In this document: positions 1 through 64,000 of the stretch, piece after piece
How positions within the stretch are numbered: the stretch's first letter is position 1
Layout of the letters: each line of letters begins with the position of its first letter
From: Maylandia zebra
Taxonomy: Eukaryota; Chordata; Actinopteri; Cichliformes; Cichlidae
Assembly: GCF_041146795.1 (NCBI RefSeq)
Contig: NC_135179.1
Location: 27,143,047 to 27,207,046 of the forward strand
Reading direction: 5' to 3'
Length of the DNA: 64,000 bases
Translations under genes and position numbers: made by a program
The notes under the pieces: model-generated
Seen by the model: the letters and a program-made list of their open reading frames with translations, nothing else
What the model was told of the DNA's origin: nothing
Database searches by the model: none

Positions 1-339
1 GGCACCCGACAACTTGAAACTTTTCTTGCTACGCTGTTTCCAGTACGACAGATAACAGCAGACAGTCATTAGCTAGCTAGCAGCTACCGCTAGCTAGCCG
101 AGGCCCCAACAGTGTGCTTCTGTCTACCAAAGAGAGAGAGTTCACAACCAATTCATGTCTTCAAAGTTGCCCCGGTCGTCTCTCTGCTGTCTTCTTCCAC
201 AAAATATCGCCAAGTACCATTAACATAAAGCCCAGTTCACCCCTCAGAACTCTTCGCAGATAAATATTTTAACCTGATAAGATTTAAAGAGTTATTTTGT
301 TGCACGTTGAGGACGACCCAGAAGACTGTTTTTATATGA

Positions 340-440
340 GGAGCCATCTTGCATTTATTCCTTCCTCCATAGCAGGCGGAGGCTGATTGGTTACAAGGGT
401 CGGAGAGAGCCAATCAAAACACGCGTTAAAAGAGGAAACG
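340..440 (-). promoter_or_regulatory. Probable minus-strand promoter with paired CCAAT boxes and a YY1-type start element
   Basis: Read on the minus strand, two NF-Y type CCAAT/ATTGG elements (ATTGG near 414-418 and CCAAT near 386-391 in opposite orientations) precede the motif CAAGATGGC (near 347-355), the YY1 element often found at vertebrate transcription starts. The sequence continuing left (1-340) has several CpGs and looks like a 5' untranslated first exon. The gene itself would lie outside the window to the left and cannot be named from this sequence. A short minus-strand frame starting at the ATG inside the YY1 motif runs about 36 codons, but I do not count it as coding. Confidence 0.4.
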
Positions 441-499
441 AATCGAAAGGGAAAAAACACCCGAAAAGAATACTTTTTTCTTCAGATGTGTCTATACAT

Positions 500-3400
500 T
501 GTTGCACCTTATATTGCTATAGTTATTTTTTATTCTATATGTTAGCAGCTTATATCATATTAACATATTAACAGCAGAATATGTGTCATAGTTATATCAT
601 TGATTGAATTTGCATCTAGTATAAAATTATTTAAGATGGATTTTTTTTTAAATGTTTCAGTGTATTTCCACAGAAATTGCAGACATTTCTCTCAGTCGTG
701 ATGATTCAACGTCTCAACTGAGCTTGAGCTGACCATGGTCCTGAAAGGTTCATCTTCTCAGTTTCTTGCTTTTCTTGTGTCTTCTTCCTTATAGAAGCAT
801 GAAGAAACACTAAAGGGGGCTAAAACACAAACACGTTACTTCCAAGGTAGCTGTTCTCATGAATACAAGCAAAAAAGTGGCGACTATCATTTCTCAGTAT
901 GTCTTTAAATGACACCTTTCATAGCCTTTAATTCTGTCAAAAGTGTGATTATTCAGTGTTCATGTGTGGTGTAGCCACTTTCATCCCAATATGTGGCCTT
1001 TGTTTTTCTTTGCAATGAGACATAAAGGATGAATTTAAAAAACCTCAATTGCCTTGTCACAGACCACAGGATTCGTGAAGTGCTGTCATACAAATCAAGC
1101 TTCTTTGTTTATTTTAAGTGTAGTTTTCTAGTCTATCAAGCATCTACAACAATATTTTTTGTATGAGAAAAAAAACACCAGATTGCAGATACACAAGCTG
1201 TCACGTAGACTAAGCACAGCATGCACAGTGCACAAAGAGTTTTAAGTGTCATGGATAGTATTATAGATAGTACTGTAAAGAACTCAGGCCTTTGGAATTA
1301 TTTCAATTCAGTGATTTGAACCTGAAATGATTTTTTTATCACATAATGAATATCCTGTCTTTTTTCAGATTTTTTTTTTGTTATGAAACATTGTTATGCA
1401 ATATCTAAAATAAGCACAGGGCAGTGCGATTTGGAATGCAATCTGTGCTCACATTTAGATTACACCAAATCCCACTTATATAGGTTTAGAGAGGATTATA
1501 AAAGTCATTTTAATTCAAATACGTTTAATCTTGTATTTTTTCTCCACAACATAATTAAATTAGTGAACATATTCTCTTGATTTAGTTTACTGAAACCTGA
1601 ACATTTACTGTCACCATCCTCCCGTCTGTTCTGTGCTGGATATCAAGTGCAGTTGATTTCACTGATTGCACAACAACACATCTATAGTTAGGCTTTTTTA
1701 ACAGGTTTAAAAAAGAATAGGAACACTTTTTAGACAAAGAATTGGAAAACTAATGTAAAAATGTGTGGAACAATATTTGTCTGAAAAAATAATATCACAA
1801 GAGAGTTACTTCATCCATGCCTGAAGTGGATTTTCTGCAGAAATACCTGCAGTTATTTGAAATGAAGCGATCATAAATATAGGCCTGACAGTTCTCAGAT
1901 CACAGCTACAAACATTCTACAGCCACAGTCACAGTGCAACATATCAGGAGCCCACATCTCTTTTCAATTGACTGCTAAGATCTCGATGATATTTATGTAT
2001 TTGTACTATCTGTACTGTCTTTTGAACGCAGTTGTGGCAAATACATAAACTAAACATGCAATATGATAGAGAATATATTTCTTAGAGCTTCACTTTTTTA
2101 TCCCTCAGTGTGTGTAAAGTGTATGAGCTCATAAATCTTGAGGAGGATCAGTTGCTGTTGAGCATTAAAATGTAACTGTTTTTTTATTTTTCCTCTTTGT
2201 TTGTGTGTAATGTCCCAATGTGATCCCTGTTTAATCTGTAAGTGGACTCTCATTAAAACTAAACCACGCTTTTAACAATATTACATCAAATTTACTGAAT
2301 ACGTGTTAGCTCAGTACAGTGTGAGCGTTTGTAATGCTTAGCTAGCTAGGTGACACTGGATTATAGAAACAGCAGAGCCATTTGAAGGCTTAACACTCTG
2401 TCTCACACTGAGCTTTAAAACTCTAACAGAATTATTTTACCCAACTAAAAAACTTTTTTACTGTGTCATAGAACTAATTTAGCACGCTGCATCTCATCAA
2501 CAATTAGAAAGCTAATGTTAGCATGCTAATGTTAGCACCTTGTCACTTGACAACCATCTTGAAACCCCTCGGGGTTATTGGCATTTTTTTGAAGCAATAT
2601 CTTAAAGATCGATTATAAATATATTGATCAATCATAGAATATATGTATATATGCACCACATCTCCTCCTTAACAGTTTGGCCTATCTGAACAGAAGTTTG
2701 CATGATCATCACAGAGATTATTAACATCTTTTTTTTTTTTTAAGATTTATTATATATCCCAAATCGTTTGATTTTAGTATGTATTATATTCATCTTATCA
2801 TCCTCCCACGAATTTGGTGTTATATTTGCCGTTTGTTGCAAAAGTCATACTCAACCCATATCACTCATGTAGCTTAAAGATCATCAAATTTTCTGACCGC
2901 CACAGAATTTTGTTTGAGTTGCCACTAAATGCAATATGAAGAATTAGAAATAAAGTCCTTAAATATCACAGAGAAACAGCTAAACAAACAACAATTCATT
3001 CAAGTAAAGTCGAAGACTTTTTGGACGATCATCAGGCCTGCACAGACCCTACAGCAAGTACTGCTAAACCTTAGGTTAAACTTCAATTTCAAAATGTTTT
3101 GTGGATGTTGGCAATCATTACTGTGTTATATACAGAATAATATAAATTAATTACAACGGAGGCAGCAGTTTGAGGTTAAATAATGACCCTGTGGGTAACT
3201 GACAGCCTGGATGTGAATCCAGTAGGGTACAATGTGTATTACAATTGGGACTGTGAATTATTGACCAGTAATAATGGTCATTTTTACTGGCCATACCAAC
3301 ATTATGACATTCCATGTAAACGTCACAACCAAGGTTTACAGATGAATTTTAGTTGTCTTTAAAACTGAACAAGTTTCTCTTTAGCCTGACTATGTAGCTT

Positions 3401-5100
3401 GCGGGGAAAATAAACAATACACATATGTATTTATTATCACAATATGAAGTAGTATTATTAAAGACAATAAGCAAAATGAAATAACTTAACCAGGCATGTC
3501 TGTGCCGCTCAGACACTGACAGAAATAATTAACAGTTATTACTTTACTTTTACATTACTTTTTATAAAAATAATGGACTAACACAAACATTTTGAGATAA
3601 AACTACTGACATTTTTGATACAAAATGCCTGGTACAGGGATACTGAATGACAGTTCAGGATCTCTTTAATGCCTTCTTGCCAGTATCCACTTTGCTTGTT
3701 TGAGTTTTGCTTTTGGCTAGCGCATGGAGACAAGGAGTCACTTTCACACTATACCATTCAGATGTGGGTGGACCTAAAAGTCCATTCTCAGCAGTGTAAG
3801 CTACTCCCTATTGGTCCTTTAAATCTTCACAGTACTGTATCTTTCTGAGGAATGCCTCAAGCCAAGATAGCACTTAATTAACCAGCTGCTGACAGTCTCA
3901 TGTTTCATGTTGCAACCATGAGTCATTCTTTGACTGTGAAGTCAAGTGATAACCTCAAGGACTACAAATGAAGCTGATGCTGAAGTGCCAATAAGTTCTT
4001 CTAATCCTCTAATAGCCATTTCAAATGCTCTATCTGACATCACTTTTAGTTTCTGGTATTAGTTATTCTATTAGACTGTGTGCAGTTGATACAGTTGGCC
4101 TGTTGCACTAGTACAGCATCTGGATTTATGTTGTTAACCAAGGTTTCTAGCATCATCATAGCTTCAGGTGATAAAAAACACATTTTATGGTTTCAATAAA
4201 AGTCCAAAACCAGTTGACAATGTCATAGCAGCTACATAAAAATGTTATATAGAGTCTAAGGTGAATAACGATTCTCACAAACAGTCAACTGTGACAGGTG
4301 CTCTATGTTGTTAAGCTAAGAAAATCAAAAGACATGTTATTTTCTGTGTCTTTGTGTAGTTAAAGCAGCAGCTGGACTCCCCTGGCATCATTGTTGCTGA
4401 AGTTTGCAGGAACTGGCTAAATTTGGCCCCGGTGGTTTGATTGTTTAAAGCACAGGCTGTAAACAGTCATATACAGGAGACTTTTGAACAGCTAGAAAGG
4501 TGAGAGGTTGGTGACAAGAAAACTCATGAAACATGGCACGGCGAAATAAAGTGTGACCTTCAGAAATACAACTGGCTTGAAATAAAAACGATGAGGAGGT
4601 GGCAACACTTTTGAAAGAAGTTGCTATGAAAGAGAAAAGTCAAACTGAAGACAAAAATAAAATCCTTGAAAACATTATGAAAATATCTTTAGAAAAAACT
4701 TTTTTACTTGTTGTTTCATTGGTGACACTTGACTGTTTTCTTCTCTGTTGATTACAGTCAGATAATTAATCACATTACCTGAAATGTAACCTGATTTAAG
4801 GCCAGTTACATACTGATAACTATGTGACTTGACAAGTAAATTAAAATCTACTAGCTTCTTCTCCCTCTGGTTTTCTCAAAAATGCTTTACAACTAAATGT
4901 ACGGCAGCTAGGACTAGGATTTGTTTGTGCTGTGTGAACGCATTTGGGCTCATTTCAGTTTAAATGACAAATCTTTCTTGTTAAACTCCTTTAGTCGTTG
5001 CGATTGTCTTTCCAAATTTAAAACTCAGTTTTCAGCCAAACAACATGAATCACAGCAATGTGTTGCAACGTGCGCCTGGGAGTAAGCAGTCCTCACACTC
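500..5100. other. Intergenic AT-rich DNA, no gene seen
   Basis: No frame longer than about 75 codons and none with recognisable homology. The stretch holds homopolymer A/T runs and scattered short repeats. I see no splice-compatible exon chain, no RNA gene and no full-length mobile element. Confidence 0.6.
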
Positions 5101-5121
5101 ATCTCCCTTTACTGCTGTCTT

Positions 5122-7395
5122 GTGAACAGAGACGTGGAGAAACAAGAACCTTTGTCTGCCTACCCTGAGGGAGCAGATACAACTTCACAGCTAAAGAATG
5201 ACTTGATTCTGAGAGGAGCTTGCTCTTTATTTTGGTTTGTCTATTTTTCTAACTTCTTCCTGTTTGCTAACCAATTTTCTAACCACAGACTTCTACTGTT
5301 TTGGTCAAAATGGAGATGGACCCCAGAAAAGGAGGATGCTCTGAGAGACTGCTATGACACCACAGACTGGGATGTGCTCCTGAGCCCACATGGTGAGGAC
5401 ATAGAGGGGGCGACACACTGTCTTACAGACTACCTCAACTTTTGTGTGGACACGGTCGCCCCTGCTAAGACGGTACGGTGTTATCCTAATAACAAACCGT
5501 GGGTAACACAGGAAGTCAAAGCTGTCCTCAACATGAAGAAGAAGGCTTTCAGGAGCAAAGTGAAGGAGGAGATGAAAGCAGCACAGCGGGAGGTGAAACG
5601 CTGCCTGAGGGAAGCAAAGGACACCTACAGGAGGAAGGTGGAGCAGAAGTTGGAGAGGAACAATATGAGGGAGGTCTGGAATGGTGTGAAAACCATCACA
5701 GGCCACAACACCAAGAAAAGCACAGTGGGGGGGACTGTGGAGAAGGCAAACGAACTCAACAACTTCTTCAACAGGTTTGACCAGCCCACAACCCCCCCAC
5801 CCTCACCCTCACCTTCACTACAGAGTCCTCTCCCCACTCTCCTGCCTCCCTCGCTTCCCCCCCTTCCTGACACCATGACACCCCCCTCCTCCAATCCCTC
5901 TCTCAGCAGCAAGACATCTCCCCCCCTCCCCTCCTCCCAAACATCTCCCAGTGTCACAGTGGATCAGGTCAGGAGGCAACTGAGGAAGCTTCGCCCCAGA
6001 AAGGCAGCAGGCCCAGACAAGGTGTGTCCTAGGATGCTAAAGGCGTGTGCTGCTGAACTTGGGGAGCCGCTACAACGAGTCTTCAACCTCAGTCTGCGAC
6101 TGGGGAGAGTGCCCGCCCTATGGAAGACATCCTGCATCGTCCCGGTCCCCAAAAAGAACCGGCCCAATGAGCTGAATGACTTCCGACCGGTGGCACTGAC
6201 GTCACATCTTATGAAGACTCTAGAGCGGCTCTTCCTCAACCTCCTCCGACCACAGGTACAACATGCCCAGGACCCACTACAGTTTGCATACAAGGTGGGT
6301 GTCGGAGTGGAGGATGCCATCCTGTACCTCCTACACAGAGCCCACTCACACCTGGATGGGGGAAAAGGCACGGTCAGGATCCTGTTTCTTGACTTTTCCA
6401 GTGCCTTTAATACCATCCGGCCCTGTATGCTTCAGGAAAAACTGAACAGGATGGAGGTGGACCCCTGCCTGGTGGCTTGGATCTCCGACTACCTCACCGA
6501 CAGACCACAGTACGTCAGGCTGAAGGACATCACGTCTGACACAGTGGTCAGCAGCACAGGAGCACCACAGGGAACTGTGCTGTCCCCTCTTCTCTTCACC
6601 CTGTACACCTCTGACTTCTGCTACAACTCTGAATTATGCCATATTCAGAAGTTTGCAGATGACACGGCCATCATGGGGTATATCTGGGATGATCAGGAAG
6701 AGGAGTACAGAAGTCTGGTGAGGAACTTTGTCGCATGGAGTCACACAAACCACCTGCAACTCAACACCTCAAAGACTAAGGAACTGGTTGTGGACTTCGG
6801 GAGGTCCAGAGAAGGTCCACTGCCGGTTCAGATAGAGGGGGAGGAGGTGGAGGTGGTCAACAAGTACAAGTACCTCGGGCTGTGGGTGGACAATAAACTG
6901 GACTGGTCATGCAACACAGAGCACCTGTATAAAAAAGCCCAAAGCCGACTGTACTTCCTCAGGAGGCTGAGGTCTTTTAACATCTGCAGGAAGCTCCTGA
7001 GGATGTTTTACCAGTCAGTGGTTGCTGGAGTACTTTTCTATGCTGTGGTGTGCTGGGGGAGCAGCACAGCAAAGAAGGACTCATCCAGGCTGGAGAAACT
7101 GATCAGGAGGGCTAGCTCTGTGGTCGGCATGAAGCTGGACACTCTGGTGACAGTGGCAGAGAAAAGGACATTAAAGAAACTGATGGACATTATGGACAAT
7201 GCTGGGCATCCTCTGCACACGGCCATAAACAACCAGAAGAGTCTGTTCAGTGACAGGTTGCTTCTCCCCAAGACAAGAACTAACAGACTTAAAAACTCCT
7301 TTGTCCCACACGCCATCAGACTGTTTAACTCCTCTCTGGAGGGGAGAGGGAGGGGAAACAGGAGGACAAAGGAGGGGGGAACAACTAAGCTGTAG
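5122..7395 (+). pseudogene. LINE reverse transcriptase, truncated ORF2-like open frame
   Basis: An uninterrupted frame of 757 codons. It opens at a GTG only because the LINE joins upstream host sequence in frame, and there is no genuine initiator ATG at the start. Order: host-derived residues 1-55, the linker after the endonuclease, a basic stretch with K-rich helices (about 125-195), a proline/serine-rich linker (about 220-275), then the RT domain. RT motifs visible are the R-K-A-A-G-P-D region (about 295), the F-L-D-F-S-S-A-F-N motif A (about 420), the G-A-P-Q-G-T-V-L-S-P-L-L-F motif B (about 480) and the F-A-D-D catalytic motif C (about 510). All catalytic aspartates are intact and there is no stop or frameshift across 2.2 kb, suggesting a young copy. 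Without an endonuclease it should not be autonomous. Confidence 0.85.
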
Positions 7396-7650
7396 TGCCT
7401 CTGTACCTCACTGTACAATACCTTGTGCAATACTTTTTGTAAATAGTCAACAGTGCAATAGACTCAATACTTGAAATGTGCAATTCACTTGTATTTTTAT
7501 TTTTTTATTCCTATTTATTCTATTTATCCCCTTTGTATATTTTATTTATATTTGTCTCTGTATTTATATATGTGTGTGTGTGTGTGTATATATATATAAC
7601 AGTTCTGTAACTGTAACTTCGGTCGTTGCTGTGCTTTTTTTGGAAGTTAG
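5290..7650 (+). mobile_element. 5'-truncated non-LTR retrotransposon (L2/Rex1-like LINE) with open reverse-transcriptase frame
   Basis: The element carries the C-terminal part of the endonuclease/RT polyprotein, a 3' UTR and an AT-rich tail that includes a (TG)n(TA)n run at 7570-7598. The similarity appears to begin around 5290, where the linker after the endonuclease domain starts (W-T-P-E-K-E-D ... T-T-D-W-D-V). The full endonuclease domain is missing, so this is a 5'-truncated insertion, the usual outcome of target-primed reverse transcription. The 3' boundary is estimated, because I could not find convincing target-site duplications. Assignment to the L2/Rex1 side of the Jockey/CR1 group rests on the look of the RT motifs and is tentative. 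Confidence 0.8.
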
Positions 7651-7995
7651 ACATTAGTCTCACCTCCATTCTGAAAGAGTTATTCTGTGCTGTTGTGCGG
7701 CACCCAGCAAAATCAGGTGTGTGTGTTATCACACATGAACAACACCCATCTGAAAAATGTTTGTCCTGAACTCTCTGTACTGAAACTGTGGGGGCTGCTT
7801 TCCTGTTGGATTACTATAAAATATGTTTCCTTGTGATTCTTTCTGAAATCCAGTCAAGGACAGGAGGCTTTTGCAGCATGGGGTTGTGAAATCACAGTGG
7901 TGTTTCTGTTTATAATACACTCTTATTATCCTTGTAGTGTAGTTAAGGACGTAGCCACTTACTTTATCAGATTGCAGTATATTACACATGTCATA

Positions 7996-8801
7996 CACTC
8001 ACTGGCTGCTTCATCAGGTACACCTGTTTAGCTGCTTGTTAATACAAATATCTAATTAGAATTAGTCATGTGGATGTGGTTGAGACAACCTGGTTAAATT
8101 CAAATGGTAATTTACACGACTTTAAACGTGGCATAGTTGTTGAAGCCATCTCAGGGTTTACAGAGAAAGATCTGAAAAGAGAAAATATCAAGTGACCTGC
8201 AGCTCTCTGGGGTCTCTGGCTCTTTGATACTAGATCTTAGGAATGGCCAGACTGCTTCAAGCTGACAGGAACGCAATAGTAACTCGAATTCTCACTTGTT
8301 AAAATCAGGATATGTTGAAAAGCATCTTTGAATGCACAACATGAACTTTGTAGCAGATGCGCTACAGCAGCAGAAAACCACACTGGGTGCTAATCTTTTC
8401 AGCTAAGAACAGGAAACTGAGACTACACATGGGCTAACCAAGATTGTACAAGACTGGAGAAAATGTTGTTTTCAGGTTTCAATTTGTGGTGCAACATTTA
8501 GATGGTTGGGTCAGATTTGACATAAAAAGAAATAAAAACATGGATCTACCGGGCCAACAAGCTGCTGGTTGCTCCATAGACACCCTGTTGCAATCCAGTA
8601 GAGAGGGAGATTTGCATCATGCATATGCAGCTGAGAAATCTGTGTGATAGTGTTATATCAATACGCATCAAAATCCCTGAGGAATGATTCCATCATGTAG
8701 TTGGATCAATCTATGAATCTATGTAAAATTAAGGCAGTTCTGAAAGCAAAAGAGAGTCCAACCTGGTAGCAAAATGTACCTAATAAAGTGGCCGGTAAGT
8801 A
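7996..8801 (+). mobile_element. Decayed Tc1-like transposon (family A)
   Basis: The ends are recognisable inverted repeats: a left end beginning CACTCACTGGCTGC and a right end finishing in a sequence related to CCTAATAAAGTGGCCGG. Both abut TA, the Tc1/mariner target. Internal blocks are clearly derived from a fish Tc1-like transposase gene (for example the stretch before 8200, and 8340-8420), but the frame is full of stops and large internal parts are missing. It cannot encode transposase. The same family recurs near 14960-15630, 41840-42260, 45695-45916, 48748-48935 and 53805-54040. Confidence 0.75.
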
Positions 8802-9004
8802 TATGCAACATGCAGTAGGCAGTAGTATAACATGTAGAAGGATGAAGCCCTTCTTATGCAGATAAAACTCTGCTGTAAAAGACTCTTTTTATGCACATTA
8901 TTTCTTCACTATCCAAATTATTGAATCCTGGTGTTTCAATCACTTCCATGTTCACAGATGTATGAAATCAAGCACCTAGTGATGCAGACTGCTTCTGCGA
9001 GTAT

Positions 9005-9700
9005 TTGTGAAAGAATGGGTCACTCTCAGCTGCTTAGTGAATTCCTGTGTGGATGTACAACAAGTCCACTCGTGAAAGTTCCTCACTACTAAATATTCCA
9101 CAGTCAACTGTTAGTGGTGTTATAACAAAGTGAAGTGATTGGGAAAGACAGCAAGTCAGCCATGAAGTGGTGGACAATGTAAAATCTCAGAGCAGGGTCA
9201 ACAGATGCCCAGGAGCAGAGTGTGCAGATGTCGCTAACTTGCTGCAGAGTCAGTCGCTACAGACCTCCAAGCTTCATGTAAGCTTCAGATGAGCTCAAAA
9301 ACAGTGCGTAGAGAACTTCATGGGCTTCACTGGTCAAGCAGCATGCATCTAAGCCTTACATCACCAAGAGCAATGCAAACTTTGGGTGCAGTGGTGTAAA
9401 GCATGCCACCACTGGACTCTAGGGCAGTGGACACATGTTCTCTGGAGTGATGGAACAGGCTACTCCACTGGTAATCCAATGAACGAGTCTGGATTTGTTA
9501 GCAATTTCATGCTCCCAACTATATGGGAACAGTTTGAGGATGACCCTCTTCCTGTTCCAACATGACTGCACACCAGTCCATAAAGCAAAGTCCATAAAGA
9601 TATGGATGAGATGGTTTGGTGTGGAAGAACGTGACTGGCCTGCACAGAGTCCAGACCTCAAGTCAATGGAACACCTTTCGAATGAATTAGAGCATATAAT
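9005..9700 (+). mobile_element. Decayed Tc1-like transposon (family B) with DDE remnants
   Basis: The copy retains the order of a fish Tc1 transposase: an N-terminal helix-turn-helix part (about 9010-9260), then the catalytic region. In the frame starting at 9495 one can read F-Q-H-D-C-T-P-V-H (second Asp of the DDE triad) and Q-S-P-D-L near N-E-L-E (the DD34E glutamate region). Upstream parts have frameshifts and a central deletion, so the copy is dead. It is a different family from the element at 7996. Confidence 0.75.
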
Positions 9701-10119
9701 CACTGTGAAGGCAGACAAATACTTTTTTTTGCATTTACTGTTTAACTTGTTTCTATTTCTATTCTGTTTTTCCATGACATATGTTCCTAAAAAACAAAAA
9801 CAAAAAATGACAAAAATGACAGACTGACCGAACAAATAAACAAAGCCCAGTGGAAGAGTCTTTGGTTTAATGCCTGCTAGTGAGGTTGCTGACTTTTTTT
9901 TAGGCTCAACTCAAAATCTCAGACTTCAAAAGTGTTGATAGATTTGCTTTCACAATGTGCAACTTCCAATCCCAGAATTTCTGATTTAAAGAAGATTTGG
10001 GAGAATACCAGGCAATGTCAGACTTTATGTAAACAAACCATGTACCTGTTAGTCTGGTTAATTCATTAGTGGTGATATGTCTACTGCTGCTTTGAAATTT
10101 TACTACAGAAAAGTACAAT

Positions 10120-11585
10120 AGGTCATTTAACTAACCTTTACTGCCCTTTCTTGAAATGACAAGGCCACGCACCAAACACATAAAAGAAAAAAGGTGTGTG
10201 AGTTAGTTGCAGCTTTTATGCCAAAATATGGGAGGATATAATCTGAGTAAGATAAAACAGAGTTGTGAACTTCTGGTGAACTTACATGCACAGATTAGTA
10301 GAGGAAGCAACATATACAAAGCAAGAAGACTACGTCACTTTATGTCCTCCTCCACAGGAAGCTTTCTGCAGCCCACAGCCTAGATCGGAAATTCTATTTT
10401 TGTAGGTTTGCCACATCACGACAGGCAGGAAGACATGCTTCAGAGGTTTATTTGGAAGCGTTGTTTCAGTCAGGCTTGACCACATTGTTTTATAACAGGA
10501 ACTTGCTGAAATTAGGGTTTTCTTTAAAGACCCGGGAGTTAATAAATAAAAACGTGGAAGTGGAAGGAAACCAAATTGGTTTAGAGTTTATCTAAGCAAC
10601 AAGAGAGTGGTTTTACGTCTTAAGTCTAGAGCTTAACAACTGTAGTTGCATTTTAACCACATAATTGTATAACTTTAGAGGCAGTCTAACGCACACTCAG
10701 TTGAATAGCTGGCTGACGTGTTTAGGATATTACTCGGTCAACTGTCTGATAAAGATGATTTTATAGCTCACAAGAGAGAATACACAATAGATGTAAAGCT
10801 GAAGAGAAAAGCAGCATAAGAAATGTGGCACACACTGCCCTCTGCAGACTGTGGGTTGTCTTTTCAAAAAATGTCCTTAATGTACATATCCAACATATTG
10901 TAAAAGGTGTGAAACACAATGTAAGCATAACAGATGTAGACATAAAACAAATGCTTTCATTCACAGCTTGTCTTTTCCTTTTAGCTGCCACCAGGATGCT
11001 GTGTCAAACAAACAAATGTTAAACAAATGACAACGGAGTAGGGAAGGCACACATGTACCAGGGATGTTATAGATCTGACTCTGATTTTGCAAAATTAAAA
11101 TATGGAAAATTTCTGTATTGGATCGCAACACACTTGTCTTGTTAATTGATTATTTTGATCCTACACAACATGTAACACCCACTCAGACATTTCATCAGTA
11201 TGCACTCTCATACTGAGCCACAAGTGTCACTTAATATTCTCTTTTTACTACATTAAGCGAGCCATTTTTAAACTCTGTTTTTGCTCATCTTAAGTAATTT
11301 CAATTGTTTTGGTGTCAGACTGATTTTTAACTTTAACACATTTATTTGGTTGTATTCTGCTTCACTTATTAAATCTATTGGTTATGTGTAAGTTAAAAAT
11401 TTCTTCTGACTGAATGACTAAAATTTAGCATGGAGCAGTCAGCTGCTAGGGACAATCAGTACAATTAAGATAAAGCCACTTGACAATGACCTATAAATTA
11501 TTCATTAACCTCTGTTGTTACGGACATCTTAGCAGAGAATCCGTTTTAAATAATTTTAGGCACTTTGTTACTTGAAACCTGTTAC
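10120..11585. other. Intergenic, no gene seen
   Basis: AT-rich sequence without an ORF I can support or a recognisable repeat boundary. Short frames at 10761-11022 are unsupported. Confidence 0.5.
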
Positions 11586-11589
11586 AAAT

Positions 11590-12330
11590 TTGTTCCAATC
11601 TCTTTAGTTGAATCTTTGGAAAATGCCAAAGACACCACAGTCTGATAGACATAAATAGAATTTTTGCAGGAACAAGATGATTCTCAAAGAGCTGTTACAG
11701 GACCTGACACAGGACCTTCTGTTCATCCATCTACTGCTCACTGAAACCTCATCAGAAGCTTCATCAGGAGAACCGTCACCATGTTTCTCTTCTTAAGAAA
11801 TGCCAAGGTATACAAAATTACACAAGAACTGCGCTGAGAACCAGTGTAAATACAAAACAGACTTATGGAGTGATCAATCTAGATTTGAAATTTTCCAATC
11901 AAATTAGGGTCATACATACAGAAGATGTCAGGAGAGATACAATAGTGAGTGTCTACAGCCGTAAAACATAGTGGCAGCTGTGTCATGGTTTCAGACTGCA
12001 TTTGAACCAGTCTGTTGGGGAGAAAAGTACCATCAGATTATAATCTATTTCAGTACCATCTGGAAATCATCTGATTGCCAACCGCTTCAATTTTTAGTAC
12101 AACAATGATCCCCAAACAGTGCCAATACAATAAAAGCAATGCAACACCATCAACCATTGATGGGCCTCCTTAGAGCCCAGATTATTATAGCAGACAAAGA
12201 ACAGAATAAAAGCCAACACCCAAAGAAGAGCTCCTTCCAGAAGTGTGGAGAACTATTCCAAAAGAAATCACGAGGAGAACTCAGAATGTGTTGAAGAATA
12301 AAGCTGGTCATATTTTTGTAGCAAAGTCAG
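11590..12330 (+). mobile_element. Highly decayed Tc1-like transposon (third family)
   Basis: Broken frames resemble Tc1 transposase: a block reading D-L-W-S-D-Q-S-R-F-E-I-F near 11860-11900 corresponds to the family's W-S-D-E-S-K-F catalytic region with the first Asp, and later blocks near 12085-12270 correspond to the N-D-P-K-H and P-D-L-N-P-I-E segments. Many stops and indels are present. No clear terminal repeats were found, so the boundaries are approximate. Confidence 0.6.
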
Positions 12331-12474
12331 AAATGAGTTTTTCCTAGATGATTACTACACCACATGTTGAACGTTAAATCAGAGAATCAGAAGTGATGGT
12401 AAGTTGCAGTCATGCAAGCAGCAGTTATACTTAATGATACATATTGCAACAAATCCACTGGACTAGAATCACAG

Positions 12475-13128
12475 TTTAACACAGGTTTATATTTTATTTA
12501 AAACAGTCATTGTAGAATGCACTCTGTCCTCCATCCACATGAGAACATTTACTCTGCTAATACTGTACGTTGTGACATCTAGGGGGTATATTATTTCCTT
12601 GTCTTACAAATGACATTCATCCAAACAAACAAAAATAGTTTTTGTGGAAAAAACCCACAAAGCTACAGAAACATTAACTCTCACGTCAACTACAAAACAA
12701 TGTCAATCCCCTTTTGTTACTGCAGTTTTAACTTATACTAATAGTCACAATGGCTAAAGGCACAAAGTAACTGTACATATAGTATTTCTGAAATACTTTG
12801 GCTTAACTGAATACGAGACTTTTGGTCTGTAACGCAGTAACAGTGACAGTGGATACAGGGTGCAAACTGTGCCAAGAGGCAATTCACAACTACATTCTTA
12901 CCTGAACCATCTTGAAAAACAAATAAGAAAACTACAGCAGACTTGGCATATTGCACATTGTGTACTGTGATTCAAAGTGCTGCACCAATCTCATCAAGAC
13001 TCTTCAAATTAAAAACAAGATTTTTTTCTTTTCTTTTTTCCTCCCTCTTCGTCTTGTTCTGATCCGGTGAAATCGATGGCAGTATCTTAACTCTACCTCT
13101 TCCAAAATGACTAAACCTTGGAAATCCA
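12475..13128 (-). other. ccnj: ccnj 3' untranslated region
   Basis: About 650 bases follow the ccnj stop codon on the minus strand before an AATAAA poly(A) signal (plus-strand TTTATT at 12493-12498). No competing ORF. The exact cleavage site is inferred. Confidence 0.55.
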
Positions 13129-16100
13129 TCATCTGTCAAAGCACGGAGCAGCGCAAGTATAGTGCATGCTGACTTGGAATGCCCTGTTGGGAATGTTAGA
13201 CTTTGGGTCCAGCGACGTGGAGATGGTTTGGGTGTTGATGCTCTGGGGGCCGTTGGCAGTGGAGTGGCTGAGGTAGGAGGCAGGCAGGTGGTTAGGGGCT
13301 GTGACTGGCTGTGGAGCTTGCTGGGGGTACTGCGCATTTGTTCGGTTGAGGTACTGAGCTGAGGTGTGGTAAGCTGTCTGACCCTGCTGCTGCTGCTGGT
13401 TGGGCTGCTGACACTTTTGCTTGTTGGCCTCTTTGACGTCACTGTCATGTGCACTGTGGAAAGAAGGGGCAAAGAGTTGCACTGTTGATTAGCAAAAAGA
13501 GTCAATGCTGCACACCGAGTGCTGATGTAAATCTCTTGTATGTGTAAGGTGTGTGCTTCTGTTGTGCTTTGGCTTCTTTTGTTCTGCTGTGCCATTGTGA
13601 GGCATCAGTGTCAAAACACTCAAACCTGAAACGCAGCACCTAACTGTCCCAAGTCATTTTAATCAACCGTGTTGAGCGTTCACTTTCATATTCAGCACAT
13701 ATACAAGTCAACTTTGTGCAAGGTTATTGTTAGATACGCACATGAGTAGTTTCTCTGTACACGGGATTAGGTTCTCCCATGCGTAGCCTGTGAGGCGCTG
13801 CAGTCGCGGTGGCCATGTAGGTGACAGGTGAAGGATCAGGCGTGAGGCGGCCACACACGCAGCAGCCACCAGTGAAGGTGCAAAACACAAAAAGACATGA
13901 TCTGAGGAGAAAAAAAAAAAAAAAGCACCCCAGATTTAACACCCCAAAAACCCCAATCCTCATTTTTACATTTTTTTCTTCATGAAAACAGACATTATGT
14001 CCAAAATGAATTTAAAAACTGAGATCTGCTACAGTAGCTGCATTATGGCTTAACAAGAACTACACTAGTTTGCTAAACCATCGGGCATCGATGCTACTTT
14101 CACAGACATTTCAAAAGACAAACAGATAAAGACCTAAAATATCTGTGCTAAGCTAAATACTGCGATAGCCAGCATTTGCTAGCTTTAGCTATTGCTAGGA
14201 CTGAATGTATTTTCTCAGTAACCCATTTATAACTTAAAATGCCAGACTGAAAATTTTAAATATACATAGAACCAACATGCTATAAAGTAAATTTCTTATT
14301 CAAATCATCTAAATTAGCATGTAGAATCTAATTATGATAGATAAGATAAAACTAGCTAAATTGTTGATAACGCTAGATAGCCTTAGAAAGTAGAATTTAG
14401 ACTGCCATTACTGCAGCTGTTATACTGTATTATTTTAGGATTCAATTAATTTTAGAAGGATAAACACAAAGAACAGTTATTTTCTCACTAGTCATGAATG
14501 ACAATTAAAGTACATCTTCTCTTTAAAAAACTGGCCAAGCAAACTCAAAGATCAACTTTTGTGGGTGGACACTGTTATTTTCCACTTACATTTCCTTATT
14601 ATTCTGAATGTGTAGGTATAAATGTTTTATTTAAAAAAAGCAGTTAGTGGAATTTTTTTAAAAAGGTAATATGGAAAGAAATGAGAAAGCAAACCTGTGA
14701 TAAATAATTTAATTTAACTTTCCCTCAATGTTACAAGACAACATTAAAAAAAAATGTTAACTTTAAGTTTGAGATTTTAGTGCTATAAAAATGTTTGATT
14801 CATGCTAAAATATTGATAAAACCTCAAAGTGTTTTTGCCCAAGCCTGCTAGGAGTACTGCACATTTGTCCAGTGTAGGTGCTGAGTTGGGGTGTGGTAAA
14901 CAGTGGTAAATGTTTTTGAGCTGTTGTGGCTTGGGATGTGGCGTAATTGTTGGAATTGGTTCCAGACACACTGCACTGAATATTTTGGAAAATGCTGATG
15001 TACTGGGATTTTCACATGTGACCATCTCTAAGAGGCACCAGTAACTCAAATAACCACTTGATACAACGAAGGCATGCAGAAGAGCATCTGAATGCAGAAC
15101 ACATTGAAACTGGAAACAGATGGACTACAGCAGCAGAAGACCCCACCGGGTGCCACTCCTGCTAACTGAGAACAGGAAACCAAGGCGAAGACTGAGAAAA
15201 CATTCCCTTGGTTTAATGACACTCAGTTGTTGTTGCGGTGGTGATTTAATGGTGTTGCAGATATGTTCTTGGTGCAATTTGGTGCCCTTATTACTAATTT
15301 AGCATTGTTTTGACTACCTGAGTACAGTTGCTGACTGTACCCATGCCTTTATGGCTGCTCCCAGCTGGAACAAAAGCACGTAACAAACTGGTTTCTTGGA
15401 CACGACAGTGAATTTATGGTACTTATACGACCTCCACAGTCACCAGATCTAAGTGAATTAGAACACCTTAGGAATGTGGTGGAACAGGAGATTTGCACCA
15501 TGGAGTAACACTGTGATGCTATCATATCAACATATCAACAACCAAAATCTCGGAGGATTGTTTTCAGCACCATGTTGAAAGCGCCATAAAGATTTGTGGC
15601 AGTTCTGAAGCCATATAATCCTACATATGAAACAATGTAGGAGTGAATTCACCAAAAAGGACTTTAAACTAAACTTCCACTAAAAAAAGAAGAAGAATAA
15701 ACTCTTGCTTTAAAACGATGTAAAGTTATACATTGGTATTTACATGTTAAACCCTAATGTTTAAGGTTAGATATTTAATCTAACATCCTCTGCAATACAA
15801 TATTTCAAAAATATTATTAGTAATTTGTTCTTTAATATCAGTTGAAATACCAGTGACGTCCCACTGATCATCAGCAATGATGATCAGTGCTGTTTGAGTA
15901 TTAACAGACGGTGCAAAACTGATAATCAACGTTGATTCAATTTAATGTAGGTTGACAGACGAATAGTGATTTAACTGTTTCAACTACTGTTTGCTATCTG
16001 GATAGGCTCTGAGGAGCTTCTGATAACTGGAAAATCAACGTTATCAGCTCCACTAGAAACTGATAATACTGATAAGCAAGACTGCACTGCACAAATACAT

Positions 16101-17136
16101 CCAAAATGCATGGTACCTTGCAAGGAAACCTCAAGAAAGTAATCCACATATTTGGCCATGTATAGTTTAGTCTTTTCCAGGCATGTCATAGGCCAGCCAT
16201 CATGCAGATCACCCTCATGGACCGCAATAGAGAGGTAGTAGTCTGTAAAATGGGCCGACGTAGGGAGGTACAGGTTCCACTGGAAAGTTTCCAACAGGAG
16301 CAGCTCCATATGCAGCAAACCCTGCTTGGTCAGGACCAGGTTCATGGAGCTCATGCAACCCAGGTTGTTTAGTGTTTCCAGCTTTGGCACCCGGTCCTCC
16401 CTTTCCTCAAACTTACCTGTAAGCAAAGAACAATCACCCAATCTGTCACACCAGTGTGGACACTTACTAGTTAGATGTGTTGAAAAGTGAAGTCAGCTGC
16501 ACACTTACTGGCCAGAAGAAGACACGAGAGCGAGACCATGTGAAGCTGCTGCACCGTGACGTCATAGCGGTCCATGAAGAGGTCCAGCAGGTAGACGGCC
16601 AGGTGCCTGGCCGTAGGACAGAGCCTGAAGCGGTTGCTGACAATGGCTATGAGGTCTGCGAAGTATCGCCTCAAATTGAGCTGAGGGGACTGACCTTTGA
16701 AGGAAGGTAACTTGAGCTCCTATGGGACAACGTGTTTTGAGATTTCAAAAAGACACATCTTTCATTGTAACTGAACTAGACTTTAGGTTTATTCTGCTGT
16801 AGTCCTATGAGATTACTCAAGCAGCAAGCAATTTAAAGCGAGCAAAGACAAGTTCATGCCTATTAAAATAAGGAATCAATATCGTTTTCAAAAGTAACTC
16901 AGATTTCACTATTTACAGTTTTGCACTGCTATTTCAACATCAAAATGTAAAACAGCACGACAGAAGAAGTTACTGATGAATGTGAAGGATGACACTACAG
17001 GTAACCTTTCTCATAGTTTTTGCATCATTTTTAGCAGCCACCACATAAATGACCCGGTGTGACTCACTTTGTATCGCAGCGCCTGGTATATATCTGCAGC
17101 AAGTTGTCCTTTCCACCATTGGTCCTCCAGCTCCAT
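13129..17136 (-). CDS. ccnj: Cyclin J
   Basis: Five coding exons, all with GT-AG borders and matching phases: 17068-17136, 16509-16719, 16117-16416, 13742-13901, 13129-13453 (1065 nt, 354 aa). The start M-E-L-E-D-Q-W-W and the cyclin box core [11 protein letters not shown] (about residue 40) are diagnostic of cyclin J. The N-terminal cyclin fold spans roughly residues 15-135 and the C-terminal fold 140-240, with [10 protein letters not shown] in exon 4. A Q-rich tail (five consecutive Gln around 265) and a final C-F-D-R follow. Cyclin J is a divergent cyclin; the Drosophila protein acts in oogenesis and binds Cdk1, and the vertebrate role is less clear. Length is slightly below the human protein (about 370-380 aa). 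The start ATG lies 21 bases inside an exon that opens at a good acceptor (17157). Confidence 0.95.
13382..13398 (-). repeat. ccnj: CAG/polyglutamine run in ccnj exon 5
   Basis: CTGCTGCTGCTGCTG on the plus strand encodes five consecutive Gln in the cyclin J tail, near an N-Q-Q context. Confidence 0.8.
14843..14930 (-). pseudogene. Duplicated fragment of ccnj exon 5 inside ccnj intron 4
   Basis: The plus-strand segment 14846-14905 aligns, by eye about 80% identical over roughly 60 bases, to 13317-13380 in the last coding exon of ccnj. In minus-strand translation the copy reads [17 protein letters not shown] then a stop, against [17 protein letters not shown] in the true exon. It has a stop codon and no splice sites, so it is a dead partial duplication in the same orientation as the gene. 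It directly abuts Tc1-like sequence at about 14960. Confidence 0.7.
14960..15640 (+). mobile_element. Decayed Tc1-like transposon (family A) in ccnj intron 4
   Basis: Blocks at 14985-15030, 15050-15180 and 15380-15615 match in order the family-A Tc1 copy at 7996-8801 and the wider fish Tc1 transposase gene. The catalytic C-terminal block, with a C-T-C-C-A-C-A-G-T-C-A-C-C-A-G-A-T-C type signature, lies near 15430. Stops and a central deletion disable it. The left end is lost at the junction with the duplicated ccnj fragment. Confidence 0.7.
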
Positions 17137-17560
17137 TTAATACAGTGCTTTGGAAACCTGGCAAAGACAAAACATTGGAATGGCAGTTAATCAACTAAAA
17201 CGTGTCTCAGAAAGAGCACAGGAAAAAAAAAAAGCCGCACAATGACACTAAATCTCCAAACACACAGCCATGTCACTTTTCACGATAGCGGATCAGAAGT
17301 GGGAACAGTGAAGTCAATCATCTTTCTCTTCTTTTTCTGAGGTGAGAATGTGAAAAGAAACGCGACTCCTGTCTAACCCGAAGCGGAGACTCACCCAGAG
17401 AGCACATGTAGTGAAATATTACGGGCAGTTTCACTGAAGAAAACTTCAATTCAAACTAGCCAAACAAGCTCTGCTCGCACTCGTTGTAGCTGCTGAGAGT
17501 CGGCAACAGAGTCCAAACACTACTGGTGCGTTCAAGTGCTGTTCGAAAAGTTGCGACCCC
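17137..17560 (-). promoter_or_regulatory. ccnj: ccnj 5' UTR, non-coding first exon and promoter region
   Basis: The exon holding the ccnj start codon begins at a consensus acceptor (exon start 17157). Upstream on the minus strand a GTGAGT donor (17389-17394) closes a CpG-containing segment (17395 to about 17550) that reads as a non-coding first exon. No TATA box is evident. Transcription start is inferred only. Confidence 0.5.
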
Positions 17561-17599
17561 TCGTGAACAACCAACCGAAAGACAGCCGGGAAAACTGGA

Positions 17600-20500
17600 G
17601 GTGAAATATTACAACCACTACACTACAACCAACCTAGTAGCCGATAAAGTGCAACAGATGTTTTCAATTGAAAGATGTGCATTGTAAAACATTTTGGTGC
17701 AACATCTAGCTGTTTAACACAGTTTACCTGTTAGATTTTGTTTTTGATTATCACTTGAAAGCATCATTCCATTGTCTTTACAAGTACTGCACAGGTTGCA
17801 ACCAATTACAGATAAGCAACAACTGTCAACATCCAATCACTGCAAAGTCTGCTTAGCTGCTTTCCTATTGCAGCCAATGATCAATGAATGGGAATGGCAA
17901 CATCTAATTTGTGCCCACATCCCAATATTGCAGTTCCTATAGGCTATCTATATTGAATTGTAAAATGTTAAAACGGGCCAAACACAGAAAGCTGGTAAAA
18001 GAACAGTTTTCTAGCAGTTTCATTTTTTGTACTGCCCACATTTTCAGATAAACAATAAAGATGCATGGGAAGTGATTAGCTCATCATGCATTGCTTTGAA
18101 GCTGACAGCTGGTCCAGCTTGCCAACAGCCAAAAAAGGCAGGTGCTTGGGGCCCAACACCAGAAGAGGTCCCCCAAGTGCTGACAAACTTTAACCTACAG
18201 CAGTGGCAACCAGTGCCCTTGAATTAAAAGCAAACAAAAACAAAATTGCAGAGACAGTCAAAGAGACTTGACCTCTTTAGGGGGGCCTGATGTGACTCCA
18301 CTGACTCCCACTGCAAGCTGGTCACAAGGCAAGAGAGGTAACTTCTTGGTGGGCCATACTAGCGGGGTCTGGTTTACCCTACAGCATGGTGACACTGAAA
18401 GTTTGCAATTATACTCAGCACATTGGTCGTGTTGTGCACAAGCAGTGACGTCGCCACAACTCTTTACCATTTATATCAGTGCTGGAGCATGAGCACTCTG
18501 CAGTATTCTCCTGAACGATAGGTCTTGGCACAAAAACTCTACTTAAGTACTGGTATAAAAGAGGGGAAGAAGTTAAACTACCCTAACAACAACAGCAGAA
18601 GACACTTCACAAATGAAGAGTAGTTAAACAATGAAGAAAAAAGGGAAGGTGGAGAAAACCGGCAAGACAGTTGTGAGTGGAGATAATGAACATAATGATG
18701 GTTAAATATAATGTGAAATAATTAATGCTGCTAGTCTAGCCTGAACAGTAGGGAGAGACACTTGAATAAAGTCAATTTTTGCCTAGGACCCCTACAGATT
18801 CTAGCATCACCACTGTTTACTGTCAGGTCATAAGTCCATCAGTAGTATCCTGTGTCATTTACAGCAGCTTCAGTTGCTCACAAGTTGTTTGAGAACCCAC
18901 CCACTTCTTGTCACTAACCTTTTTCTTATTCGTGTTCTCATAAATGTTTGACATGGGTTTACTTTTTCTGTTCTCAATTATTATATTATATTATATTATA
19001 TTATATTATATTATATTAGTTTTAGAGAAACTCATATCTGTCTTGTTTGTCTTGCTGTCTCACAGTAGTGCTGAGTCACTGTAACCATTCCTTCTAACCA
19101 GGTTGTTGGTTTCTAGGCTAGATGATACTGGTTTGTTCCTTTCTCTTATGAAAGTGAAAATATCAAGTGAAAGTAAAAACTAAAATAGTGGGCCAATCCA
19201 TCAGTGCAGCACATTCAATGAATGAAATATGGTGAAAATCTACTAAAAAGAAAATGCTCATTGAATTTACATGTGCGTCACGTGTGTTTGTGTACACAGC
19301 TGTGATAACAAATGTGAAAGTGATTCTTTTCTTTGTGGCTACATTTACCTAACTGAGTTTTATCTACTCCCAGGAGAGTGTGATGACCTTTAAAACTTAC
19401 AATAGAAGAATAATTGTTTTTCCAATATACATGTAAAAAAAATCCCTGTGCAGGCAAAGTAATTCAATCAGTCACTTTTTGTAATGCAACTCCAAAATGG
19501 GTCAGTTTGTCCCAGAGGCACAGGACCATTTAATTTAACTCAAATAGGTTAAAGTAACATCTGTTCCTCTATAACTTCAAGAGCAAGGGGAATTCTATGT
19601 AATGCACTTTTCCAGATTTTCCAGGTTAGCAGAAGAACCCATTTTAGTGATGATGGTGAGGGAAATTGATTTGATATATGTAAATGAGTGCATTCGGGAA
19701 GCAGTGCAGATTTTTAGCTGGGGCTACAGAGGAATGTTGACTATTTTGAGCCACCAATGCTGGGGACAAGTTTTATCAGGTGACAAAGGAAGATCAAAGA
19801 AGGGTCGACTCCCTGGTGGCTTCCCAGGGGCTGTGATAAGGATGCCGGTACGACTGACTGAGCCACACCTAGTCCTTATCTTGCAACAATGGATCAGTAA
19901 CTTGAAGATAACATTTTAAAGGTTAACATTAACATCACTTAAGACAACCTTTTTATTTTTTAAATATTGTCTGGCGCATAACAACTTTACATTTTACAAG
20001 AAAACACCACACTGCTTCCGTGATGCATTTAAATAATGGAAAGAGCAGTCTGGGAGTGTGGCTGCATGCAGGGGGTGAGGGTTAAGAGGATTGGTAATGC
20101 TAACCACTCTGTGGTAGATATTGCTGAGGCGGTGGGAAGCCGTCTTTATAAAGGACTGAAACTGTCTGTCGGCGGAAACGAATGGTGTCCTGGGTGGAGG
20201 GAGCCAGTGGCTTTTTTCTTCTTCTTCTTTGTTGTGTCATGCAGCTCCTACTTGGAGTGCAGCTGACAGCTATTGTCCGGCTCAGTAGTGTGACCAAGCC
20301 ACTGCAGAGTCATTCAAAAAGCACATGGAGAGAAATGGCAGATGATGTAAACAACCTTTAAGTTACTGATCCTATTTAAGGTTAGCATCATAAAGCTGTT
20401 TACTTCCTGGCATTGGTGTCTCAAAATAGGCAACATTCCTCTGGAGACCCAGCTAAAATCTGCAATGCTGCCCAGATGCATTCATTTAAACTCTGTTAGG

Positions 20501-22280
20501 GGGGCATTGTTCTGACAACTTTAAAATCTAAAAGTGATTTTTGTAAACTAATCATAAAGGACAGATGGCACAGTTTGTAATTAAAAATCCATGGATAGGG
20601 TCATGTCGGTGGTTTAGAAAGTGTGGGTCAGCTCTGAAGAGTCAGCATTCTACTGTCTCATACTTTTAATACTTAAAAAGTCAGTCAGTAAAAGATGGCA
20701 TACTAATTTGTACCTACACGAAGTCACTTATTAAAATCCCTATAGTGATTATGTCCATTTACAATTCAAATTAGAGAGTCTTATTAAAGATTGCCGAAAG
20801 GTCACAAGTGCGAATGAATCTACAGCCCATTAAGTAGCTGCAATAAAGGGTGTCACATTTGCTCCACTCCAGGCCCAGTGGTCAAATTTTATAGCTGCTA
20901 TTGAACTATACGAAGCCCTTCACTGTGTGTTAATTAAATTTGTGAAGTGCTCCACAAACCCAAAGGATATAGCAGGCAGAGTAGAGGCAACCTAAACTTT
21001 CACTTCTTCAGTGTTTTGCAGTATTATAGACTGCATTCAACGCTGTACCTGCCTGGAATAACAAATACAAACATATCCCTGCTTGAGTCTGACTGAGGCT
21101 ATCACCAGTTCAGATCTTTTTGTGTTGATTGACTACCACAGGGTTTTACTTCTTATACAAAACAAAACCGAAAGAAACAAAACCATCAGATTATACTTAC
21201 ATTGTGTAACATTCATTGATTTTTTTTCAGTCACTGTTAATTGTATACACAGCACTTCATAGACATATAGACTGTCTACTGGATACTCAGTAGAAGTTAA
21301 AATCATGAATGAATCAATAATTATGATCCAGTAACACACTATATATGATCGAAGAGACCTAAATACTTAAATAAAAAATATAAAGACACAAATTTCCTAC
21401 ATAGTTTTTATTTTTGTAATAATCCTCACCTTGCTTTTGCTCCATCCAAAAAAATTGATGTAGCCATCAATCAATAATTCTTAAAGTCCCATTTTAAAGA
21501 CTTGAGTTGAGCATTTTCACAATTACCAACTTTCTATGTTGAAACTGGATGTGAGGAACAAGGTGTGGATGCGACTGTGAAATTGAGGACATTGCATAAC
21601 TGTTGTCTAACAACGTGTGGCTGTCGAATTATTCTAAAAATGCACAAAATAAAGTTCATTGTATTTTCATTGTATTTGACACAGTATCCAAAACCAAGAG
21701 CAATGCCCAAATTTTTCATTTTTTTGTTTCAAAAAGAAACATAAATGCAAAAGTTGGCAGCACACTTTGGGGGCAGAAATGTAAACAATCTTTAAAACTG
21801 AAATTTTGCTGTGAGTAGCCTGGGATTATTCCTCAATTCCCAGGGTGTCCTTGGTTTGAGTGATGTAAATGTCTTCATTGGATGGTGAGCGTGAAGGTGT
21901 GTGGAGATTAGGTTTTTTGTGACCATGTGGACCAATCTGTGAAGGTCCTATTTGGGGGCAGTTTAACAATTTGCTTCACTTTAATCCACTCCTGTAGAAA
22001 AATAACTCTAGAAATGTTCATGTTGGAAAGGACACGAACAGCTTCCTTAGAAGTTTACATTCACATAGAAACATATTGTATGAAAGCTCATAATAACATT
22101 TAAGACTACTCAGTGGAATTGTTACCGTCATACAAAAGCCAGCATGCGAGCTGTGGGCAGCAGTAGTTAGCCGCGACCAGTTAATGTTGTTATTATTTTG
22201 CAAACAATTTTGGAAAATACGTGTTTTCATGTACGCCTTGTTATATTTCCACTATTTTCGGTTTTCTAGTCTTCTGCTAG
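17600..22280. other. Intergenic between ccnj and znf518a
   Basis: The two genes are transcribed away from each other. No coding exon can be supported. The largest frames (19602-19919, 20036-20266) show no domain and no splice context. A pentanucleotide array lies at 18979-19018. Confidence 0.5.
18979..19018. repeat. (TTATA)n pentanucleotide microsatellite
   Basis: About eight tandem copies of a TTATA/ATATT unit. Confidence 0.9.
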
Positions 22281-22299
22281 CAGAAGTTTTTTTTTTTTT

Positions 22300-22500
22300 T
22301 TTTAAACTACGCTACGTGGGCACACTGAGAGCTGTTTTCCCCATTAAATCAGCTCGGCGTCTGTGCTTAGCTGTAGGCCCGGGACAGGACGGAGGCACCC
22401 GGCTAAAGGCTAAAAGCAGCTCAGAGGCTGTAATCCCCGGATGAAAAACCATCATGGCTGCCACTCGCTGAGCTGTCAAGCTCTCCACAAAAGAAAAGGT
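22300..22500 (+). promoter_or_regulatory. znf518a: znf518a CpG-rich promoter and non-coding first exon
   Basis: CpG frequency rises sharply from about 22310 to 22920. A donor G-T at 22499-22500 (AAAAG before GTAAAA) ends a likely non-coding first exon, and the next exon opens after the CTTTCAG acceptor ending at 23290, 28 bases before the start codon. A short upstream ATG (22454, six codons to stop) would be a uORF in this exon. Exact transcription start unknown. Confidence 0.45.
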
Positions 22501-23317
22501 AAAAAAAAGAAAAAAAAAGAAAAAAATTCAGAGACTACTAGTTAAACAGCTACGGCTTTATTAATGATTTATTCAACCGCTCGGGTCTTTGTGCAGTAAA
22601 AAGTCGACGCGAGATGAATAAACGGATGCGGTGTAACTTTGTTGGCACGCTTTGTATCCCTCAAGTTATTCCGTCTTTGTAAGCTCTTCTGCGTCACGTT
22701 AATTCAAATCAGTTAAACGCCGCCTCAGTTTTAACAGTTAGCTTGGTCACCAAATTAAAAACACTCCTGTTTGTGCGATAGTGGAGAGACTCGGGTGCTA
22801 CGGTTTTGTCTAACTTTATTCCCGAGGCGGTCGTTGTCTCTCTACAAAGCGAGTCTTGTCACTTTGTTGTGGTCAAGTCAAACTGCACAATGGCCGCGCA
22901 GCACCCCTCTGTTTAATCTGCTAAAAAGTGCTAGCTCAGTCTATTCTTGTTTATGTGCGTCATTTATTTAATTTTTTGAGTCGAGAGGGATGTTTTTAGC
23001 TGCATCGCTTAGCATAGCACATATATGCTGGGTTTATGCAGTGCATGAAAGTTCATAAATGGAGCAGGTGGGTTTCCTGCACCTGGTAGTCGCAAATAGT
23101 TTATTATTATTGTACCATATGTGTAATTTTACATCCAGGTAGACACAGTTTGAACCATGGCCAGCAACAGGTGGACTTGTATTAAATTAGGATGCAGAGC
23201 AGGACAGTGAATGCAGCAGCTGTAAAATGATGAAGCACAGAGAATAAAGTACAGTATGACCAAATTGCTTGTGTTTTTCTGCACTTTCAGAAATCTGGAA
23301 AAAAACAAAATAAAACC

Positions 23318-26313
23318 ATGGATTCGGTGGGTATCTGCACAGCTACATCTGCAGGAGATAATAAACAGCGTACCAACAATAAGAACAGAGACCGCCACAA
23401 ACAGCTCCACCTCAGGAAGAATGCCGTTCAGCCCCTAGCTATGCAAAATGAAGATAAGCGTGGACCAAAAAAGATATCAGAGGAGTGGGAGCAGAGCACA
23501 GTGCGGCCTTCATCAAAGAAGCCCTCGCAGGAAGTGCCGCAAAGCCAGTGCGGGACAAATAACCATGGGAATGCGCTCCGGTTCACCTGCTCTCAGTGCA
23601 GTGACAATTTGGAATATGTTCCCAAAGACTTAATGAGACACTTTGAGGAAAAACACAGAGGGATTGCCCCATTTTTTTCCTGTCATGTATGTAGTTTTAG
23701 CACAGACAAGTTCTCCTATCTTCAGGTCCACCTATTAAGCCACAAAGACACTTTTTCTAGCTGCAGCATATGCAATGATGACATTAGACGCACATGGCCT
23801 GAATTCAGTGCTCACCTGACTGCGTATCACTGCCCAAACGGCAAATACTCATGTGAAATGTGCCAGAAATTCTCCACAGGTGATGTTAGAGTATTTTTAG
23901 AGCATGTGTACATACATAATTTGGACCTGGAAGGAGCCGATGATCTGTTGGTGCAAACAAAGGACGTGAATCAGCTATCAACTACTCAAAGGTTACACTG
24001 TCATCTCTGTGGCTTTGAGGCATCTCAGAAATGGTTGATAACTAAGCACATTAAGACTGCCCATATGTGCCAAAATGGCAACCAGAAGAAAAAAAGGAAG
24101 GCGGTTCATTCTCTAGCAATACAACCAAATGATACAATCCCCAATGTGAAGCCCAGAACAAGAAGTGCAGTTAGGGAAATGCGCTGGCTGACGCCGGACT
24201 GCCTTTCTCTGCCCGGGAAAGAATTCTTGGATAAATACTGCCATCTGTCAGATCCACAAACGACACTAGAGGAGACTCAAAAGTTTCTGATGAAATCTGT
24301 TGCAGGAGAAACCGGTGACCAGAAATGGACCAAGGCCTTGAAAACTGTTCTGTCAAACATCCCGCAAGATATAAATCTTCTCCCCATGCAGGAGAACAGC
24401 ATCGTGTCATCAGATCTTACTGTTCTGACGCTGAAGAACAAGATAACTGTAGCTCAGAACGGTGCTGCTTACGGCAAAAGGTTGAAAACGGTGGCATCAT
24501 CAGATAAGGAAGCTGAAAGTGCTGCTGGCGATGCTCAGTGCGTGGTCAACCAAAATGGATGTCACTCGACTTTGAACGAGTGTGCTCCGTGTCTGCATGC
24601 TGAAAATAAACTACATAATGATGTCCCGGCATCAGCCCACACTGAGCCAACGGAGTGCACTCGCATCCAGGAAAACCGAGAGAATCAGGAACTAAAGATT
24701 GTTCAGGAAACTGAAGAGCATATTAAAAAGCTGGAGGGGCCTGTTTATGGTGATGGCAATCATGTTTCCAGTGATCTGAAGTTGACAAAGGAGGCTGAGG
24801 AGCAAATGCCCAAATATAAAGTCATGCCAAAAAACAAGAGGAAATGTCGACGGCGTAAAAGGAAGACCAGGTTTAAAAAAGCAAATAAAAGGTCACCAGA
24901 GCTGTCCTTAAAGATAGTATTGAAAAAAAATCCTGTGAAGGACAAGCAGTGGGTGTCACAAACTTCTTTGTCTCCATCAGAGGGCAGTGGCCAGCATGGA
25001 CTGCAATATCCTCATACGGCAATGGAGGAGACTGTACAGATTGTCCAAACCGTGTGCCCATTAGAAGTACACCAGAAGAAATGGACCAAAGGTTCAGAGA
25101 CTGAACTCTATGACCAATTTGAAGCCATTAGCTCAATTCAGCAATCAAAGCCAAAAGAGGACTTCACTCCAGGATGCACTGCAAAACCAACAAGTTCTAG
25201 AAATATGACTGCAAACACGCCAGATCTACGTGAAGGTTTGATTCCGGCACATCAAGAACTGGAGGGCGATGCAGAGAAGTTGCTGAACTTCATGGAAGTT
25301 GACAAGAGCATTTCAGCCCTTTGGATGAGTCCAACAAATCCAAAGGCTGGGTCAGTGACTGAAGCAAGCCTTGAGAATGTAGGGCTTGAGCCATCGCAGA
25401 ATGGCAGTCGCTACCCTGAGTCGAATGATGAGATGAGTTCTGCTGCTGATGGAGTGACTCCTCAAACCAGCGCCCAGTCTTCCTCTATTTCCCAACCGGC
25501 TCTTCCAACACGAGGTAAAATTAGAATTTCTACTTTCTCTACATAAAATGTCTGAAGATTTAATTTCCAACGGCATTTTATTCCCAATATTTGAACTTTG
25601 AGTTGTAATTTTAAATATGCTGAGTGTTTTTTACTTTTTATTTTGCAGATAAGATGGGTTCCTGCTGTGGCCCATCTGCAAAGCTGAGTGATCGGAGCAT
25701 TGAAGGGGTGAAATTTGGAGAAGTACCTGTAGACTCCTTCACAAACATCCTCAACAAAAACCATTCACCTGCTGGTAAAGCCATCCAAGAAGAGCCCTCA
25801 TCAGCCCCTGGCTGTTGGTGGCAGCCCGTCCCAAAAGATCTGGAGAGGACCTTGAAGTTGGTAGCCTTAAATCCCTCTCAGCTGGTAAAGCGTCCAACAG
25901 GAGACCAGCCTGTTGTAGTGCTAAATCATCCCGATGCTGACATTCCTGAGGTGGCCAGGATCATGGAGGTTGTGAACAGGTACAGAGGAGATGTGCAGAA
26001 GGTCACACTGTCACGCAGGACTCTGAACGTGCTCTCGGCTTTGAGCAGCGAGCTCCCTGCGGCAGACGACCTAACGGAAGCCGCATGGAGCGGTAAAAAC
26101 TCAGTGCAGGAAAGGTTCTCTTTGAAGTTCAAACTTCGCAGGTTGAGCAGGAAAAAGTACGAAATGGTGGGCGTGATGTCTCCCAGCAGAGACGTCGTGA
26201 CGAAGTTTCGCTGCTGGTTTTGTGGCAGGGTCTTCACCAGTCAGGAAATGTGGCTGGCCCACCGGCAGCGGCACCTGATGGAGTGGAATAGGCCAAACTG
26301 CGAAAACTCTTAA
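23318..26313 (+). CDS. znf518a: Zinc finger protein 518A-like
   Basis: Two coding exons, 23318-25514 and 25649-26313, joined through GTAAAA and TTTTGCAG with phase 1, giving 953 aa. The start ATG sits in a strong context (ACCATGG). Five C2H2 fingers lie in the N-terminal quarter (first Cys at about 91, 122, 149, 179 and 228). A basic K/R cluster (about 505-525) is a likely nuclear signal. The middle is low-complexity, and the last exon ends in a sixth C2H2 finger (C-W-F-C-G-R-V-F ... H-R-Q-R-H) close to the C-terminus. That layout, five fingers near the N-terminus plus one at the very end, is characteristic of ZNF518A/B. ZNF518 proteins are nuclear and linked to the G9a/GLP and PRC2 repressive machinery. 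It is shorter than human ZNF518A (about 1480 aa). The A assignment rests on neighbours ccnj and blnk; ZNF518B is the alternative. Confidence 0.88.
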
Positions 26314-27925
26314 ATGTCGCACACACTGGATTTAAAAAAACAAAACAACCCAAAGCAAACTTAAAATAGTCTGGAAAAAGGTGAATTTGCAATAAGAGAA
26401 CGCAATAATGGAAACCATTTTTATTTTTACGTTTAAAAGGTTGTTGTTGTTTTTTTCTTCTTCTTTTCTTTGATAAGAATCAAGTCATGCTTCCTGGAGG
26501 GTTCACATTCTCAGGGTATTTTTACCTATTGTCTCTCCCAGTCTGAGTAGCTTGATGCACCTCTTTTTGGAGATGAGTGATTATTTGTAAAGCCACAAGG
26601 AAGTGGCGTTGATAATTTTGTTCTTTGTTTGTCTTATTGTCTACGCAATAGCTTTATTTAAGGTGACATAAGTACACTGTTGTATGAAATCTTTATAGAA
26701 CACTGTAATATGTATATTTGCCATACCATCTGTTTTACGGATCAGTTTATGTACGGGTAGGCTATACAGTGTGGTAGCTGTAATATTTATGTTTTTTGGA
26801 ATGGGTCACAGGGACCCACAAGTTACTCAGATAAACCAAAACTGTGTGTTTAAAACAAAAAAACCAAAACCCCAATAAGCTGTTTTATGAAACATTTATT
26901 TATGATACTTCGGTTTAGCCTTTATGTGCTTCCTATATGCGTTTCCTCCCCAGGCCATTAGCAAAATAAGTGTATTTGCTTTTTTTTTTTCCCCCCCCCT
27001 TTTGTGTAAACTCCAAATTATGTTCCAATATAGTATTAACTGCAAGAGAATATTTTGATGCATTTGTTCATGCAGTGGGAGCTAATACACTGAGGACTAC
27101 TTTCAAAACATACCTGTGTTGTCATGTTCAGTGACAAATTGAGTTCTTAAAAAAAAAAATCAAACCTAGATTTTTGAACTTAAATAGGCCTCGATGATCT
27201 GATCATGATTTTTATTTAATTAAATTTTTTTTGGTCCTCCGTGCATTTCCTCTGTTTGACTTGAAATGATGATAATCTTATCCTTTGATTGCACTATGAA
27301 AGCAGGATATACATTTCCCGTTACCTCACCTTATCAGGCCGAAGCCTATGACAATCTCAACCGGTGTCCTACTGTGGCTCGACATTTCCTCATGCAGCCG
27401 TGATCCCTCAGTATTCACAGAGAGAAAGAGAGAAACGTGTGCCTGCTGTCTTGTGTTTGTTTGTGTCTGACTATTGAATGGATGTATGTATATAAATTGT
27501 GCATGAATCTCCGTTTCATAAGTGTGAATAATTCTTTTTCAGTTTAGCTTCTGAGATTTATAATTGTACATAGTTCTGCTAGAGGTACAAAATATTATAT
27601 AACCTGAGAATTTTTCACAAAGTGCCTAGGAATTATTTTTATGCAACAAATGTACACGAGTGTGATAGCATTACATATTGAAGAGAGAATAAATGGAAGA
27701 CTTTGTAAGTTCCTGGTGGCATTTTGTTGTGACTGAATATACGAGACAAAAGTTTTTTTTATTAAAACCAAATATACAACCTTGTAGAAATTGCTCCTTG
27801 AAGTATTGCTATCATAAACCTACTGCTTCCTGCTTCTTTCTGCTCACAGCAAAGCTGTCTCATTCCTTGATTCATTTTAAAACACTGTTTACCAACTGAG
27901 CATTAAAAAAAAAGTGAATAAAACA
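26314..27925 (+). other. znf518a: znf518a 3' UTR
   Basis: The stop codon is followed by 1.3-1.6 kb of AT-rich sequence with two candidate AATAAA signals, near 27687 and 27916. No coding potential. Convergent with the 3' end of blnk. Confidence 0.55.
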
Positions 27926-28139
27926 TGAGTTTAAAAGTTCTCTGTGTCTGTGCTACTTCAGCTCTGCATGGCCATCAGTGCAGGCAGGTCCAGTGTGCAG
28001 TCCTTCCACCATTGAAGAAGGGGAAAAAGATAATGGGGCTGCTGCTCCTGCACAACATCCTAACCACAGATTAAGGGTTGGGATGGGTTTGAATTTGTGT
28101 TGTCTGGCTCACACGCTTATTGAAATCCCATTGCGTGCT

Positions 28140-28759
28140 CCTGCGGTTTATTCTGAACCTGGTTGGTGTCCCCTGTAGAGCTCAAAGTCCAGCTCTAGAC
28201 ACATTCTAGTATTCTGTGTACGTTATTTATGCCAATTCGGCAAGTTATAATTGTAGATTTACAATTCAAGGTGTCATTGTGGACAGTAGAAAAAGGATTG
28301 CTTTTCACACACAGTTCTTAGTCAGTTTGGCAGAAATGCATACATAAAATCATATATCATATAGTGTCAGACCACTTGATGCTGCATTAGGTCAAAAGGA
28401 AAAAAAGAATTATCACAAGTAGGAATTCTGTCAAGATAAGTTCTCAGAAAATTGGGGAAAGACGATTCATTATCAGTGTAACACTGTAATGTCACATCAC
28501 TCGCCAGGGTGTCAATCTAAATAATCTTTAACATAACACGATGGAAGCTTCCGTGTTGGTGAGGTTCTCATGCACGCCCGCACTGGGTGACTCCTGTGCT
28601 TGTTTTGAAACAATCAAGCTCTGCACTCGGGTGTGTTTCAAACCTGCCTTTTTAAGTGACAGAGCAACAGCCCCCAGTGACCTCTGTAAAGTCAGCAAAC
28701 ACAGTGGACCGAGTCGCTCGGCACCAATCACTCTGCTGTTTGGAGTCACCGAGGGTCGC
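28140..28759 (-). other. blnk: blnk 3' UTR
   Basis: About 600 bases follow the TAG at 28760-28762. Minus-strand AATAAA signals (plus TTTATT) occur near 28147 and 28222-28226. The frames seen in this stretch on both strands lack support. Confidence 0.45.
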
Positions 28760-31700
28760 CTAGGGCTTCACTGGGTAGCATAACTTGGTGGCTTCTTTGG
28801 CATTGCTCTGACTGTCAATCAGCACCAGGGGGTTTCTCTGGTGGTTCTCAATGATCTTAGAGATGCTGCTGAAGTGCTGCAATGAGAAAAAAACCCCCCA
28901 CAAAGGAGAATATTCTGTTAGACTAAAGGAAAATGTTTACAGCATTAGGATGAGGCTTGAGATCATTTTAACCCTGTCCACCACTGTGTAGGTCTCTGTG
29001 TTAGGACATGGCCTTGTCTTTATGCGTGCATGTTGATGCCATTTTTGAAAACGTATTTGAATATGGCACATTTTACAACGATGCTGCCTAAAGACAAAAA
29101 TATATCTATTCCCAAAATGCTGACTTAAAGTAATTTAATTATATGCAAGTTTTTCATGTAGTTTTGTTACGTAAGTATAATGTGAAATGCTACATTTAAT
29201 GGAATCGATTCCATTGATCAAGTGGAAGTAAAAGGTTCTTGAGGTTTGCAGGAGTTTTTTTTTAAATCTCATGCTGGCCAGATCTCATGATGAGCAGGAT
29301 TTCGGAATTTTCATAAGACTCTCATATCATTGCTCTTTTTTGGCCACAGACTTGTGGCACTATAAATTAATGGTAAGGGTAAATGGACTGGTACTTATGT
29401 GTTGCCTTTCTACTCAATTTAAGCAATCAAAACACTTTCTACAAGTGTAATTCACTCAGTCACACACATTCATACAGCTCTTATCTATGTCTAAGAACCT
29501 TTTTCTAACATTCACACACAAACCTGATGCTTTGACTAATGGACTGCGGATTAACCTACCAACAATCTGATTGGTAAATACTACTATCTACTATCTAACC
29601 ACAGCGGCCAACTTCACGAATCACTGGATGACCCTTTAGGTGAAAAAACAAGCTGACAGGTAGAAAGCGTTTTAATAATAATAATAATAATAATGTCTAC
29701 AGTTTGTAGGCCCTGGGGCCAGGTGAGTTAAATGAACTTGTTAAAAAAGGCTTTAATATGGGACCTTTCATTTAGGAAGTTTATTCAAAAGGGAAATTTG
29801 CAAAAAAGGTGATTCGTTTTTTAAGAAGACAGTCATAGTGTTGTTGTTTCTTTAATATGAGTCTAATAATTATTAATAAAGCAGGGTACCTTTCTAATTC
29901 ATAACACTACTGATTAAATTGGAAAATCTTTTTGGTTTATGTAGCTTGAAAAAGGAATAATTTCCCCTAGCTTTTGCCTGACACGCAAGAGCCCACGAGG
30001 ACTCACAAGCCAATACACCTCTGGTGCTGGTCCTAAGCCCAGATGAAAGGGTAGGGTTTCATCATCAGGTAGGACAGCCAGCACAGAACCTGTGCCAAAT
30101 CAGCTAGGCAGATCATTTGCTTGGGAAAATGATATCTTTGGGTAAGACACAAACCCAAGTTGCTCTCGATGCATCCATCAGAGCATAAATGTGTGTGAAC
30201 ATTAGATAAAAAACACTTACGTAGGAAAACGCACAGAAAAATATGCTTGTGTGAATGAGGCAAGTTGTATAAGGTGTTTAGGTAGTGTAGAAAAACACTA
30301 TATAAAAAATCTGTCCATTTACCGTAAACGCTGTAAGTAAGCAGAAAATTTCCAAACATTTTGAAAAGTAGACGTTTAAATAACAAAATGAATTCTAACC
30401 GAATTCCCAGATATAGCCACGTTTCTTTAGCATTTACGCTACTACTATTGTGCATGCTTACTATCCTCATCCTATTTAGAATTTCTTAAATGTGGGTTAA
30501 ATGAAGCATAAAGTATATCTGTTGTTATTTATTGTACCAAGTAGTGCAGTAAATAGTAAGTTTTGTGGTATTTGCCACACTAATGTGTTACCTGTAAAGT
30601 GTTGGGCACTGTTAGTGTCACAATTCTGACAAACAGCAGCCTAGACAGGCATAAAAGGGCTCTTACTAAAGTACAGATACACTTAAACTGAACAGACCTA
30701 TCAAAGACGTATATTTACCTCTTCCCCTTTCTTCTCTCTTCCCAGAGCATACTGCTGAGTGCTTGGTATATAGCGGATTGGGATGTTGTACACTCTGCCA
30801 TTGTAAAACACCACTAACGTATACGGCTGCTGTGCGTCATGACCAGAGCTCTTTCTCACCATAAATGCTCCGTCCTGAAACAGAAAAAGCTCAGAGTCAA
30901 ACCCAGATTACAAAAATGACGGCTCAGCAGCTCTCTCTTCTCACCAAGAAGATTCTCACTTTATTCAAGCGAAACAAGGCATCGTCAGCAGTTTTTCGGT
31001 CGCACCCACTGGCATACCAGGGTTTCCTATAGATGTCTGCATCCTGAAATAAAGTGAAGGGAAATGAGGGTTACAAATATATTATGAAAAACATCTTTGC
31101 AGTCTACTGTTTTAAGAGCACACCTTATCTTGATCTCCTGTGTCATTTTCATGAGGCTCTGCGAAAATAAAGAATTTATGTCATTTTACATTGAAGTGCA
31201 AAATTCCCGTGTACGTGGATGTTAGACACAAGGGGGGCCCACACTTACTTGGGGAGGTAAACTGTGGAATAGGAATTCTGCAAGACAGAGTCCACAAACA
31301 GAGCAGACGTCAGTGAGTGCACAGTACAAAGCTGTGCTTAAAGACATTTTTTACCACTTACTTTGGTCGCTGAAAGTCCAGTGTAAAGGCTTTTGGAGGA
31401 GTCTTCTGTTCATTATGAGCCAAAGGCAGTGTTTTGCCTTGAAAAATACAGACATGCTGAAATTAGTCTGCTTACTGTTTAGGTATAAGTAGAAAATAAA
31501 GATAATTTTTCAGTAATCAGCAGTTTGTAAAATTTGTCAACAAAGCATTTTCAGTCTGTATATTTAAGTCCTTATAACTGGAATAGATTTAATGTGAAAA
31601 ATCTGTAAATGACGGTAAAATCTACTACAGTCCAACTCGTCTGTCATTCTTATGCACTGTCTGTACTGCTCGTGTGCTTCTGCAATTAAGTGATAATGGG

Positions 31701-34700
31701 AAAGCAAGTGGAAACCACAGAGGAAATGAGATGTGTGCTAAAGCTGTGCACACAATTATGGAAGCAGATTGCACTAATTGGCTGATTGTCCAGTGTTTAT
31801 TAAAGGCTCAGTCAGGTGTGGCTAATAATGGGAGTTAATTAAAATACTTACTTTCACAGTCCTTTGCTTTTAAATCTGGCCTCTGGAATGAAAGTCATAT
31901 TTAGTATTTCTTTCACCGTCATCAGTGAAAGTGTGTAATGTTGACAGGGATGAGTGTATTATATGAAAAACTAGACATTTAATCAGATAATTATAATATT
32001 CTAACATTGTTTGCATTGCTTTCATTTAAATTAAATTCCTACCGGTCCTAGAGGTGGTTTTGGTGACCTCCTGTGGAAAACAATGAAATGATCACTTATT
32101 CTATTCTTTGAGCTCATAGCTTTATGTTAACTGAAATAATGTTAGGGTAAGTGATGCTTACTCTCTGGGTATAGGTTTAGGTAGACGTGGAGGACGATTC
32201 CTCCCAGGACCTAGAAGAGCAAATACAAAGCAGTTATATGAGTGTATTACTGGGTTCCCTATACAGTATAAATGCTAGTTATGTCAGTATTTTTGAAATT
32301 ATAAATTAGTCATTCCATCGTAGAAAAGTTATTTGTCACTTGAGAGTGGCGTTCTTTACACCACTGCATCTGACGCTTTTTACTTGGCCTGATCTTGACT
32401 AATACGAATGACCTGAACTGCAACCTTTGATCCTGTTTGTGGTGTAATGCCTTTTGTAGCAGTTCAATGGATTAACTTACAGATAGTAAGGATTACAGTG
32501 GTACTCCTTAAAAGGTTTGTGCTTCAACTTTGTTGAGTGAAAGTCTAGTATCATATCAGTATTCAAAGGAGCTTGCAAAGAAAAGCGTAACAATGTGGTG
32601 TATGTTAACAATGTGGTGTATGCTGTACAGTGCAGCGAGGAATGCCCAGACCTCTACATTGGAGAGACCAAACAGCCACTTCACAAGCGCATGGCATAAC
32701 ATAGAAGAGCCACCTCCACAGGACAAGACTCAGCAGTCCATCTGCAGCTTAAGGATAAAGGACACTCTTTCGAGGATGCCAAGGTTCCCATTTTGGACAG
32801 AGAGGACAGATGGTTTGAAAGAGGAGTGAAAGAAGCATCTATGTCCACTGTGAGCGACCATCTTTGAACAGAGGCGGTGGTTTACGACACCAACTGTCTG
32901 CCATCTATAATCCAGTTTTGAGATCCCTCCCCAGACGCCTGAACGCCCACTCACATCCTGGGCCATCTGACCTCAGGAATTCGCATGATAAGGTGGGGCC
33001 AGGTTTCACAATGAGTTCACCTGAAACCCTGGCTGATTGTGAGCCACACCCATTTTCACACCTTGGCTCAGGCAATTAGAGGATCATCAGGGGGTCCTTT
33101 TGTCCCTCTGTGGGGGGAAACTCCCACTAGGTTTATATCTGGGACTCTCCACCATTTGACCTTAGAACTGAAGAAGCTTCTCGGATGAGAGGTGAAACGT
33201 CTTCAAGCAACTTAAAGAAGTCCAGATGCTTTTCTTTGCAAGCTCCTTTGACTACGATGACCTGGATGACCTTCACAGACATATCATATCAGTATGTTTG
33301 CGTCTGTAACTGTACCATGTTTGGGTGTAGCTTTCTACTGAGCTTGCTAGTGTTAGCTTAGCACTCAAGCCACCTGTATATGGAAAGTTCTGGCCCTAAA
33401 AACCAACGTGGCAGCAGCCAAAATGCTAAAATAAAAAATTTGTTCATAAAGGTCACAAAGACCTGAAAGCCCACTGATGACACCCAAAGTGTCAAAATTG
33501 ACAGAATTATTTCCATAGCTAAGAAGCACCCATTATTTACACTATGTAGGCGGTGTAACATTGGAAAATTGTAAATTCAAGAGACACCTTCATTAATGCA
33601 AATACAGTGGGTTACAACAAAGTGCTAACCTTTGGCTATACTAAAGAGCAAGAAGGCCAGATCATACTTGCTAGAAAACATCTAAAAGAGCCTGCATGGC
33701 ACTAAAATCAGTTATTTGGACAGATTAAACTGCGATGAATTCGTATAAGAAAGATCAGAAGAAAAAAGTATGAAGATGGAGAGAAACAGCTGGGATCCAA
33801 GCATGCCACATTATTTGTCACACTTGGTGGAGGCAATGTTATGGCATGGTCATGCATGGCTGCCAGTGGAAATGGGTCACTAGTGTTTTTTGATGATGTG
33901 ACTATAGAAGTAACAGGATGATTGTGATGTGTAGAGGACTGGCTATACTCTCAGATTGAGCCAAATGCTAAAAAACACCTCACAGTGCAAATGGATAATC
34001 ACCCAGACCATACTGCAAAAGCAACTCAAGAGGTTCTCAAGGCAAAAACTTGGTATATTCTTCGAATGTCAAGTGAGTTGCATGATCCCAACCTAATAAA
34101 GCATATATTTCAGTTACTGAAGATAGATCAGAGTGAAAAAATGAACAAATAGGCAACAAATTACAGTGGCAAAGCATCTTAAAGGAATAAACACAGCATT
34201 TGGTGATGTTTGTGGTTTCTAGCCTAATGGGAAAATTAAATTAAAGATTTTAATCCAAGTATTGAAATCAATACTTGCATATAAAAAGAGTTTTTCCAAA
34301 CAATTTTGGATGTTTGAAAAAAATATTTATAAAAATTGCTCTAATTCTTAAATTCTTAGTTAATATATCTTTTTTGTAAAAAACCTTGATTGCACTTTAA
34401 CATAATTGTTGTTTGGTTTAAAATCCATTGCGGTGGTGTACAGAGGCAAAACTACAAAATGTGTTGCTCTGTCCAATAAGTTATATATACCTAACACAGT
34501 GTGCATACAGGCAGTTTGTTCGTAATGATACAGAGTGGGGGACCTTATCATAAAAGGGAACACCTAATCTAAAACTCCATCACTTTGATAAGCAGTGAAA
34601 CACTTCCAAGGTCTTTCAGGTGAACCCTGCCACAGCAACACTACTAGTACATATTACTGGCCTTTCTGAACAAATAGTTCTTTTATTTCATTTCATACTC

Positions 34701-37700
34701 ACTATCGTCTGGATCGCAAACTTCATATTCATCCCCATCAGTTGTCTCCTGGACCTGCATAATAACAACACCAATCCATTGGTATCCTTCTTAATGTCCA
34801 GTATCTTTTATGCGCCTTAAAAATTTGTAATCACTTACATGCGTGGGAGATTTCCTCATGTTCACTCTAAAAAACAAGAAGAAGAAAAAGAAATCTCCAA
34901 AACATCACTATACGTCAAATATTAGAATAGAATGTAATGACAAAGTATTGGTCATGCCATAATTTGAGTCTTGGTAGTCGTACCTGGGGCTGGGTTTTGG
35001 TGGTAAAGATGATGAGTGTTTTGCTGGGGTTGGACATAATCTAAAAGAAAAATCCAAGGAAATTATTAATAGTTGCAGTCAAAATAATTTCCAAATACTG
35101 TTATTTATTTGTTATTTATAACAAGTACTTTATAACAGAGTGCTCAGATAATTTACTCAAGTAAAAGTACCAATATTAAATAAAAGGGGAATTAATGCTC
35201 TATATTTAACATCATATTTAGGTACAAGTGTATTAGCCATACACTTAAATTTAGTATAAACAATTCCTTGAAGAGTTAGGCATTAGTGATACATACGCCT
35301 GGTTAGTTTTTAGAGTTGCAAAACAGTTTTATGTCTTTGGGGCTTGAAGGGTAGCAAGGTTAGGAACACTGATTTAACATTTAACCACTTGTTATAATAT
35401 TAAATGCATGTTCTTCAATATATCAAGTCAATAACAAAGTACTGAAAAAGTAAAAGTGTTACAAAAATATGGCAATAAAAAAACTACTATCTAAGAATCT
35501 TAATATTACACTTATATACAGTACTTGAGTAAATTTACTTTGTTACATTCCACCACAGATTTGGACGTCTGTCTACATGAATGAATGTAACTCTGGAAAG
35601 TATTAAACTAACCTGCTTCCTGGATGAGCTGGAGAATTGTCCTGTGAGGGTAGCATAAAATGCAAACAGTGTTCAGCTTCAAGTATTCAAGTATTCATGT
35701 AAAAAATGTGTAATTACATTTTACATAAATGTCCTACCTCTTTGTCAGGAACTTCATAAAAATCTGAAAAATAACCACAGCATCAATTAGGCAGGCAGCA
35801 GAACAAAAAAGCCACCTTTTGGTGCTGGTTTACATCGGCCTCTTCGGCTGCTTTTTAACTATCCTTTGCATTTGCATGCATTTACTAATAACCTGTTAAA
35901 TACAGGAGTCACGACAGAGCTTCTTTTTTGTTCTTGCCTTTAGGCTGGAAAAGCAGATTGACGCAGTTGCGTGTAGTTTGCACAGAAGGTACCAAATAAA
36001 ACTGTGTGACACTTAAGCCAGAAAAAGAATTTACCATTTACCACTGCTCAGCTGCTCATTCGCATTTGCAGACAAACCGAGTTCTTACATGCAAACTATG
36101 GGTCACCGCAGCAATCTGCTATCGACTAAATTACTCACAAGGTTTTTTGTGCAGCACTTTCTTTGTAACACTTATCGCATCTTTCCCTTGTGGGGAGTGG
36201 TTTTATTAAAACCAATATTGTGGACAACTCTGAAGCAACTACATAATGTGAGATACATGCCTCTATTCAAAGGGAATAGAGATGTGGTTGAGATGTGGTT
36301 GGTTCATTACCCTCTAAGATTTTTTAACTTTTCATCTGAATCCTCCCTTAGTTATGCTGCAATACGTGTAGGCTGCTGGGGGATTCCCATGATGCATAGA
36401 GAGGTCTGTGCACTGAATCATACTTATTATCTCTGTCTCTCTTCCACAGCATGTCTTTTATCCTGTCTTCCTTCTCTCACCCCATCGGTCGCAGCAGATG
36501 GCCCCGCCCCTCCCTGAGCCTGGTTCTGCTGGGGGTTTCTTCCTGTTAAAAGGGAGTTTTTCCTTCCCAGTGTTGCCAAAGTGCTTGTTCACAGGGGGTC
36601 ATATGATTGTTGGGTTTTTCCTCTGTATATATTATTGTAGGGGCTACCTTACAATATAAAGCACCTTGAGGTAGCTGTTGTTGTGATTTGGCACTGTATA
36701 AATAAAACTGAATTGAATTGAACTGAACTGAATCTAGTGCATAGTGAGGCTCTAATTTTAATAAACTTGATAATGTAGTTTACAAAACACATGCAAAACT
36801 TATTTACTACTAAAAAAAATGTAGTAAGATAGAATAACAAAGCAGCCTAGCCTCTAATCGCTAACGTTTTGACAAGTGCCCAAACTAATGTTTTTGCAAC
36901 AAGAGGTACTAGCACACAACATGTTGTCAAGCTGACATTAGCGTTTAGCAGCAGATACTAATCAAGTACAAAATCATTTACACTTTTTGTTGCATCATCG
37001 TATGAGTAAAGTCCCATGACAATGAGGTGCACAGTTTGCACCGCTGCAACTTTACAGCTGGGCTTTGTTCATGATGTTAGTAAAGCCTAACTGCTTGCAC
37101 ATGTAAAATGTATTCACTCAGCAAAGAATGTACATTGCACTTGGCGCAAACCGTTTTAACCCATTAATCTTGCTTTGTAGTACAGTGGTCCCTCGGTATA
37201 ATGTGGTTCACCTTTTGCGGATTCGCTGTTTCGCAGATTTTTTTTGTGTGTAATTTTGTACGTTTTTTCTCTTTTTTTTCTTTCTTTCTTTTTTTTTAAC
37301 AGCACATTTTATTCTGCGTTCTGATTGGCTGTAGACCATTGTCAGTCAATCTCGTGCTGTGTCTCCTGCACAGTACAGAATGTGTTCAGCTTGTCAAATT
37401 GACATAAATCTTAATAAGCTAGCAGTGTGACTCGGAAGTGCAGTACTCTATGTTTGTTTTATCCCCAACAAACAACAATGTTGACGAGACGTTTTGCACC
37501 ATCAAAGCAACCGTGGGTGCCTTTGGTTTCATTCTATAATACTGGACTTTTTGTTCTACCAAGGTTAGAACTTTGAAAGTGTTTAAACAAGAGAGAAAAG
37601 TGTGAAAATGTTCATGCCTGTGTGAGAAAAGTGTATAAAGTGTGTAGTGAGGGGTTTTACAGCCTTAAAACATCTATAATAATTGTAAAAAATAAAGTTG

Positions 37701-39808
37701 GCTACTTCGCAGATTTCACTGATCGCGAAATACGTTTAGAACGTAACCCCCGTGATAAACGATGGACCACTGCACACCCCTCTGGCCATGTGCTTTACCC
37801 ACCGGGACTTGGAGTCCGCTGTGGTAACTTGGGAAGGTCTCTTGTAGCTTTGTTCCCACTGTTCACTGCGTATGAGGAAAAGCATAGAAAGGACTGTTAT
37901 TATTTTTCCTGTAACTATTTGTATTTTATGTTGTTTTCTGGTTTAATTCAAATTCCAGCTGTTATTCAGCATATTGCAAAGCACAGATCTTTTTTTTTCT
38001 TCTCTATGTTTGACTTGTAGCTTACTGCTAGGATTCTCTGAAGGTTCTATATAGTTGTCATTGTCCTCTGGATTTATGTAGTCCTCCTAAAAAGCAACAG
38101 AGACAACATCCCCACATTCGTTGGAAGATATTTTAAAATATGTAGTGAAATGTAACTGAAATGACACATCAAAGTGGCCTTACTTCATCACTTCCCACGT
38201 TTGGGGGTTCAGGGGGTAGCTCTTTGAACTTAGTTGGGCGGAGGGGCTTCTTGGGTGGCCGCTTGGGCGGGCTGTCTGAAAAGGAGAAGCAGAACCAGAA
38301 AAAGGGACATCATTTGCATGGAGACAGCTTGGTGTATTGCAACTCAATGTGTGTTTGTCACACTTCTGCAGAAATGTAGGGATGACTGCAAAAGAGTGAG
38401 TTTCAAGGCTATAGAAACTTTATAAAAAGAAGTCAACATTGCGTAAATTTTCAAAAGCATCATCAGTGAAACAAACAAAAAAAAAAGCAAAGAAAAAAAA
38501 AGCATGTATGTATAGTGACAAAAAAGGTCAAAGGACTACTGACCGACATACTCGCCCCTTGGGAAGGAACCAGAGGGAGGTGCGGTGAAGACTCTGTGGC
38601 TAGGAGGAGGTTCGTAGCTGTCATCATCACGTGGATCCTCATATGTGTCATTGTCCTGGAATAAACACGCTTTTAATAGCAAGCGTATCAGCAAGTGTAA
38701 GAATCATTTAAAATGAGCATTTTTCTAACTTACGTAATCAGAATCCGACAGCTGATCGTCGCTTTCCCTGTGGTCATCTGTAAACACAGAGGTTTAAGGC
38801 ATTTTCGTAACAAAGAGGAAGAAATCAAGATGTGGAAACGCAATCGTTGCTGTTATTAAAGCCAAATTTCTAAAAACAGTAAAACCTGGCAACCAACGAA
38901 ACTCAGCAGGTGTTAGAGCACAATTTTAGAGTAAAACCTCAAAACTCAGTGTTTCGGTTGTGGAGCCAGTGATGTGTGTCTCCTCACCTCTTGAACTGTA
39001 GACTAAAGTCTCTCAGTCGTTTAAAATGATGCAATTTTATCATTCTGTACTTTTACACTTTACTTTTGTGTAAGTTTTATACAATTAAGCAAAGAGGTTA
39101 TCAAGCCAATATCTGAAAACAGGTGATCTGACTGAGCTGCAGTTTGTTTAATAGTAAATTTGTACCTTCAAGCATGGACACGGAGGCAAAAAAATCAAAG
39201 ATGTACGTTAAAAAATAACAATCCAGCCTGATGACTTGTAATTCAGATGTAAATGTTTATGTCTAATGTGGTGATAGAGTTCAGGAGATTATTTCATAGA
39301 AAGCTAGCAGGTATCGGCAAATCAAAACTGGAGAGTGATAGCAAACTTCTCTTCTTTCAAAATGTCAAATTTGTGTTTCTAGAGTTAAAAATACATATGG
39401 CTGTATGTGTACAGATTGATTTCTTTAAAAGTTTCCATTCCTACAGTTGCACAAAGGAGACACGTGGGACAAAGTCTGAAACCCCCACGCTGTACAAAAA
39501 ATAAAAATCCCGTCCAAGAGCATCAGAAGTCAAAAGAAACTTTGTGAGTCTTAATGAGATGAGTCAGAAACGTCAAAGTTATTTTTTTTTTTGTAGCAAG
39601 TGTCCCATTGATGTTTCTGTACTGGGATAGGAATAACACAAGGAGCCCCGCTCAGGTGAATCTTTGTGCCCTGTACAGACATGTAGATTACAGTGACCTG
39701 TAATCTACATGTCTGATTCCTTCAGTGTACTATATGGGCTAATGACTCAGTTCTTACCTCTGTAGTCTCTCGCCGGTACTGTGGGCACCGGTTTGTTTGT
39801 CAGCCTGT

Positions 39809-39885
<77 letters not shown>

Positions 39886-40860
39886 TCATTAGACAACTCG
39901 GCAGTGGAACAAAGTGCACTCATTGACCACTTAAACTTAAGCAAATGTGTGTTCACTTCATGAAGGCTGTAAAACCACAAAAGGATGACACGCACAAATG
40001 CAGTTAGCAGTCTTTTGCAAACATAAGACACGAGTTGAATAAATGGCCTTTGTGTGTCAGTTTCTATCCTTAGCGTGTTTTGAGGGGACTCATTTCAGGA
40101 AAGGAAAGTGAGAGAGATGCCATCTGTTTTAGTTATTTTTGCTTTGCGTCTCTTTTTCCAACGGTTGTGAAAGAGGAATCGACATTCTCCACTGGTGCAT
40201 GTACACAAACCGCATGGACTTTTTTTTTCTTTTGCTTTTAGATCACCAGGCTTTTCTTTTCTTTGACTGTAGCAGGACAGATAAATTGATCAACTGTGTA
40301 ACTTTCCCATGCAGAAAATCAAAGCTTTCATTCTAAGAAACTGACCTTTTTAGTTTATTCAGGAAGCTGCCATCATTTTTCTTGATATCTTGAACGATCT
40401 TCTGAAGCTGCCTGGAACGCAAACATAAGGTTTCATACAGAAGTCATAAATAAATGCAGTTGTACATGCACATGTAATTTGTCTTGTTTCTCAGCTTTAA
40501 AAAGTACTTTCCAAAGAAGCATTCACATAAGTTCCTCATTTCACTTTTCCAGACAGAGTTTAGAGGCATTTTGCTGAATACAATGAATACAAGTCTATAT
40601 GGACATTTTTGTAGTTTTACAGTGTTTTGTAATGAATTGCAGAACATATTACCAAGCAGAACATAAAAAAGATACATAAAAAAAATCATAGCTTTGTTTT
40701 TCTTTTTTTTGTTGCTAATTATACTCCTTGTACATTTGAAACAAACTAAAAATTGGCTTAAAGCAACAACGCTCACGCGAAATTTACAACAAAACCCATC
40801 TTCTTACCGGATCTTTGCTGTGGCAGGAGCAGCCAGTTTACCTAACGTATCCATGTTCAT
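28760..40860 (-). CDS. blnk: B-cell linker protein BLNK/SLP-65 (short form)
   Basis: Twenty-one coding exons, all GT-AG and phase-consistent (1272 nt, 423 aa): 40808-40860, 40346-40411, 39758-39804, 38734-38777, 38544-38655, 38184-38275, 38026-38086, 35738-35763, 35614-35642, 34984-35040, 34839-34866, 34703-34754, 32162-32210, 32043-32070, 31852-31882, 31362-31437, 31249-31277, 31124-31158, 30960-31043, 30719-30874, 28760-28876. BLNK is the cytosolic adaptor that Syk phosphorylates after B-cell receptor engagement, recruiting PLCgamma2, Btk, Vav and Grb2. Visible parts: the N-terminal helix (Q-L-Q-K-I-V-Q-D-I-K-K), an acidic region with YxxP-type sites (Y-E-D-P, Y-E-P-P, Y-I-N-P, Y-I-E-P, Y-E-V-P), proline-rich segments (P-P-K-R-P-P-K-K-P; P-P-R-L-P-K-P-I-P-R) and a C-terminal SH2 domain over the last three exons (K-P-W-Y-A start; F-M-V-R-K-S-S with the phosphotyrosine-binding Arg). 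Two in-frame ATGs open exon 1; the second matches the human start. Confidence 0.95.
28877..30718. other. Last blnk intron
   Basis: 1.8 kb intron splitting the SH2 domain. It contains a (TAA)n trinucleotide array at about 29671-29693 and no supported gene; the 145-codon frame at 30033-30470 has no domain or codon-bias support. Confidence 0.5.
32563..33281 (+). mobile_element. 5'-truncated Penelope-like element with 14-bp target-site duplication
   Basis: The element encodes broken pieces of a GIY-YIG endonuclease: the Y-I-G-E-T-K motif (about 32660), then frameshifted blocks around 32735-32860 that include D-R-E-D-R-W-F-E-R-G-V-K. The 3' end carries the tail common in fish Penelope elements (about 33170-33270). 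A 14-bp direct repeat, TATCATATCAGTAT, flanks it at 32549-32562 and 33282-33295. The first 23 bases (32564-32586) are a perfect inverted copy of 33228-33250 near the 3' end, an arrangement seen in Penelope insertions. It lies in the blnk intron between exons 34703-34754 and 32162-32210. Confidence 0.85.
33600..34565 (+). mobile_element. Decayed Tc1-like transposon (family C)
   Basis: A transposase remnant includes M-D-N-H-P-D-H-T-A (catalytic Asp region) at about 33990-34020 and a degraded D-P-N-L-I-K-H-I-F-Q-L-L-K block near 34085-34125. The right part (34375-34565) resembles, inverted, the end sequence at about 59620-59700, consistent with a shared terminal repeat. Stops and frameshifts make it inactive. 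Intronic in blnk. Confidence 0.65.
36290..36735 (+). mobile_element. 3' module of a dispersed fish retroposon with (TGAAT)n-type tail
   Basis: The sequence ends in a segment resembling a common fish dispersed repeat: a conserved block (about 36440-36660), then an AATAAA-containing stretch and a tail of TGAATTGAATTGAACTGAAC type. This structure suggests a non-LTR element or SINE 3' end. The exact family is not assigned. Intronic in blnk. Confidence 0.6.
37183..37772. mobile_element. Non-autonomous pogo/Tigger-like DNA transposon
   Basis: Inverted ends: CAGTGGTCCCTCGG at the left and the complement of CAGTGGTCCATCG at the right, with TA at the left junction (the right flank is CA, one mismatch). 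A second inverted block (C-G-C-A-G-A-T-T-T) follows each end. At 590 bp with no transposase frame it is a MITE-sized derivative. Intronic in blnk. Confidence 0.7.
39676..39715. repeat. Perfect 18-bp palindrome with 4-nt spacer in a blnk intron
   Basis: CAGACATGTAGATTACAG, then TGAC, then its exact complement. It is intronic, about 40 bases downstream of exon 39758-39804 in the blnk transcript, and could form a short hairpin in the pre-mRNA. Confidence 0.85.
39811..39880. repeat. (CA)n microsatellite abutting a blnk splice acceptor
   Basis: About 35 CA units. On the blnk (minus) strand this is a (TG)n tract that ends only a few bases before the AG acceptor of exon 39758-39804, in place of a normal polypyrimidine tract. 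Confidence 0.95.
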
Positions 40861-41043
40861 GTTTGATCCAAAAGTTTACATTTTTCGGGCCACATTCCTG
40901 TCATGTGGTAAAGGTCGACTGCCGAATTTTTCGCAGAATTGTAAATGAACCCTGCCTTTGTTTAGTCACGTCCTTCTCACACAGGGGAGGGAATTTGCTC
41001 GAGCCACCTCTGTCAGACAAATCACTTCTCTTTTCCACTCCCC

Positions 41044-41045
<2 letters not shown>
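40861..41045 (-). promoter_or_regulatory. blnk: Candidate promoter/5' UTR of the short blnk form
   Basis: The short-form start at 40860 has an in-frame TAA about 16 bases upstream and no acceptor between, so exon 40808-40860 must be a first exon with its own promoter. The region ends at a (CA)n array at 41047-41121. No TATA box was recognised. Confidence 0.4.

Positions 41046-41046
<1 letters not shown>

Positions 41047-41122
<76 letters not shown>
41047..41122. repeat. (CA)n microsatellite upstream of the short blnk first exon
   Basis: About 37 CA units, less than 200 bases upstream of the blnk short-form ATG. Confidence 0.95.
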
Positions 41123-41125
<3 letters not shown>

Positions 41126-41839
41126 CAAAAAGTGTGAGAGTGTCTTACATCACATCTGCCTTGACTCACTTCAATTCCACCCTTCCAAACACTGATATTT
41201 TACCAACTGTAGATAACTTCATATATAGGAAATTTCTAGAGAATGACTTCGAGTTATCGGTATGTTATACAACAGATTGAAAGGTGACTTGGAACTTGCC
41301 ACAATTACACGTACAACTCTGCTAACTTCCTCTAACAGAGTGTTTTATTATTTAACACTCTGTTTCAACTAATATATCTTTGTTAATGCATGTCTAACTT
41401 ATGCTTTTAGCCTTAAAAATGATCTGTTGTTAAGGTCATTATGTCATGGAAAGTACCATGTTGTAACCCTGTTCTATAAAGAAGAAGGAAAAATAACAAG
41501 TATGCTGCCTCTCATGTTAGCCTGGAAGGAAGTTGATTTACTACAGCATGTATGCGATCATCATGGGAATTTCTTTTCTCGGTTTTTGTTTTGCTAAAAA
41601 AACGTCTACTCTGCCTTTAATCATAGTCAGAGGAAGATGTAATATGAGGAAGTTGTGCATGGTAAGAAAATACCAAGAAGTAAAGAGACAACTTTGGACT
41701 TTTAAGGTAATATCTAAACAGATCTCGCAATGAGAACAGAAGTCAGCATACTGTATGAGGACAGTCATACCATAAGCCCCAAAGAAGCCAAGAAAATATC
41801 TGACATCATCATTACACCACCACCTCTCGCCTGAACAAG

Positions 41840-42260
41840 GCAGGACGGATCCATGACCTAACCATCTGAATGCACACCTTGCTTGGTACGATTTGTTAAT
41901 TAAGTTACAGTTACCTTCCTATCAGCTCAAATCTCTGACCTCTGGCATTGAGTTGTTGAGTTTTCACCAAGAGAACGGGCTGTCACACAGTTTCTTGCTT
42001 TTGGACCATTCTCTGTAAACCCTGGAGATGGTTGTGTGGGAAGATCGCAGTTGAGCAGCAGTTTCTCAAATAGTCAGACCCTCCTGATCTCACAGCAACA
42101 ACCACAGAAACACTCAAATAACATTTCTTCCCCATTTGAATACACTAGCTGAACTTCAGCAGGATATCTTGAATACCTAAATGCTTTGAGTTGCTGCCAT
42201 GCGATTGGCTGTTTCAACATTTGTGGTAGCACGCAGTTGTACCAGTGAGTGTATAAAAAT
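41840..42260 (-). mobile_element. Tc1-like family A fragment, reverse orientation
   Basis: The complement matches the 5' half of the family-A element, ending at 42245-42260 with a remnant of the terminal repeat (CACTCACTGGTACAAC on the minus strand). Transposase 3' half absent. Confidence 0.6.
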
Positions 42261-42734
42261 ACATGCGAACACAGTATGAGATATTTAGTCTGTCACTTCA
42301 CCTTTGTCACTTTTTTCTTTCTATATACGGAAGCGTGTGTCCATTTCATGTTACATAACATGTGAAAGTGTTGCAAAAAGTGGCTTTTCAGATTGGATTT
42401 CGTGTGCTCTGAATCATACTGTGCATAGTGTGGACCTACAAACTGCACGGTGCTGCTTTTTTCAAAGTAACTTTATGGTTTGACAAGTGAATGAGTGATG
42501 GGATAAAAGAAAATAAAAGACCAAGTATGGAAGTTCAGGGCTTCCAGTTTTACATTTGAATTTGTAGTTGCTATTTTTTACCAATTTTATTGGTAAATAA
42601 AATATTTACAGTGTGCAAATATCTGGAGACACTCTTCATTTCTTTATAGTTTGCAAGGAAAGAAGTGCACCCATTTATGGAAACAAGTGCAAACATATGG
42701 AAACACAGTATATAGGGCAAAGCAGTTTGAACAA

Positions 42735-43015
42735 TTCTAATCGGTAATTGGTATGACCACCTTTATTTAAGAAAAAAAAAAGCAGGAACTCTCTTAAGAA
42801 AACTTGCATGTCATTCTTTTAAGTAGTCTTCAAGAGTAGTTCTCCACGTGTCTTGAAGGACATTCAAAGCTCTTCTTTGGCTGCTTCTTGTTTCGTTCTC
42901 TGTCGAGATGATCCCACACTGTTTCAATAATGTTGAGGTCCGGGCTCTGGGGAGACCAATCCATGACTCATAGTGTGTTTTCTAACCCAGTGATGCATCA
43001 GTGTTGGTGGACACA
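42735..43015 (-). mobile_element. Tc1-like transposase C-terminal remnant
   Basis: On the minus strand a block near 42925-42970 translates as M-D-W-S-P-Q-S-P-D-L-N-I-I-E-T-V-W-D-H-L, the signature around the catalytic Glu of Tc1 transposases. Flanking sequence is decayed, and no terminal repeats were found. Confidence 0.65.
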
Positions 43016-44143
43016 CTGTACACTCACACAGAAATAAGCCAAGTTTTCTTTCTAGCTAATAAGTCTTTGTGAATCACCTTCTTGGTGCAAAAATACTATT
43101 TTAACCCTGTCAAACTGCGTTATTTTTGGCATTTCTTGGTATATTTCACTAAACAAATGGGAAGAAATTGTCTATTTTTGTTGCTAATGTCTAAAGAATA
43201 TCTACAGATGCAGATTTAAAGTGGTTATTTGGTAAGATGTGTTTTTTTTTCAGCTAATGACTTTTGTACATGCTTTTAAAATGATGAGATAAATATTTTT
43301 ACATTTCACTCTAAGATTTAAGTACAATATGTTGTATTTATGTTACAATATTTGAATTTTCCACGCAAGAAAAGTTTCACTTAGATTTTAATAATGCATA
43401 ATTTTCAAGAAACACGTAATAATTAATTTAATTTTTTATTTTCTAGTTTAATTTTTTTACAGAGCATGCCGGTTGAAACAAGTAATTGTAGCTTAATGGT
43501 GTCTGTTTATATCACACACACGGGAATACATCAACGGGTACATACCATACAAACAAGAACACACATGCAGCCACATGTGCAGGTGCAGTCAGACACCCTA
43601 ACTTCCCCAAACACATCTGTGCATGTACACAGATCCAGCGGAAACCAGCTGTACGCGAGCACACACACAAATATTGTAATTTCATTTCTGCTCCTTCTCT
43701 TATTTACACATGAATACAAGCAGATCTGGGGCAGTCACACTTTATCATTTGGAGTCTACTGCTTCTATAGGTCAGTCTTCTAATGTCTAATTTCGGTTGG
43801 CCTGGGTGAATTGTAACCTTGGTTTCCTGTACTTACTTACAAGAGGGGCAACCAGTGTGGTTTTCTGCTAATGTAGCCCATCTGCAATAAGGTCTGATGT
43901 GCTCTGCGATCAGACACGCACTCCTGCACACTTTGTAATGAGTGGTTATATTGTTGTTGTTACCTTCCTTAATACAAATTTTATTTGTCGCATGCACAGT
44001 ACAACATTTATTGAACATGTAGCGAAATGCTTGTGTCCGAGCTGCAGACATAGCCGCGCCATTCCAGGGCTTTTAGCATGGAGCTCTAGCCAGGACCCTT
44101 ACTGGATACCGGGAGGGAACCGAACTTGTGTGGGAGTCACAAA

Positions 44144-45550
44144 CAGAGATGGGCAGTAATCTGTAATCTGATTACTTTTTTCAAGTAATGAGTAAAGTAA
44201 GGGATTACTATTGCAAAAAAGGTATTTAGATTACCGTTACTTTCCCGTAAGCACACTGCGTTACTGCGTTACTGCGTTACTACGTTACTAAAACCAGGAT
44301 TCTTTTGTGAGTGTCTCATGACAATGACGTAAGCGAGTGCGACGTTCGTGGCAACAGCTGTGTGCAGATCAAGAATGGATAATATATCGAGTGTGGGAGA
44401 GAGTATGATAAATTTTGAGGTTATTATATCATCTTATGCCATGTTATACCCCTAATTAAAGATTGTGAAATTATTATGTAGTTTTAGTTTGCATTATTCT
44501 CCTGACTTAGAAAAAGGGGATAACTATTACATTTATTAAACTGATTTGTGTTACATTAGACTGCTGATTTATTGTGAATGAGTGATATTGTTTTATGATG
44601 TATGATACAGCTGCATTATAAGAAATACTGTTTTCAGAGAATCATGGCCTTATTTGTCTGATTAGAAAGGAACAGAACATACTGCACAGGAAGCCAAGGT
44701 CATAACTTAGGCTCACTGAGAGAGAAAGAATGTGGATGTTTAGGTTTTATGACGCTGGAGGGGGGCTGAAGCTATAAGAATGTGAGAAATGGTCATACAC
44801 CTCGAGATCTGCTGTTACCCTCATCGGCACATCTCCCATCCGGATGTATTGCGCAAAAGTGTTGTATGGAATAATGAGAATTGTATGGAATAAAATGACT
44901 GTTGATTGAGCATTTATACACCGTTCTTCCTTCAGCCCAAAGATCAAAGAATTGGGAGGATTCAACACCATGCAGTGTTTAAAGCATGGAAGTACTGACC
45001 TTACTTTGAGTTTGATTCGTAAAAAGTGCCAAAAACATTAGCGTCCGCTGCTCACTGCGTGGGAAGAAAACGTCTTTTTACAGCGGAAAAACCCCTTAAC
45101 TTCCGAGCAAGCACCGAGTGTGTTACCACGGAATGGTAAATTCACAAACTCGCGGATTCTTCCACTGACCGCTGCGGCAAACCTGCACCAGGGCAAACCT
45201 CCGCCTGCCCCAATCCTGCTACAGGTGAAAATAGAGCAACAGAACCACTATATAAAAAATAAAATTTTTTGCTTGATGCATAAAGTTAAAAGATTAAAAC
45301 TAATAAAACAAATTTTAAAAAGAGACTTTTCCATTTGATTACATTTTATATGATAGATTAGGCAGAAAGTAGAATTGGGCTGAAAGATCTATTGCTTTAT
45401 CACCTATTCAGGTTGTAAATTATGTTTCTAAAAAGTAACTAAGTAACTAATTACTTTCAAAAATAAGTAATCAGTAAAGTGATTACTTTTTTGGGGAAGT
45501 AATCATTATTAGTTACTGATTACTTTTTTCAAGTAACTTGACCAACACTG
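44144..45550. mobile_element. Non-autonomous hAT transposon with 8-bp TSD
   Basis: Both sides carry the exact 8-bp duplication GTCACAAA (44136-44143 and 45551-45558). Ends are CAGAGATGGGCAG at the left and the complement of CAGTGTTGGTCAAG at the right, typical hAT termini. Subterminal regions are rich in alternating TTACT/AGTAA motifs. No transposase frame, so it is non-autonomous. Confidence 0.85.
44444..44967. mobile_element. Candidate solo LTR nested in the hAT
   Basis: A 524-bp segment flanked by the 5-bp repeat CCATG (44439-44443 and 44968-44972). It has an AATAAA signal near 44890 and ends in TTCAACA. The left edge can be read as TGTTAT if the repeat is taken to overlap. No coding sequence and no second LTR, so it would be a solo LTR of an old LTR element. 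The call is tentative. Confidence 0.4.
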
Positions 45551-45579
45551 GTCACAAACCTAGCCTTTAGCTGCACCTG

Positions 45580-45682
45580 TCCTCCAGGTGCCGAGGTTAT
45601 GAAGCTCAAACTCATAACCTCGGCAACAGCACAGTGTTCTGTCATATAAGTACCGCGCGCTAACCGATTGCGGCACTGGAGC
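45580..45682 (-). pseudogene. tRNA-Ile(UAU)-like sequence retaining a tRNA intron (SINE head)
   Basis: The minus strand shows the acceptor stem GCTCCAG, a D-arm with A-box-like GCAATCGGTTAGCGCG, and the anticodon loop CTTATA with anticodon TAT. A 19-nt intron follows, inserted after position 37 as in vertebrate tRNA-Ile(UAU) genes, then the 3' anticodon arm and variable region. The T-arm is abnormal: an extra 11 or so bases make it a 14-bp perfect hairpin (45589-45602 with 45612-45625), after which a degraded acceptor 3' side CCTGGAG follows. The altered T-arm means it is not a functional tRNA. Confidence 0.7.
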
Positions 45683-45694
45683 TTCCTGTCAGCT

Positions 45695-45916
45695 GAAAGC
45701 AGTCAGACCATTCTCCTCTGACCTCTGATCTCAAGAAGAGCTTTTCACTCAGAGAACATTCACTCACTGGATATTTTCTCTTTTTAAGAGAAAAAAAATG
45801 CTTATGGTTTGCAGTTTGGCACCAGCATCCATGATGCTGCCCATGCAATCAGCTAATGAGATATTAGAGTTAATGAGCAGTCGAACAGGCGTACCTAATG
45901 AAATGGCCAGCTAGTG
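45695..45916 (-). mobile_element. Tc1-like family A 5' fragment
   Basis: The complement matches the left part of family A. It ends at 45890-45916 with the terminal repeat remnant (GTACCTAATGAAATGGCCAG on the plus strand), immediately beside the SINE head. Confidence 0.6.
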
Positions 45917-46102
45917 TTGTTGTGAAATGTTTTGTAGCTCTGGACAGAGAGATCAGTCAGCCTGTGGTTTGTTTTGTCAAACTGCAGCAGCAACAATAAA
46001 AAGAAATGAGAGAAAAGGAGAACTGAAGGACGGAGACGGGGGGAGAGAAAAGGAGGATATGATTGAGGGGTGTGATGACAGAGGTACGAGGGTGTTACTT
46101 AC

Positions 46103-49100
46103 GGCTGGTGGATGAGACTAAACTTGCTCAAGTCACTTTCACTCAGGTTCTGAAAGAACATCAGAGAAATCAACTGTTAAAAAAATGTGACAGGATGGGA
46201 GGAAAATAAAAGACTACAGAGATCACAGATCGCTGTGATTCCTTTCAGCAGAGATGATACGGCGAGGATGTCACCTTTACTGGAGCAGAAGAGACATGAA
46301 TGCATTACCTCTTTAGGAACAAAAGATGGCAGCATCTCACTTAGGGCCTTTTTTGGAGGCACATGTGCTCAAACTTCGCTGTAGCTCAAAAAAGGGCACA
46401 GTTTAGCCACATTCAGACACGAACCTAAAAGTGCTGTTGGTAACATACTCCAGTAATTTCACAGGAAAGCTGTGGGCTGAGCGTCTTGCTTATGAGCCCA
46501 AATATCTACTAACACAGGATAAACATATTTTTTTTTATTAACAGAGTGCTTTTATAAGAATTAATTCTAAACTAAAAGCTGATAGAAAATAATTTTGAAA
46601 TCAACATTAAATGAACGTTGGCTGTTTTGTTTGTTGTCGCCCTTCAGGTTTGGCTCGCTCGTCTTAATACAAACAAATCCCAACCATATTATCATATTAC
46701 CCAATTTTCTAAATGATCTCACATTAAAAAAAAAAGTTTAGCCGACTGCGCTTGTATTAGGTTTTTTTTTGTCGTATTCATAATGTCTGTGTTGCAGTAA
46801 GGCGTTTGTGATTTGTAAATGAAAGGAAAATGATTACCATAAAATATGCAACAAATTCCGCTAAATTATGTATTCCCCTCTTCATTCATAATTCATTGCT
46901 CCAGGTCGTTACTTGCTCTGTCTCTCTTCCGTTTTAAATTTGCTGTAATGTAATGAGGATCCACGGCCACAAATGTTTGGGAAAAGTTGGGAATTTTAGT
47001 TTGCGAGACGTCACGTGACCCGACGGAGGCGTGTCATAACAGGCTGTAATATAAAGCGTCTGAATTTAACGTAAGAATGATGTATAATTGGTCCTTTATT
47101 CAATAAGTATGATGTGAAACCTGTGTAATGATATGCTGTTAAGCTGATTAAACAGTAGCTGTTTATTTATAAGAGAAATCAAACAGGGAGGGGAGTTAGT
47201 AATTCAGCTCACACTACCTTGATGTGTGTGTTTCGGTTGAACAAAAAGCCGCATTACCTCTAGGAATAAGCCCATAGCATAGCTGAAGCACTTTAAGACT
47301 GAGATTGGGATTTAATCATCTGTAAATTTAAAAGTGAGATCGCTTAATATGAAAGACTGTGCCTCCTTCAAAGCACTGATCCTTGCCCTCGCAGATACAC
47401 ACTTGATCATCACGCAGTCTTACAGGAAGAAGAAAAAAACATCTGTATAAAATCAGACTTAGCCTTTTGACACCGAATGAAATATCAAATAGTCTGCCCC
47501 AGTGGATACTCAGGCACAGCTCACACAGTGAATTATTTATAGGAGTGTCTGTGCTTGTTCAAATGAGACACAACAGCTCTACAAGGTGCATCCGTTCCCT
47601 TTTTTCCAGTAGGCCCAGAGTCCACGTTTTATCATTTTAAAAATGCTCATGGTCACACTGCAATGCTTTACATGCTTTTAGATCTTCCGTCAGGCCTGTT
47701 AGTAAATGTGAATGGGGCATTTTTCCTTTTCACAGTCTTCTTGTAAACCATTTTTTCATTGTCATGATGTGACATTTTTAACCTTGACGATACTGATAGT
47801 AGCATTAGCAAGATAAAGGCTATATCTGAAATTACTTCCCTGTGCAGTCATTCATGCGTATGTAATAAACCAAAGTGAGATTTTAGCTTTCATTTGTAGA
47901 AGTAGTTTATTTTTAAACAGGGACAAGTATGTCACATGAACCAGGCAGCACACAATAGCATTTATAGTCTAACCTAGTTTGTAATGGCCCTCAAAATCAA
48001 TACCATTCATAATCTATATAATAAATACACACATTTAAGAGGTGGAAGGGAGCTAAAACTGTTAAAAAGGTGGAGAGCATGTTTAAAGCAAACAAGCCAA
48101 GCAGGCCTGGCAAAAACCAACCCTAGGGTGGGTTTTTTTCTTGTAAGATAAATGAGGAAATTTTCCAACTGTTATTTAAAAGTGACTCAAAACTATTGAT
48201 GGTAATAAACACATTAAAATCACAGAATATCCCACTGGAAAGTCTACATTGCGTCAGTGTGAAATCTCGGTTTCACCCTAAACCAGGTGCACAGACGACC
48301 ACTATTCTTGTTTCTGTTCATGAGTGGTTTGCTGTCGGAGTGGCAAACAGCAAGGGCAAGGGTCTGACGCACCGAACATTTGTTAATACTTCTCGTTGAA
48401 ACGAGTTTCATTTCACGATAGAGAGAACAGCTTCGCAGCTACACGGCCACAAAATTACCCCTCGGTTCTTTCACGGCAGCTGCACAAGGTCTCATGACTG
48501 TCATTAGGTGAGAGACTTTCCACATGTTCACAAATCTACACTGGATGTCGACAAGCTAATTCTGGTTTAAGGTGTTTTTCCTGCTTTGTGGCTCTGTTAT
48601 CCATTACGAGGCAGCTGTGTCAAAATTCAAATTAGATTCAGTGAGACTAAAGAATTACTGCTTATTACGCTGAGGACATATTATTGCAGAGTGCCGCTGT
48701 AGATTTTTAAGGCCAACGGCAAAACAGAAATATATACTGCTGGCCCGTATACAAGTCACTTTATTAGGTACACCCTACAGCTGCTCTTTAACAGGTGGAA
48801 CTGGGAGCATCGCATTACGGACACGAAGCTGTGATACTATCATGTCAGTATGGATTAAAATCTCTGAGGTATGTTTCCAGCACAAGACACTTCTGAATGC
48901 AAAAAGCAGTCCAACCCTGCACCTAATAAAGTGGCAACTATATGCAGATGTGCTATATGTGCTCCATAGGAAGCATCTGCAATGGAAGCATATGTGGGTT
49001 TTTTTTCGAGGGGCCTTTGTTTGTAATGTCAATGTGATACACCGAAGCTGAAAGTGGCTTCCCCACATAGCCGCCACACACAGGCGGCATTACAGAGATG

Positions 49101-52100
49101 GAAGCTGACAGTTCTTTTGATCTTCTGCTTCCACATATCGCTTTTAACCTGTCTACCTGTGTGAGCGAATGTGGCATCAAAAAGACAGAGATTACCTTTA
49201 TCTGCGCTGCGCTGACTGTCTGTCATTCCGCTCCGTACTGTATTATACAGCCACCCACCGCTCATACGGAATAAAACTGTTTTTCTTTTCCCACCTTTCA
49301 TTCTTACCGCTAAATCGTGACCACGCGTTGTGGGTGCAATGTGAATAAGATGCATTCGAGGCAGGAGCTGACGATGACGTTTCCATATGAAAGTAGTTCA
49401 GATCTGTGTTGCATGCTTACACTTTTTAAAAAAAAAAGGATTTTATGACCTTTGCTCCAGCCACTGTACATCACATGAATATGTAAAATAAGCCAAAGGC
49501 AATGCTCAGCAGAAGCATGCTCGCTGGATGACATTCAGATACCAAAGTGCAGGCCCTGCTCTGCTTCTGGACACACGCTGAGCTCCTGATGAGTCAAAAA
49601 TAACTTACTACAAATGTTTCTTCTTCTTTGCTGGATTTTAAAAACCTGTAGAAGAGGCAAATAATGCCTTTAAAAATTCTCCGTTTATTAATAATTAGTT
49701 GTTTCAGTGATGTCGCTGGAGCGTCAACAACACTGCAGTTGTTGTCAAATGTGATTTTAGGTCAACACAGGCAAACACAACCCCTTCAAACAATACAAAA
49801 ACGTATATTCGCATATTTTCGGAAGCACACTGATGATTCAACCACTGAATCTTTAAAAAAGGTTGCTCTTGTAAAATAAAGGAAGTGACATTACACTGCC
49901 AGGGGCAATTTCAGGATGTTTGTCAAAAATAGAAGAGGAACTGGATAGTTGCAATGAGCAGCGTCACTCGTAGTAGAGAAAGTAAAGAGCACCATCTGCT
50001 GGATTTCGTCAACTGAAAATCCAAACAAAACCTTTCTCAAAGACACAAATGTCTTTACAGTAATGACTTTTTTCAGATATTTTCCAAATATATGTATCTA
50101 TGAAGCTATTCAGTCAAACACAGACAACTTTATACACTTTCTGTAAGCATGCTCATAAACACCAGTGAACATGTAGTGCCATAACTCTTCTGTAACGTTC
50201 CAGATCTGAAAAGTGAAGCTTCTGCATTCTTTATCATTACCATTAGGGGGCGACCTTCCTGGTTGTTTGACAAAGACTGGTTGTCTATAGGAAAAGGATT
50301 CCACTAATAACTTCAGAAAACAGTTTCCTGACTGGGCTGTAGTATAAGTTGTGAGTTAGAAATCTTCTCTGTCTGGTTGTTTTGTAAATTATGGTTACTT
50401 GTAGAGCCACTAATGCTTCAGGATCCACCTTGTGATTGACAAGAGTGCTCAGATTTTTCAGTCAAGGCCCTTGCTTATCACACCCCACTTCACTGTGACA
50501 GCCAACATGCTTAAAGCCTTCACAAACTAGCAGGTGTCCATATTTTATATACAGTCAAAACAGCCTAAAATCAGCTTGCTAATATATTCTAGTAGCAATG
50601 CTAACAAGATGATACTGATGGGAGCATTTGATTGGAGGGACAACCAGGAGGTAATCAAACCACAAATATCTGTACTGTAGAACTTAAAATAGCGAATTAT
50701 ATAACATGAAGTATTATATACAGTCTATGATTTGTGCAAATTGCTTGCATATGCTACACAATAGTTAAAAATGCCAACCTGCTTGTGGAGCAAAGTATAA
50801 AGTCAAGAGCAAAACAAAACACAGAATATTTGCTGCAAATTTTATGCCCGTGAACCCAGTTGTTGTTGAGCCACTTTGCTCTGAACCACAAATGTCGACC
50901 TCCTCTTGCGGCACTGGAGAAAAAGTTAGAGGTTTACAAAAGTCAGCGTGATTCAGCCTCTGAGGACACCGAACAGCAGAAGGAAATTTCATCCAAAAGT
51001 GATCCATCGAGAAGCTGGTTGGGGATTTTATTTATAGATCAAATTCCTTTGCTGCAGTAAAAATACTGGCTAAAAAAAAGCTTAAAAGTTTGACTGGGGA
51101 ATGTCTGTCAGACACCGCAACCTTGAAGCTAGTTAAACTAAAAAGCTGGGCAGCCACTCAATAAAAGCATGGGTTTACTTAAGCGTGCACTGGCTGGATC
51201 CATAGCTAAGGAGATCTATCAATCGATACACATACTGTATGTATATGTATATTTCAGATTGGTGATGTTAACGTGCACATCAAAGCCTCTGCTCTGAAGT
51301 ATTAATCAATTTGACTGATAAAATCCGCATCTTTTTTTTTTGAACTATGCACTTCAGTGATGCAATATCCCACCTAAAGTAGAGTTAGCTCAGGGTCATT
51401 GAATAATGAATAGGCGACTAGGCCGCTGCTCTAATTTAGAGCGTGGCAAGAAGTGTGCATAAGCGTCCACTTAAAAGATGCATATGAATGAAAGCTTCTT
51501 CAGGCTTGGCAGTGTGTGGGAGGTTTTTACTGAAGTATTATAAAGATCCCCCAAAACACCAAATATTAGGGAGTTATAAACCCTCACTTCAGTTATTTGC
51601 TGCATAAAATCCTCTTTAAACAGCGTTCCCCCTCATGACTGAAGCAGATTTAGAGATACTTACTTAAGTAAGTGGGGATTACAGCTTTATTAGCCATGAG
51701 ACTCATTTCACACTCCTTACTCTCTCCCGAACAGGGGCACTCAGCTGCGCTCAGTTTGGCAGCCTGCTTCTCGGTAGCTATGAGAAAGGCCTCAGAGATT
51801 GTACGCAAGGCGTGGATGATGGAGACAGAGCAGCGAGGGTGAAACCAAAGCAGAAGTTACAACAGATACACAGACTTCCACATTAGCAGGGCAACAGTTT
51901 ACATAAAGAGCAAGTGTGGGAAGTAATGCAACCGGCTTTTGTCATGTTTCGTATCCTGTGAACTCTCCTGTTTTTCAACTTGAAACGTGCTTTTAGATTC
52001 ATAGTAAAAGTGTGTTCGTCAAGCAGTGACATTTTAACAAGAAAACAATAAAAAAAATGTCTGCCAGAGTAACAGAGAGTGAGAGTGTTACAAATAAACC

Positions 52101-52620
52101 AACCTCAACTGCTCGCCAGGATTTGACCATTTTAATTAGAATAACAAACTGAACACAACCACAACCCTGATATGATCCTGGGTGGATTAGTAGATTATGT
52201 AACTGTGTGGGAGAAAGAGCCATTTCTGGATTATTCAGGTACAAATGAGGAAAGACTCACCAGAAATCTCTGTCCATTAATTTTCAGTCTGTTTACGGTG
52301 ACGGCGCATTCTTGCATATTATTCTGAGGAGAGTAAACATATCCATTCACTATTTTTAAATGACTAATTACACATACTTATTGAATCAAACAAACATTTA
52401 ACTTCCAGTCATCTAATGTCCTGGTCTTACTTTAACACTTTAGCCGCTTATGTGCATTAACATTAACATTATACGTGACCCTCAGAATGAACTGGTGAAT
52501 ATTTAAAGTGCGACAAAACACAAGCATCTCTCCCATTTCCAGTGGACTCACCTTATACAGTAAGAAGGCTACTTTTGCCTGGTCCCACCCCTCGCACTCC
52601 TCTCTGGACGGCAGGTTCAT
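46103..52620 (-). CDS. blnk: Alternative 5' exons of blnk encoding an SLP-76-like SAM domain
   Basis: Three exons on the minus strand: 52552-52620 (ATG at 52620), 52261-52323 and 46103-46149, with donors GTGAGT, GTGAGT and GTAAGT and clean CAG acceptors. They encode M-N-L-P-S-R-E-E ... G-W-D-Q-A-K-V-A-F-L-L-Y-K, then N-N-M-Q-E-C-A-V-T-V-N-R-L-K-I-N-G-Q-R-F-L, then N-L-S-E-S-D-L-S-K-F-S-L-I-H-Q-P. This aligns without gaps in the core to the SAM domain at the N-terminus of SLP-76 (G-W-D; I-D-G-A-R-F-L-N-L-T-E-N-D-I-Q-K-F). The third exon ends in phase 2, exactly as the short first exon 40808-40860 does, so it can splice to 40346-40411 in frame and give a 465-aa product. An in-frame TAA just upstream of the 40860 start, with no acceptor between, means these exons must skip exon 40808-40860. 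The alternative is a separate gene, but no other downstream partner is visible. Confidence 0.85.
46150..52260. other. blnk intron between the second and third SAM exons
   Basis: About 6.1 kb. It holds a Tc1 deletion derivative (48748-48935), a GC-richer patch around 46990-47035 with overlapping CRE and E-box motifs, and an exon-like segment at 51660-51840. No supported gene on either strand. Confidence 0.5.
48748..48935 (+). mobile_element. Tc1-like family A internal-deletion derivative
   Basis: A left end with CACTTTATTAGGTACACC and a right end with CCTAATAAAGTGGC bracket only about 190 bp, the right-hand part of which matches the last portion of the transposase gene. A MITE-like deletion product. 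Confidence 0.65.
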
Positions 52621-52930
52621 TTCTGTCTCTACAGGGAACCTCTGAGTACGAGTGTGCTTTTGGAAGTACAGTAATAGACTGACCCGTCACGCACCGCGGC
52701 TCTAGCGCAGCTTCAGCAGGGAGAAGTACACACAGCAAGGTCACCTCATTAAAACCAACACACGTTTCCCGTCTCTCTCTCTCTCTTAACCCATAAGTGG
52801 TGTGGCAATTTATGTCTTCATAAATTTTAAAGTTGTCCCATACAATACAATGAGCCATTAACGAATAGGGAAGCGGGGACTTCCTCGTTCTATATAAATA
52901 CTTCTGAAACAAAAGTTTCATAACAGTGGG
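52620..52930 (-). promoter_or_regulatory. blnk: Candidate promoter of the SAM-bearing blnk transcript
   Basis: Upstream of the 52620 start on the minus strand there is a TATA-like TTATATAG (about 52889-52896) followed by an ETS/PU.1-type GAGGAAGT overlapping a kappaB-like GGAAGTCCCC (about 52877-52886). Such sites would suit a haematopoietic gene, but short motifs of this kind occur by chance. A (CT)n tract lies at 52773-52786. Confidence 0.3.
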
Positions 52931-55640
52931 ACTTAGTTTTTTACATCCTAGCTCATGCCTGCTTCATTTACAGTTAAATAAAGGATTTTGATTTCAGGGG
53001 GTGATCTTATTACACTCATGAGACTCTTTAGGTTGCATTATTCTCTGAAGATGGCCACAAGTAGAGTGCATTCCTTCATTCAGCTTTTTTTTGGAAACTT
53101 TGATAAGTTTAAGTTAACCTAATTACGTTTTTTGTTATATATATATTTTTTGTGTGTGTGTGTGGGGGGGAGAGATACTTTCAGGTCAGACATCACTACT
53201 TGCCATCCTACCAATGCCATTTGACTAGAGTGCAATTACTCTTGCAATGCAAAGTGATATCAGATGAGGACATGGACAGAACAAGTGGTGGAATGTAACT
53301 TAATAGAGCCTGCTGCTAATATTTGCTATTTGCATGATACACTGTATTGCCGTAAATGTTCATATGCCTTCGCACGCATATGAACTTCAGTAACATCCTA
53401 TTTTTAAACCATAGGGTTTGCAGCTATAACAGCTGACCACCAAACCCAGACTCGTCCTTCAGATTGCCAGATGGAGATACGTGATTCATCACTTCAGAGA
53501 ACATCTCTCCACAGCTCTAGAGTCCATTGGTGGCGTTCTTTGTGCCACTGCATCTGATGGTTTGCATTTGGCCTGGTAATGTAAGGCTTGGATGCAGCTG
53601 CTCGGCCATCAAAACCCACTTCCTGGAATGAAAGTGGAGCTTCCATTCCGCTGTTCTTGAGCTTTTAAAGACTTGTGTAGCTTTTTCAGTATGTTTTAAC
53701 CATTTTTAACATTTTTTTGGAGCAGCAGAGCAGTGCAGTTAAAAAATTCTGATAAACTGACTATACTGTCGTCTTAGCAGAAAGAAGTTAAAACGAGTTT
53801 TAAGCTAATTGGAGCATGTATCCCATCCTGCCTTGTATCAAGAGCTCAGGGTGGTAGTGCAATGTTGTGGGGAATATTTTCCTGGTACTCTTTGGACCCT
53901 TTAGTGTCAACTGAGCATTGTTCAAAGGCCAAATCCTACCTGGGTATTACTGCATACGCTGTCCATGCATGCACCCATGTTCTGATGGTTCTAACAATGC
54001 ACATGTCACCACAAAGTGCATCATGTCAAACTGGTATTTTGAAACTTAAATTAAGTTAAAGTTGCAAAAGGTTGCTAGCTACAAATTGTCTGTCTGTCTG
54101 TCTAATATGTGGAGGTCTGGCTACTTTTTTATTGTATTTCTTTTGATTCCAGTATTGTACGTGAACTTTCTTTGAGCACAGCATGCATTGTTTGAATATT
54201 TGTGTGCTTGTAATGGCTTATTATGGCTTATTATAGTCTAACAAGACTATTAAAAAAAATCAAGATATGACTGTCACTTTGTCCTTTCTAAATGGAACTG
54301 AATATGCACCATAATTGTAATTATTAGACAATTTTCTCTTGCACCCACGGAGCTACACAAGAAAGGTGAAAGAGAAATTGGATTCATTGCTCGTGCAACG
54401 ATTGCTGCTGGCAGTGTGAGAGCCATTTGTCTTAGTGATGTTAGAATTTCATCGGTCTCACGTTTGGATGGGGGCCAGCACCCTCATATACAACTGACTG
54501 ATTGGGATGGCGGATGGGTGGGGGTAAACAGTCAAACAATTAGTGGCGTCTGCCCCGTGACACCCGTTAACCCCCAGAACTTGGCGGTAATGAGATCTGT
54601 GTAATAATTTCTGTGTAGCAGACAGAAACAAGGTGTGCTTATTAAAGTGACGAAATGAACAGAGCCTGTGGTAATTAGATGTAGAATAAAGGCCTGTAAT
54701 GATTTCATCACCCTCGCCTAAATCAACAAATCATTGCTGTTTGGTCTACTGAAGCAGATCCATTATTGCAGACAATTACAGCAAAGACCCGCTGAAACCT
54801 TTTCTTTTACATTCCTCACCGCCATAGCACAGGAATCATAACAACAGGAGACAACGGCTCATGCTGTAATTACCTCTTTGGAAACAAAAGGAATAGATGA
54901 ATTCAGCTGATTAAATCTATTTTCAGTCTGCATTTCTGTCTGATCCATATGCAGCCGTATTCCCCAGATAAACGCTCCTAATCATCAACGGCTTGCGTAT
55001 ACAGTACCTGTATGTGTGCAAAGGCCGTGCACGAGCTTGCGGGCTCTCCGGGGAAATGCCCACAACGGCTCTCAGTTTTAGGCAGTAAGCTAATTAAAGC
55101 GGCAGAGCAGATGGTGCAGGCTTGGTCCGGACATAATGAGACGGTGAGTGGCGAGACGAACTGGACATGGCAGGACAGCTGTGAGGGGTTTGTGAGGTGA
55201 CCAGAATTCAGGCGTCTCCCAGGAGCGAGAGGCCTCGCTGGCAGTCGAGAGGAGCAGAATTTAAAGTCCATGAAAACTTTATGAGCAGCTTTTTAAGAAG
55301 AAGAGGAAGAAGCAGCTACTGGATCAGTAATTGTTTACTTCCTCCAAGTGTGTGTTTGTTGAAAATGCTCCACTGGAAATGAGTAATACCACGTCAGCAC
55401 AGTGTTTTTCAAAAAAAGAAATTTTTTTTTTATTTTTTTCTCCCGCTCACATCTTCAATCACTCGATCTTGGCAGGTGGTTTTTGGTAAACACCAAATCC
55501 TCAACACCTGTTGCCAGAGGCTTTTCCTGTCTGCCAGCTCTCACCAACTCTGCTCCCAAATATTAAAAAAAAAAAAGAGAGAGAGAGAGAGCCACAAGTG
55601 AAAAAAACAACTGCACCATTACCAAAGTAGGTGTTTCTTT
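52930..55640. other. Intergenic between blnk upstream start and dntt
   Basis: Divergent interval of 3.1 kb (52620 to 55745). It contains Tc1 fragments (53440-54040), a (CTGT)n tract near 54090-54105 and a stretch at about 54600-55000 that looks like possible conserved non-coding DNA. No gene recognised. Confidence 0.5.
53440..54040. mobile_element. Patchwork of two Tc1-like fragments (family B minus, family A plus)
   Basis: Segment 53450-53600 is the complement of the central family-B region (compare 9390-9420). Segment 53805-54040 is the middle of family A on the plus strand. Both are short and broken. Confidence 0.6.
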
Positions 55641-55744
55641 TTTTCCTGGATGGAAGTTAAGTGGCGCACAACAACACCGACACAAACTCACAAAAGCGGC
55701 GATTCCTAGAGGTGCAGAAATACTTTAGAGAGCTCATCTCAGAG

Positions 55745-55938
55745 ATGTTCCACACTCCTATTGTGCCTCGCGCGAGGAAGAGGTCAAGGCCGGCCGAAGC
55801 AAGCGCTCCCAGGCGTGAAAGGGTGAAGTTTGAGGATGTCAGGCTGTACCTGGTGGAGAGGAAAATGGGCCGCAGCAGGAGAAGCTTTCTGACCGAGCTG
55901 GCCAGGTCAAAGGGCTTTATTGTGGAAGACGTCCTCAG
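55745..55938 (+). CDS. dntt: Terminal deoxynucleotidyl transferase, exon 1
   Basis: First coding exon of TdT, the template-independent family X polymerase that adds N nucleotides at V(D)J junctions in the nucleus of developing lymphocytes. The frame stays open upstream to 55661, but its first ATG is at 55745 (M-F-H-T-P-I-V-P), followed by a basic nuclear-signal cluster (R-A-R-K-R-S-R-P). The start of the BRCT domain then follows: V-K-F-E-D-V-R-L-Y-L-V-E-R-K-M-G, and R-R-S-F-L-T-E-L-A-R-S-K-G-F. Ends CTCAG before GTTTGG, phase 2. The next exon found is at 63584, leaving a 7.6-kb intron. Confidence 0.92.
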
Positions 55939-57790
55939 GTTTGGGAACCAAAAAAAAGCTTGCCATTTGTGTCATTCACAGACTTAGCAGGGCTTGCCAC
56001 CTAAAAGCTTTTCTCAATGTGAAGCTGAAAAGAGCTTTAGTGTAAGGGGAGGAGGGGAGTGGGTACACTTTTATTTTCTGGGTTTGTATTTGCTGGAAGC
56101 AAACAGAGTGGTTTGACCTGGCGGTTGACTTTTGAGGCCTCTAGTTTAACCCTAGAAGCATTCAGCAGAAGCATTTTCTGGCAGTCAAGCTTATGACTTC
56201 AAAATTAAATACTTTCCATGCCTACAAAAAGTTTTATTATAATCTGAAAAAAAAAATACAATTACAATTTTGTGGAATAATTGCCTGTTCACAGAATTTT
56301 TGACTGATTGGAGTGGGAAAAACATGCCAGGACTTCAACACTGAGACATCCAAGGTTACTTTTTGACACTTTCCTGCAAACTTCTTTTTTTCTTAGAAGC
56401 TATGGTCCAATTAGCTAAATAGAGAGCGACTATTGTCTCATGAATAGTTAATTAAGAAGGGTTAGGGCATCCATCCTGCTTCCTCTACACCTTAGTGGAT
56501 TCCCCCCCCTGAGCCATTACTCACAGCTCCACACATAAATACGTTAAAAGCAGGGGCAAGAAATTGGCTAAACCAGCTGCAGCTTGTTGGCAGCCAGAGA
56601 ACTACAAACAATAGAAGAAAGGTAACAGAGCACACGCAAACTTTTTAATGAGTTTGGTGAAAGTTTTTTTTTTGTTAAGTCTCACTAAAGAAGAGATGTT
56701 CTGTGAGCTTGTTCCTTGGGATGATGATTCATCTATTGCACGGTAATTACAGACGCAGCGTGCCTCCGTCGTTTTTTCTGCCTCTAATTGAAAGTATCTT
56801 TTTAAAGTCCCAAACTGTGAGCACAGCAGAAGTCCTCCGCTTGACACCAGAGATGCTTTAGAGTCAGGCTTCTTTGTTAACGCAACATCCCGTTATTTAG
56901 AAGTCGACTTTGTTTTCAGTGCTGGGCGTTAAGCTCAGAGTTTGAGCTCCTCTGGTGAGCAGGTGTTTTTGTTTGTGTTTTTCATTGCTTTGCTTTCATG
57001 TAAAGTGAGGGCAATTTCTCCTTCTAAGTTAACATTAGCTCAAGGTTGAAAAATGGTTGAAGTTGAGCATATGATGTAGGGTGTATGTACAGGGTTTAGG
57101 CAAAGGGTCCCAATGAGTATGCTATAACCAGCGTAAGAGCCTGTGTGTGTTTGTGCGCGAGACAGAGAGAGCATGTTTAAATGCGTGTCTAAGTGGGCCT
57201 GCCAGCCGTGCACCAGCTTGGCCATGGCAGCATTCCCAGAAACACAGCTTGAGCGCTCCTACGGTTACACTTGGCTTGATACAATTGTTTGAAACCAACG
57301 ACAGGAAGTAGAGCGTGCCCGCCTCAAACTGACATTAATTCTGCAAGCCGACAAAACTGCTATCAGCTGCAGTTTGATAGCAACACCTCACGTGCCTAGT
57401 CTTACACACGTTATAGGCAGGCTGCCTCCAGCATATGGTCAGATGCGCTGCCTGCTTTCCTCCGAGCATAAAGGAACACGCCCGTACACACAGACACACA
57501 CAATCACACGACGCACATGCACAGAAGTTTCCACACTGTATGAATTTCAAGTCCTGCGTGCATGAACATGGATCAAAATATTGACATGTTTGTCCTGGGT
57601 GACTAATGAGCTGCATTACATGCTGTTTCGCAAATGGGAATAACACACACACACACACGCACACACACAGACACGTACTTACCCCATAAGTTTAGGTCAT
57701 AGGCACCATTTTCCAAACGCTTTGTTTTCTGAGGAACGATGTTTTATCCTTGAATTTGTCACAGCAGTTAGATATGATGTTGGATGTGAC
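55939..57790. other. dntt intron 1, left part
   Basis: No coding exon supported. Contains (CA)-rich short tracts near 57487-57505 and 57643-57675. Confidence 0.5.
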
Positions 57791-59330
57791 TAGGGTTGCC
57801 AACCGTCCCTTAAAATACGGAATCGTCCCGTATTTCGAAACAAAAGTACACGTCCCGTATTGAGCTAATAACAACAACAAGCATGGCCAACAGGGAAACA
57901 AACGCTGACACTGCGGTGCAAGTCTCGGACGACAGTACACCCAAAGCTGGGCAGACACTGTGCGATTTTTTCAGTCACGTTATTCAGCTCCTGCTCAAAC
58001 TGCACGATTGACTCGCAGGGGTTAGACGTTGGTAGGTCACGATGCAGGGTCTCACACTATACGGCCCGATGCTCTGATGCGACCTGAGTGCTCACACTGT
58101 GCCTCCATAACATGAAGGTTATAACAGAAAATCTGTCGCTCGCTCTCTCTGTCTTTCACTCACACAGACACACACCACCACCATCAACTTTGCTAAATTG
58201 CTAATGAAAAACATTGATCAGGCAGCTGTGATTGAGCAGCAGTGTAAATCCAACTATTTTCACGGTTGTTGTGGTCGTGATCATTTTTTGAGGCCACATT
58301 GGAAAGCTCATCCGAGCCTTTTCGAAGTTCTACAAGTTGTGCCTCCATCGCTTGTGTCCAGATCACACGCTGCACAGCCAAGCTGCTCCGTCTTTTTCAC
58401 CGACGTTTACGTGTTTGCGCGTGAGCAGTGTGAGCGCCTGTGGTGACACCTTCACGAGCGATTGATGATCGGGAGCTGGTCGTGAGGTGTTAATCGCTTC
58501 TCGTTACCCCACATATACTACACGACGAAGGCCAAAATCGGTCCGATCACTCAAAAATCGGCTCAAAATGGGCCAAAAACCGCACAGTGTAAGCCCAGCA
58601 TTAGAGCAGCAATGTTTGTTCCCCTCAGAGAAAGGGAAGAATGGGAAAAGGAAAACACCTGGCTGGAAAACGTTAATATGGGCATGTGCAGTGAATATCA
58701 GCGCTATGTGGCCAGAAGTGTGATAATATAATTTATTTTGTGTAATAAACAACTGCAAGGATAGATGATTACAACAAATAGATGACTAATACATAAAAGT
58801 AATACATAGATGAATAATGATGATGAGTTATGATGCGTAATCATGGGAACAAGCGGGTTTACAAACAGGAGCAGCTGATTAGCATTAGAAAAGCTGAAAT
58901 AATACCTCAACTGAAGCCAATTGTACTAAATGCACTAAATGTGCACAGTTACAAGAATGTTTTTCTTTCTATTGTTTTCTATTATTTTAAGTTAAGCAGG
59001 ACAGAGTGCTTTTAAAGAAAGATTTACTTATATTCTCAAAAGTTAAGCATGACAGGCTTCTGTTTAAGAAAGAGACCTGTTTTATGTGTTAATGTTGTCA
59101 TTTTGAGCTAAAAATAAATGGCTAAATGATCATTTGTTTCACATGTGTTCATATCACAAAGAATATGCATCTACTTAAATCAACTTCAAGTCAAATGGTT
59201 AAAAAAATAATTTCACACACAAAAAAAGAGCTAGAAAATTCACCACACTGGGAAGGGTGAAGACAACTGGGTCGCCCGGCCCTGGCCACGAGGTGTCCCT
59301 TATTTATTTTTCAGGGAGTTGGCAACCCTA
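57791..59330. mobile_element. hAT transposon with perfect 13-bp inverted ends and 8-bp TSD
   Basis: TAGGGTTGCCAAC at the left and its exact complement at the right, bounded by the 8-bp duplication GATGTGAC (57783-57790 and 59331-59338). The 1540-bp length includes a nested MITE. No transposase frame remains. Lies in dntt intron 1. Confidence 0.85.
57946..58599. mobile_element. MITE nested in the hAT
   Basis: Inverted ends: GCTGGGCAGACACTGTGCG at the left and the complement of GCTGGGCTTACACTGTGCG at the right, with two mismatches. 654 bp, CpG-rich inside, no transposase. The target duplication could not be settled, so the superfamily is left open. Confidence 0.65.
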
Positions 59331-59599
59331 GATGTGACTGTGCACGTGAGCCTTTGGTGCAGCTGCTGTAAAACAAAAATCAGTGGCAGAGAATTAAAAA
59401 CATTTAGCTCAATATGCATCAATATTTATCGTATGCTGGTATTCTAACATATGTTACCCGAGTTCCACTACTAACTATTCCCTCCCACTGAACCTTCATT
59501 CCCAATGAAAGCCTTACCTCGACACCCACGTCAAGCTAGCAAGCTAGCAATCACTTCGCAGGCTACCTTCACATTCTTTTTGTTACTTTTTTTGTGGAC

Positions 59600-60130
59600 A
59601 CTAACACATTTATTCATTTATTTGTTTTCACTGTACACTACCACACTGGATTTTAAATCAAACAATTTGTATGCAATTGAATTTGAGAATTTTTAACTTC
59701 GGGCAACAAAAGCGCTATATTAGCAGTGCTGTTTAAGACTTACCGCCACTTTCATAGGCTCAAAAGTAATTGGACAATGGTTTTGGCAGTTGCAACTGAG
59801 ATTTACCAAAAATGGAAAAGGAGAAAGGTATGGAAAAGGAGAGAAACGTCTCATGATCTGAAGCATACCACATTATCTGTTAAAAATGGTAAGGGTATAG
59901 AAAGGGCATGTACGACTAGCATGTGGAACTGGATCTCTAGTGTTTCTTGATGATGTGGCTGCTGATACAAGGTAGCAGGAGGAATTCTGCGGCTATACTA
60001 CAGTTTTGCAGTGCTTCCCAGTCTTTCTCTCTCCTCCTTGTGTCAAAACTACAAAAGTTGTGTCAACATCCAAAAAGATATGGACATAAATGAATCGAGG
60101 AGCATGGAGGTGGTGATGGCAGCTGGGTTG
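59600..60130 (+). mobile_element. Decayed Tc1-like transposon (family C)
   Basis: The left end (59620-59700) resembles the inverted right end of the copy at 33600-34565. An internal block near 59925-59960 translates as G-S-L-V-F-L-D-D-V-A-A-D, the same position as S-L-V-F-F-D-D-V in that copy. Highly truncated. Confidence 0.6.
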
Positions 60131-61080
60131 AGTGTAGTCTCTTTTTAAAAGTTATTGTCATACAACTACATATACTGTATCGTGTGTTCTTGAAATGCAC
60201 TTTGGAAGTCATGGCTTGGTCAATTACTATGCTTCTCTCCAGCTTTTATTTCAATAAGAGATATTTTTATTTATATAAAAAAAGTTGTCAGTTATTTGGA
60301 GTGATGGCAGGAGTTACTTTAGCAATACATTTAACATTTTTCACTAGTTTTTGTTTTAAGAGTAGGTCACACCTAGATCTACCGTTGGTTTTTAAATGTG
60401 CTCTATAAATAAAGTTATTGTATTGCATTGTAGATTTGCAACAAATAGTTCTTGAATAAATAAGTTGGATTGATGCCCTGCAGTTACTATATTACTGAGC
60501 ACTGTGTTTTGGATGGTTACTATATTGTCAGCTGACATTTTCAGGCCATTTCGCCATCAGAGACAGACTAGGCAAAGAGCCTCGAACAACTGCCATTGCT
60601 TGAAAAGTACTATAAAAATATCTTCCTCTTATAGCTTCCTCTCCTCATGTGCATTTCCTACATTTAAAGGTTGACACCATTCTCATGGCGTCAGGGTCCC
60701 ACAGGGAATACAGTGCACTGATCTAATCTATTTATACTTTATTTAAGACTAACCTTTCAGCGCTCCAGCTTTTTAAATGTGGATTAATAAAAGAAAAATT
60801 ATTTTCCTTCCAGTAGCGATCATAATTAAGATATTTGGACTTTTGGATGGACAAAGCAAACACCGTAATGGTGTAATGGTGAACTCCAAGACTATTTTCA
60901 GATTTTATTACAGATAGTTCCTTTTAGGTGGGTACAGAGACCTGCTCCATAACTACGCCTCTGTTCATTCAGTTAAAAATAACAGTTTGTATTTTAAAAA
61001 GCTTATTTAGGCTTCTTATCAACAAACAAGTTAGATAAAACTCTAAATCAAATTAGCCAAGTCCACAGCTTATCTCTTTG
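60131..61080. other. dntt intron 1, no gene seen
   Basis: AT-rich intron with no supported frame or repeat boundary. Confidence 0.45.
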
Positions 61081-61192
61081 ATGCATTTATTTTATCATTA
61101 TAATGAAAATATATTGCACTACTGATCATGTATATGCAAACAAAAACCTCACTGTGGTGTAAAAGTCTGTTCCGGGCATTCGCAGTCTTTGA

Positions 61193-62100
61193 TTAGCTTG
61201 TTTTCACTTTTGGAAAGGACAGAGGGAAGCTGCTGACAGGAACTGGGCACAAAGATGACTCAAGAGAGTTCTCCATATCAAAGCCCATTGACTTTGGCCT
61301 GTCCTTGTGTCTGAGCTCAGAGTCCCAGTGATTCAGGGAAGAACAGTCTGGTTCTGGCTTTGCTTTCTTGCTCATTTGCATGTCAATCTGCCATTTCACA
61401 TTCTGTTCAGCTACATATTAAGATAAGGGTCTGAATTTTGGGGATATACAAACATAGTTTGAAGGAAAAGAGTGTTTTTTTTCTTCATAATCTTAAGTCT
61501 CGGTCCAAATAGACAATTCAAACCACTTTGATTTTTGAGAGAAAGCAACCCAAGAGCCAAATATTGATGACTGTGGTTAGACAATCATTCACGTTGAGCC
61601 TTTGGAGATCATAGTTGTGCCGCTCAAATGTGTCTGTTTGAGAAGCTCCTTCAGCATGTCTTTGCACTGAGGACAAGGAGGATTTTTCTGCAAAACACTA
61701 ACAATCAGTGGCCAGACTGCCAGTGATTTGACCAATTAGGCTTCAGTCTGAGCTCTGCTGGGACCTCCCATAAGGAGTCTTTCCACCGTTTTATCCATGC
61801 TAAGAGAGAAGAAGAAGAGGAGGAGCATGCCGAGTGTGATTATGCACAGCTGGGCAGCCTGATTGGGTTTGGTTGTATATTCTGAGGCAGGAAGCACAGG
61901 GGAGGAGGCCTTGATAAAAAGCCTGTTGAGATGGTCTCGGTGGAGATGCACTGGCTGAATGAGTTCAGCTATCAAACAATCGAGAGAGGCACTGGGGGTC
62001 TGTGGTGATTGTTGTTTACCCAGTGTCGATCCCAGAATGACACAAGTTAGACTGCAATGCTGACATCTGAGCTGCATTTCAAAAGCTTCGCTTGCACCCC
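61193..62100 (-). CDS. Putative single-pass membrane protein gene inside dntt intron 1
   Basis: I do not recognise a family. Three minus-strand segments are phase-compatible. Segment 1 ends at 61765 and carries a hydrophobic stretch (L-C-I-I-T-L-G-M-L-L-L-F-F-F) after a Ser/Pro-containing region; M-Q-L-R-C-Q-H-C is a possible start near 62080. Segment 2, 61593-61687, has a CAG acceptor and GTGAAT donor and reads S-S-V-Q-R-H-A-E-G ... H-N-Y-D-L-Q-R-L-N. Segment 3, 61193-61402, has a CAG acceptor and ends at a stop after F-P-K-V-K-T-S. An AATAAA follows about 100 bases on (plus TTTATT near 61086). The weak point is the segment-1 donor, GTCCCA, far from consensus. It could instead be chance open frames or a non-coding transcript. 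Confidence 0.3.
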
Positions 62101-62344
62101 TTGCTCTTTCTAAAAGCTGCCGAGTCCTAGACGTGAACATTTTTTTGTTAAGACAAGCAGCGAAGGAAACCTTTCGATCAAATAAGATGAAGGCATCCCG
62201 TGAAGCAATCCTACTAATCCATAAAAAGTCCCAGAAAGCTCCCGTGTCGTTCAGTTTTGACATTTGCTTTTGTGATTTTTGTTGTTGTTTGTGGTTAGAA
62301 AATGTTTGTCAAAGATTAGCTAAAATTCATGAAAGATGATATGT

Positions 62345-63460
62345 CACTGGTTCTTGGTCAAATTTGGATAACATGCAAATTAGGGATATCTCAAAAACAG
62401 GCAGGATGCTGGCCCTCAAGCACCGGAGTTTGACACCCCTGGTTTAAAGTGTTGCAAAGGTCACCTGGTGGGAGGCAACCTTTCTCCAAACAGCTGCCTG
62501 TTATTTGAACACACTGCAACCACTCTCAGACAGATTGGCAAAGGTTTCCAAATAACAGCTATTCGGTTTTTAAACAGAGAGGCAGATTGTAATCATGTTG
62601 CAATCAGTCTGAGGCAATCTGCACTGGTGCGATGTGCTTCTTTGTAATAGGCAATTCGTTGGTTGTATTCTGGTTGTATTCCAGTATAAAAGAAAAGTTG
62701 CAGAGTGTCCATGCCATTCTGCAGTTAAACTATTGTTGCAAGGTATTTATGTTATATTTTATATTTAACTTACCAGAGTCACGACTTCATTAAACCTGTG
62801 GTGGTGCTTAACAATTGAATGTGATGCTAAGCTAACCTTTAGTGAAGGAGAAGAAACTCAGAGGGGCAAAAGTAGCGTGTTGTGTTAGTATCACATCTTG
62901 AGTTAATCTGTGATTTCCATGTCCAAAAATTCACAAAGTAGTGTTTCCACTTCAAAAATGTGAAAAAAGTTGTTCAGGTCAGTTCAGTTCTAGTTTGTCT
63001 ATTTCAGTTTAGCGCTTATTGTTCAGTTTTAGTTGAGTTTTTATTAGTTCAGTGTTAGTTTTGGCTTTTGCTAATATGATATGTTTGATGACCTGATCTA
63101 CAGAAAAATACTACACAGGATCCAACAGTTTATTAGTTTTAAAAACCCATTTTACATTTTTAGTCTTGAGTTAAGTGTTACTTCACTATAATAACCCTAA
63201 ACACAAGAGGCTGCTTAGATTTTGACACAGTTTGCATTTCTGCATGTAATAACAGGATTTCTGCAGTTCCTCTCAGCATTTTAGCTTGTTTTAAATGTTT
63301 CTTTTGGTTCTGTGGTGTTTCGTTCTCACCACCACCATTATACTATTTTCAACCAACCCGGGCAAACCGTAGCATATTTTTTTTTTATCAATTGCAATAA
63401 TAAAAAAAAAGCAATAGATTTTAAGGTCTCTGAAATGAGAATATGAATATTCTTGGAGCA
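62345..63460. other. dntt intron 1, right part
   Basis: No coding exon before the dntt exon 2 acceptor. A short repeat of T-C-A-G-T-T type motifs at 62978-63060 is low-complexity. Confidence 0.45.
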
Positions 63461-63461
63461 G

Positions 63462-63463
<2 letters not shown>

Positions 63464-63512
<49 letters not shown>
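63464..63512. repeat. (TA)n microsatellite
   Basis: About 24 TA units, 70 bases upstream of dntt exon 2. Confidence 0.95.
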
Positions 63513-63517
<5 letters not shown>

Positions 63518-63583
63518 CCGGCATTCGCTGTATAGAATTTGCCAAACGTGCTCTGAAACGGCTCTTTTTCCACTTCCCCACAG

Positions 63584-63758
63584 CGATGTGGTGACTCACG
63601 TGGTGTCGGAGGATAGCCAGGCCTCATCTCTTTGGGCGTGGCTAAAAGGAGGGCCTGTGAAGAATCTGCCCGTCATGCACGTTTTGGACATCAGCTGGTT
63701 CACTGACAGCATGAGAGAGGGGAAACCTGTTGCTGTGGAGACCAGACACCTTATACAG
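63584..63758 (+). CDS. dntt: Terminal deoxynucleotidyl transferase, exon 2
   Basis: Acceptor CTTCCCCACAG before 63584, donor GTTTGT after 63758. The AG left from exon 1 plus C gives Ser, then D-V-V-T-H-V-V-S-E-D, the BRCT core shared with TdT of other vertebrates, and L-D-I-S-W-F-T-D-S-M-R-E-G-K-P-V, containing the conserved BRCT Trp. The exon ends in phase 0 after H-L-I-Q. Together the two exons give 123 codons. The polymerase domain lies beyond the right edge, so the gene is partial in this window only because of the boundary. Confidence 0.93.
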
Positions 63759-63857
63759 GTTTGTGTGTTGCAAATCAGGCACAATGGCTAATAAGTGTTT
63801 AGCACTAGATGGCACTACAAACAAAACCGGATATGATTACGTACTGAAAAACAACTT

Positions 63858-64000
63858 ACCGGTCCGTTGCCGTGTGTTGCCATGCATTGCCATGCGTTGC
63901 CGGTCCATTGCCGGTCCATTGCCGGTCCGTTGCCATGCGTTGCCATGGGTTACCGGTCTGTTGCCATGCGTTGCCATGCGTTGCCATGGGTTGCCATGGG
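63858..64000. repeat. 10/11-bp minisatellite in dntt intron 2
   Basis: Tandem units of the TTGCCATGCG type, with interspersed 11-base variants TTGCCGGTCC(A/G). At least 13 units are visible, and the array continues beyond the window edge. Confidence 0.9.

Follow-up and report, generated by a model that had tools for sequence, protein, structure and literature searches.

The described adaptors closest to the locus reported here are SLP-76 (LCP2) and BLNK (SLP-65, BASH). For SLP-76, excerpts from PMC3795252 assign the first four helices to residues 1–57 and the SAM domain without its fifth helix (H5) to residues 1–61. According to the same excerpts, a mutant in which H5 is all that is kept of the SAM domain (dN57) still self-associates, although less efficiently and in smaller clusters, and supports enhanced T-cell activation; deletion of H5 abolishes self-association. 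The N-terminus of mammalian BLNK is described as basic and as needed for membrane association, most likely via a leucine zipper, and a zipper-less variant could still be phosphorylated (PMC3283690, in a section citing Kohler 2005). In an excerpt from PMC7016142, SLP65 without residues 1–45, its lipid-binding part, is reported to lose vesicle attachment, granules and the Ca2+ response, and the SLP65 N-terminus is called positively charged and vesicle-binding in a section of PMC10923291.

Outside the vertebrates, relatives with an N-terminal SAM domain and a C-terminal SH2 domain have been described in amphioxus (bbslp76, which differs in having a WW domain too; PMC5431462) and in a sea star (the BLNK-like protein XP_038070561; PMC11593052), and the portions of these papers that describe the two proteins mention no alternative, SAM-less start. 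Tunicate slp76 is described as having neither a SAM nor a WW domain, and in the authors' view amphioxus is where the two domains first appear (PMC5431462, in the section concerned). In the sea star egg transcript the SAM and SH2 domains lie in different frames, for which the authors suspect an assembly error (PMC11593052, likewise). A search of titles and abstract openings in open-licence PMC returned, among the matches listed, no paper describing a vertebrate BLNK with a SAM domain; predicted fish proteins of this kind may already stand in databases.

The window analysed here, a stretch of 64,000 nucleotides from the cichlid Maylandia zebra (contig NC_135179.1; positions are counted from its first letter), has, on its minus strand, a fish-like blnk gene, whose coding exons were assembled by hand and checked by script. 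Each coding exon has a single match on the minus strand, introns begin with GT and end with AG, and the reading frame is open down to a stop in exon 28876–28760. The models were built from sequence alone, and some of the short central exons might splice differently. A first-pass annotation had placed three exons encoding a SAM domain upstream of the usual start, and the script check found all three on the minus strand where they had been claimed: exon A at 52620–52552 (69 nt; ATG at 52620; donor AAG/gtgagt; MNLPSREECEGWDQAKVAFLLYK), an alternative first coding exon; exon B at 52323–52261 (63 nt; NNMQECAVTVNRLKINGQRFL); and exon C at 46149–46103 (47 nt; NLSESDLSKFSLIHQP). The usual first coding exon, S, is at 40860–40808 (MNMDTLGKLAAPATAKIR) and the shared exon D at 40411–40346 (QLQKIVQDIKKNDGSFLNKLK(R)), the latter predicted to encode most of SAM helix H5 and a basic tail. 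Exons C and S both leave in phase 2, and D accepts either A-B-C or S in frame, so that the in-frame joining proposed for the SAM exons was borne out. The other 20 coding exons (e3–e22; 28760–39804, minus strand) encode a tyrosine/proline-rich region and, in e20–e22, an SH2 domain. The hand-built models give 24 coding exons and 486 aa with the SAM exons, and 22 coding exons and 444 aa without them; the lengths of 465 and 423 aa given in the first pass were each 21 short, while the difference of 42 between them stood.

By its predicted SH2 domain (Pfam PF00017), the gene is BLNK. The best PDB match of this domain was B-cell linker protein (2eo6, E = 2.8e-50) and the second best PLC-gamma2 (E = 3.8e-6); the matches listed at E up to 1e-5 included no SLP-76 or CLNK SH2 chain, of which PDB may hold none. 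A scan of viral contigs yielded no relatives of the short blnk protein. The locus resembles BLNK in its SH2 domain and in a short N-terminus with a basic region, but differs from it in the extra upstream exons that complete a SAM domain. With SLP-76 it shares the order of an N-terminal SAM domain (72 residues, gapless), a tyrosine/proline-rich region and an SH2 domain, whereas the SH2 domain itself is that of BLNK and the choice of first coding exon seems to make the SAM domain optional here.

On the plus strand, at 55661–55987, the divergent neighbour of blnk shows an exon for the N-terminal part of a polymerase of the Pol mu/TdT type (matches to Pol mu at E = 3.1e-9 and to terminal deoxynucleotidyltransferase, 2coe, at E = 1.2e-7; no Pfam match). 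This neighbour is probably DNTT, because human BLNK and DNTT are, as we take it, neighbours. Since this gene lies on the opposite strand, the SAM exons were ruled out as part of it. Elsewhere in the window, cyclin N-terminal domain exons lie on the minus strand at 15980–16674 (PF00134, E = 1e-11, with a second match at 0.0072, below cut-off), which by synteny we take to be CCNJ, and two long open reading frames on the plus strand at 23318–26313, with zinc-finger matches below curated cut-offs, are by the same token presumably ZNF518A-like. By eye, a 757-aa open reading frame at 5122–7395 (plus strand) resembles the reverse transcriptase of a non-LTR retrotransposon, and a segment with AGTAATC-rich ends at 44150–45550 (minus strand), within the intron between C and D, resembles a non-autonomous DNA transposon.

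When the peptide joined from exons A-B-C-D was compared with PDB using phmmer, it matched the SAM domain of SLP-76 (2eap, lymphocyte cytosolic protein 2, which we take to be the human protein) at E = 3.2e-13, the sole match below 0.05 among the eight listed at E up to 10; the A-B-C peptide without D reached 2eap at E = 2.6e-9. The alignment of A–D with 2eap extends over 72 residues without a gap and crosses all three exon junctions, with 30 identical residues (42%) distributed over A (9/22), B (8/21), C (7/16) and D (6/13). On shuffling each exon in the aligned register, the observed score was reached by 1 of 100,000 shuffles for A, by none for B or C, and by 14 for D. Large hydrophobic residues occupy 25 of the 72 columns in each protein and coincide in 20, a number reached by none of 100,000 shuffles.

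Because the exons had first been picked by eye, a spliced DP search was run over the whole window on both strands, with the SLP-76 SAM domain as the only query, no gaps, and GT/GC-AG introns in all phases. The best path comprised 52617–52552, 52323–52261, 46149–46103 and 40411–40372, that is, exon A from its second codon and exon D up to the end of the query, with a score of 110. On the plus strand the best score was 57. Of two sets of 30 controls on the minus strand, dinucleotide shuffles of the sequence did not exceed 70 (mean 59.8) and shuffles of the query did not exceed 74 (mean 62.3). The homology to SLP-76 claimed for the SAM exons is thus supported both by the 2eap match and by a score of 110 versus 74 or less in the 60 minus-strand controls, and the identification of blnk as their partner gains from the unprompted choice of D as the next exon across the window. 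Taken together, these comparisons indicate that A–D would encode an SLP-76-type SAM domain, by homology across H1–H5.

Other searches responded less to these exons. Pfam SAM_1 scored 16.5 bits (E = 0.011) on the 82-aa piece, below its cut-off of 23, and 14.1 bits on A–C alone, and it was absent from the matches to the full-length protein listed up to E = 1; an SLP-76-type SAM domain may not necessarily be expected to pass this general model. With the SLP-76 SAM domain as the query of a plain tblastn search, exon C was the best of the 20 matches shown (E = 0.16) and exon D the fourth (E = 2.8), neither of them significant, and exons A and B were not among the 20.

Native SLP-76 numbering was obtained by subtracting 7 from the 2eap chain number, in agreement with the translated H5-deletion primer in PMC3795252. 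In this numbering, exons A–C end at the residue matching SLP-76 63. As H1–H4 correspond to residues 1–57, A–C would supply these four helices and perhaps a few residues at the start of H5, and D the remainder. On their own the SAM exons would therefore be incomplete, with most of H5 predicted to come from an exon that the short form also uses. The assignment of D to H5 is supported by the continuous alignment, the improvement in E on adding D, the choice of D by the spliced DP search, and the 14 in 100,000 shuffles. With an E limit of 10, the peptide of S and D alone found 31 matches in PDB, the best of them insignificant (E = 0.42) and none of them 2eap, so that the H5 identity of D depends on its place in the A–D alignment and on the per-exon shuffles. 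Because the short form uses D, the part of ordinary BLNK that binds membranes at the N-terminus looks like a SAM H5 left behind. The fish short form has a net charge of +7 over its first 45 residues. By analogy, it can be seen as nearly a natural counterpart of dN57.

Splice sites were scored with a matrix trained on the other blnk introns, with D included and S and A–C left out. The donors of A, B and C were equalled or beaten by 0.2%, 2.1% and 2.0% of the minus-strand GT sites of the window, and the acceptor of C by 1.1% of its minus-strand AG sites; the acceptor of B is ordinary, with 9.6% of these AG sites scoring as well. The donor of S is strong (0.6% of the window's GT sites score as well). 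In-frame stops precede the ATGs of both A (at 52689) and S (at 40878), and the BLNK-type short N-terminus has its own first coding exon, S being open, in phase and preceded by a stop. We also considered, and rejected, an internal position for S downstream of C: within 300 nt no acceptor combined an open frame with the right phase, and the open acceptors found in these 300 nt and S itself, at 40817 and 40812, both lie within S and are both in the wrong phase behind C. Given the upstream stops and this lack of a fitting acceptor, S and A are best read as first coding exons, and since S cannot be spliced in frame behind C, the choice lies between two of them. S may also be preceded by a noncoding exon, and a distal promoter may alternatively have a noncoding link to S. 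PU.1-like strings occur at -266 for A and -473 for S, and AP-1- and RUNX-like strings before S, in a scan made without a chance control, from which no inference is drawn.

With the exons, their phases, the sequence homology, the continuity through H5 and the misfit of S behind C established, the best overall explanation is a single fish blnk with two alternative sets of first coding exons, which we regard as likely, a judgement that applies mainly to the gene structure; transcription, the choice of isoform or tissue, and the function of the SAM form we infer. Two promoters would be the simplest reading of the two sets. From a distal start at 52.6 kb, A-B-C would be spliced into D to give a BLNK of 486 aa whose SAM domain is complete and of SLP-76 type, with H1–H4 from A–C and most of H5 from D; from a proximal start at 40.9 kb, S would be spliced into D to give the usual 444-aa BLNK. 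In this short form H5 would be freed from the SAM fold and, together with S and the basic tail, would make up an N-terminal membrane- or vesicle-binding region, leaving the protein vesicle-anchored, as is known for mammalian SLP65. The long form would likely self-associate through its SAM domain and so hide or redirect H5. More tentatively, and with slightly less than even confidence, we propose that a second promoter trimmed a SAM domain to its final helix and so gave BLNK proteins their membrane-binding N-terminus, and that fish still switch between SAM-clustering and vesicle-anchored BLNK at one locus, perhaps by cell type.

Of the other readings, one has the same gene structure as this explanation, and its probability overlaps with that of the explanation: the SAM form might be the only or main fish BLNK, with S minor or nonfunctional and no regulated switch. 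The SAM exons are indeed intact and 5'-most, but S is in phase, is preceded by a stop of its own and ends in a strong donor; it presumably also resembles the start of mammalian BLNK, whose N-terminus we take to align with S plus D, and we consider a fish BLNK of this kind unlikely. Very unlikely, in our view, is that exons A–C are untranscribed relics that chance has left intact, with the short form as the sole product. Such relics would be compatible with the Pfam SAM_1 score and the ordinary acceptor of B, and the structure is known from genomic letters rather than from transcripts; against this, three open frames, five splice ends and the shared SAM hydrophobic positions are all intact, and neutral decay since the split of SLP-76 and BLNK should have erased the SAM exons. 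Open, correctly bounded exons A–C and a joined SAM domain 42% identical to SLP-76 argue for selection instead. That A-B-C form a separate small gene or part of a neighbour, unjoined to blnk, accords with the 5.7 kb between C and D and with the polymerase exon at about 55.7 kb, but is highly improbable given that these exons lie on the blnk strand and in blnk phase, that a SAM domain without D lacks most of H5, and that the spliced DP search chose D out of the whole window.

The explanation by one gene with two sets of first coding exons also bears on the ancestry of the domain. That SLP-76 and this fish blnk both have a SAM domain, joined at H5, accords with a domain inherited from before the two diverged. 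The SAM exons might conceivably have been gained by blnk from LCP2, but this would need an insertion in exactly the right phase, completing a helix that was already present. The first-pass annotation had suggested an ancestral SAM domain, and this fits the SAM- and SH2-bearing relatives in amphioxus and sea star, as the excerpted sources describe them, although the amphioxus paper also reports a tunicate slp76 that lacks SAM. Together these descriptions argue for an older SAM domain that was lost in tunicates. The SAM domain would then be ancestral to the SLP-76/BLNK family, with mammalian BLNK keeping only H5.

Unless fish annotations already show the SAM form, the locus represents a known kind of adaptor in a new layout. 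It makes the question of an ancestral SAM domain testable, through fish RNA-seq and through comparison of the BLNK-DNTT region among tetrapod genomes, and it leads to the prediction that the artificial SLP-76 dN57 mutant, which retains only H5, copies the evolutionary step taken by BLNK. The two antigen-receptor adaptors would thereby be linked by a simple genetic step, and an origin can be proposed for the N-terminal helix of BLNK.
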